This document shows, one piece after another, positions 1 through 38,652 of a DNA stretch of 38,652 nt; position 1 is the first letter of the stretch, and each line of letters begins with the position of its first letter. The notes beneath the pieces were generated by a model, which was not told the origin of the DNA, searched no databases, and worked only from the letters and a program-made list of their open reading frames with translations. The position numbers and the translations under genes were made by a program. This DNA comes from Prochloraceae cyanobacterium (GTDB taxonomy: Bacteria > Cyanobacteriota > Cyanobacteriia > Cyanobacteriales > JASJDA01): NCBI GenBank assembly GCA_030065755.1, contig JASJDA010000033.1:1-38652 (forward strand). The letters run 5' to 3'.

Positions 1-466
1 ATTGACGCAGAAAATTGATGAGGCTTAAACCATCTTGATTTCTCGCAGCTCTATAAGCAGCAGAGCGAATTGCATATTTACCATTTTGACTTCCTGGAAG
101 ATTAATGACTTTGCCGACTTGGGTGAGTATTTCTTCCCCGATGGGGGTGTGCAAGAAGCGATTTAGTTGAATGGGATTGATATTTTGTTGGAGTTGGAGG
201 GCCTTACGCAACTCCGCTTGTTCTGCTGGCTTCATGCGGTTGAGAACTAAATTGAGACTCTCTTCTTCTACCTGGCCTCCTTTAGCAAACTGTTCGAGAG
301 AATCTAGTTCAACAGATATGGAAGCGCCTTCGTAATTAATGATGAGCTTTTCTGCTGCTTCTACGGGGACAGTAATAGCGGGAATAATTGCCAGTAGTAG
401 AGAGGGAACTAAACTAGACCAGAAAAACTTTGGCGGTGGAGTTGGGGGAGATATTTTTCTTTTCAT
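1..466 (-). CDS. DUF1400-type alpha/beta hydrolase, N-terminal part (runs off window)
   Basis: The reading frame opens with ATG at 466 and stays open to the window edge, giving about 155 residues. It starts MKRKISPPTPPP, followed by a hydrophobic stretch ending in AAEK, which looks like a signal peptide with an export site near residue 38. The next part, reading LIINYEGASISVELDSLEQF, matches the N-terminal DUF1400 region that precedes alpha/beta hydrolase domains in cyanobacterial secreted proteins. The hydrolase domain and its nucleophile lie outside the window, so activity cannot be judged. The upstream 400 bases are non-coding and should hold its promoter. Confidence 0.75.
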   Translation of the reverse strand, partial: MKRKISPPTPPPKFFWSSLVPSLLLAIIPAITVPVEAAEKLIINYEGASISVELDSLEQFAKGGQVEEESLNLVLNRMKPAEQAELRKALQLQQNINPIQLNRFLHTPIGEEILTQVGKVINLPGSQNGKYAIRSAAYRAARNQDGLSLINFLRQ

Positions 467-880
467 AGCATCTTAAGATCGGATATAAGGTTTAACTATT
501 GGGTTAAGACATTTTCTCAAGTTTTTTCCTGAGCGACCAAAACCTTAGCTTTAGTATGTCCTAACCCAATCGCGTAGCGCCATACTTGGGGGAATTAACT
601 TGACAGCATTTAACTCTAGCCGCTCGCCCCTCTATTTACCTGTCAGGAAACCGATCAAAACTTACGCCACAATTGACAAAAGTTCATAAATCTCTATTTA
701 ATCTCCTCTGAATCTAATACTTTTAGGCAATCATTATTAAACCGAATTATTTTTTCCTGGGGTAAAACGGAAAAGGTTAATCATACTTTTTCTTACTTTT
801 TTTCCTACTTTTTCATACTTATAAATTAGCAAAATAGAGAGATAATAAGAGTAGATTTGTTCCCAAACAATTATGATGTC
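467..880. other. Intergenic region, no gene seen
   Basis: No credible coding frame was seen on either strand. The region is AT-rich and contains the A/T-tract repeat at 782-825. It probably carries the promoter of the minus-strand DUF1400 gene. It holds no recognisable upstream part of the GH13 stump that follows the MITE-like element. Confidence 0.5.
782..825. repeat. Tandem CATACTTTTT-type repeat, 4 units
   Basis: Four degenerate copies of a decamer (CATACTTTTT, CTTACTTTTTTT, CCTACTTTTT, CATACTTATA) lie head to tail at a 10-12 base period. A second array of the same unit is at 25771-25815. In both places the array is followed within about 40 bases by an AATAGAGAGATAATAA or ACGCGATAATAAAAAATAG-like stretch. 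T-tracts repeated at about one helical turn are expected to bend DNA, so a promoter-architecture role is possible. Confidence 0.55.
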
Positions 881-1016
881 ATACCATTTCTCAAAAGTAA
901 CTGGAGAGATAAGAAATACTTTTTATTAATAAAAAAAGTTCAAATCCCTCTGTTCCCTATTCCCTATTCCCTATTCCCTGTTCTCTAAGTCTCTCGTTAT
1001 TTTCGAGAATTGGTAT
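881..1016. mobile_element. MITE-like element with imperfect terminal inverted repeats
   Basis: The left end reads ATACCATTTCTCAAAAGTAAC. The reverse complement of the right end reads ATACCAATTCTCGAAAATAAC, giving roughly 30-base imperfect terminal inverted repeats. The interior carries AATACTTTTTATTAATAAAA and tandem ATTCCCT heptamers. A partial inverted copy sharing one end and the interior is at 20207-20286. It encodes nothing. Its right end abuts the first recognisable codon of a truncated phosphorylase gene. Confidence 0.6.
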
Positions 1017-1321
1017 CAGTAGAGGGGATTCCAGCCTTTTACATCCACAGTTTGGTAGCTACGCGCAATCATCACGAAGATGTGGAAAAAACGGGAAAAA
1101 AACGCGCTATTAACCGTCGCAAGTTGAATTACGAAGAATTAGAACAAATGCTGAGGGATCCTAATTCTACCGAGTCGATCGTCTTGAAGGAATTATCTAA
1201 ACGGATTCAAATTCGTCGTCAGAAAGCTTTTCATCCCAATGCTACTCAATATACTCTTCATCCCCTAAACAATGCTATATTTGCCTTCTGGAGACAGAGT
1301 ATTTATCGGGAACAGAATTAA
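1013..1321 (+). pseudogene. C-terminal stump of a GH13_18 sugar phosphorylase
   Basis: The open frame encodes about 102 residues with GIPAFYIHSLVATRN, EKTGKKRAINRRK and a final QAFHP-like segment (KAFHPNATQYTLHP). This pattern is typical of the C-terminal end of GH13 subfamily 18 glycoside phosphorylases (sucrose or glucosylglycerate phosphorylase type), which are normally about 500 residues or more. The catalytic barrel is absent. There is no proper start: the only upstream initiator is a TTG inside the MITE-like element's right end. I read it as a dead 3' fragment left by insertion or deletion at the element. The exact substrate class is not decidable from this tail. Confidence 0.7.
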
Positions 1322-1327
1322 AGCAGT

Positions 1328-1364
1328 TATATTCTACCAATTACAAATAATTTGGTAGAATATA
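1328..1364. terminator. Hairpin between GH13 stump and hypB, likely terminator
   Basis: A perfect 13-base inverted repeat (TATATTCTACCAA / TTGGTAGAATATA) with an 11-base loop lies between two convergent coding ends. The stem is AT-rich and has no strong T run, so efficiency is uncertain. Its position fits the end of the hox-hyp transcription unit. Confidence 0.5.
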
Positions 1365-1395
1365 AATTATTGTTTGCCAAATCATCAATAAAAAA

Positions 1396-2193
1396 CTATA
1401 CTTTTACAGCTTGAATTTTACTCAAACGATCGGCAAGATAAGAGTACCAATCTTTCATCCCCTCACCAGTACGTGCCGAAACTTCAAAAATAGTAGCTTG
1501 AGGTGCTACCTTTTGAATATTAGCGATCGCTTCTTCTCGTTCAAATCCTACTACTTCAGCAATGTCAATTTTACTAACAATTACTACATCAGCACTCTTG
1601 AAAATAGTAGGGTATTTGAGTGGTTTATCTTCCCCTTCAGTCACGCAATGTAAGACCACTCGCGAGTCTTCACCTAGGTCGTAAGCAGCAGGACAAACTA
1701 AATTACCTACATTCTCAATAATTAGCAGATCGAGAGCATCTAAGTCTAGTTTTTTTGCGGCTCTTTGAACCATATCAGCTTCTAGGTGACAAACATTACC
1801 AGTAGTAATTTGTACTGCAGGAGTGCCAACCGATCGCAACTTTTGTGCGTCTTTATCAGTTTCTAGATCGCCGACAATAACCCCAGCGCGGATATCTTTA
1901 CCTAAGTCGGAGAAGGTACGTTGAAGAAAAGTTGTTTTACCAGAACCAGGGGAAGATAGTACGTTGAGAACTAATAGTTCTTTTGCTAGAAAATAGCCTC
2001 GGTTGCGTTCGGCAAGACGATCGTTTTTCTCTAAAATTGACTGAGCAATTGTTATAGTTTGGCGATTGTTGCCATTATGATGGTGGTGATGGCGATCGTG
2101 GTGATGGTCGTGGCGATCGTCGTGAGATTGAGGAGGAGTTTGAGTATGAATGCCAACTTCTCCAACAACGCTGCAGCCGCAATTTTTGCACAT
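1396..2193 (-). CDS. hypB: Hydrogenase nickel-insertion GTPase HypB
   Basis: HypB is the SIMIBI-class GTPase that helps load nickel into the large subunit of NiFe-hydrogenases together with HypA. The 265-residue product starts MCKNCGCS, the high-affinity metal site region. It then has a long His/Asp-rich stretch (about residues 22-40, [16 protein letters not shown]) suited to nickel storage. The P-loop SSPGSGKTT follows at about residues 81-89, and a [13 protein letters not shown] segment and SKID base-recognition motif come later. It ends the hox-hyp string, 3 bases after hypA, so the two are very likely co-translated. It serves HoxH encoded in the same operon. Confidence 0.96.
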
Positions 2194-2196
2194 AAA

Positions 2197-2562
2197 TTAA
2201 GATACCTCCAAAGATACTAGCTCAATTTCTTTTCCAGCAAGGACTTGTTCGCTCAGTTTTCCACACAAAGGACACTCGTATATTGGTTGATTTAACTCGT
2301 CTATTGGTTTTATTGGTTGAAAATCTAAGTCACATTTAGAACAATGACAAATGACTGGTACTGTCTCTATTTCTAATTTAGCGTCCTCGGCAATTGTTCC
2401 TTTAGTAACTACGTCAAAAGCGAATTCTAATGCTTCTGGGACTACACCGGAGTCTCTACCTATGCGCATTTTTAGCCAATGAATTTGACTTGCACCTTTA
2501 GTGTAGGCGCGATCTAAAGCAATATCGAGAGTTTGTGTAATGATGCCTACTTCGTGTGTCAT
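2197..2562 (-). CDS. hypA: Hydrogenase nickel-insertion metallochaperone HypA
   Basis: HypA passes nickel to the hydrogenase large subunit with HypB. The 121-residue product has the C-terminal zinc site CHCSKC ... CPLCGK. The N-terminus is unusual: it reads MTHEVGI, while HypA proteins usually begin MHE, with the amino terminus and His2 binding nickel. If Met1 is removed, as expected before Thr, the mature chain would be Thr-His-Glu and the His would again be residue 2. The ATG at 2562 is the only sensible start. It lies 3 bases upstream of hypB and 75 bases downstream of hoxW. Confidence 0.95.
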   Translation of the reverse strand: MTHEVGIITQTLDIALDRAYTKGASQIHWLKMRIGRDSGVVPEALEFAFDVVTKGTIAEDAKLEIETVPVICHCSKCDLDFQPIKPIDELNQPIYECPLCGKLSEQVLAGKEIELVSLEVS

Positions 2563-2637
2563 TTTTTTGTTTGTTGTTAATTGTTGCTTTTTACGTTGTT
2601 AATAGGTAGACTACAATCAGTAGTTTCAGGCTAAGTA

Positions 2638-3087
2638 TTAACTATTTTTTAATCGTTCAATTTGCTCGATCGCTTCGTTAATAGCGCGTTTGGTAACAGG
2701 AGACAATTGTTCGCCGAACTCGAAATTTACTGCAGGTATGAGAATCCACCAAGCAGGAGGTACGTAGTTATATACGGCTTGAGTGAGAGATAGAAGCGAT
2801 CGCGGATTTGCTGTATGTCCTAAACCAACATTATTAGTAGCAAGAGGTTCGATTTTTTCTACAATTAGAGTCAATGACTCCGATGGATTTGATACTAGCG
2901 CATCAACAAAAATTACACTGCTGGAATTAGCTATATCTTCAGCTAGTTCGGGAGTTAATTGGTGGCGACAAAGCGATCGCACGTTTGACCAGCCTTGTTT
3001 TGCTACCGCTTCCGATACTAACTGTCCCGCACCGTCATCGCTGCGCAGAGTATTCCCATAGCCAATTACCAACACTTCCGACTTCAT
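2638..3087 (-). CDS. hoxW: Hydrogenase maturation protease HoxW
   Basis: This is the endopeptidase of the HycI/HoxW type that removes the C-terminal tail of the NiFe-hydrogenase large subunit after nickel insertion. The 149-residue protein begins MKSEVLVIGYGNTLRSDDGA, the family glycine-rich start with the conserved acidic residue that senses nickel. It also has the FVDAL segment and a GLGHTANP stretch carrying the conserved His. It lies 126 bases downstream of hoxH, its expected substrate, and upstream of hypA. Confidence 0.93.
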   Translation of the reverse strand: MKSEVLVIGYGNTLRSDDGAGQLVSEAVAKQGWSNVRSLCRHQLTPELAEDIANSSSVIFVDALVSNPSESLTLIVEKIEPLATNNVGLGHTANPRSLLSLTQAVYNYVPPAWWILIPAVNFEFGEQLSPVTKRAINEAIEQIERLKNS

Positions 3088-3213
3088 GATTTGACCTTGT
3101 ATATTGCGATGGCGTAGCGCCTCGCCAAAAGCGAGATCGGGAAAAGGACAAAAATCGTTCTTTTCTTCTCGAACCTTTAACCTTTTCCCAACTAACGTCT
3201 GCTGCGAACTTTA

Positions 3214-4638
3214 TTAGTTTCGCCAAACCTCATCTAATATCTGACCATCAAATCCTACTAGCTCGATATGGAGTGGCATTTGTCCTACTGCGTGAGTAGT
3301 GCAACCCAGACAAGGATCGAAGCTGCGAATACCTGCTTCAACGCGGTTTAGAATATCTTCAGGAATTTGCTTTCCGTGGATGTAATGTTTGGCGATTTGA
3401 GCCACTGTTTTGTTCATCGAAATATTATTTTGACCAGTGGCAATAATTAAATTAACTTTTTGAATTAGACCGTTTTCGTCTACTTTGTAATGGTGGAATA
3501 ATGTACCTCTTGGCGCTTCACTGACCCCCATACCTTCTAGTTGATTAATACCTGCAGTGGCGCGGATGCGTGTGGATGTTATTTCGGGGTCGTCGAGTAG
3601 TTGCTCGATCTTTTCTAGAGATGCCAAAATTTCTATTAAACGAGCGTAGTTGAAGTAGAAAGAAGAAGTCGCTACTCTTCCAGCACGATCGCGGTATTCC
3701 AACAACTCCCGATCGGCTTCTGTCGCATTCATCCTAGAACAGATATTCAATCTTGCCAAAGGGCCTACTCTATAATTCCCTTCAGGATAACCCCAAGGTT
3801 TGTAGTAGGGGAATTTTAGATAAGTACCCTTTTCAACAGCTTCGCCGATAAAATCTTGATAGTTATCTTCGCTAAGATTGTCAGCAACAATGTTACCGTC
3901 GCTATCAGTTACGCGAATTTTTCCTTCGTAGTGTTCCCAAGCGCCATCGTCATCAACTAATCCCATGAATAGAGAAGGGAAATTACCAAAGACATTTGTT
4001 TCTTCTGGATATTTATCGAGAACTTCTTTGAATATATCGAGGTTCTTTTTAATAGTCGTAAAAGATTCGGGGAGGCGATCGCGTATCCAAGTGCGCATTT
4101 CTTCTGTGAGAGGAAATTCCATGCCTCCTGGAACTATCCCTCTGGAATGAATCTTTCTATCTCCTAAAAATTCTATTATTTTTTGACCGAATTGTCGCAG
4201 ACGAATGCCACCTCTTGCTAATTCTGGCTCGGCTTCCATCAAGCCAAAAATGTTGCGTTTTTCTGGATCGTAATCCCATCCTAATAAAAAGTCGGGGCTG
4301 CACAAATGAAAAAAGGCAAGAGAGTGAGACTGAACAATTTGGGCAGCATTAATCAATCTTCTCAGTTTTTTTGCTGCGGGAGGTATGGTTACAGCCTGAA
4401 TTTTTTCTACTGTTTTAGAAGATGCTATTAAATGGCTTACAGGACATATACCGCAAATTCTCGCTGTAATCCCCGCCATTTCCCACATGGGGCGACCTTC
4501 GCAAAATTTTTCAAACCCTCTATATTCACTGACGTGAAAGTGAGCATTCTCCACTTCACCTCGATCGTCTAAATAGATCGATATTTTTCCATGGCCGCCA
4601 ATGCGACTAACTGGTTCAATTAAAATTTTATCAGACAT
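3214..4638 (-). CDS. hoxH: NiFe-hydrogenase large subunit HoxH
   Basis: HoxH is the catalytic NiFe subunit of the bidirectional, NAD(P)H/ferredoxin-linked cyanobacterial hydrogenase. The 474-residue product has both pairs of NiFe-ligand cysteines: RICGICPVSH near residue 60-70 and DPCLGCTTH near the C-terminus. The chain continues 25 residues past His449 (AVGQMPLHIELVGFDGQI and on). This is the tail removed by HoxW. A strong ribosome site, AGGAGGACC, precedes ATG at 4638. The neighbours are the CBS-CP12 gene upstream and hoxW downstream. Length and motifs are normal, so the enzyme should be functional. Confidence 0.97.
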   Translation of the reverse strand: MSDKILIEPVSRIGGHGKISIYLDDRGEVENAHFHVSEYRGFEKFCEGRPMWEMAGITARICGICPVSHLIASSKTVEKIQAVTIPPAAKKLRRLINAAQIVQSHSLAFFHLCSPDFLLGWDYDPEKRNIFGLMEAEPELARGGIRLRQFGQKIIEFLGDRKIHSRGIVPGGMEFPLTEEMRTWIRDRLPESFTTIKKNLDIFKEVLDKYPEETNVFGNFPSLFMGLVDDDGAWEHYEGKIRVTDSDGNIVADNLSEDNYQDFIGEAVEKGTYLKFPYYKPWGYPEGNYRVGPLARLNICSRMNATEADRELLEYRDRAGRVATSSFYFNYARLIEILASLEKIEQLLDDPEITSTRIRATAGINQLEGMGVSEAPRGTLFHHYKVDENGLIQKVNLIIATGQNNISMNKTVAQIAKHYIHGKQIPEDILNRVEAGIRSFDPCLGCTTHAVGQMPLHIELVGFDGQILDEVWRN

Positions 4639-4700
4639 TTAGGTCCTCCTTTTTTTGTTAGTTAGTTATTCTCATTTTTCGATTTCCAATTCTTAATTAC

Positions 4701-5321
4701 CTACCCACTACACCAGTTGTCATACATCGCTTCCATTGCTTCTGGATAGTCCTCGCAGTATTCTTCAAAAAAGGTTTTTTCTAGTTTTTTAGCTTGCTGG
4801 TGTGCTGCTTCGATTTGAATTTCTTCAACTGCGTGCCAAGCTGTTATACAATCAGAAGATGTATGCCCTTTTTCCTGACATATTCGGCGAGCCTCTTCAA
4901 CTGCTTTTTCGATTTCTCGTTCTAAAATTACTTCTTTAGGTTGCTCTACAAAATTGCTTTTTTCTAAAATGTCAGTAAAAGAAATAATTCCTAGCAGTTT
5001 CTCTTGAATTACAGGAGCGCAACGTATGCCCGTACGAATTAACAAACGGGCTGCATATTCCACTCCTAGATCGGGATTGACCACTATACAAGGCTTGGTC
5101 ATAATTTGGTAGACGCGCATTTTATTGGGGTCGAGTCCAAATGCGGCTACTTTCTCGATAATATCTGTATCAGTGACGATGCCATATGCGTCCTCATCGT
5201 GGCGGCGATCGACAATTAAAGCCCGCAAGCCCCTTTGTCTCATAATTTTAACGGCGAAAGCTACTTTCGCCGAGCCAGGAATACAGATCGCATCTTGGGT
5301 CATTATCTCTGCTACTTTCAT
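4701..5321 (-). CDS. CBS-CP12 fusion protein
   Basis: The 206-residue product carries two CBS motifs (about residues 1-60 and 68-125; MTQDAICIPGSA and MTKPCIVVNPDL starts). A CP12 domain follows (about 136-206). CP12 features seen: VEEARRICQEKG, the core AWHAVEEIQIEAAHQQ (family AWDAVEELQ), and two Cys pairs, C148/C158 and C189/C204. CP12 forms redox-switchable disulphides and in its classical form ties GAPDH and PRK together in the dark. CBS pairs bind adenine nucleotides. CBS-CP12 fusions are known in cyanobacteria. Its location between hoxY and hoxH suggests that this copy links the hydrogenase to redox or energy status. The target is inferred, not shown. Confidence 0.9.
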   Translation of the reverse strand: MKVAEIMTQDAICIPGSAKVAFAVKIMRQRGLRALIVDRRHDEDAYGIVTDTDIIEKVAAFGLDPNKMRVYQIMTKPCIVVNPDLGVEYAARLLIRTGIRCAPVIQEKLLGIISFTDILEKSNFVEQPKEVILEREIEKAVEEARRICQEKGHTSSDCITAWHAVEEIQIEAAHQQAKKLEKTFFEEYCEDYPEAMEAMYDNWCSG

Positions 5322-5387
5322 CTTTAGTTTGTAGTTAGTAGTTAGTAGGTGGTAATCTTTTAATGGATAACTACTAACTAATAACCT

Positions 5388-5939
5388 TTAGCCAAACTTA
5401 ATCATTTCTCTTCCTTCCATCACTGGTAGTTTGTTATTTAGTAATGGTTCGATCGCTGCTTTTATTCTCTCTGCTTCTGGAGGACAACCAGGAATAAATA
5501 AATCTACGGGGACTACTTCGTGGACTGGCATAACGCGATCGAGCAATTTAGGTAATATTCCTTCATCATCGTATGGAGATTGAGGATTGAGATCGGCAAG
5601 TTCCCAATAAGTTCTTTTCAAAACAGGTTCGGCACTGCCGTATTTATTCCGCAACCCCGATACGTTAGAAGTTACCGCACAATCTCCTAAAGAAATGAGT
5701 AATTTAGTATTTTTTCTGACTTGGTGAATAAATTCTAAGTGTTCTTCATTTCCAATTGCTCCTTCTACCACGCAAACGTCCACATTTTCGGGATATTCTT
5801 TGCGATCGACAAGGGCTGGAGAATATACCACGTCTACATATTGTGCTAAGTCAAATAGCCATTCGTCGGTGTCTAAAAAGGACATGTGACAGCCCGCACA
5901 GCCAGCTACCCAAATTGTGGCAAATCTTATTTTTTTCAT
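5388..5939 (-). CDS. hoxY: NiFe-hydrogenase small subunit HoxY
   Basis: HoxY is the small electron-transfer subunit that pairs with HoxH and holds the proximal iron-sulfur cluster. The 183-residue product begins MKKIRFATIWVAGCAGCHMS with the CxxC of the proximal cluster. It continues with VVEGAIGNEEH, LGDCAV and a C-terminal GCPPEAERIKAAIEPLL segment with the last ligand cysteine. It is normal in length for the soluble Hox type. It sits 66 bases upstream of the CBS-CP12 gene and about 150 bases downstream of a decayed second hoxY copy. Confidence 0.96.
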   Translation of the reverse strand: MKKIRFATIWVAGCAGCHMSFLDTDEWLFDLAQYVDVVYSPALVDRKEYPENVDVCVVEGAIGNEEHLEFIHQVRKNTKLLISLGDCAVTSNVSGLRNKYGSAEPVLKRTYWELADLNPQSPYDDEGILPKLLDRVMPVHEVVPVDLFIPGCPPEAERIKAAIEPLLNNKLPVMEGREMIKFG

Positions 5940-6085
5940 TGTTAGTTGTTAATTGTTAGCTATTACCTCTGTAAAAACGTTTTGCGGTCAGTTTCTCGAC
6001 CTGACTTTTTTCATTTACTCAATTAGTTGTTGGATCTTTTCTACGACGGGATCCATCTAGCTATCTATTGAATTTAAGCACCATC

Positions 6086-6261
6086 TCAGCCTGTCATTAC
6101 TGGTTCTTTACCTTCTAATAATGCTTCGATCGCTCCTTCAACTAAGCGACAAAATCTACCTTGTCTGCTAATTCGATCGTTCAGTTGTCTGGGTCGATAA
6201 AAGACATGTGACAGCCCGCACAACCAAATAGCCAAACTGTAAAGAATCTTATCTCGTCCAT
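6086..6261 (-). pseudogene. hoxY: Remnant of a second hoxY, with central deletion
   Basis: From ATG at 6261 a frame reads MDEIRFFTVWLFGCAGCHMS FID and stops at 6181. It is identical to the intact HoxY start at 16 of 23 positions, including GCAGCHMSF. Shortly downstream, in another frame, comes RQGRFCRLVEGAIEALLEGK EPVMTG ending at 6086, which resembles a HoxY-type C-terminus (compare AAIEPLLNNKLPVMEG in the intact gene). The roughly 130 middle residues are gone. The remnant start overlaps the end of hoxU by 13 bases, as expected for a formerly coupled hoxU-hoxY pair. So a second hoxY once stood here and has decayed. Confidence 0.8.
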
Positions 6262-6965
6262 TGTTTTTTCTCTCGAGCAGTACTCAAGAATTCTAAACTG
6301 CCGCGATCGCGTTTCATTACTGCTACTGGGGTGCTTTTATGGAAAATTGACCCTGTAGGACAAGCATTGACGCATTTACCGCAGGAGGTACAAGCGTCTA
6401 CTTCTCCCCAAGGCTGATTTAAGCCCGAAATTATTTTACATTCTTCGCCGCGATGAGCTATGTCCCAAACGTGCGCGCCTTCTACTTCGTCGCACACGCG
6501 CACGCAGCGAGTACAGAGGATACAGCGGTTGTGATCGATACCAAACTGGGGATGAGAGATATCTACTGGTTTGTCGGGGAAGCGGTAGGAAAAACGACAA
6601 TGCTCCATACCGACTTCAACGGCTAAATTTTGCAATTCGCAGTTTCCATTAACCACGCAGACAGAGCAAACGTGGTTTCCTTCGGCGAATAATAGTTCCA
6701 TATTCATGCGCCGATATTCTTTTAATTTAGCCGTATTGGTCCTAACTACCATCTCTTCAGCCACTTCGGTAACGCAAGCAGGTAGTAGTTTATTGATTCC
6801 TTCCACTTCTACCATACACATCCGACAAGCACCAATATCTGAAACCCCTTCTAAATGGCACAAAGTGGGTATATAAATACCTGCTTCCTGTGCGGCTTTG
6901 AGGATGGTCAAGCCTTCCTCAACTGCCACATAAATGTCATTAATTTTTAAGGTTTTTACTGCCAT
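6249..6965 (-). CDS. hoxU: Hox diaphorase iron-sulfur subunit HoxU
   Basis: HoxU is the ferredoxin-like NuoG-type subunit that carries electrons between the HoxEF diaphorase and the HoxYH hydrogenase. The 238-residue product has an N-terminal 2Fe-2S domain (CHLEGVSDIGACRMC ... C), a His-Cys3 4Fe-4S site (HVCSVCVVNGNCELQ) and two 4Fe-4S motifs (CILCTRCVRVC and CTSCGKCVNACP). A good ribosome site, AAGGAG, precedes ATG at 6965. It begins 20 bases after fdhA, so in this organism it is transcribed behind the formate dehydrogenase genes. Its 3' end overlaps the hoxY remnant. Confidence 0.96.
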   Translation of the reverse strand: MAVKTLKINDIYVAVEEGLTILKAAQEAGIYIPTLCHLEGVSDIGACRMCMVEVEGINKLLPACVTEVAEEMVVRTNTAKLKEYRRMNMELLFAEGNHVCSVCVVNGNCELQNLAVEVGMEHCRFSYRFPDKPVDISHPQFGIDHNRCILCTRCVRVCDEVEGAHVWDIAHRGEECKIISGLNQPWGEVDACTSCGKCVNACPTGSIFHKSTPVAVMKRDRGSLEFLSTAREKKQWTR

Positions 6966-6985
6966 GTATACTCCTTGTTAATTTT

Positions 6986-9661
6986 CTAATTAGATTTGGT
7001 ACGGGTCAGACGAACCGCAATTGCTTTATACTGGGGACACTTAGACTGAGGATCTAAGTGAGGTCCAGTAACTCGGTTGGCATGGGTTTCTGGGTAGTGG
7101 AAGGAAAGAAACAGGGTACCAGGAGCGATCCGCCTCGATCTTTTCGCTTTAACGGTGGTAGCGCCCCAGCGACTTTCGAGGTTAACCTTTTCTCCGTCGG
7201 AGATCGCTGCGCTGCTGGCATCTTGAGGATGAATTTCGAGAACATCTTCGGGAACTATTTCTTGCTGGGGGGTGCGGCGGGTCATAGTACCGACATTGTA
7301 ATGATCTAATAGCCGTCCGGTAATCAGCAAAAAAGGGAATCCTTCTATCCCGTGTTCGGGGCTTGGTTCGTAGTCGATAGTAACCAGTTTGCCCTTACCC
7401 CTGAGAAAACCATCGGCGTGGACTGTTTCAGTTCCCTGATGTTCTGGCGAAGGGCAAGGCCATTGTAGCCCATCTCGATCGAGTCGATCGTAACTAACGC
7501 CGCCAAAGAGTTGGGGCGCTACTTTGGCGATTTCGTCCATCACTTCTGCGGGGTTTTGGTAGTTCCAACTAGCGCCCATGGCGATCGCCACGTCGCGAAT
7601 TGCTTCCCAATCGGGTCGCGCTTCTCCTGGTGGCGGTACTGCAGGTTTAACGTGCTGTATGCGACGCTCGCCATTAGTAAAGGTGCCTTCTTGCTCTAGC
7701 GCGCCTGCTGCGGGTAAAATTATGTGGGCGTAGCGGGCAGTTTCAGAGAAGAATAACTCCTGAACCACCAGAAAATCTAGCCTAGAGAGAGCTTTTCTTA
7801 CCTGGGTTTCGTTTGGGTCGCTTTGAACCACATCTTCCCCTTGTATCCAGAGAGCGCGAATTTTACCTTCGGCAGCCGCTTCGATCGCTTCTGGAATCGT
7901 CAGTCCTGGCTCTTCTGGCGGAACTGAACCCCAAAGCTTTTGCAAGCGTTGGCGCAGTTCTGGGTTATTCAAGGGCTGATACCCAGTTATGAGGTTGGGC
8001 ATACCGCCCATATCCGCATTTCCCTGGACGTTGTTTTGTCCCCGCAAGGGCAACATCCCCGCACCAGGTTTTCCGATGCTTCCCGTAAGCATACCCAGGT
8101 TGCACAGGGTCATTACTGAAGCAGTGCCTTGGGTTAATTCGGATAAGCCTAGACCGTGTACGAATAGAGTGGGGCCACAACTGCCGATTAAACAACCTGC
8201 TTTGCGGATTTTCTCCGATTCAACTCCGGTAAGTTTTGCTACTCGATCGAGGGACAAGTTTTTGGCGAAAGTACGGAATTCCTCATAGCCTTCGACCCGA
8301 TCGCCCAGATAAGCTAGATCGCTGAAGTTTTCTTCTATTAACACTTTGGCTATGGCGTTAAATAAAAGGACGTTGGTGCCAGGAAGCAATTGTAGGTGTA
8401 AGTCGGCGTACTCTGCTAGTTCAATCCGGCGAGGATCGATTACCACCAGAGGCGTGCCGTTAAGTACAGCTTGCTTGATTCTTGCTCCAACTATCGGATG
8501 AGCCTCGGTAGGATTCGCACCAGCGATGACAATGCAGTTAGCTTGCTCAATATCCACATAGGATGCAGAGGCTGCACCTGCTCCAGTAACGGTTCGCAGT
8601 CCTAGGGCGGTGGAGGAGTGGCAAACTCGCGCGCAGCAATCTACATTATTAGTACCGATCGCAGTGCGGAAAAGTTTCTGCAACAGGTAAGCTGCTTCGT
8701 TGGTGGAACGGGACGAGCTAAAAGCACCCAGAGCATCTGGAGTGTATTGCTGGCTTATTTCCAGCAGTTTGCCGGCGATCGTCTTTATGGCTTCATCCCA
8801 AGATATGGGTTGAAATTCCTCTCCTACCCGCTTCAATGGCTCGGTAAGGCGGTCTGGAGAGTAATGGTAGCTGTGAGCGTACCTTCCCTTAACGCAAAGG
8901 TGCCCCCGATTGACGGCGGCATCTTCTACACCCCCAATGCGCAACACCCGACCTCTAGCAGATTCCACTTGCACGCGACAGCCAACGCCACAATAGCCGC
9001 ACACAGTTTGGGTAATTGAGTCTGCGGGAGTTGGATCGAGGCGATCGCGATCGCTAATGGCTGCGGTAGGACAAAGATCTACGCAAGCCCCGCAAGCCAC
9101 GCAAGGGCTTTCTACAAAGCTTTCTCCTGCTCCGAAAAGCAGGTTGGTAGAGGGACCGCGACTGCCGATGCCGTAAACAAACTGTCCTTGAATTTGCTCG
9201 CAGGTATTTAAGCAGAGCCTACAGTTGATGCAGAGGTCGGGATCGAAGCGTAAATAGGGATGGCTGTCGTCTACTTTGGAGCCATTAGTAGCAGCAGGAA
9301 TTTGCAAATCGTAGTCTTTGAGTAATTCAATAAACTGGCTTTCCTTGCCTTTGTCCTGAAATCTCGCTCCTTTACCGCCATCTAGGTAAAGAGAGAGAAG
9401 TTCCCGCCGCAAAGCTTCTAACTTAGAGGTATGGGTTTTTATTTCCATTCCAGGTTGTATTTGGGTGTGGCAAGCAGCCGCTGGCCGCTTACTTCGGTTG
9501 GTTTCCACCAAGCACATGCGGCATCTCCCTTCTGGCTCCATTCTTTCGTCGTAACAAAGAGTGGGAATTGTAATACCGTTCCGTTTGGCCGCTTCCAGAA
9601 TCGTCTCGTCGTTCCTAATTTCAATACTTCGTCCGTCAATTTTTGCTTGCTGTGAATTCAT
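6986..9661 (-). CDS. fdhA: Formate dehydrogenase alpha subunit (Mo/W, Cys type)
   Basis: This 891-residue protein is the catalytic subunit of a soluble, probably NAD-linked formate dehydrogenase. Domains in order: a 2Fe-2S ferredoxin domain (CYDERMEPEGRCRMC), a two-cluster ferredoxin domain (CINCRLCLNTC, CVACGACVDLCP, about residues 150-215), the 4Fe-4S site of the molybdopterin fold (CGYCGVGC), then the bis-MGD catalytic domain with CCARVCHSSTALG. Cys347 there takes the place of selenocysteine as the metal ligand. The His-Cys3 cluster found between the first two domains in many relatives is not visible. The start at 9661 (MNSQQAK) was chosen because it overlaps the stop of the upstream subunit by one base (TAATG). 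A longer frame runs back to 9748 but lies inside that gene. The electron path is inferred to run to FdhB and perhaps HoxFU. Confidence 0.9.
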   Translation of the reverse strand: MNSQQAKIDGRSIEIRNDETILEAAKRNGITIPTLCYDERMEPEGRCRMCLVETNRSKRPAAACHTQIQPGMEIKTHTSKLEALRRELLSLYLDGGKGARFQDKGKESQFIELLKDYDLQIPAATNGSKVDDSHPYLRFDPDLCINCRLCLNTCEQIQGQFVYGIGSRGPSTNLLFGAGESFVESPCVACGACVDLCPTAAISDRDRLDPTPADSITQTVCGYCGVGCRVQVESARGRVLRIGGVEDAAVNRGHLCVKGRYAHSYHYSPDRLTEPLKRVGEEFQPISWDEAIKTIAGKLLEISQQYTPDALGAFSSSRSTNEAAYLLQKLFRTAIGTNNVDCCARVCHSSTALGLRTVTGAGAASASYVDIEQANCIVIAGANPTEAHPIVGARIKQAVLNGTPLVVIDPRRIELAEYADLHLQLLPGTNVLLFNAIAKVLIEENFSDLAYLGDRVEGYEEFRTFAKNLSLDRVAKLTGVESEKIRKAGCLIGSCGPTLFVHGLGLSELTQGTASVMTLCNLGMLTGSIGKPGAGMLPLRGQNNVQGNADMGGMPNLITGYQPLNNPELRQRLQKLWGSVPPEEPGLTIPEAIEAAAEGKIRALWIQGEDVVQSDPNETQVRKALSRLDFLVVQELFFSETARYAHIILPAAGALEQEGTFTNGERRIQHVKPAVPPPGEARPDWEAIRDVAIAMGASWNYQNPAEVMDEIAKVAPQLFGGVSYDRLDRDGLQWPCPSPEHQGTETVHADGFLRGKGKLVTIDYEPSPEHGIEGFPFLLITGRLLDHYNVGTMTRRTPQQEIVPEDVLEIHPQDASSAAISDGEKVNLESRWGATTVKAKRSRRIAPGTLFLSFHYPETHANRVTGPHLDPQSKCPQYKAIAVRLTRTKSN

Positions 9662-11325
9662 TACCCCCCTCCTGCTGTAAAAATGCGATCGCCAAAATGC
9701 TCGATTATCTGACGCATCGGGCCTGTTATATATTGTCCGAAGGCACACAAGCTGGCTTCTTCCATGACTTCAAAAAGTCCCTCTAGTTGCGCTCGGCATT
9801 TGGGATCGGCGCTTTGATTTCGCACTAAATTCCAAGCTTTTTGGGAACCTAAACTACAAGGGACGCACTTGCCGCAGGACTCGTCCATCATAAAGCGGAG
9901 CCAGTGTTCCAATAAGGCTGAATAGTCCGTACCTTCTAATAGGGCTACCATCCCGCCGTGTCCTAACTGGATCCCCCTTTCTGCCATAGCCCCGTAGCAG
10001 ATAGGAACGTCCCACTCTTCGGGCAGCAATAAACTGCCCATAGGTCCTCCTAACAGCAAAGCTTCGATCGTTTTTCCCCCTGCACCTCCACCTGCCTCTT
10101 CTATTACCTGGCGTACAGTAGTTCCAAACTCTACCTCCACGATGCCAGGAGAGGCAAAACCGTGGTTCAAGCACAGAGCTTTGCTGCCGGAACTGTAAGC
10201 AGTACCCGTTGCTGCATAAGCTTCGGCTCCTTTCTTGACGATCGCGGAGATATTTACTAAGGTCTCCACGTTATTGACTACTGTCGGCTTGCCATATAGC
10301 CCTGCTTCTACGGGATAGGGCGGCTTGATGCGCACTTCTCCCCGCAGCCCTTCAATGGCGTTGAGCATGGCAGTTTCTTCGCCGCAAACGTAACTGCCCA
10401 TACCAGGGAAAACCGAGATTTCAAAGGAAAAATTGCTTCCCAGTACTGAAGATCCCAAAATTCCTGCGTCTTGCGCTTCGGCGATCGCCTCCTGCATCCG
10501 CTTAATTGCTGTAGGGTATTCCGAACGAATAAAAACGATCCCTTGGCTAGCACCTACCCCATAGCCGCACAACAGCAGACCTTCGATAACGCCGTGGGGG
10601 TCGTTTTCCATTAGGACGCGATCGATAAAAGAACCTGGATCGCCTTCGTCCCCGTTGGCGATCGCGTAGCGAGTTTCCCCAGGACATTCGGCGCAGCGCC
10701 GCCATTTAGTTCCTGTAGGAAAACCTGCCCCCCCTCTTCCTCTTTCTCCAGACCTTTCTACTAGCGAAAGTAGCTCTTCTGGAGAGCTTTGCAGGGCTTG
10801 GGCTAAGGCGGAATAGACTCCTGCCGATCGCGCTTTTTCCAGGCTAGAATAATTAGCCCCTGCCCGTTTGGTTACTGTCGGTTCGGGAGCGAGGCAGCGC
10901 ACGGATAAGGGCGGTGTTTCTGCTGTGGCTGGGGTTTTCTCTCCTGCTACTAAAGCTGTGGCTTGTTGGCTACAAATTACTTCATCCTGAGCAGTCAATA
11001 AAGTAGGGGAGCGATCGCAATAACCCAAGCAGTAAGCAGCTTTACAGTTTTTGCGTTTTTGTAGTTCTTGCTGTAACTCTTCTGCTCCCGCCAGCATACA
11101 GGAAGTCCCCTGACAAACTCGAATCGCCTCGCGATCTTCGTGCAGATCGCTGTAATAAGAAATTACACTTTTGACCGTAGCTTCTGGAAGTGCTACTTGT
11201 CCTGCTAGTTCTCGGATCTCTGATGCTTCCAAGGGATGAGATTTTGACTGCAGGCGATCGCGGATCCGTAACAGAGGCGAAACTTCTCCGTGATGAGTTT
11301 CCCAATATCTTCTCAGAGATTTCAT
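9661..11325 (-). CDS. fdhB: Formate dehydrogenase beta subunit, NuoE-NuoF fusion
   Basis: The 554-residue protein joins a NuoE/HoxE-like domain (about residues 1-130; 2Fe-2S cysteines CQGTSC and CLGYC) to a NuoF/HoxF-like domain (about 150-554). The second part has the GRGGAGFPTGTKW and NGDEGDPGSFIDR flavin/NAD site signatures and a C-terminal 4Fe-4S motif, ESCGKCVPC ... C. Such subunits take electrons from the Mo/W subunit to NAD. In many organisms the two parts are separate genes (for example FdsG and FdsB); here they are one. It is 36 bases behind the MFS gene and overlaps fdhA. It is distinct from hoxE and hoxF, which are present separately upstream. Confidence 0.9.
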   Translation of the reverse strand: MKSLRRYWETHHGEVSPLLRIRDRLQSKSHPLEASEIRELAGQVALPEATVKSVISYYSDLHEDREAIRVCQGTSCMLAGAEELQQELQKRKNCKAAYCLGYCDRSPTLLTAQDEVICSQQATALVAGEKTPATAETPPLSVRCLAPEPTVTKRAGANYSSLEKARSAGVYSALAQALQSSPEELLSLVERSGERGRGGAGFPTGTKWRRCAECPGETRYAIANGDEGDPGSFIDRVLMENDPHGVIEGLLLCGYGVGASQGIVFIRSEYPTAIKRMQEAIAEAQDAGILGSSVLGSNFSFEISVFPGMGSYVCGEETAMLNAIEGLRGEVRIKPPYPVEAGLYGKPTVVNNVETLVNISAIVKKGAEAYAATGTAYSSGSKALCLNHGFASPGIVEVEFGTTVRQVIEEAGGGAGGKTIEALLLGGPMGSLLLPEEWDVPICYGAMAERGIQLGHGGMVALLEGTDYSALLEHWLRFMMDESCGKCVPCSLGSQKAWNLVRNQSADPKCRAQLEGLFEVMEEASLCAFGQYITGPMRQIIEHFGDRIFTAGGG

Positions 11326-11361
11326 GTTTTTAATTATGTTTTTTAGGTTTTAAAAAGTTGT

Positions 11362-12684
11362 TTAATGAGGTACTTTTTCCGATCTGTGCCGATCGATTTG
11401 GTCTCGATCGTGTTTGCGTAATGGTCTTTTATAGGCTCTACTCAAAATAAAACCTACTAATAACAGACCTGATGCTACATAAAGTGCCAGGTTGCAAGTT
11501 CCAGTTGCCTGCTTCATCCAGGCAAAAATAAACGGACCAACCACTCCAGCCGCACCCCATGCCGTCAGCATAGTGCCATAGATTCTGCCAATATTTTTAG
11601 AGCCAAAAGCGTCAGCAGCAAAAGCTGGCATAGTGGCAAAACCACCTCCATAACAGGCTAGGAGATAACAAGCAACAACTGCGAATAAATAATAGCTATT
11701 GATTTCTGGAATAATCAAATAAAGAACAGCCTGGCTGAGAAACATAATCGAAAAAACAGTTTTTCTGCCAATAGCATCGGATATCCACGCCCAAAAAAGT
11801 CTGCCCAGACCGTTAAAAATAGAGGCAATAGCAACTACAAATCCGCCAGCAGCATCAACAGCAATTAACATTTCTTCTGGAGATAAATTGCTTTGTCCGA
11901 TCGCTGGACACAGATCCCTAGCTAGAGGAGAAAGCTGAGAGATTAAGCCAATACCTGCGGTAACGTTCAAAAACAGCATTGCCCACAGCATCCACCATTG
12001 GGGAGATTTAGTTGCTTCTGAGAAACCATATGATTCAGCGTGAGAAGTTGCTAATTCTGATTTGGGAGTGAAATTTGCTGGCTGCCATCCAGAAGGAGGA
12101 TTTTCAAACAATTGAGCCGCTAATACTACCAGAATTAAAAAGATTGCTCCCCAGATATAAAGAGTATTAGGCACTCCCCAAGTTATTATGTTAGCTGGAG
12201 CAATTAAACCCATAAAAAATGCTCCGGCACCAAATCCCATGACGGCTAAACCCGTTACCAAACCTCTTTTATCGGGAAACCAGCGAATTAGAGTGGCGAT
12301 CGGGGTGACGTAACCAAAACCGTTGCCCAAGCCTCCCAACACTCCATAACCCAGGTAGAGAATAATTATATTCTGCATCTGGATGCCGACTCCGCCAATG
12401 ATAGTGCCCAACCCAAATAGAATTCCACCTATAGTGGCGACCAACTTGGGGCCTTTTTTATCTACAAGTATTCCTCCAAATGCTGCGGCAATACCAATTA
12501 TGCCGATGCAAATCATAAAAGTAGCAGAAGTTGCCACTTCATCCCAACCTTGATTGGCAACTAAGTCATTTTTAAATACGCTCCAGCTATAGACTGTGCC
12601 CAAACAGAGTTGAATGACGATGGCAGCAATGGCGATAAACCATCTTTTACTTTCTAAGTTGCGATCGACAATGTTAATGTTCAT
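11362..12684 (-). CDS. MFS carrier, oxalate/formate antiporter family
   Basis: The 440-residue membrane protein has about 12 hydrophobic segments and the OFA-family look: LCLGTVYSWSVFKNDL in helix 1, DKKGPK after helix 2, and GLGNGFGYVTPIATLIRWFP DKRGL in the helix 4 region. Family members exchange oxalate and formate or carry other small monocarboxylates such as pyruvate or lactate. Substrate cannot be read from sequence, but its place between hoxF and the formate dehydrogenase genes makes formate the best guess. The ribosome site AGGAGGAAAG is strong. The gap to hoxF is 111 bases, enough for an internal promoter. Confidence 0.85.
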   Translation of the reverse strand: MNINIVDRNLESKRWFIAIAAIVIQLCLGTVYSWSVFKNDLVANQGWDEVATSATFMICIGIIGIAAAFGGILVDKKGPKLVATIGGILFGLGTIIGGVGIQMQNIIILYLGYGVLGGLGNGFGYVTPIATLIRWFPDKRGLVTGLAVMGFGAGAFFMGLIAPANIITWGVPNTLYIWGAIFLILVVLAAQLFENPPSGWQPANFTPKSELATSHAESYGFSEATKSPQWWMLWAMLFLNVTAGIGLISQLSPLARDLCPAIGQSNLSPEEMLIAVDAAGGFVVAIASIFNGLGRLFWAWISDAIGRKTVFSIMFLSQAVLYLIIPEINSYYLFAVVACYLLACYGGGFATMPAFAADAFGSKNIGRIYGTMLTAWGAAGVVGPFIFAWMKQATGTCNLALYVASGLLLVGFILSRAYKRPLRKHDRDQIDRHRSEKVPH

Positions 12685-12795
12685 AGTTACTTTCCTCCTC
12701 TTTTGAGGATTTCAGAGGAAGTTTGACTTTTCCTCTGGCTTAAGGATTTGACCGTAACTCTTTCTCGATCGGATCGGTATTATTTCCTATGTCTC

Positions 12796-14379
12796 TTAAA
12801 TTAATTCTAAATACTCTTCGCGGAAATAGCGCAAAGTACTTAAAACTGGATTGGGCGCACTTTGTCCCAACCCGCACAAACTCATATCTCTAACCATGTG
12901 ACACAGTGCTTCTAATTTGTCTATATCTGCTATATTTGCTCGTTTGTGGTAAATTTTATCGAGTATTTCGTACATTTGTACCGTACCCGCACGACAGGGA
13001 ACGCATTTACCGCAGGACTCCTGTTGGCAAAATTCCATGTAAAATTTGGCAACATCTACCATGTTGGTGTTGTTGTCGATAACGATTATGCCCCCAGAAC
13101 CCATGATGGTGCCTAACTCTCTTAGGTGTTCGTAGTCTACAGGAGTATCTAAAGCATCAGCAGGAATGCAACCCCCTGATGGCCCGCCTGTTTGCACGGC
13201 TTTAACTACACCGCCATTAGATACGCCGCCGCCCATTTCTTCGACTATTTGCCGCACTGTAGTACCCATGGGTACTTCAATTAAACCAGTATTTTTGACT
13301 TTGCCAGTGAGAGCAAATACTTTTGTCCCTTTACTTTTTTCCGTACCTATGCTTCTGTACCAATCTCCTCCTTCGCGGACGATCGGGGCTATATTGGCGA
13401 AGGTTTCGACGTTGTTAATCAGGGTAGGACATCCCCACAAACCCGATTCTGCTGGATAGGGAGGACGAGGACGAGGATTGCCTCGTTTTCCCTCTACGGA
13501 GGCAATTAGAGCCGTTTCTTCCCCGCAAACAAAAGCCCCCGCACCTACTCGAATATCGATTTTGAAGTCAAAGGGAGAATCAAAGATTTGACTGCCGAGG
13601 ATGCCTAGTTTTTTGGCTTGTTTTATCGCTTTTTGCAGGCGATCGATGGCCAGGGGATATTCAGCGCGAATATAGATGTAGCCACTATTGGCACCCACTG
13701 CATAGGCAGCGATCGCCATTCCTTCTAAAACTCTGTGAGGGTCGCTTTCTAATACTGCCCGATCCATGAAAGCACCTGGGTCGCCTTCGTCGGCGTTACA
13801 GATCACGTATTTTTGCTCTCCTGACATTTTGGCTACTGTCGCCCACTTCAACCCAGTGGGATAACCAGCACCGCCCCTTCCTCGCAAACCACTATGACTT
13901 AGTTCGTCTATGACTTCATTTGGACTCATCTCGTAGATGACCCGATATAGTGGCTGATAGCCTCCAGCAGCGATATACTCTTCAATCTTTTCTGGATTGA
14001 TTTTGCCGCTATTTTCTAAAACAACGGGCATCTGACGGGTGAAGAAGGGATGATTGGCATTTCCAGTTTTTGCTGTTGCCTCTTCCCCTTTTAGCACGGC
14101 TACGATCGAAGCTGCATCTTCAGGTTTAACTTGTTCGTAGAGAGTTCCTGCAGGTTCGACTTGTACCAATGGTCCGCGACCGCAAAATTTCATGCAGCCT
14201 ACCTTGGCTACTTCTACTGTCTCCTGCAAGCCCGCTTCTTTTACTGCTATTTCGAGCTTATCTTTGACAGCAGAGGAGTTCGAGGATATACATCCTGCTG
14301 CATTGCAACAATGGATGCGGATTTTTTTAGCACTATTACGCTGTTTTTCTCCGATCTCTACGAGTTCTTTTAAATCCAT
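12796..14379 (-). CDS. hoxF: Hox diaphorase flavoprotein HoxF
   Basis: HoxF binds FMN and NAD(P)(H) in the diaphorase half of the bidirectional hydrogenase. The 527-residue product has an N-terminal thioredoxin-like 2Fe-2S domain (CCNAAGC ... CMKFCGRGP). It then has the NuoF core with [36 protein letters not shown] and [10 protein letters not shown], and the 4Fe-4S motif [13 protein letters not shown] near the end. Length is normal. It starts 17 bases after hoxE behind a GGGAGG ribosome site. In most cyanobacterial hox operons hoxU follows closely; here it is more than 5 kb away, with the formate module between. Confidence 0.96.
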
Positions 14380-14396
14380 TTTTTATATCCTCCCAC

Positions 14397-14903
14397 TCAA
14401 ACTGGCAAACAATTTTTTACTTTTTCGAGTACGTCAGATGGTATTTGTTTACCGCACACTCTGCCGTCGATAACTGCTGCTGGTGCAATACCACAAGCAC
14501 CTATACATCGTGCCGTCATCAGAGAAACTTTGCCATCGGGCGTGGTTTCTCCTGGACGCAGGTTGACATCTTCTTCTAAGACTTTGAGCAGTTCGTCGGC
14601 ACCTTTAACGTAGCAAGCAGTTCCCATACAAATGACGAATGTATGCTCGCCCTTCGGTTTTAGCTGAAAGAGATGGTAAAAGGTGGCCACTCCATAGACT
14701 CGACTGAGTGGCATTTTTAGTTTTTGGGCAACGTATTTCAATACTTCTTCTTCTAGATAGCCGAAGATTTCCTGGGCTTTATGCAGTATTTCAATCAACG
14801 CATCTTGATGATATTGATGGCGTTTTATAGCGTTTTCTAATACTTTGAAGCGCTTATCTTCAACAGATTTGTTATCCTTGCGATCGACATCTACAGATTG
14901 CAT
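14397..14903 (-). CDS. hoxE: Hox diaphorase 2Fe-2S subunit HoxE
   Basis: HoxE is the NuoE-like 2Fe-2S subunit of the cyanobacterial diaphorase, thought to help exchange electrons with partners such as ferredoxin. The 168-residue protein has the helical N-terminal domain ending in LSRVYGVATFYHLFQLKPKG. The cluster cysteines are CMGTAC and CIGACGIAPAA. It is the first gene of the minus-strand hox operon; the promoter must lie in the 414-base divergent region upstream. Confidence 0.96.
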   Translation of the reverse strand: MQSVDVDRKDNKSVEDKRFKVLENAIKRHQYHQDALIEILHKAQEIFGYLEEEVLKYVAQKLKMPLSRVYGVATFYHLFQLKPKGEHTFVICMGTACYVKGADELLKVLEEDVNLRPGETTPDGKVSLMTARCIGACGIAPAAVIDGRVCGKQIPSDVLEKVKNCLPV

Positions 14904-15317
14904 AGAATTTTCAGATCAAAGTGTTCTAATTTGAGGCTTTTGCTCGCTCGGAGTAAAATTTAGCTAATTTTACCAAGTATTTTTTTTTACTACTTGTCTT
15001 TATTAACCCTATTTATATTGTTATTCTTGAGTTTTTCCCATCCCGAACAATTTTATTATTCTTTATTCTTTCCTTAACGAAGGCGTAACAGGTTTTCTAG
15101 TAGTTTTTTTCTGATTCATTCTAGTAGCTAGTAAAAATTTATAAAAATTATCAAAAAGTAATCTAGTAACACAAAAAAGATAAAAAATCTATTGCAGATT
15201 TCCTACTACTCATTACATCTTTTACTGTGAGGTAGGAAAAAGACAAACAAAAGGGAACTTTATTCACAAACTTTGAGTCAATAATTAATGTAGAACTAAA
15301 TATTGTTTAGATAATTA
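14904..15317. promoter_or_regulatory. Divergent promoter region hoxE / yidD, with CTAGTA repeats
   Basis: No coding frame is seen in these 414 AT-rich bases. The heptamer TCTAGTA occurs at 15096-15102, 15120-15126 and 15162-15168, and another CTAGTA starts at 15128. Two of these share TTCTAGTAG, spaced 24 bases apart. This clustering could mark an operator for the hox operon. I did not find a convincing LexA-type palindrome, although LexA and AbrB-type proteins are known hox regulators in other cyanobacteria. Start sites were not resolvable. Confidence 0.4.
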
Positions 15318-15689
15318 ATGCAAATGAGTGCATATTCCCTTGATTCTGCTTTGAGACAGTTAGCGACGGCTTCTATTAGTGGGTATCAAAAATACATCTC
15401 TCCCTACAAAGGATTTCGTTGCGCTCACAGAGCTTTATACGGGGGTGAATCTTGCTCTGAATATGTCAAAAATGTAATTGCTAGACGGGGATTAGTAACA
15501 GGTATTAAATCCTCCCGTGAAAGATTTAGAGAGTGTGCATATGCTTATAATATACTGAGCGATCGACTGCCTAATTTACAAAATCATCCTACCACTACTT
15601 ACGGCTTGTGCGACGGACAAGATGATGTAAAAATTTGCTGTTGTGCTTTCGATGCTTGTCCTTGTAATGGCATGAAAATAAACGAATAA
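15318..15689 (+). CDS. yidD: YidD-like membrane protein insertion factor, Cys-rich tail
   Basis: The 123-residue product contains ISGYQKYISPYKGFRCAHRA followed by ESCSEYVKNVIARRG and RFRECAYAY. This is the pattern of the YidD/DUF37 family (FYQRFISP ... CSEY ... G ... RRLLRC), small membrane-associated proteins linked to YidC-dependent insertion. The variant here has a longer insert before CSEY and a C-terminal Cys cluster (KICCCAFDACPC) not found in short YidD proteins. A second ATG is 6 bases downstream. It is transcribed away from hoxE and followed by a strong hairpin. Confidence 0.7.
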   Translation: MQMSAYSLDSALRQLATASISGYQKYISPYKGFRCAHRALYGGESCSEYVKNVIARRGLVTGIKSSRERFRECAYAYNILSDRLPNLQNHPTTTYGLCDGQDDVKICCCAFDACPCNGMKINE

Positions 15690-15806
15690 ATTCCAAGAAA
15701 GTTAGGTTTTAAAAACCTCTAATTAAGGTGTGAGGAGATAAGAAGAAGTTTTTCTAGGAAATAGAGAGTGAAAAATGTAAGATAATTTGGCTCGAAATTA
15801 TTTTTG

Positions 15807-15848
15807 AATTTAATAATCCCACGGCTCGATCTGTGGGATTATTAAATT
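15807..15848. terminator. Hairpin terminator after the yidD-like gene
   Basis: A perfect 16-base inverted repeat, AATTTAATAATCCCAC with its complement GTGGGATTATTAAATT, flanks a 10-base loop. The stem carries a GC core with A/T-rich flanks, so it can work as an intrinsic terminator in either direction. The remaining bases between the yidD-like gene and the nucleoside hydrolase show no gene. Confidence 0.7.
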
Positions 15849-15963
15849 ATACCAACTAAATCTAAAAAGTTAGAGTAGATTAACAATAGGCTGCGATCTG
15901 GGCTATTAAAATCGAACTCTCCGATATATCTTGCCAGTCAGCTAACTATCTTAGATTATAAAA

Positions 15964-17112
15964 ATGATTGGGATAATATTTTTGTCGAGTCTCAAGAGAA
16001 TTATCAAAGGAATTTTTATTTTAGTAACTATTTTCTTACTTAGTGGTTTTAGTTCTCAAAAACCTATTATCGTAGATACTGATATGGCTGTCGATGATTG
16101 GGGAGCGATACTTTATCTGGTAAACCACCCTCAAGCAGATATTCGCGCTATTACGGTAACGGGAGTAGGAGAAGCACATTGTCAACCAGGTACTAGAAAT
16201 GCTCTCAACTTATTGAAGTTAGCAGGAGTGGAGGAGGGAGATATTACTGTTGCTTGTGGAGATGAAGAACCAAGTGACGGATATAGAGAATTTCCTTTAG
16301 AATGGCGCGATGCTGTAGACTCTTTAGAAGGAATAAAAATTCCCAATAATCCTCAAAAACCTTATCCACAAGATGCGGTAGATTTAATCATTACTATATT
16401 AGAAAATTCAGATAAGCCTGTAAATATTCTTGCTTTGGGGCCTCTTACTAACTTAGCAGAACTTTTAGAAACAAATGAGGCGATCGCAAATAAAATTAAT
16501 CGCATTTATATTATGGGTGGTGCTGTTCGGGTTAAAGGAAATATAATCGTTCCTGGATTTACTGACGATCTTAAAAATGAAGTTGCTGAGTTGAATATAT
16601 ATGTAGATCCAATAGCAGCACAAAAAGTATTTAGATCTAACGTACCGATTACTTTAATTCCTCTAGATGCTACTAATTACGTTCCAGTTACCAAAGATTT
16701 TACTAACAAATTGAAGCAGAATGCTACAACTGAAGAAGCAAAATTTATCAGTCAAGTTTTTGACAAAATACAGCCGATGTTAGATTCTGGGAAATATTAT
16801 TTTTGGGATGCTGTAGCAGCAGCTACTATGATAAACAAAGATTTTTGTAACTACGAAAACCTAAAATTAGACGTAATTGTCGATTATACTGATGACGAAG
16901 ATTCTATTCGAGATTTACCATCTTTTTCTCAGATACTTGAAAATGGAAAAATGCGCCGCCAGTTAGATCCTTATAAAAGCGGACAAACCATAATATCGGA
17001 AAATGGTAAAGCAATTGAAGTTTGTACTAAAGTCAATAGAGAGCGGTTTAATGATGACTTTATACAAATAATTAATCGAATAGCGATCGCTTTCGGCTTG
17101 AGAAATTTTTGA
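15964..17112 (+). CDS. Nucleoside hydrolase, membrane-anchored or exported
   Basis: The 382-residue protein starts with a hydrophobic segment (about residues 12-30, IKGIFILVTIFLLSGFSS) that acts as a signal peptide or anchor. Then comes PIIVDTDMAVDDWGAI, the calcium-binding DTDxxxDD signature of inosine-uridine preferring nucleoside hydrolases. ILALGPLTNLAELL and YIMGGAV also match the family. These enzymes split nucleosides into ribose and base. The export signal suggests salvage outside the cytoplasm. The stop codon region overlaps the convergent DoxX gene by 41 bases. The exact substrate is unknown. Confidence 0.85.
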   Translation: MIGIIFLSSLKRIIKGIFILVTIFLLSGFSSQKPIIVDTDMAVDDWGAILYLVNHPQADIRAITVTGVGEAHCQPGTRNALNLLKLAGVEEGDITVACGDEEPSDGYREFPLEWRDAVDSLEGIKIPNNPQKPYPQDAVDLIITILENSDKPVNILALGPLTNLAELLETNEAIANKINRIYIMGGAVRVKGNIIVPGFTDDLKNEVAELNIYVDPIAAQKVFRSNVPITLIPLDATNYVPVTKDFTNKLKQNATTEEAKFISQVFDKIQPMLDSGKYYFWDAVAAATMINKDFCNYENLKLDVIVDYTDDEDSIRDLPSFSQILENGKMRRQLDPYKSGQTIISENGKAIEVCTKVNRERFNDDFIQIINRIAIAFGLRNF

Positions 17113-17605
17113 CAAATCTGGTAACGCTTTCTTGCTTGCGATCGACTGGATCGACAGGTCTTTTTTGAGTGCGCTTGCGACTCAACCAACCATCGATCGA
17201 AATAGTATTATAACCAACTCCAGCTAATAAAATAAACAAAGTTATATTGTAGATAAGTTGATTGGCTGCTGTATCCCAGTCTTTTATTATGGTGATACCA
17301 TACATTAGCATCACCATCAGACAGAAACAAGCAATTAAAGCACTCCTGGTAAATAAACCTATAGTTATCAGTAGTCCGACAATTAACTCTACTGGGGGGA
17401 CTATAGCAGCATTAATTCTCACCAGTATTTCAGGAAGAAATGAATCCTGCATCCTTTCCACCATTGCATTCATGAATCCTGGTATATTGCCAATTTTGCC
17501 AAACCCTATATTGAAATAGCCTATACCTACTACAATGCGCAGCAAGGTGTATGCTGCAACAATATCCCTCGTCCTCAGCCCGATGTGGGCTTTATTTCCA
17601 CTCAT
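17072..17605 (-). CDS. DoxX family membrane protein
   Basis: The 177-residue protein has about four hydrophobic segments. LLRIVVGIGYFNIGFGKIGN and the INAAIVPPVELIVGLLITIG segment are typical of the DoxX/DoxD family of small quinone- or redox-linked membrane proteins. The C-terminus is basic and probably cytoplasmic (RKRTQKRPVDPVDRKQE). Its last 41 bases overlap the end of the nucleoside hydrolase gene on the other strand. Function in cyanobacteria is unknown. Confidence 0.75.
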   Translation of the reverse strand: MSGNKAHIGLRTRDIVAAYTLLRIVVGIGYFNIGFGKIGNIPGFMNAMVERMQDSFLPEILVRINAAIVPPVELIVGLLITIGLFTRSALIACFCLMVMLMYGITIIKDWDTAANQLIYNITLFILLAGVGYNTISIDGWLSRKRTQKRPVDPVDRKQESVTRFVKNFSSRKRSLFD

Positions 17606-17714
17606 CTAAAGAATTCCGAACATTATATATTCACAATGTTAGAAAATATTTATAAAATAAATATTACAAAGTTTTTTGACTCCCACTTAAACGTCTCGAT
17701 CGTGAGGTAGCTAA

Positions 17715-18692
17715 ATGATAATTAGATCTTTGTGGAGAGCTAGTAAAATAGAAAGCCTTCAACCTCCCTACAACACCATTCATCTTAAAGTATTTTATCC
17801 AGCAGAAGAATCGCAAGGCAAAAAACAGATTTTTCCTTCTGTAAATAAGGAAAAAGCACCTTTCCCAGTAGTAATTTTTTTTAGTGGAGGAAATTGCAAT
17901 TTAGAGAATTATCAATGGCTGGCTGTGGAATTGAGCAAAAGAGGAACGATCGCAGTATTATTTAACTGGGTTGGAGAAGTTTTACCTGGTTTGGTTGGGC
18001 TGATTCCTGGAGTTAATCTAGCTATTCGCAAACCCGATGTTTACGGGACTACTCCTACAGCGATCGCTTTACCGTCGATTTTAAATGAGTTAGAAAATTT
18101 AAATTCTCAAGGTGTATTAGCTGGTGCGATCGACTCAGAAAAAATCGTTTTAGGAGGACATTCTGGAGGTGGTAGAGTTGCTCTAGAAAATGCCGATCCT
18201 TCATTTTTTCCTACAGTAAAAGCTGCTTTTGCTTATGGCGCGCACTCAGCAGGTAGATTAGATTTAGGATATGAGCCAGAAACTTTTTTAAGTTTGCCAT
18301 CTTCTTTACCCATGTTGTTGTTGGGAGGAAGTCTTGATGGAATAATGGCTAATGCTAGTAATAGCTATGGTGTTAGTGAATGGGAAACTCCATACACCCC
18401 AATTATACGAACCTTTAAAGAAGCTATTTCTTCTAAAAGAAATGACGTTTATTTGGCGATCGTAGAAGGGGCGAGTTCCTACTCTATTTGCGATCGCAAA
18501 GATTCTACTTTCAGTATATCTGATACAGATTTTACACCTACTCGATCGACTGCAGAAATTCATTCTTTTCTCGCAGAAATTATTAGTTTATTTATCGATT
18601 ATCACATTCGACAAGAAATTTCAGCATTTCAAAAACTTAGCGAATTACTAACCACTGACAATCCTATAATTGCTCATTTCGATCGCAAGTAA
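17715..18692 (+). CDS. Alpha/beta hydrolase, PAF-acetylhydrolase/dienelactone-hydrolase-like
   Basis: The 325-residue protein has the fold signature: VVIFFSGGNCNLENYQWLA for the oxyanion region, the nucleophile elbow GGHSGGGR at about residue 145, and LLGGSLDGI before the acid residue. A late His-containing segment (TAEIHSFLAEI) may hold the catalytic His. No signal peptide is seen. The ribosome site GTGAGGT precedes ATG at 17715. The substrate is unknown; an ester or lipid is likely from the family. It lies in its own transcription unit, convergent with the NADH dehydrogenase gene. Confidence 0.75.
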   Translation: MIIRSLWRASKIESLQPPYNTIHLKVFYPAEESQGKKQIFPSVNKEKAPFPVVIFFSGGNCNLENYQWLAVELSKRGTIAVLFNWVGEVLPGLVGLIPGVNLAIRKPDVYGTTPTAIALPSILNELENLNSQGVLAGAIDSEKIVLGGHSGGGRVALENADPSFFPTVKAAFAYGAHSAGRLDLGYEPETFLSLPSSLPMLLLGGSLDGIMANASNSYGVSEWETPYTPIIRTFKEAISSKRNDVYLAIVEGASSYSICDRKDSTFSISDTDFTPTRSTAEIHSFLAEIISLFIDYHIRQEISAFQKLSELLTTDNPIIAHFDRK

Positions 18693-18737
18693 TAAACGAA
18701 TCTGACGATCGCAGATAACACTATTTATCGATCGCTA

Positions 18738-20051
18738 TTAACGATAGAGACGCTCAGGGGTTTTTTGCAAAGTCGTTTTAGAGAAAACGATCGATCGCGC
18801 AGTCCGATCGCCAACTAAATAGGTGTGAAGCCAGCTAAGCAACACCAGCAAACGACTGCGATAACCAGGGAGATAAACGAGATGAACCCCCAACCACATA
18901 AACCAGCCTAGAAAACCCCCAAATTCAAATGGTCCTATTTTACCTACACCGCTATAGGATCCAATAATTGCCAATCTACCCTTATTAAAATATTTAAAAC
19001 GTTGTGGTTTCTTGCCTTGTAGGTGACGCTTGATATTTTTAGCGACAGCAACTCCCTGCTGAAGTGCTTCTGGTGCGACTCCAGTCAGTGGCTTGCCCCT
19101 TTGTTCCACGTAAGCTAAATCGCCGATCGCGTAAACATTCGATCGCCCTGGTAACTGGAGAGTAGGATTGACAATTAACTTGCTTTTGGCTGTAATAAAT
19201 AGTTTCTCTGAGATAGTAGGATAAACAGCTTCCATACCAGCTGTCCACACTACGGTTGCTGCTGGAATAGATTCACCATCGTGGAGGTATACTCCTCCTC
19301 GGATAACTCGACTGACTTTTGCATTCAAATGAACTTTGACCCCCATCTGAAGCAATCGTTTATAAGTATAATTTCCTAGTTTTTGCGGCAGATCTGGCAA
19401 TAGCCGATCGCTCGATTGCAGTAATATAATTCGCCCTTGGCGCAAATCCAGTGTAGGATAATCTTTAGCCAGTACTTTGAGAGACTCGCTCAGAGCCCCT
19501 GCTACTTCTACACCTGTACCCCCACCACCGACGATCGCGAATGTCAGTAGGTGTTCTCTAGAAATTGGATCTGAGTGTTGTGCTGCCTTCTCAAAGCAAG
19601 AAAATATCCGCTCGCGCAACGCGATCGCTTCTCCTAAATTTCTCATCGAGAAGGCATATTCAGAAGCCCCAGGAATACCTAAAAATTGGGTTTGACTCCC
19701 AGTTGCCAAGACCAGATAATCGTAAGTAATTGAGGTATTATCGGTTTTGATTACTTTGTTGGCAAAGTCGATATGCTCGACTTCAGCCATTAGGAAACGA
19801 ATATTGGGCGACGATCGCACAATAGTCCGAATGGGGTAAGCAATTTTTTCTGGTTCTATCTGAGCTGTTGCTACTTGATACAGTAGAGGGACAAAAGTTT
19901 GATAGTTATTGCGATCGATTAGCATTACTTCCACTCCCGATCGAGCTAAAGATTGGGCTGCTTGCATTCCTCCAAATCCAGCCCCAACGATCGCAACTCG
20001 CTGGCGTTTTTCTAATTGTTGTCCGTTAGTGCTATTATTACTCTTTAACAT
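18738..20051 (-). CDS. ndb: Type II NADH dehydrogenase (NDH-2)
   Basis: The product of about 437 residues is a single-subunit flavoprotein that passes electrons from NAD(P)H to quinone. It has the FAD motif VAIVGAGFGGMQAAQSL, the DRNNYQTFVPLLYQVATAQI segment, the second nucleotide fold FAIVGGGGTGVEVAGALSE, and YAIGDLAYV for FAD. The hydrophobic C-terminal segment (GFLGWFMWLGVHLVYLPGYR) fits membrane attachment. ATG at 20051 is preferred to the TTG 6 bases upstream. Cyanobacteria often hold several ndb paralogues; I cannot say which this is. It lies near the hydrogenase operon but on its own. Confidence 0.88.
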   Translation of the reverse strand: MLKSNNSTNGQQLEKRQRVAIVGAGFGGMQAAQSLARSGVEVMLIDRNNYQTFVPLLYQVATAQIEPEKIAYPIRTIVRSSPNIRFLMAEVEHIDFANKVIKTDNTSITYDYLVLATGSQTQFLGIPGASEYAFSMRNLGEAIALRERIFSCFEKAAQHSDPISREHLLTFAIVGGGGTGVEVAGALSESLKVLAKDYPTLDLRQGRIILLQSSDRLLPDLPQKLGNYTYKRLLQMGVKVHLNAKVSRVIRGGVYLHDGESIPAATVVWTAGMEAVYPTISEKLFITAKSKLIVNPTLQLPGRSNVYAIGDLAYVEQRGKPLTGVAPEALQQGVAVAKNIKRHLQGKKPQRFKYFNKGRLAIIGSYSGVGKIGPFEFGGFLGWFMWLGVHLVYLPGYRSRLLVLLSWLHTYLVGDRTARSIVFSKTTLQKTPERLYR

Positions 20052-20527
20052 CCACAAATATAATCCTTTGTCAAGGATTTTTTGATTAAATTTATTAAGT
20101 ATCTATAAATACATAAATAATCTTAACATTTGTTTTCATTAATACGGGTTAACTTTTGTGGCGACATTTTTCTCTTATGGTTGCTACGAATCGATCGTCC
20201 TATGTAATAGCAATTCTCGAAAATAACAAGAGACATAGGGAATAGAGGGATTTGAGCTTTTTTAATTAATAAAAAGTATTTTTTATCGCTTTGCTCGAAG
20301 TCAGAAGTGTGAAGTCAGAACGTCCTCCAGCACAAACCTTTTAAACCAATGATTTAGTGATAGCTTAATGGTTTGTATAAGTAGTTGGAGCTAATTAAAG
20401 TTAGCTGATAAAGAAACAGAAAAGAGTTTTAGCTTTGTTAATGGTTTTTTATACAGGGTCATTTATTTATGTTCCCCCTTCTCAACATGTGACTCTTGCC
20501 TATTGCCTATTCCCTTTTGCCTTTGAA
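20052..20527. other. Intergenic region with partial MITE-like copy
   Basis: No gene is seen in about 475 bases between hypE and the NADH dehydrogenase gene. It contains the partial element at 20207-20286 and a short ATTGCCTATTCCC low-complexity stretch near 20500. The part just upstream of 20051 should hold the NADH dehydrogenase promoter. Confidence 0.5.
20207..20286 (-). mobile_element. Partial copy of the 881-1016 MITE-like element, inverted
   Basis: Read on the minus strand it gives AATACTTTTTATTAATTAAA, CTCAAATCCCTCTATTCCC and an end CGAGAATTGCTAT. These align with the interior and the right terminal repeat of the element at 881-1016, apart from fewer ATTCCCT heptamers. The other terminal repeat is not recognisable, the homology fading after 20286. 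Confidence 0.6.
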
Positions 20528-21580
20528 CTAACATATTCTAGGTAATTGTTCCCCACTCAATAAATCGACGATGCGACTGGCTCCGATCGTACTTTGCATA
20601 GTCACCAGACCGATATTGTTGCTGCTAACTTCAGTAACGCTGCCAATTTGACAAGCAAAACGATCGCGCGATCGCATAATTTCTAAAGCCTTTTGAGCCG
20701 CATTTTCCCGCACAAAAGCGACCAACCTACCCTCATTAGCAACATAAAGAGGGTCGAAACCTAAAATCTCGCACGCACCTCGTACGTCTTCTCGTACTGG
20801 TATTTTATTCTCGTCAATTTCCACCCTAACCCCTGCACTGCTAGCAATTTCATTTAAAGCACTTGCTAACCCTCCACGAGTTAAATCTCGCAGACAGTGG
20901 ATTTCTATACCAGCCTCAATTAGTTCTAATACAAGAGAAGCAAGAGGTGCAGAATCGCTTTCAATAGTCGTCTCGAATTCTAAACCCTCTCTCAGAGCCA
21001 TAATAGCAATACCGTGACGACCCAGATCCCCATTGAGCAAGATTATATCTCCTGGTTTAACACTTCCAGGAGCGATCGCGCGATCGTGTTCGACTATTCC
21101 CACCCCAGCAGTGTTGATAAAAATACCGTCGCCTTTACCTCTATCCACTACCTTAGTATCTCCAGTGACGATCTTTACTTTAGCTTCTGATGCGGCTTGT
21201 TGCATCGATCGCACCACTCGCCAGAGAGTTTCCATGGGTAAACCTTCTTCTAGGATAAACCCGACACTCAGATAAAGAGGACGGGCCCCACTCATAGCTA
21301 GGTCATTTACGGTCCCGTGAATTGCTAAAGAACCAATATCACCACCAGGAAAGAAGAGAGGATTAATTACGTAGGAATCAGTAGTAAAAGCAATTTTACC
21401 AGGATGAATATTGAGTACTGTTGAATCGTGGGGGATACTGTTAGACGAGCCAAATGCAGGCAAAAACATCTTCTCAATTAAATGATGCATCAACTTGCCA
21501 CCACCTCCGTGAGCGAGCAGCACGTTAGGATATTCTTGAATAGGTATGGGACAAGATAAAGAAAAGTCTTCCACTAACAA
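20528..21580 (-). CDS. hypE: Hydrogenase maturation protein HypE
   Basis: HypE works with HypF to make the cyanide ligands of the NiFe centre: its C-terminal Cys is carbamoylated and dehydrated. The 350-residue product has [15 protein letters not shown] near the start, [20 protein letters not shown] (AIR-synthase-like ATP fold) and the terminal PRIC whose Cys is the reactive residue. There is no ATG: the frame starts at TTG 21580 or GTG 21574. It is 12 bases downstream of the kinase gene and in its frame after one stop codon, so it may depend on that transcript. hypC, hypD and hypF are not in the window. Confidence 0.94.
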
Positions 21581-21592
21581 TAAATAATAAAT

Positions 21593-23038
21593 TCAATTAA
21601 TTTCTAGTGAATTGATTATAACGTCTCGAACAGGTGGGAAGAACTCATTATATCTCTTTTCTTCTGCTCTATAGGTAATGACGTAAGCTCGATTATGTTT
21701 TAAGGTCCAAACTTGCATCGAGCGAATTTTTAAATTTGTATACGGATCTTTGCTAGTATAAATAACTAAATGACCGTCGTTTTCTCCCAAAGAAGTCGGA
21801 CGAGAATCGATAATTTTAACTTCTGGATTATTCTCGATTATTTCAGTAATTGACGAGTCAGTATATTGCTCTAATGATATATTCAAATTTTCAACGTCAA
21901 TAATAACTTCTGGAAGATTTTCAGAGTTGCTTTGTTTAGGTGCAATTCTAGCTATGCTGGCACTGATAGGATTTTCTTCTCTATATAGATGCCAATTTTC
22001 AGGATATTTTATCTTGAGGGCATAAGCGGGATTTTCATAGGTTAAATTATTGATAATTTCTGGTTGTGCTGGTTTTTCTAAATTACTCTGGAATAATTCT
22101 CCAAATCTTGGCATCAGTATCCAACTAGCTAAACCGAAAGTAGCAGTAATTACAACAGCGATCGAAGGAATTACAAACTCTCTTCGCCAACTAGACTCAG
22201 TAATAGAAGTCTTAGTATATTTCAAATTCCTAATAGCTGCGAGTGCTTCAGTTGCATTGCGATAGCGTTGGATAAAATCCATTTGTACCATCTTGTCTAA
22301 AACTTTGGTTAATTCCGAGCTAATATTCGAGGAATCATGCCACATAACTTGCCCCGTCTTGGGATTTTCGGGCAGTTCGTAAGGCATTATCCCCGTAAGT
22401 GCTTGAATGGCGATCGCCCCAACTGCATAGATATCGCTGGCTAATCTCGGTCTACCCCGCGCTTGTTCTGGGGGCATATAGCCTTTGGTGCCAATGCCAA
22501 CAGTATAGTTAATTTGTGCCGCATCGGCTATGTGAGTACTAATTTGTTTAACTGCCCCAAAATCAATCAGAAATATTTTCCCATCTTTCTTGCGTCTCAT
22601 TAAATTTGCGGGCTTAATATCGCGATGAATGACACCTTGCTGATGGACGAACTCTAATACTTGTAGAATTTCCTCTAATAGATCGATAACCTCAGACTCT
22701 TCCCACCGCTTACCTGGTTTTATTTCTTCAGTGAGAGGTTTGCCTTCAATAAAGTCTTCAACTAAATAAAACTCTCGATCTTGCTCGAAATAAGCCAGCA
22801 GTCGGGGTATTTGTGGATGGGTTCCTAAATGGTTGAGAACTTTGGCTTCTGTTTTAAATAAGCGTCTCGCAGCTTTGAGAGAATTAGAATCGGTGTTTAG
22901 AGGTTTTAATTGTTTAATTAGACAATGGTCTTTATTAGGTAGCTGCAAATCTCGTGCTATGTAAGTCTGGCCGAAAGCACCTCCTCCCAAGTGAGTGACG
23001 ATATAGTAGCGTCCCGCAATAGTTTTTCCGACGGTCAT
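21593..23038 (-). CDS. Ser/Thr protein kinase with C-terminal PsbP-like domain
   Basis: The 481-residue protein has a complete kinase domain (about 1-265): glycine loop LGGGAFGQTYIARD, the Lys in CLIKQL, catalytic VIHRDIKPANLMRR, DFGAVKQIS, and GTKGYMPPEQ. A transmembrane segment follows at about 292-310 (IAVVITATFGLASWILM). Outside it, residues 340-481 look like the PsbP-like/DUF1795 fold (YENPAYALKIKYPENWHLYR). Such kinases probably sense something outside the membrane. It follows the two proteases and the COP23 gene within 15 bases, so is co-transcribed with them, and hypE follows 12 bases later. Confidence 0.85.
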   Translation of the reverse strand: MTVGKTIAGRYYIVTHLGGGAFGQTYIARDLQLPNKDHCLIKQLKPLNTDSNSLKAARRLFKTEAKVLNHLGTHPQIPRLLAYFEQDREFYLVEDFIEGKPLTEEIKPGKRWEESEVIDLLEEILQVLEFVHQQGVIHRDIKPANLMRRKKDGKIFLIDFGAVKQISTHIADAAQINYTVGIGTKGYMPPEQARGRPRLASDIYAVGAIAIQALTGIMPYELPENPKTGQVMWHDSSNISSELTKVLDKMVQMDFIQRYRNATEALAAIRNLKYTKTSITESSWRREFVIPSIAVVITATFGLASWILMPRFGELFQSNLEKPAQPEIINNLTYENPAYALKIKYPENWHLYREENPISASIARIAPKQSNSENLPEVIIDVENLNISLEQYTDSSITEIIENNPEVKIIDSRPTSLGENDGHLVIYTSKDPYTNLKIRSMQVWTLKHNRAYVITYRAEEKRYNEFFPPVRDVIINSLEIN

Positions 23039-23053
23039 TGTTTTTCTCTCAAA

Positions 23054-24301
23054 CTAGTCAACCCCACCATAAAAATGCAGTCTGGCAGCCCCTAGGATTC
23101 GCTTATAGCGATCGCCCGCTGGGGGAAAAACTGTTACTCTCAAAATAAAAACGCCTTCTACTCTAGGAGTAGCTATAGGACGCAACCCAATTGTAATCTT
23201 TTTACCTGGAGATATGGGCGGAGAGAACATTATTGTTACAGTCCGATTGTCTCGATCGACAATAATCGAATCTTTACTTAAAGATATTGGCTTGCCCCTA
23301 TTTTCCCGCGTCCCTTCAAAAGCGATCGCTTTCTCTTCGCGATATCTTTGCAGGAGAAATTCGTCTCCGTCTGTTTGCTGAAATACTATCTTTTGTAGAG
23401 GTGCTCCTGCATTTTCTGGCAAGTCGATGGTGAAATAATAAATTGCTCCTCGGACGTTTCTTCTATCTTGGGTAGATAAGTATTCTTCTAACTTCAGCGA
23501 ACCAGTAAAGAATTGTCTATTATTTAATCTTGAAGAATCCCAATTGTGGGGCAGTTGAGGGGTTGGGGTTGGGGTTGGGGTCGGTCTAGATGGTGGGGAG
23601 GAAGTCGCTACAGAAGTATTAAATTTAATTCCTGCTCTATTTGCCAATTTTTCTGCAGTATTGATAAGAATGCCGTATAAGGATGGGGAACCTGTAACAT
23701 TATCTATATCGGCTCTACCGTAAATAGCAATCAATCGCCCCTGTTCGTCTAGAATAGGGCTGCCACTCATTCCTGGTATAGCTTCACCGCTGTAAATTAG
23801 TTCGTAACCATCTTGAATGTCAGAATCTAGGAGAAACCCAATAATATTTTCTGAATAAAAACGATAAGTACGACTTCCTACTCGCATCGAACCAGGATAG
23901 CCAGCATAATAAATTCTCTGTCCTTCAATCAACCGATCGGAATCACCTCTAGCAGCGATCGGATATTCTTTGCCACTGGTAAAGTATACTACTGCTAAAT
24001 CTGCACCTGTTAGTTTTCTGACCCGATCGTAGCTAATCGAGTGTGACTGACCGTCATAGGTTTGAATTTGATATTGACCCGTTCGATCGACTACGTGCCA
24101 ATTAGTGATAGCAATGTAAGTATCGCCCTCTCGTGCAATAATTACCCCAGATCCAGTATTTTTTCCATCAATACGCACCGAAACCTTTTTAGCAATATTA
24201 TTTACTTGTTCGGCGCTTAGGGCTAAAATGGCTTGAGGCTGTATCAAAACCACAGCCGCACTGACAACAAAAACAGGGGAATATCGAACCAGAAAATTCA
24301 T
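23054..24301 (-). CDS. Secreted trypsin-like serine protease with C-terminal domain
   Basis: The 415-residue protein has a signal peptide (hydrophobic to about residue 28, ILALSAEQ). The S1-family triad is visible: His in ITNWHVVDRTG, Asp in LTGADLAVVYF and Ser in PGMSGSPILDEQ. After a PTPTPTPTP linker (about residues 240-250) comes a 150-residue C-terminal domain starting near NWDSSRLNNRQFFTGSLKL, of a kind that recalls cyanobacterial pre-peptidase-like or DUF2808-like modules; I do not name it firmly. The gene overlaps the preceding protease by ATGA, so the two are translationally coupled. Confidence 0.82.
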   Translation of the reverse strand: MNFLVRYSPVFVVSAAVVLIQPQAILALSAEQVNNIAKKVSVRIDGKNTGSGVIIAREGDTYIAITNWHVVDRTGQYQIQTYDGQSHSISYDRVRKLTGADLAVVYFTSGKEYPIAARGDSDRLIEGQRIYYAGYPGSMRVGSRTYRFYSENIIGFLLDSDIQDGYELIYSGEAIPGMSGSPILDEQGRLIAIYGRADIDNVTGSPSLYGILINTAEKLANRAGIKFNTSVATSSPPSRPTPTPTPTPQLPHNWDSSRLNNRQFFTGSLKLEEYLSTQDRRNVRGAIYYFTIDLPENAGAPLQKIVFQQTDGDEFLLQRYREEKAIAFEGTRENRGKPISLSKDSIIVDRDNRTVTIMFSPPISPGKKITIGLRPIATPRVEGVFILRVTVFPPAGDRYKRILGAARLHFYGGVD

Positions 24302-25056
24302 TTATTAATTATCCGCTGCAAATAGGTTTCTATGGGGATACCCCAGCTATAACGGCTCATCTTCTGCTTCAGATTGAGATCTGGTTGAGAACCATCTTCA
24401 TATAAGTAAGGATCTCCCCAAAGAGGTTCGGCGTGCATTCCATTGATGCTGACTACCTCGCCGCAAAGATTGAGCAGTGGCCCTCCACTCATTCCCTTTT
24501 CTACATAATTAGTGTATCCTACGCTGTAACCTCCTTGCAGAGCTTTATCTAGTACTAGAGAAACTTTACCAGTTCTAAAGCTAAAACCCTCGTGCTGGGA
24601 TGCTTCCTTTGGCAAGGGAAATCCAGCCACAAATACTCGATCGCCGACATCAGGAAAACTGCCGATAGATGCTATCTCATAGCTAGTCTCAGAACTTGTA
24701 AACTGCAGTAAACTTAAATCGACCTCATCAAAACTGACAGTTGGGAGTAAATTAGCGGCATAAATTTGACCCTGAGCCGTTTCAATTTGATATGGAGGCT
24801 TTGCCGATCTGAGTACGTGTTGGTTAGTAATTACTGTATAAGTTGAACCTTGCCGATCGACAATTGAACCAGATCCGATCGATTCTCCTGAGAGTATTTT
24901 AACAGTAATTGACTTGGCCCTTTCTTGTAGTTGTTCTACAGAGAGTTGGACGGGTTGGTGTTTAGCTAGATCTTCATTGCTGTGTAGCACCTTTGCTAAT
25001 GAAAAGCTAAGGATTATACCAATACAGAACAAAAAAAGTAGCGATCGCTTGCCCAT
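24298..25056 (-). CDS. Secreted trypsin-like serine protease, short
   Basis: The product of about 252 residues has an N-terminal hydrophobic segment (SLLFLFCIGIILSFSLAKVL) acting as signal or anchor. The triad is His in VITNQHVLR, Asp in DEVDLSLLQF and Ser in KGMSGGPLLN. It lacks the extra domain of its neighbour. ATG at 25056 is preferred; TTG at 25065 would overlap the COP23 gene. Two adjacent, related proteases suggest an old duplication. Operon context: COP23 upstream, second protease and kinase downstream. Confidence 0.82.
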   Translation of the reverse strand: MGKRSLLFLFCIGIILSFSLAKVLHSNEDLAKHQPVQLSVEQLQERAKSITVKILSGESIGSGSIVDRQGSTYTVITNQHVLRSAKPPYQIETAQGQIYAANLLPTVSFDEVDLSLLQFTSSETSYEIASIGSFPDVGDRVFVAGFPLPKEASQHEGFSFRTGKVSLVLDKALQGGYSVGYTNYVEKGMSGGPLLNLCGEVVSINGMHAEPLWGDPYLYEDGSQPDLNLKQKMSRYSWGIPIETYLQRIINK

Positions 25057-25061
25057 TTGTA

Positions 25062-25649
25062 TCAATTAGACTCGTTCAAAAAGCTTTCTATGTCAAAGTA
25101 GCTCTCTCCATTTAGTTCCGACAACAAGCTTCGATCGTTGTTGCCACTTAGATCTGTCGTTGTCTGACGCGGCCCCCCTCTCCTACGTCCCGTACCACCG
25201 CTAAGGTCTAGAGGTCTTCCCGTAGCTAGAGCCCGACGATCGAGCATTCTTTGTAGAGTCAGGTTAGGATCGGCTCCTGATTTTAGGGTAACTAACAATC
25301 CGTTGGGAAGACAACGCCCTCCCCGATAACCAGCAACACAAAGTACTGGTTGACCGCCCATCCATCCAGCTTTGATATACTTTAAGGTTCCATTATCGTA
25401 GAATCGCTCGAATCTATCAGATACCACTTGACAACGCCTGATGGGAGTCCAAGGAGGAGGGAAAGCGCCGTCAGCCCACCTGATGATGGGCATATTCCCT
25501 CTTGAGGTACGAACAAAAGTTGCTGGTTCGCTGTTTTTATAACCGCAGAAAAATTTATCTCTCGCATAGCTAGGTTGAATTTGAGTAACGATCGCTCCCA
25601 AAGCTACCATTAACCCTATTGCTGCTTGACTGATTAAACCACACTTCAT
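25062..25649 (-). CDS. COP23-domain secreted protein
   Basis: The 195-residue protein has a signal peptide (MKCGLISQAAIGLMVALGAI, cleavage near SYA-RD). The COP23 pattern of cyanobacterial exported proteins follows: FFCGYKNSEPATFVRTSRGN, PIIRWADGAF, RRCQVVSDRFERFYDNGTLK, and two later Cys in VLCVAGYRGGRC. The four Cys could form two disulphides. The C-terminal part is Gly/Arg/Asn-rich. COP23 was named from a circadian-oscillating peptide; its function is unknown. It is the first gene of the minus-strand unit with two proteases and a kinase, which suggests that it acts with the proteases outside the inner membrane. Confidence 0.82.
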   Translation of the reverse strand: MKCGLISQAAIGLMVALGAIVTQIQPSYARDKFFCGYKNSEPATFVRTSRGNMPIIRWADGAFPPPWTPIRRCQVVSDRFERFYDNGTLKYIKAGWMGGQPVLCVAGYRGGRCLPNGLLVTLKSGADPNLTLQRMLDRRALATGRPLDLSGGTGRRRGGPRQTTTDLSGNNDRSLLSELNGESYFDIESFLNESN

Positions 25650-25770
25650 GGTATTTTATAGTATTTATTCTATTCTATTTATTATTTTAACTGATTACTA
25701 CCAGTAAGAGTATGGCTTTTCGTCTGTGATAAAAGACATCTGTAGTAAAGATTCAGGTGGGTGCGGAACT

Positions 25771-25815
25771 ATACTTTTTCATACTTTTTCATACTTTTTT
25801 TCATACTTTTTTATA
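25771..25815. repeat. Tandem ATACTTTTTC repeat, 4-5 units
   Basis: ATACTTTTTC occurs at 25771 and 25781, then ATACTTTTTTT and ATACTTTTTT at 25791 and 25804, ending in ATAC. The unit matches the array at 782-825. It lies between the divergent COP23 and 25882 genes, so it could form a shared curved promoter element. Confidence 0.65.
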
Positions 25816-25881
25816 CTGAGAAGCTTTAAAAATAACGCGATAATAAAAAATAGAAACAGAGCTGTATGAAGATTAAAAATA

Positions 25882-26367
25882 ATGAAGAATAAAGGAGTTG
25901 ATTGGAAAAAAATCACTTTAGGAATTTTGATTGCTAGTTGTATGTTTGGAGCTGTAGAATCTGTTGCGGCTCAAGAAATTAAACCGCGCGTTGTAGATCC
26001 TGGAGTTCAGAATAGCGCTTTTGATGGTTATTGGAGATTGAGGTGGAGAGATAGAGGCGGATTAGTGCATAGAGGTCGCCTTTTTATGAATGGTAATTTT
26101 GGCAAATTAATAGTTAATGTGCGCCTTCCTAATGGAAGATTAATAGCAGCAGAACAAGAAATGACTCTTATTTCTTCCAGAAATCAATATATTTTACGAG
26201 GTGTTTCTTCTACATATCCAGGAACGAACCATCCTAACCCTGATTATATACCTGATACTTTTGAAATTAGACCATATGGCAATTCACTATCAGTTAAAAA
26301 TTGTTCTTTTGCAGGTTGTTATCGAGTAAATATGAATAGAATACGTAACAGAGCTGGTGGACTTTAA
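25882..26367 (+). CDS. Small exported protein of unknown function
   Basis: The 161-residue protein is not recognised. It has a clear signal peptide (KKITLGILIASCMFGAVESV, likely cleavage at AA-QE). The mature part is basic and beta-strand-like (YWRLRWRDRGGLVHRGRLFM), with two Cys in NCSFAGCYRV and NPDYIPDTFEIRPYG. The layout recalls small secreted beta-barrel proteins, but no family is named. It is divergent from the COP23 gene and shares its intergenic region with the T-tract array. Confidence 0.7.
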   Translation: MKNKGVDWKKITLGILIASCMFGAVESVAAQEIKPRVVDPGVQNSAFDGYWRLRWRDRGGLVHRGRLFMNGNFGKLIVNVRLPNGRLIAAEQEMTLISSRNQYILRGVSSTYPGTNHPNPDYIPDTFEIRPYGNSLSVKNCSFAGCYRVNMNRIRNRAGGL

Positions 26368-26420
26368 TCGAACATTGCTCAAATAAGGAAATTGATATTA
26401 ATGAAGGCGCGAGTAGGGAT

Positions 26421-26963
26421 CTAAGATGAGTTTCGCCACCACTCCAATAAAACAGCACGACACTGAAGACAAGTTAAATCTTCGAGTAAATGGTTCAAGC
26501 CCGATCGAGTTGTAGGATAAGTAGCCCCCAATCGCTCGGAACTGATTGATATATGAGGAGAAAGTTCTGCTACAAAACCATAAAGTTTTTGATTAGAAAA
26601 AGAACTATTAATTGCCCAGCCAGTGCTATTTAGAGGGGTCAAACAAACAATTTCTGACGAGCTTATCCCTAACTCCCGACTTAAGATTGCCGGTACAGTA
26701 ACGGCTGGAGTTGAGGAAGACTGCACTCGACCCCCAGGAAAATCTAGGGTAGTTTTTCCCACCCCAGGGCGATAGGAAGGTACGGGCAAAAGAAACAGAC
26801 CCTTGTGAATAGTCACAATTACCACTGAATCAGCCTTTTCTACTCGCCAATAGTCCAACACTCGCTTCTGTTCGTCAAGCAGTTTTTCTCCAATCAAAGT
26901 GAGCCAAGGAGAACGGATTTCTACGAACCGTCCTACCATTTGCCATTGGTGTTTGTCACTCAT
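26421..26963 (-). CDS. Nudix-fold protein with degenerate Nudix box
   Basis: The product of about 180 residues resembles ADP-ribose pyrophosphatase-type Nudix proteins: SPWLTLIGEKLLDEQKRVLD near the start, VVIVTIHKGLFLLPVPSYRP, then TLDFPGGRVQ and SRELGI. The Nudix box normally has GX5EX7REUXEEXGU; here most catalytic glutamates are replaced (RVQSSSTPAVTVPAIL), leaving only the last Glu. It may not hydrolyse nucleotides. The start ATG at 26963 (MSDKHQW) has the ribosome site AAGAGGA, better than a start 14 codons upstream. It is divergent from yjbQ. Confidence 0.65.
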   Translation of the reverse strand: MSDKHQWQMVGRFVEIRSPWLTLIGEKLLDEQKRVLDYWRVEKADSVVIVTIHKGLFLLPVPSYRPGVGKTTLDFPGGRVQSSSTPAVTVPAILSRELGISSSEIVCLTPLNSTGWAINSSFSNQKLYGFVAELSPHISISSERLGATYPTTRSGLNHLLEDLTCLQCRAVLLEWWRNSS

Positions 26964-27037
26964 AAGCTCAATCCTCTTTGCAGCGATCGTATTTTTTTGA
27001 TACAAATAATAAGTAAACTATTTTAATAAATATAAAA

Positions 27038-27475
27038 ATGCAGATAATTAATGAAATATTTTACATACAAACCGATCGAGGAATTAACATTCACAATGTT
27101 ACCCCACATGTTGAAAAAATACTAACAGCAACATCGATAAAAAATGGTCAAGTTTTGGCATTTTCCCGACACACGACTACGGCTTTAGCTATCAATGAAA
27201 ACGAAGAACGATTGCTAAAAGATGTTAGGATCTATTTAAGAAAATTAGCACCTGAAACAGACAAATATTTACATAATGACCTTCACTTAAGAAACGTTCC
27301 TCCTGACGAACCTATAAACGCTCACTCTCATCTAATGGCGATGACATTGAGTACTAGTGAAGTAATTCCTGTGGTAGATGGAAAATTAGCTTTAGGAACT
27401 TACCAATCCTTATTATTTTTTGAGTTAGATGGCCCGCGTAAAAGAACTTTGTTCGTTCAAATTTGTGGTGATTGA
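27038..27475 (+). CDS. yjbQ: YjbQ/UPF0047 family protein
   Basis: The 145-residue protein matches the YjbQ family, described as thiamine-phosphate-synthase-like with a bound metal. Family features seen: FSRHTTTALAINENEERLL, NDLHLRNVPPDEPINAHSHL, LGTYQSLLFFELDGPRKRTL. The conserved His residues of the presumed metal site (RHTTTA, NAHSHL) are present. Length is normal. Its cellular role in cyanobacteria is not known. It is transcribed alone, divergent from the Nudix gene with a 74-base spacer. Confidence 0.9.
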   Translation: MQIINEIFYIQTDRGINIHNVTPHVEKILTATSIKNGQVLAFSRHTTTALAINENEERLLKDVRIYLRKLAPETDKYLHNDLHLRNVPPDEPINAHSHLMAMTLSTSEVIPVVDGKLALGTYQSLLFFELDGPRKRTLFVQICGD

Positions 27476-27540
27476 ATTTGGGAAGTATGAGAGTTGAATA
27501 TACGGCTATTGTTCTCCCATAAAATACTAAGTATACTCTT

Positions 27541-27993
27541 TTAAATCCAGCGCCTAACTTGTTTCTTATATTCAAGATATTCATCTTTAAAAGTTTCCTG
27601 CAACTCTGACTCTTCTACTTTGATAAAATGTTCTTGTATTAACCACATAAACACTGGAATAACTAAAAAAGGAGTTAGACTTCCTAGAAGTAAGGCTACG
27701 CCGAGAAGCATAAAGATCCCGCCTAAATACATCGGATTGCGGGTATATTGATAAAGTCCCACCGTAACTAAATGCGTCGATCGCTGGAAAGGTTTAATTG
27801 TTGTATTAACTTTAAAAAAGTAACCAGATGCCCAAAGATTCATAATAGTCCCGATAACAATAAGCACTCCGCCAATGTAACTATAGGGGTGCTGGACAAT
27901 TTTGATTAAAGGAAAGAAAAAGTTTAGCCCTACCATTACTATTAAAGAAATCAGGAAATAAATTGGTGGTAAGACTCGTTTGGGTGCATTCAT
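27541..27993 (-). CDS. Isoprenylcysteine/phospholipid methyltransferase-like membrane protein
   Basis: The 150-residue protein has about four hydrophobic segments. VTVGLYQYTRNPMYLGGIFM followed by EHFIKVEESELQETFKDEYL EYKKQVRRW is the AdoMet-site signature of the ICMT/PEMT superfamily (RNPMYLG ... EE ... Y..Y...V.RW). Substrate is unknown; bacterial members are mostly uncharacterised. It is convergent with yjbQ and divergent from the P450 stump. Confidence 0.82.
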   Translation of the reverse strand: MNAPKRVLPPIYFLISLIVMVGLNFFFPLIKIVQHPYSYIGGVLIVIGTIMNLWASGYFFKVNTTIKPFQRSTHLVTVGLYQYTRNPMYLGGIFMLLGVALLLGSLTPFLVIPVFMWLIQEHFIKVEESELQETFKDEYLEYKKQVRRWI

Positions 27994-28125
27994 GACTACT
28001 TACCTTTTTTCTGGTTCTTACTTCTTGAATATCTCTTACTGGGAAGAGTGGGTTTATTTTGATTCAATTCTTAACAAAGTGCCACTAGAAGCCTGACTAA
28101 GATAGAAAAAAAGGCTATTCAAGAT

Positions 28126-28605
28126 ATGACAAAAAAAGACTTAGAAACTACTCATAAGTTACCTCCTGGTAGTTTAGGTCTGCCTTTGATTGGCGAGACG
28201 CTTAGTTTTTTAACCGACCCAAACTTCATCTCTTCGCGACAAAAATTATACGGTTCAATCTTTAAGACTCAAATTTTAGGTCGTCCCACTGTAATTGCGA
28301 TCGGGTCTGATGCCAATCGCTTTATTCTGTCTACAAAAGCCGATAATTTCTCTAATGATGGCTGGCCCGATAGTTTCCAAACCTTATTAGGCAAACAAGC
28401 TTTGGTCTTACAGGAAGGGCAAGAACATCAACGCAATCGCAAATTATTAATGCCTAGTTTACACGGTTCGGCGCTTGCTCGTTACATCACTACGATGGAG
28501 AAAACTTCAATTGCTTATTTCCACTCCTGGGAGGAAATGGGTTCGATAACTTGGTTTCCCGAGTTTAGAAAAATGACTATGGTCAGGGGTCAGGGGTTAA
28601 ATTGA
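28126..28605 (+). pseudogene. Truncated cytochrome P450 (CYP120-like), N-terminal third
   Basis: The frame begins MTKKDLETTHKLPPGSLGLP and continues with LIGETLSFLTDPNFISSRQK and EGQEHQRNRKLLMPSLHGSA. This is the usual N-terminal third of cyanobacterial CYP120-type P450s. P450 similarity ends near residue 150 (FRKMT). The frame then runs into foreign sequence (MVRGQGLN, stop at 28605). The I-helix, ExxR and heme Cys are all missing, so the product cannot be an active P450. About 55 bases further on lies the deleted IS1634-type element, suggesting that transposition and deletion removed the rest. Confidence 0.85.
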
Positions 28606-28658
28606 TAGTTTTTAAAGCTCCAAGAGCGTTTACCTTTGACCCCCGATCGCTCTTATAA

Positions 28659-29122
28659 CCCACTTTCCGCGAGTCATCAATGTAGCATTATCGAAGTATA
28701 TGCCGAAAAACAAAAATAATAGTGGCTATACGCTGCGCGCATAGCCACTCCCCTGTGCGACTAAACCGTTTTGTCTGAAAAAGAATGATGACAATTTAAA
28801 TAGGGTTTGCCTCCAGCGAAAGAAATAAAAAAGTCAAAAATTTTGGCGTTAACGAGCTTTGTTTATGAAATCTACTTTCAACTAATTAACCGGATAAAAT
28901 ATAGTATTTCTGGCAAGATTTAGAGAAATTATTAATAGTTGTTAATCTCGAATCAGTTAAGTTAGAAATTTGTTTTACTCCGTTTATGATGACTACATGA
29001 ATACCTTGAAAACACTGGAATATCCATGGTTCTACATCTTCTGACTTTTCTTTCTCACAGATAAGATAATCCCCTTCTACAGAAATTGATGATGAGTCTA
29101 AATAAGACTCGCGGAAAGTGGG
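28659..29122 (-). mobile_element. Internally deleted IS1634-type element (464 bp)
   Basis: Perfect 17-base terminal inverted repeats (CCCACTTTCCGCGAGTC and complement) bound the element at 28659-28675 and 29106-29122. Inside, on the minus strand, is only the C-terminal part of a transposase, then about 80 bases of 3' untranslated sequence (28808-28885) that reappear inverted at 38583-38652. The element has lost its transposase 5' end next to the right repeat. No clear target-site duplication was seen. The 28606-28658 and 29123-29167 flanks hold no gene. Confidence 0.85.
28886..29104 (-). pseudogene. C-terminal fragment of IS1634-family transposase
   Basis: The frame reads about 70 residues, with PWIFQCFQGIHVVIINGVKQ, ISNLTDSRLTTINNFSKSCQ and KYYILSG, ending at TAA 28886. 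This is the C-terminal end seen in IS1634 (DUF4277-type) transposases. The catalytic region is gone. The matching N-terminal part, from another copy, is at 38454-38588. Confidence 0.75.
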
Positions 29123-29167
29123 ATAGAAGTTTGATGAGCTTTTTGCAGATTTTCGCAGATCTATTAG

Positions 29168-30931
29168 TCAACCCGTTCGTTTTACACGCCACACAACACG
29201 AAAACCAAGATTGTCATGGCGGTTGATGCGGGTATTGAGGAAGCGACACGCTGAACGGCAGTAATCAGGATAGCCGTACCAAGAACCACCGCGCACAGGA
29301 GAACCTTTATCATTAACATCTCCTATCCAAGCACTGCCATCTGCGGGTGCTTCTTTATAATTTTCATGCCAAGCGTCGGCACACCACTCCCAAACATTGC
29401 CGTGCATATCATATAAATTAAAAGCATTGGCTGGAAAACTGCCTACAGGAGTGGTTTTTCCTCGAGCTTTTCCTTTCGATTCAAAGGCATAAGTAAAAAT
29501 ACCGTTATAGTTAACTAGATCGGGGGTAATAGTTGGGCCAAAATAGAAGGGTGTATTGGTACCCGCACGAGCTGCATATTCCCACTCAGCTTCGCTGGGT
29601 AATCTGTATTCTCGCCCTGTTTTTCTCGATAATCTCTGACAAAATTCAACCGCATCGTACCAAGAAACTTGTTCTACTGGAAAACGATCGCCGCTACCGT
29701 AGGATGGATTTGGTTTGAGATCGCGATCGAATGCCGCTAGATTAGCAACTTCTCTCCACTGTGCTTGAGTTACTTGATATCTTCCCATAAAGAAAGACGA
29801 GACTTTTACTCGATGTTGAGGACGTTCGTTATCTCTGCTACTTTTTTCTGTTGGGAGAGAACCCATCATAAAAGTCCCGCCAGGAATAGATACCATTTCT
29901 ATTTCAACACCATTGCCCAAATCTTCAGTAAAATATTGAGCTGTTTTGGTCTGGCGAGCGATTATGTTACCACTTGCATTTAAAGTTACTACTTCAAATC
30001 TCACATTGTTTAGTTGAAGCTCAGAACCTACTTCAGTAGGAAAAACGCGAGGTACTATTACTGTTGCCGTCAACATATTATGTTGACTTACCGAAGAGTG
30101 ACTTTCCTTTAGTTCTCGCACTGCTTTTAAGGCTTCAATGGCACTGGGATAGCGTTTTTTGTGATAATAACATACCATTGTTGCTAATATTCCCGCCAAT
30201 TGAGGGCTAAGGTCAGCGCGATGTTGCCAAACTAACTCTCCTGTTTCTGGATCTTTCTCTATTTGCTGTGGAATTAATCCTGTTATTGCTTGAATGCCAA
30301 TAATACCCGCTGCATAGACATCACTAGCAAATTGGGGGTTTCCTGCTCCTTGTTCTGATGGCATATAACCAGGAGTGCCAATAATTGTTGCTGCTCTGGT
30401 TTCTCCAGTCGTATTGATTACTTGGGTTACCGCTAACTCTTTAATCGCACCAAAATCAATGAGAAATATTTTTCCGTCAGCGCTGCGACGCATTAAATTA
30501 GCAGGTTTAATATCTCGATGTATTGCTTTGTTCTCGTGAAGATAAGCAATAGGTTCCAAGATGTTTTCTAGTAGAGCAAGCGTTTGGGATTCGCTTAATT
30601 TTTTGTTGGGAGTCAGCTCTTTGCTGAGGTCGTGTCCTTCGATAAATTCCTGAATTAGATACAATTGCCCCTCTTCTTCAAAATAGGCAATCAGAGAGGG
30701 TATTTGTGGGTGATGACGACCTAATTCATAAAGTGCTTTAGCTTCTCTTTCAAACAACTCTTTGATTTTCTCAAAATTTTTGTCATTAACATCCATAGGA
30801 CGCAACTGTTTGATTACGCACTGATGGCGAAATTGCTGGATATTTTCTGCTAGATAGGTTTCACCGAAAGTGCCACCCCCCAGTTTCTTGACGATCTGGA
30901 AACGACCCCCTACAATACTTTCTCTATTCAT
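29168..30931 (-). CDS. Ser/Thr kinase fused to formylglycine-generating-enzyme-like domain
   Basis: The 587-residue protein has a kinase domain (about 1-270): GGGTFGETYLAE, Lys in CVIKQL, HRDIKPANLMRR, DFGAIKEL, GTPGYMPSEQ. An FGE-sulfatase/SUMF1-like domain is at about 345-580: MVSIPGGTFMMGSLPTEKSS, YQVTQAQWREV, YRLPSEAEWEYAARAG, NVWEWCADAW, PVRGGSWYGYPDYCRSACR and LGFRVVWR. FGE-like domains in bacteria are often non-catalytic carbohydrate- or ligand-binding modules. No transmembrane segment separates the two parts, so it looks cytoplasmic. The kinase half is closely similar in layout to the kinase at 21593-23038. It stands alone upstream of the STAND operon, on the other strand. Confidence 0.9.
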   Translation of the reverse strand: MNRESIVGGRFQIVKKLGGGTFGETYLAENIQQFRHQCVIKQLRPMDVNDKNFEKIKELFEREAKALYELGRHHPQIPSLIAYFEEEGQLYLIQEFIEGHDLSKELTPNKKLSESQTLALLENILEPIAYLHENKAIHRDIKPANLMRRSADGKIFLIDFGAIKELAVTQVINTTGETRAATIIGTPGYMPSEQGAGNPQFASDVYAAGIIGIQAITGLIPQQIEKDPETGELVWQHRADLSPQLAGILATMVCYYHKKRYPSAIEALKAVRELKESHSSVSQHNMLTATVIVPRVFPTEVGSELQLNNVRFEVVTLNASGNIIARQTKTAQYFTEDLGNGVEIEMVSIPGGTFMMGSLPTEKSSRDNERPQHRVKVSSFFMGRYQVTQAQWREVANLAAFDRDLKPNPSYGSGDRFPVEQVSWYDAVEFCQRLSRKTGREYRLPSEAEWEYAARAGTNTPFYFGPTITPDLVNYNGIFTYAFESKGKARGKTTPVGSFPANAFNLYDMHGNVWEWCADAWHENYKEAPADGSAWIGDVNDKGSPVRGGSWYGYPDYCRSACRFLNTRINRHDNLGFRVVWRVKRTG

Positions 30932-30981
30932 AGATTAAATTAAGATTTTTATATTTTTGTCTCAATCTAAATCAATAAGTA

Positions 30982-31037
30982 GGTGACCAAAAGTATAGGG
31001 CTAGCGAGCAACACCATTTCAAGTATTTCTGGTCACC
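30982..31037. repeat. Inverted repeat GGTGACCA / TGGTCACC
   Basis: Perfect 8-base arms, each nearly a palindrome itself (GGTGACC), are separated by 40 bases. They lie about 50 bases upstream of the kinase-FGE start and just before the larger hairpin, so they could be an operator pair or part of a small mobile element. Confidence 0.4.
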
Positions 31038-31044
31038 AAATCTT

Positions 31045-31130
31045 TATTTTTAATAAGGAAGCCCTTTTTCTTATAGTTATGTCCCTCTGCAGTTAAGTAA
31101 TCAGCACAGAGGGCCTCCTTATTAAAAATA
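31045..31130. repeat. Long hairpin, 15-bp perfect outer stem
   Basis: TATTTTTAATAAGGA at 31045-31059 pairs perfectly with TCCTTATTAAAAATA at 31116-31130. After one mismatch the stem continues with GCCCT against AGGGC. The same AGAGGG can instead pair with CCCTCTG at 31083-31089 to form an inner stem. Two exclusive folds are therefore possible. It may be a structured RNA, an attenuator or a MITE; the strand is not decided. Confidence 0.45.
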
Positions 31131-31348
31131 GATTCATCCTCGGTCATGATGGCTACGTTTATTTATGATTACTTACTTATTCTTCTAATATAACGCAATA
31201 AATACCCAAAGTTGTCGTTTTTGGTTTTTGAGATAAGACCACAATTTGTCCATCTGAAGAAATTCAATTGTGTGGCCAATTAAAACACAAATAAAATTCT
31301 GAAAATTTTTACTTTTTTTTTTGACAATTATACTAAATCCTTTGCTGA

Positions 31349-31370
31349 AAACCCTTTTATAGAAGGGTTT
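31349..31370 (-). terminator. Hairpin after the 71-codon frame
   Basis: AAACCCTT and AAGGGTTT form an 8-base stem with a 6-base loop. It lies 25 bases beyond the stop of the minus-strand frame 31395-31610 and would be read as GC-core hairpin then TTTTC on that strand, a weak intrinsic terminator. Confidence 0.4.
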
Positions 31371-31394
31371 CCTCTATAAAAATAAATACATCCT

Positions 31395-31610
31395 TCAGGG
31401 ATAACGTTTTGACAAGTAGGCTTCGATTAACTCAAATAACTTGTCATCACAGAGTTGCAGAATAATACTGAACGAGCGATCGTGGGTGATATTTTTTCCG
31501 TAACATCTAACCTCAGCATGGCAATTGAGTAAATTTTGCCCTATCTCCATCTCTGTAAAGGTTTTGGGTTTTGCACCGAGTACTAAACTCCAGCCTGTGA
31601 ATTTTTGCAA
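31395..31610 (-). CDS. Short hypothetical frame, possibly a gene fragment
   Basis: About 71 residues from TTG at 31610; no ATG is in frame before the upstream stop. The sequence (KFTGWSLVLGAKPKTFTEME, NLLNCHAEVRCYGKNITHDR, FELIEAYLSKRYP) has a natural amino-acid mix and an amphipathic C-terminal helix, but I do not recognise it. The hairpin just downstream mildly supports a real transcript. It may equally be the remains of a longer gene. Confidence 0.3.
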   Translation of the reverse strand: MQKFTGWSLVLGAKPKTFTEMEIGQNLLNCHAEVRCYGKNITHDRSFSIILQLCDDKLFELIEAYLSKRYP

Positions 31611-31998
31611 ATTATGCGATTTAGAAAAAATTCATTGCTAGAATAGAAAAAAGAGTTTGACAGACAAAATTGCCAGTCAAAGAAAGTCTACTTGTTTTTA
31701 TTTAGGTTCAAATTTTTGCTCTGTTTAAATAAGCCTAATTTCGTCTATTTTTGAATACTATTTTACAAGTGGACTTGGAGTTAAATCGGGTAGTCCGTAG
31801 AAACTGATGTAGGTCTCTTAAAATTGGAGTAATTTCCGAAAAATTATACCTGTCAACTTAGTAAAATAGTACCCTTGGCAACTATTTTAGTGGTGTTTTA
31901 AGTCCTAAAACTCTAGATTTTTTTTCTACGTACACCAGTTTGTAGTGACTACCAATAATTGAAAGCTTTCGTTAACTAAAAGCTCAGGATTTAGGTAG
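31611..31998 (+). promoter_or_regulatory. Upstream region of the SIR2/STAND operon
   Basis: No gene is seen in 388 bases. AAAATAGT (31863-31870) and ACTATTTT (31881-31888) form an inverted repeat about 110 bases before the first gene, and a further ACTATTTT occurs near 31758. TTTTA-AGTCC-TAAAA follows near 31896. These are candidate operator sites. A ribosome site of moderate quality (AGGTAG) precedes ATG at 31999. Confidence 0.35.
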
Positions 31999-33375
31999 AT
32001 GGCATCAGAACATGTTGAGCAACAGAGACTAAAAGACTTAGAGTACGATCTTGATACAGAGCGAAAGCGACTTAACGAGTTCGAGGAGCAATTAAGTTAC
32101 GCTACAGACGATCGTGAAATAATTCGACTAAACAGAGATATTGAACGACAGAAGCAAGCGATTGCTAATTATCAAAAGGAACGTGAAAAGCTACAACAGC
32201 TCACATCAGGTTCTCTACAAACTGAGATTAATCAAAATTCTAAATTAGAGACGTTGGAAGACCACTACAACTCTCTCATGAAAGCTATCATTAAAGGTAG
32301 AATTGTACCTTTTCTAGGTTCAGATATTAATTTATGCGATCGCTCCATTCAAGGAAATGGGAAACCAGATCCTTGGAAGCCTGGTTGCCCATTTCCGCCT
32401 TCGGGGAAAGAACTCGCTGCATACCTAGCTAAAACTTTTCCTCCTGAAGTCAAAAAGATTATCTGTCCTCTTTGTAAGGAAGAAACGGACACAAAACCTG
32501 GTGAATTGCCACCACAATGCCCTCTTATTGATGAGATAATTCATGAACCAGCAATCCTAATTTCTCCCCATAGTAAATGTCAAGGGTTGAATGTTGGAGC
32601 AGAAACCCTCCAACACTTGTCTCAATACGCATATCTAACCCAGGAGGAAAAATTTTATGACGAGCTTGAACTTCTTGAATTGGGTTCTCAGCCGAACAAA
32701 TTGCATAGGTTCTTTGCCAAGCTGCCAGCCATCATGCGAGAGAAAGGACATTATCCACCCTATCCCCTAATTGTGACTACTAATTATGACAGTGGATTAG
32801 AACGAGCTTTTGAAGAAGCTAAAGAACCGTTCGATCTGGTATTTTACTCAAATACTATTGATGCACAAGAGCACGACAGGTTTGTTCATCGAACACCGGA
32901 TGGTATCGTTCAAGAAATTGAAAATCCGAATGAATATAAGGGCTTTTCGTTTGAGCAAAGACCGGTCATTCTCAAACTTTACGGTACCGCAGATCTAATT
33001 AGAGAAGGGGAAAGTTTGGTTATTACCGAAGAAAACTATATTGAATATCTCGTTTCTAGGAATGTTTCTAATTTGCTACCAATTAAATTACTTAGAAAAT
33101 TACGTAACCAGAGACCACATATTTTGTTTTTGGGATATGTCTTAAGTAATTGGAATCAGCGAATCATTTTACATCGTATTTGGCCGGACCTGACATCAAG
33201 AAAAAGATATAAATGGTGGGCAATTCAGTCAAAATCCGATCCGTTTGCTCAGAAGCTGTGGCAGAGTTATAACGTAATTATTCACGATCTACCCCTGAGT
33301 AAATATATTGAAGAGATATCTAAAAGAGTAGTGGAAGATATTCCTGCTAAAAGAGTAACTAACAGTTGGATTTAG
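31999..33375 (+). CDS. Coiled-coil (EAD-like) SIR2-domain protein
   Basis: The 458-residue protein starts with a charged helical region (about 5-70: LKDLEYDLDTERKRLNEFEE, then DIERQKQAIANYQKERE). This recalls the effector-associated domains that tie effectors to STAND NTPases. A SIR2_2-type domain follows: GRIVPFLGSDIN at 100-111, VTTNYD ending at D264, ILKLYGTAD with K326-G329, and FLGYVLSNWN. Asn262 of the TTNYD motif is kept, but the usual His of KLHG is Tyr328. An insert carries C156, C159, C174 and C194 and may bind zinc. SIR2 effectors of defence systems degrade NAD; the Tyr makes that uncertain here. First gene of a three-gene plus-strand string. Confidence 0.75.
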   Translation: MASEHVEQQRLKDLEYDLDTERKRLNEFEEQLSYATDDREIIRLNRDIERQKQAIANYQKEREKLQQLTSGSLQTEINQNSKLETLEDHYNSLMKAIIKGRIVPFLGSDINLCDRSIQGNGKPDPWKPGCPFPPSGKELAAYLAKTFPPEVKKIICPLCKEETDTKPGELPPQCPLIDEIIHEPAILISPHSKCQGLNVGAETLQHLSQYAYLTQEEKFYDELELLELGSQPNKLHRFFAKLPAIMREKGHYPPYPLIVTTNYDSGLERAFEEAKEPFDLVFYSNTIDAQEHDRFVHRTPDGIVQEIENPNEYKGFSFEQRPVILKLYGTADLIREGESLVITEENYIEYLVSRNVSNLLPIKLLRKLRNQRPHILFLGYVLSNWNQRIILHRIWPDLTSRKRYKWWAIQSKSDPFAQKLWQSYNVIIHDLPLSKYIEEISKRVVEDIPAKRVTNSWI

Positions 33376-33466
33376 ATTCGGGGATGAATTATCGAAAAAA
33401 AGGTTGACAAAAGCTTTTAGAGATTGTGATTGGATGGTCTTATTGCGGCACTGAAGGCAACCTAAA

Positions 33467-36400
33467 ATGAGTAGAGAAAATAATCACAAACCTAATGCAG
33501 ATTTGCTTGACACTCCTTATAAAGGGCTGGAGCCTTACTCTGAAGCTGATGCACTTTTCTTCTTTGGGCGAGAGGACGAGTGGGAAACTATTGTAGATAA
33601 CTTGATGGCAACAAGATTAACGCTACTCTACGGTGTCAGTGGTGTAGGAAAGACTTCTCTCCTGCGGGCTGGTGTCGCTTATCACCTGCGGCAGGATGCA
33701 AAGAAAAACCTAGCTGAATACGGTACGCCTGAGTTCGCTGTGGTCCTATTCAATTCTTGGCAAGATGACGATCTTCTAGCAGGTTTGGTCAAACAAGTGG
33801 AAACAGAAATCAAGAGTCTTTTGGATGGGAAAACTTTTGAACCCTTGCCGTCACTAGAGCTTGACAAAATCTTAGAAGAATGGGCAAAACGTCTCGATGA
33901 GGAAGAGGGTGGTGGGGACCTATTTATCATTCTCGATCAGTTTGAGGACTACTTCCTTTATCACCCCAATGAAAAAGGGACTGGAACTTTTGCCGAGCAG
34001 TTTCCTCGTGCTATTAATCGGCCAGATCTACCTGTTAATTTCCTTATTTCTATCCGTGAGGATTCTCTGGCAAAACTGGATTTTTTTAAAACCAGCATTC
34101 CAAATCTCTTTAATAATTACTTACGTGTTAAACATCTTGATGCCAACTCAGCATATGATGCCATCTCTAAACCTATTAAGGCTTATAATCACTATCTTTC
34201 CTGTTATGAAGACAAAATAAATATCGGCGAAGACTTGATTAAAGTCGTAATAGACCAAGTTAGTCAGGTTGTTAAAGAGAGTAATGGACTTGGAATCCCA
34301 AAGAAATCTAGAGCTGAGTTAGAGAAACAGATTGAAGCGCCCTATTTACAATTGGTGATGGAATCCCTTTGGAAAGAGGAAATAGAAAATAAGCATGGAG
34401 ACTCTCTCAGACTTAAAACATTACTTGACATGGGAGGTGCAAAACAAATTGTCAGGAATCACCTGAATAACCAAATGGCATCTCTGAACGAAGATGAAAA
34501 GAAGGCTGCAACAAAATTTTTCCAATACTTGGTAACACCATCTGGTAACAAGATTGCCTACCCTGTTCTCGATCTGGTAGAACTGACAAGACTGGACGAA
34601 ACACAACTCAAAAATTTGCTAGAGAAACTCTCTAGCGGAAGGCAACGTATTCTTCGCCCAGTTGGACCACCATCTAGCAAACCAGATCTAGAACGCTATG
34701 AGATTTTTCACGACGTACTGGCTTCGGCAGTTCTAGAGTGGCGAAGGGAATACTTGGAGCGAAAGACTTTGATTGAAAATATAGTCAAGCAACTAGAGCT
34801 GGAGGGGGAAAGAGCTTTACAGCAGTTCGAGTCTTCGCAGCTAGAAGCTTTACTCACAGCGATGCGGGCTGGGCAACAGTTGAAAGATTATATTAAGGAT
34901 GGGCTCTTACCCAAAGACTATTATACTCCCAGATTAAGGGTTGCCCTGCAGAAGATTCTCAACAACATCCGAGAGCGAAATCAATTTCAAGGTCATTCGG
35001 GAGCAGTTTGGAGTATCAGCTTTAGCCCAGATGGGCAGCAGCTAGCCACTGGCTCTGCCGACGGCACTGCACGCTTGTGGGACTTACAGGGCAAGCAACT
35101 GACCGAATTTATAGGTCATGAAAGCACAGTCTGGAGCGTTAGTTTTAGTCCTGATGGACAGCAACTAGCTACCGGCTCCTGGGATGGTACAGCGCGTCTG
35201 TGGGACTTACAGGGCAAGCAACTACAAAAATTCAAAGGCCACACGGGTTGGATCTGCAGCGTCAATTTTAGCTCAGATGGGCAGCAGCTAGCCACTAGCT
35301 CTGCTGACGGTACAGCGTGTCTGTGGGACTTGCAGGGCAAGCAACTACAAAAATTCAAAGGCCACACGGGCTGGGTCTGGAGCGTCAATTTTAGCCCCGA
35401 TGGGCAGTGCCTCGCTACCGCCTCAGCTGACGGTACTGCGCGTCTGTGGGACTTACAGGGCGAGCAGCTGGTTGAATTCCCAGTAGTACACTTAGGCTCA
35501 GTCTATAGCGTCAGTTTTAGCCCCGATGGGCAGTGCCTCGCTACCGCCTCAGGGGATGGCACTGCGCGCCTATGGAACTTACAGGGCCACCTACTGCAAG
35601 AATTTAAAGGCCATCAGAGCTGGCTCTATAGCGTTAGTTTTAGCCCAAATGGTCAGCAGCTAGCCACCAGCTCCTGGAATGGCGCGACCCGCCTGTGGAA
35701 CTTACAGGGCCACCTACTGCAAGAATTCAAAGGCCATAGGGCTTGGGTTTCAAGCGTCAGTTTTAGCCCAAATGGGCAGCAGCTAGCCACCGCCTCAGCT
35801 GACGGCACTGCACGCCTCTGGGATCTGCAGAGCAAGCTACTAGCTGAATTCAAGGGTCATAGGGCTTGGGTTTTAAGCGTCAGTTTTAGCCCCAATGGGC
35901 AGCAACTAGCCACCGCCTCAGCTGACGGCACTGCACGACTCTGGGATCTGCAAAGCAAGCAACTGCAAAAATTCGAAGGTCACGAGGGCGAGGTCTTAAG
36001 CATCAGTTTTAGCCCAGATGGACAGCAGCTAGCCACTGCCTCAGCTGACGAAACTGCACGCCTCTGGGACTTACAGGGCAAACAGCTAGTTGAATTTATA
36101 GGACATCAAGGCTGGATCTGGAGCATCAGTTTTAGCCCCAATGGGCAGCAACTAGCCACCGCCGCAGCTGATGGCACTGCACGCTTGTGGGACTTACAAG
36201 GTAAGCAGCTGGTTGAATTTAAAGACCATCAAGGCTTGGTTTTAAGCGTCAGTTTTAGCCCTGATGGGCAACAGCTAGCCAGCAGTTCCCTGGACGGCAC
36301 TGCACGCTTGTGGGACTTACAGGGCAAGCAGCTAGTTGAATTCATAGGACATCGGGGTGCAGTTTGGAGCGTCAGTTTTAGCCCAGATGGGCAGCAACTA

Positions 36401-36769
36401 GCTACCAGCTCCTGGGATGGTACTGCACGCCTCTGGGACTTACAGGGCCACCTACTGCAAGAATTCAAAGGCCATAGGGCTTGGGTTTTAAGCGTCAATT
36501 TTAGCTCGGACGGCCAACAGCTGGCCACCGCCTCAGCTGACGGCACTGCACGCCTCTGGGACTTACAAGGCAAACAGTTGGACGAATTCAAAGACCATGA
36601 GGATTCGGTCATCTATAGCGTCAGTTTTAGCTCTGATGGGCAGCAGCTAGCCACTGGCTCATCCGACGGCACTGCTAAGCTATGGCGAATTGAAGATTTC
36701 GACCAACTAATGAAAAGGGGTTGGGATTGGCTCAAAGACTATTTTGCTAACTTTCCCAATAGGACTTAA
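33467..36769 (+). CDS. nSTAND1-type NTPase with 14 WD40 repeats
   Basis: The 1100-residue protein begins TPYKGLEPYSEADALFFFGR E, the usual lead into an nSTAND1 NTPase. Walker A is GVSGVGKTS (56-64) and Walker B LFIILDQFED (152-161). A helical region runs to about 500, and from residue 505 there are 14 WD40 repeats of about 41 residues (SVSFSPDGQQLATASADGTA RLWDLQGKQL type), enough for two seven-bladed propellers. STAND proteins are signal-controlled switches; the propellers would sense a ligand and the NTPase would activate a partner, here probably the SIR2-like protein or the downstream enzyme. No effector domain is fused to it, which fits an effector supplied in trans. The gap to the SIR2 gene is 91 bases and to the next gene 18. 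Confidence 0.88.
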   Translation: MSRENNHKPNADLLDTPYKGLEPYSEADALFFFGREDEWETIVDNLMATRLTLLYGVSGVGKTSLLRAGVAYHLRQDAKKNLAEYGTPEFAVVLFNSWQDDDLLAGLVKQVETEIKSLLDGKTFEPLPSLELDKILEEWAKRLDEEEGGGDLFIILDQFEDYFLYHPNEKGTGTFAEQFPRAINRPDLPVNFLISIREDSLAKLDFFKTSIPNLFNNYLRVKHLDANSAYDAISKPIKAYNHYLSCYEDKINIGEDLIKVVIDQVSQVVKESNGLGIPKKSRAELEKQIEAPYLQLVMESLWKEEIENKHGDSLRLKTLLDMGGAKQIVRNHLNNQMASLNEDEKKAATKFFQYLVTPSGNKIAYPVLDLVELTRLDETQLKNLLEKLSSGRQRILRPVGPPSSKPDLERYEIFHDVLASAVLEWRREYLERKTLIENIVKQLELEGERALQQFESSQLEALLTAMRAGQQLKDYIKDGLLPKDYYTPRLRVALQKILNNIRERNQFQGHSGAVWSISFSPDGQQLATGSADGTARLWDLQGKQLTEFIGHESTVWSVSFSPDGQQLATGSWDGTARLWDLQGKQLQKFKGHTGWICSVNFSSDGQQLATSSADGTACLWDLQGKQLQKFKGHTGWVWSVNFSPDGQCLATASADGTARLWDLQGEQLVEFPVVHLGSVYSVSFSPDGQCLATASGDGTARLWNLQGHLLQEFKGHQSWLYSVSFSPNGQQLATSSWNGATRLWNLQGHLLQEFKGHRAWVSSVSFSPNGQQLATASADGTARLWDLQSKLLAEFKGHRAWVLSVSFSPNGQQLATASADGTARLWDLQSKQLQKFEGHEGEVLSISFSPDGQQLATASADETARLWDLQGKQLVEFIGHQGWIWSISFSPNGQQLATAAADGTARLWDLQGKQLVEFKDHQGLVLSVSFSPDGQQLASSSLDGTARLWDLQGKQLVEFIGHRGAVWSVSFSPDGQQLATSSWDGTARLWDLQGHLLQEFKGHRAWVLSVNFSSDGQQLATASADGTARLWDLQGKQLDEFKDHEDSVIYSVSFSSDGQQLATGSSDGTAKLWRIEDFDQLMKRGWDWLKDYFANFPNRT
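34979..36695 (+). repeat. 123-bp tandem repeats encoding the WD40 array
   Basis: Fourteen in-frame repeats of about 123 bases are highly similar at the DNA level: AGCGTCAGTTTTAGCCC, GGGCAGCAGCTAGCCAC and TGGGACTTACAGGGCAAGCA recur almost unchanged. Neighbouring and distant units share whole blocks (for example KGHRAW units 7, 8 and 13). This suggests recent duplication or gene conversion, and copy number is likely to vary between strains. Confidence 0.9.
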
Positions 36770-36787
36770 ACAATTCTTAAAGTAAAA

Positions 36788-37948
36788 ATGAGCTCATCCA
36801 ATATTGATAAACTCCAAAATTTTCTGAACAGCTACAAGATAAAATACATAACCATCAGCCATTCACTTGCTTATACAACGCAAGAACTTGCGAACTATAA
36901 ATCTACGCTAGGAATGGATTTAATTGAAGCTGTATTGGTAGAAATAAAAGACGAAAAAATAGCTATGGCTGTTGTACCAGCCAGTCTACAAATCAATCTT
37001 GGGTCTCTGCGAGAAGCTTTAGATACAACTGAGATTAAACTGCTTGAAGAAAAAAAAGTTGAGAGTTTGTTTCCAGATTGTGAGTTTGGAACAGTTCCGC
37101 CCTTCGGACATCTTTATGAAATGGAAGTTTTTTTGGCACCAGATTTGGCTCAAAATCAAGAGGTTGCATTCTATGCATTTTCTTATAATAATCTCGTTCG
37201 AATGAAATATAGCGATTTTAAAAAATTAGTGAATCCCCAAAAAGAAATTGTCTTTTTGAACAGAGCTATATATCGGGCAAATGTGACACATGTTATTCCG
37301 GAATTCGCTCGAAAAGAATTTAAAGATTCTGAGCATTGTTTTTTGGCACTGAGTTTAGAAAATGAAAGTTTTTCAACAGCAAAGTTAATAGCAATAACGG
37401 ATTGGATTAGTAAAAATTTTAAAAAATGCACGGTGATAATCGCTGATAGCCTACACCGAATTACTCTTCAAATCAATCGAGGCTTAAAGGAAAACCGAGC
37501 GCTTAATAAAGCGCTTCTTCTTGGAAGGGAGTATATAGATAAAGAAAGTGTTGTTTTTGAACGTCACGCTAACACTTGTCATTTTGATTTCGTCTTCTGC
37601 TCAGAGATTCAAAAATCAGAGGATTATTTTAAATATTACGAACAGTTACAGCATCTTTTTAGACATGATAAAAAATTTGCCAATTCAGTTGAATCTTTTG
37701 CCAGAGACTTTATTCTTCGTAACTTCGAACAAAATGCTGAATATTTTGAACGTTATGTAGAAATGTCCTGTACCTATTTACTCGAAGAATTAGCTATTTG
37801 TGCTTATCTTGTGCAATACGGTTTATCAGTAATAATTTATCCAGGTTCTTGGGGTACTATAGGAGAAATTGTTGAAGGTCATCATCCTGATGTCCCTGAT
37901 TGTCTAAAAAGAATCATCCCTGTTTCTTTACGTCTCAGGAGAAGATAA
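36788..37948 (+). CDS. YbaK-type aa-tRNA deacylase fused to a putative cyclodipeptide synthase
   Basis: The 386-residue protein has two parts. Residues 1-155 are a YbaK/ProX-type editing domain: FLNSYKIKYITISHSLAYTT, AMAVVPASLQIN, GTVPPFGHLYEMEVFLAPDL, RMKYSDFKKLVNP. Residues 178-386 resemble tRNA-dependent cyclodipeptide synthases (AlbC type). CFLALSLENESF puts Ser189 and Asn192 where AlbC has catalytic Ser37 and Asn40. YLLEEL gives Tyr330 and Glu334, matching Tyr178 and Glu182. YPG gives Tyr351-Pro352, the pair that defines the XYP subgroup. So one part removes amino acids from tRNA and the other may use charged tRNA to make a cyclic dipeptide. It starts 18 bases after the STAND gene, hence same operon. 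The first part is firm, the second moderate. Confidence 0.65.
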   Translation: MSSSNIDKLQNFLNSYKIKYITISHSLAYTTQELANYKSTLGMDLIEAVLVEIKDEKIAMAVVPASLQINLGSLREALDTTEIKLLEEKKVESLFPDCEFGTVPPFGHLYEMEVFLAPDLAQNQEVAFYAFSYNNLVRMKYSDFKKLVNPQKEIVFLNRAIYRANVTHVIPEFARKEFKDSEHCFLALSLENESFSTAKLIAITDWISKNFKKCTVIIADSLHRITLQINRGLKENRALNKALLLGREYIDKESVVFERHANTCHFDFVFCSEIQKSEDYFKYYEQLQHLFRHDKKFANSVESFARDFILRNFEQNAEYFERYVEMSCTYLLEELAICAYLVQYGLSVIIYPGSWGTIGEIVEGHHPDVPDCLKRIIPVSLRLRRR

Positions 37949-37985
37949 TGCTGCCCGCCTGGGGTATTTTTGGGGTATTTTATAT

Positions 37986-38018
37986 CTTGATTGACTAGTT
38001 TGGCACTGGTCAATCAAG
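37986..38018. terminator. Hairpin after the STAND operon
   Basis: CTTGATTGACTAG (37986-37998) and CTGGTCAATCAAG (38006-38018) pair at 12 of 13 positions, the last as G-U, around a 7-base loop. No T run follows, so termination is likely only in part. A direct repeat GGGGTATTTT lies just before it (37963-37982 region). It marks the end of the operon and the start of the degraded segment. Confidence 0.5.
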
Positions 38019-38032
38019 AGGTGTTCTCTTGC

Positions 38033-38182
38033 CAATTTCGCACCGTGAGAATGTGGGATATTAATACGGGTGAATGTCTCCATATTTGTAGCGGACATAC
38101 TAATTTAGTATATTCAGTTGCTTTTAGTATAGATGCCCAAATAGTCGCTAGCGGTTCTCAAGATCGATCGATCCGACTTTAG
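38033..38182 (+). pseudogene. WD40-repeat gene remnant
   Basis: The frame reads QFRTVRMWDINTGECLHICS GHTNLVYSVAFS, then VASGSQDRSIRL and TAG, followed by GAT ACC AAA. The usual wording is TIRLWD, so the stop is a Trp codon (TGG) changed to TAG. The repeat type (MWDINTGECL) differs from the 14-repeat array upstream, so it came from another WD40 gene. No start or other domain remains; an IS630 fragment joins it a few bases later. Confidence 0.75.
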
Positions 38183-38186
38183 GATA

Positions 38187-38266
38187 CCAAAGAATGTTAT
38201 TTTATTATTTCAACCGCCTTATTGTCCTGAGTTAAACCCAATTGAAAGACTTTGGGAATATATTAA
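38187..38266 (+). pseudogene. IS630-family transposase fragment
   Basis: The frame reads NVILLFQPPYCPELNPIERL WEYI, the C-terminal DDE motif block of IS630-type transposases (LPPYSPELNPIE) with its final Glu. It is cut off exactly where the terminal repeat of the IS1634-type element begins at 38267. The upstream part of the transposase is missing. Confidence 0.85.
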
Positions 38267-38652
38267 CCCACTTTCCGCGAGTCTTTATGTAGTGTTGTAG
38301 AAGTATATTTCTGAAAACAAAAGTAGTTGCGGCATACCCGCCCCTTATATACTAAACTGTTTAGTATAAAATTACCAAGGTTTCATCGTTGCTTTCACAA
38401 ATCAGAGCAAGATAAAATGACTCTAATAAAAAAACTTTAAAAATTTCATTTAAATGAGTCAATTAAACAATGATATTAAAATCAAAACCATAAATCATTT
38501 AGGAATAATAGCAGGCATAATAGATGAAATAGGAATAGTAGAAATAGTAAACGAACGATTAGGTATTAAACCGCAAGAAATTAGTTGAAAGTAGATTTCA
38601 TAAACAAAGCTCGTTAACGCCAAAATTTTTGACTTTTTTATTTCTTTCGCTG
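38267..38652 (+). mobile_element. Internally deleted IS1634-type element, second copy (runs off window)
   Basis: The left terminal repeat CCCACTTTCCGCGAGTC is at 38267-38283 and is identical to that of the 464-bp element. It is followed by a 170-base leader, a transposase N-terminal fragment (38454-38588), and then the same 3' untranslated sequence as at 28808-28885, inverted. The right terminal repeat lies beyond the window. The transposase middle and end have been deleted at an AATTAGTTGAAAG junction. Confidence 0.82.
38454..38588 (+). pseudogene. N-terminal fragment of IS1634-family transposase
   Basis: The 44-residue frame reads INHLGIIAGIIDEIGIVEIV and NERLGIKPQEIS, then stops. This is the DUF4277-type N-terminus of IS1634 transposases (DHLGLVAGLIDELGIVE ... 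). The stop is created by the deletion joining codon 44 to 3' untranslated sequence. The product has no catalytic residues. Confidence 0.78.

Follow-up and report, generated by a model that had tools for sequence, protein, structure and literature searches.

Recurrent linkage of CBS-CP12 genes to hox genes, seen from a cyanobacterial hydrogenase operon

The window, by which we mean the whole 38,652-nucleotide stretch of Prochloraceae DNA analysed (contig JASJDA010000033.1), contains a minus-strand run of genes in the order hoxE, hoxF, an MFS transporter gene, fdhB, fdhA, hoxU, hoxY, CBS-CP12, hoxH, hoxW, hypA and hypB. The names HoxE, HoxU, HypA and HypB are based on scores above the NCBIfam equivalog cut-offs and that of the protease on a superfamily cut-off, whereas the assignments of HoxF, HoxY and HoxH come from Pfam matches, PDB relatives and gene position. 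The features are as follows, all on the minus strand.

14397 to 14903: hoxE (NCBIfam HoxE above cut-off)
12796 to 14379: hoxF (Pfam, PDB relatives)
11362 to 12684: MFS transporter (L-lactate SfMCT model above cut-off, oxalate/formate models below)
9661 to 11325: fdhB-like NuoE/NuoF fusion (Pfam; no NCBIfam model above cut-off)
6986 to 9748: fdhA, formate dehydrogenase alpha with a HoxU-like N-terminus (TIGR01591 above cut-off)
6249 to 6965: hoxU (NCBIfam HoxU above cut-off)
6084 to 6246: decayed, internally deleted hoxY remnant
5388 to 5939: hoxY, hydrogenase small subunit (Pfam, position)
4701 to 5321: CBS-CP12 gene, 206 aa (ORF list, Pfam)
5160 to 5183: first CBS adenosine-type motif GIVTDTDI, aa 47-54 (alignment)
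4968 to 4991: second CBS adenosine-type motif GIISFTDI, aa 111-118 (alignment)
4719 to 4925: CP12 domain, aa 133-201 (Pfam)
4848 to 4880: N-terminal CP12 Cys pair, C148 to C158
4704 to 4715: C-terminal WCSG tail, aa 203-206 (sequence)
3214 to 4638: hoxH, hydrogenase large subunit (Pfam, position)
2638 to 3087: hydrogenase maturation protease in the hoxW position (superfamily model above cut-off)
2197 to 2562: hypA (NCBIfam)
1396 to 2193: hypB (NCBIfam)

The earlier note had placed the CBS-CP12 gene between hoxY and hoxH, and it lies exactly there, starting at an ATG 66 nt past the hoxY stop and ending 62 nt ahead of the hoxH start. No Rfam match at gathering score was found in positions 1-16000 of the window, and promoter and terminator scans did no better than on shuffled sequence.

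Pairs of CBS domains bind adenylates through adenosine-type motifs that serve in nucleotide binding, and the Cys pairs of CP12 are thioredoxin-linked switches. The 206-residue product has two CBS stretches (4e-25) followed by a CP12 domain (4e-24), both exceeding the Pfam cut-offs, the order that defines the CBS-CP12 fusion family. Both CBS motifs are retained and are putative AMP-binding sites. The CP12 part is less conventional than had been thought. Of the two Cys pairs that the earlier note took to be kept, the N-terminal one (C148/C158) is intact, but of the C-terminal pair, defined as CxxxPxxxxC in the available part of PMC9406205, C189 alone remains and the fourth position, 198, is Ala. 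Similarly, the supposed AWxAVEE core is present as AWHAVEE(I), where His has replaced the Asp of AWD_VEEL. The protein thus departs from canonical CP12 in its core, in its C-terminal pair, and in not being a stand-alone polypeptide of about 80 residues. Its C-terminus, WCSG, brings a different Cys, C204. A redox switch seems plausible only at the N-terminal pair.

The linkage of CBS-CP12 to hydrogenase genes was examined in 386 genomes of the phylum. From the 157 genomes with any CBS-CP12 match, we kept 126 places in 85 genomes (long matches, E 6e-53 or better); from the 118 with any HoxH match, 86 were kept (at least 57% identity) and 32 with fragmentary or distant matches were dropped. CBS-CP12 lies within 5 kb of hoxH in 31 of the 86 hoxH genomes, and in 30 of these it is upstream, on the same strand and 31-1068 nt away; the exception (G135) has it downstream of hoxW. 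With one or two CBS-CP12 genes per genome of ~5 Mb, chance should, by our estimate, bring the two genes this close in well under one of 86 genomes. The 31 linked genomes span seven family codes, although 24 belong to a single family, f6. The 31 linked loci that were fetched are those of this set other than the window, 30 in all, together with G328, where hoxH begins a separate contig; hoxY is directly ahead of CBS-CP12, with no ORF of 70 aa or more between them, in all but G135. Stenomitos frigidus ULC18 is a named example (hoxE, F, U, Y, CBS-CP12, hoxH), and the hoxY-CBS-CP12-hoxH layout is also found in G058 and G083, which we suspect are of the same genus as strain 7002; SYNPCC7002_A0199 is, we assume, likewise located in the hox operon. 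The placement is therefore not unique to this strain; uniqueness was what the earlier note had named as fatal to its idea, and its choice of the hydrogenase as the relevant context is supported across the seven family codes and Stenomitos frigidus. Because the pairing with hydrogenase genes recurs, the protein probably tunes hydrogen and fermentation metabolism and not only the Calvin cycle. Fifty of the 86 hoxH genomes have no hox-type CBS-CP12; Hox thus works without it, and it is not required everywhere. In one genome (G385) the linked CBS-CP12, hoxH and hoxF are all broken and the CBS-CP12 paralogue is intact; in another (G245) hoxH is split, yet the linked CBS-CP12 reading frame is open.

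In a tree of full-length CBS-CP12 sequences, 31 of 32 hox-linked rows, including the window and G328, and all 11 WCSG rows fall into one group of 37, which we call hox-type, with a support (92/73) under the level that we starred; the hox-linked outsider is G135. Second trees were made after cutting the last 14 residues so that the tail could not pull rows together. For these, 20 of the 24 rows of the distant group and the broken G385 copy were left out, and 112 rows were thinned to 65 at 88% identity; in an enlarged version, two sequences (L331, L334) were shortened by a start-codon search and two others, one from the same genus (L341) and one duplicate (L328), were not added. Without the tail, the window groups only with WCSG-tailed rows (97/93 with 10 rows, 98/93 with 14), a Nostoc/Stenomitos group stands apart (100/98), and so does a group of Hydrococcus, Pleurocapsales, G456 and G561 (92/86, not starred), which includes G070, a row without a WCSG tail. 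One further row, G286, joins no group firmly, and the hox-type rows are therefore three groups and one single row and not one clade. AU tests did not reject a single clade (p 0.13 with 25 rows, 0.43 with 23 rows and 0.29 with G135 added), but a placement of the window row next to the paralogue from the same genome was not rejected either (p 0.17), and the tests thus have little power here. The tail may be an ancestral trait of a hox-type branch whose resolution is poor, or it may have arisen more than once.

The N-terminal Cys pair is kept in 37/37 of the hox-type group, and the canonical CxxxPxxxxC is found in 0/37, compared with 18/65 in the other main group. Within the window's nine-member subclade, C204 is Cys in all nine members and C189 in only three, so C189 and C204 are not a conserved pair. 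The Asp of AWD has been lost in seven of these nine; it is kept in 28/28 of the Nostoc-type subclade (of which 26 rows are hox-linked), in 65/65 of the other main group, and in 12/24 of the distant group.

The WCSG tail (once FCSG) occurs in at least 27 distinct genomes: 11 from the 386-genome sample, five named relatives, and at least 11 from an order-level search. Three pairs of assemblies (G387/G607, G386/G619 and G388/G554) were each counted once because contig coordinates or flanking genes coincide. Among the matches listed, full-length HoxH is present in 25 of the 27 tailed genomes (G305 and G653 are those without), and the 27 tailed copies listed include 10 in hox clusters, two (Hydrococcus rivularis and G599) with hoxU ending 13 nt upstream and a full hoxH elsewhere, and 13 in hoxH genomes but with none seen beside hox genes; in total, 15 of those listed lie away from hox genes. 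For one of the 13 (LEGE 06147), the contig begins 517 nt upstream of the gene. The hoxU adjoining CBS-CP12 in Hydrococcus rivularis is an additional one in that genome, and its score exceeds the HoxU cut-off. The tailed copy of G456, one of the 10 in hox clusters, has hoxU and hoxY upstream, and its contig ends after CBS-CP12. No neighbour shared by the unlinked WCSG copies was seen, except for hoxU in two genomes and a hybrid-cluster-protein gene in one. As a yardstick, 25 of the 48 genomes that have only other CBS-CP12 types carry hoxH, against 15 of the first 16 tailed genomes identified (Fisher p 0.003, genomes treated as independent). Within family f6, a hox-type copy is present in 26 of 29 hoxH genomes and in one of 13 without hoxH (p 5e-7, again treating genomes as independent, with both columns hand-counted from the CBS-CP12 and HoxH match lists). 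Note that genomes are not truly independent, and that joint loss is built into such tests for the linked cases.

The closest solved structure found by phmmer is the CBS-CP12 entry 5nmu, matched over its full length (E 5e-74), and the six best Foldseek matches are all chains of hexameric CBS-CP12 entries (61-62% identity, TM 0.63-0.65, rmsd 5.1-6.6 A). The query was an AlphaFold2 monomer model built from 39 sequences with a mean pLDDT of 92.7, although its last six residues average 58; the TM and rmsd values indicate that the helices of the lone chain are arranged differently from those of hexamer chains. A CBS protein deposited as "Dehydrogenase" (PDB 9sr9) was considered as a hydrogenase lead and dropped, as only its CBS repeats matched and it was absent from the best 60 HoxF and FdhA matches. 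We take 5nmu, 5npl and 5nvd to be the Microcystis CBS-CP12 of Hackenberg et al. (2018). The window protein shares with 5nmu the domain order, the CBS motifs and the N-terminal Cys pair; however, 5nmu has the C-terminal pair and AWD, whereas the window copy is located among hox genes and has AWH, no fourth Cys, and WCSG. The C-terminus of 5nmu rather resembles those of a set of eight f5 loci whose products end in CRIY and near which a gene with a thioredoxin motif is found. The available part of PMC9406205 describes the Microcystis protein as a hexamer that binds AMP and inhibits the activation of phosphoribulokinase (PRK) without forming a ternary complex with GAPDH.

The window's genome (8.46 Mb in 455 contigs) has five CP12 genes, two small and three CBS-CP12s. 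One small CP12 is of the textbook type, with 77 residues, four Cys, and a CRIYED C-terminus, so the usual GAPDH/PRK switch would presumably operate in this strain without need of the hox-linked protein. This small CP12, like those of the 6gfo/6gve set, is homologous to the window protein over the 69 residues of the CP12 domain and shares its N-terminal Cys pair; the window protein differs in its CBS fusion, its lack of the C-terminal CxxxPxxxxC, AWH for AWD, and its other C-terminus.

A full formate dehydrogenase alpha gene and a fused NuoE/F-type beta gene are present inside the hox operon (6986-11325, minus strand), and because the N-terminus of FdhA is HoxU-like, the enzyme might share the diaphorase. 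The earlier note had offered the formate enzyme as an alternative client. As a general client it is rejected because FdhA more than 70% identical was found in only two of 386 genomes, the window's and G245, and is beside hox genes in the window's alone. The remaining listed matches have 32-37% identity, lack the N-terminal domain, and presumably are NarB-type reductases. The other close FdhA (L292, G245:C1:1172680-1175436; 72%) contains one in-frame TGA, which may stand for selenocysteine, a frameshift or decay. Elsewhere, the space between hoxF and hoxU holds a D-LDH-like gene (L342), a hybrid cluster protein gene (L338), or a Uma2 gene (L072), where the window has MFS and fdhBA; judged by these contents, it resembles a site for cargo, most of it genes with fermentative or anaerobic roles. 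A hybrid cluster protein gene in this slot is also reported for Lyngbya in the available part of PMC2674450.

The history of the locus can be partly read from G401, a genome of the same genus, which has no CBS-CP12 in its hox operon. There (L342, G401:C280, 924-9983), the order is hoxE, hoxF, a 2-hydroxyacid/D-lactate-dehydrogenase-like gene with no NCBIfam model above cut-off, hoxU, hoxY1, hoxH1, hoxY2, hoxH2 and hoxW. Of two CBS-CP12 matches in this genome, the one examined has no WCSG tail. The tandem hoxYH copies follow a single hoxEFU set and are 61-63% identical, and both HoxH proteins have the CGIC and CLGC motifs; the arrangement would suggest one diaphorase serving two hydrogenase dimers. 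The genes of the window are closer to copy 2 (79% identity for hoxY, 80% for hoxH) than to copy 1 (62-65%). In the window, 309 nt separate hoxU from hoxY, and this gap contains the hoxY remnant (64% over 33 aa with one stop; E 2e-12 in a comparison with HoxY from L072), which is nearer to hoxY1 of G401 than to hoxY2. The window lineage has thus probably lost its first hoxYH pair; in addition, it or an ancestor probably gained CBS-CP12 between hoxY2 and hoxH2, unless G401 lost the gene.

The proximity of this family to hydrogenase genes is already in print. In Anabaena 7120, alr0765 appears as a "hypothetical protein" next after hoxY among the bidirectional hydrogenase genes (PMC4915528, in part); from the Nostocaceae-like layout we infer that it is a CBS-CP12. 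The expression table there gives alr0765 values of 0.0 and +1.0 where hoxY has -0.9 and +0.7. A [NiFe]-hydrogenase neighbourhood table includes a cluster of 58 genes as "CBS domain; CBS 100%, CP12 24%" (PMC12727194, in part). Both sources thus have CBS or CBS-CP12 genes near hydrogenase genes as table rows, but the available text of neither comments on CP12, the tail, or function. In the literature covered on CP12 or CBS-CP12 together with hydrogenase, neither a hydrogenase client nor the tail was discussed; that coverage did not extend to Stanley 2013 or Hackenberg 2018. The abstract of the latter is said to mention several distinct gene neighbourhoods, among which the hox one may already figure. 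What would be new is the tailed, core-altered, hox-linked branch.

We prefer, tentatively and at a little short of an even chance, the reading that the window gene represents a hydrogenase-associated CBS-CP12 branch through which adenylate level and thiol redox state modulate Hox, the client being suggested by gene context. The gene would probably be expressed together with those of HoxEFUYH, and its product would most likely act on the Hox complex, with the HoxU/HoxYH region as the best guess, when cells are in the dark or short of oxygen. Two inputs, the AMP/ATP ratio sensed by the CBS pair and the thiol redox state sensed by C148 and C158, would together decide, perhaps in an oligomer, if the client is bound by the CP12 helices and the WCSG tail. 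When AMP rises and thiols shift in low-oxygen dark cells, CBS-CP12 would change state and the electron flow through Hox would be altered, in one direction or the other. In favour of a Hox regulator are the linkage in 31 of 86 hoxH genomes, hoxY directly ahead in 30 of the 31 fetched loci, the common group in the full-length tree, hoxH in 25 of the 27 listed tailed genomes, the contrast within f6, the joint breakage of the gene, hoxH and hoxF in G385, the retained CBS motifs and N-terminal Cys pair, and the separate four-Cys CP12 of the strain. Counted against it are the operon of G401, the 15 of 27 listed tailed copies that are unlinked, the two listed tailed genomes lacking full hoxH, the 50 of 86 hoxH genomes without a hox-type copy, the scattering of hox-type rows over several groups in the tail-free trees, the split hoxH of G245, the action of the Microcystis relative on PRK, and the alr0765 and hoxY values in the available table. 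In a more specific form that we regard as distinctly doubtful, CP12 has been re-aimed: in hox-type CBS-CP12 a WCSG tail took the place of the GAPDH-docking end and binds either the HoxU-containing diaphorase or HoxYH; if true, CP12 would have a client outside the Calvin cycle and hydrogen metabolism would respond directly to AMP/ATP and thiol redox state. To our knowledge, it is not settled how cyanobacteria choose among fixing carbon, fermenting and releasing hydrogen. The hox-linked CBS-CP12, being recurrent, is a specific, small candidate controller of that choice, and it raises the possibility of a CP12 client outside the Calvin cycle.

It is rather unlikely, though worth serious weight, that the protein is still a PRK regulator, its AMP-loaded form slowing PRK activation, and that the hox promoter simply has it made during fermentation so that carbon fixation stays off. 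The similarity to 5nmu, the AMP binding and PRK inhibition of the Microcystis protein, and the unaltered AWD of the Nostoc-type subclade, nearly all of which is hox-linked, are what one would expect of such a regulator; the loss of that Asp from most of the window subclade, when the other main group retains it throughout, is not. In addition, according to the available part of PMC9514657, changing the core of CP12 to AWa_VaaL in Synechocystis abolished its effect on NADPH decay, and A0199, the CBS-CP12 of strain 7002, was no substitute for CP12 there.

An improbable alternative to both a Hox regulator and a PRK regulator is that the protein assists assembly or stability of HoxYH or HoxU, or provides a docking site for thioredoxin, and is not controlled by nucleotides. 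Its place directly after hoxY in the window and in 30 of the 31 fetched loci would suit an assembly factor, as would its position next to hoxU and away from hoxH in the two Hydrococcus-like genomes, but a pure scaffold would have no need of the conserved CBS nucleotide motifs. Also counted against this alternative, an ORF with a thioredoxin-type motif lies within 4.5 kb in 0/36 hox-type loci, 16/65 loci of the other main group, and 0/24 of the distant group. Least probable of all is that the gene is a passenger, one common among cyanobacteria that entered a hox operon on several occasions without a functional tie: the same-genus operon lacking it, the varied genes (hcp, ldh-like, fdh, Uma2) in the hoxF-hoxU slot and the absence of a single clade in the tail-free analyses all fit, but not the same slot and strand in 30 of 31 loci, the tail conserved in at least 27 genomes, or a presence that tracks hoxH within f6.

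Two minor observations concern individual tailed copies. In G456 (L335, 2608-4326), a group II intron reverse transcriptase ORF is found between hoxY and CBS-CP12, and in Cyanothece UBA12306 (L237, 6275-8624), the unlinked WCSG CBS-CP12 starts 85 nt past the hybrid cluster protein gene.
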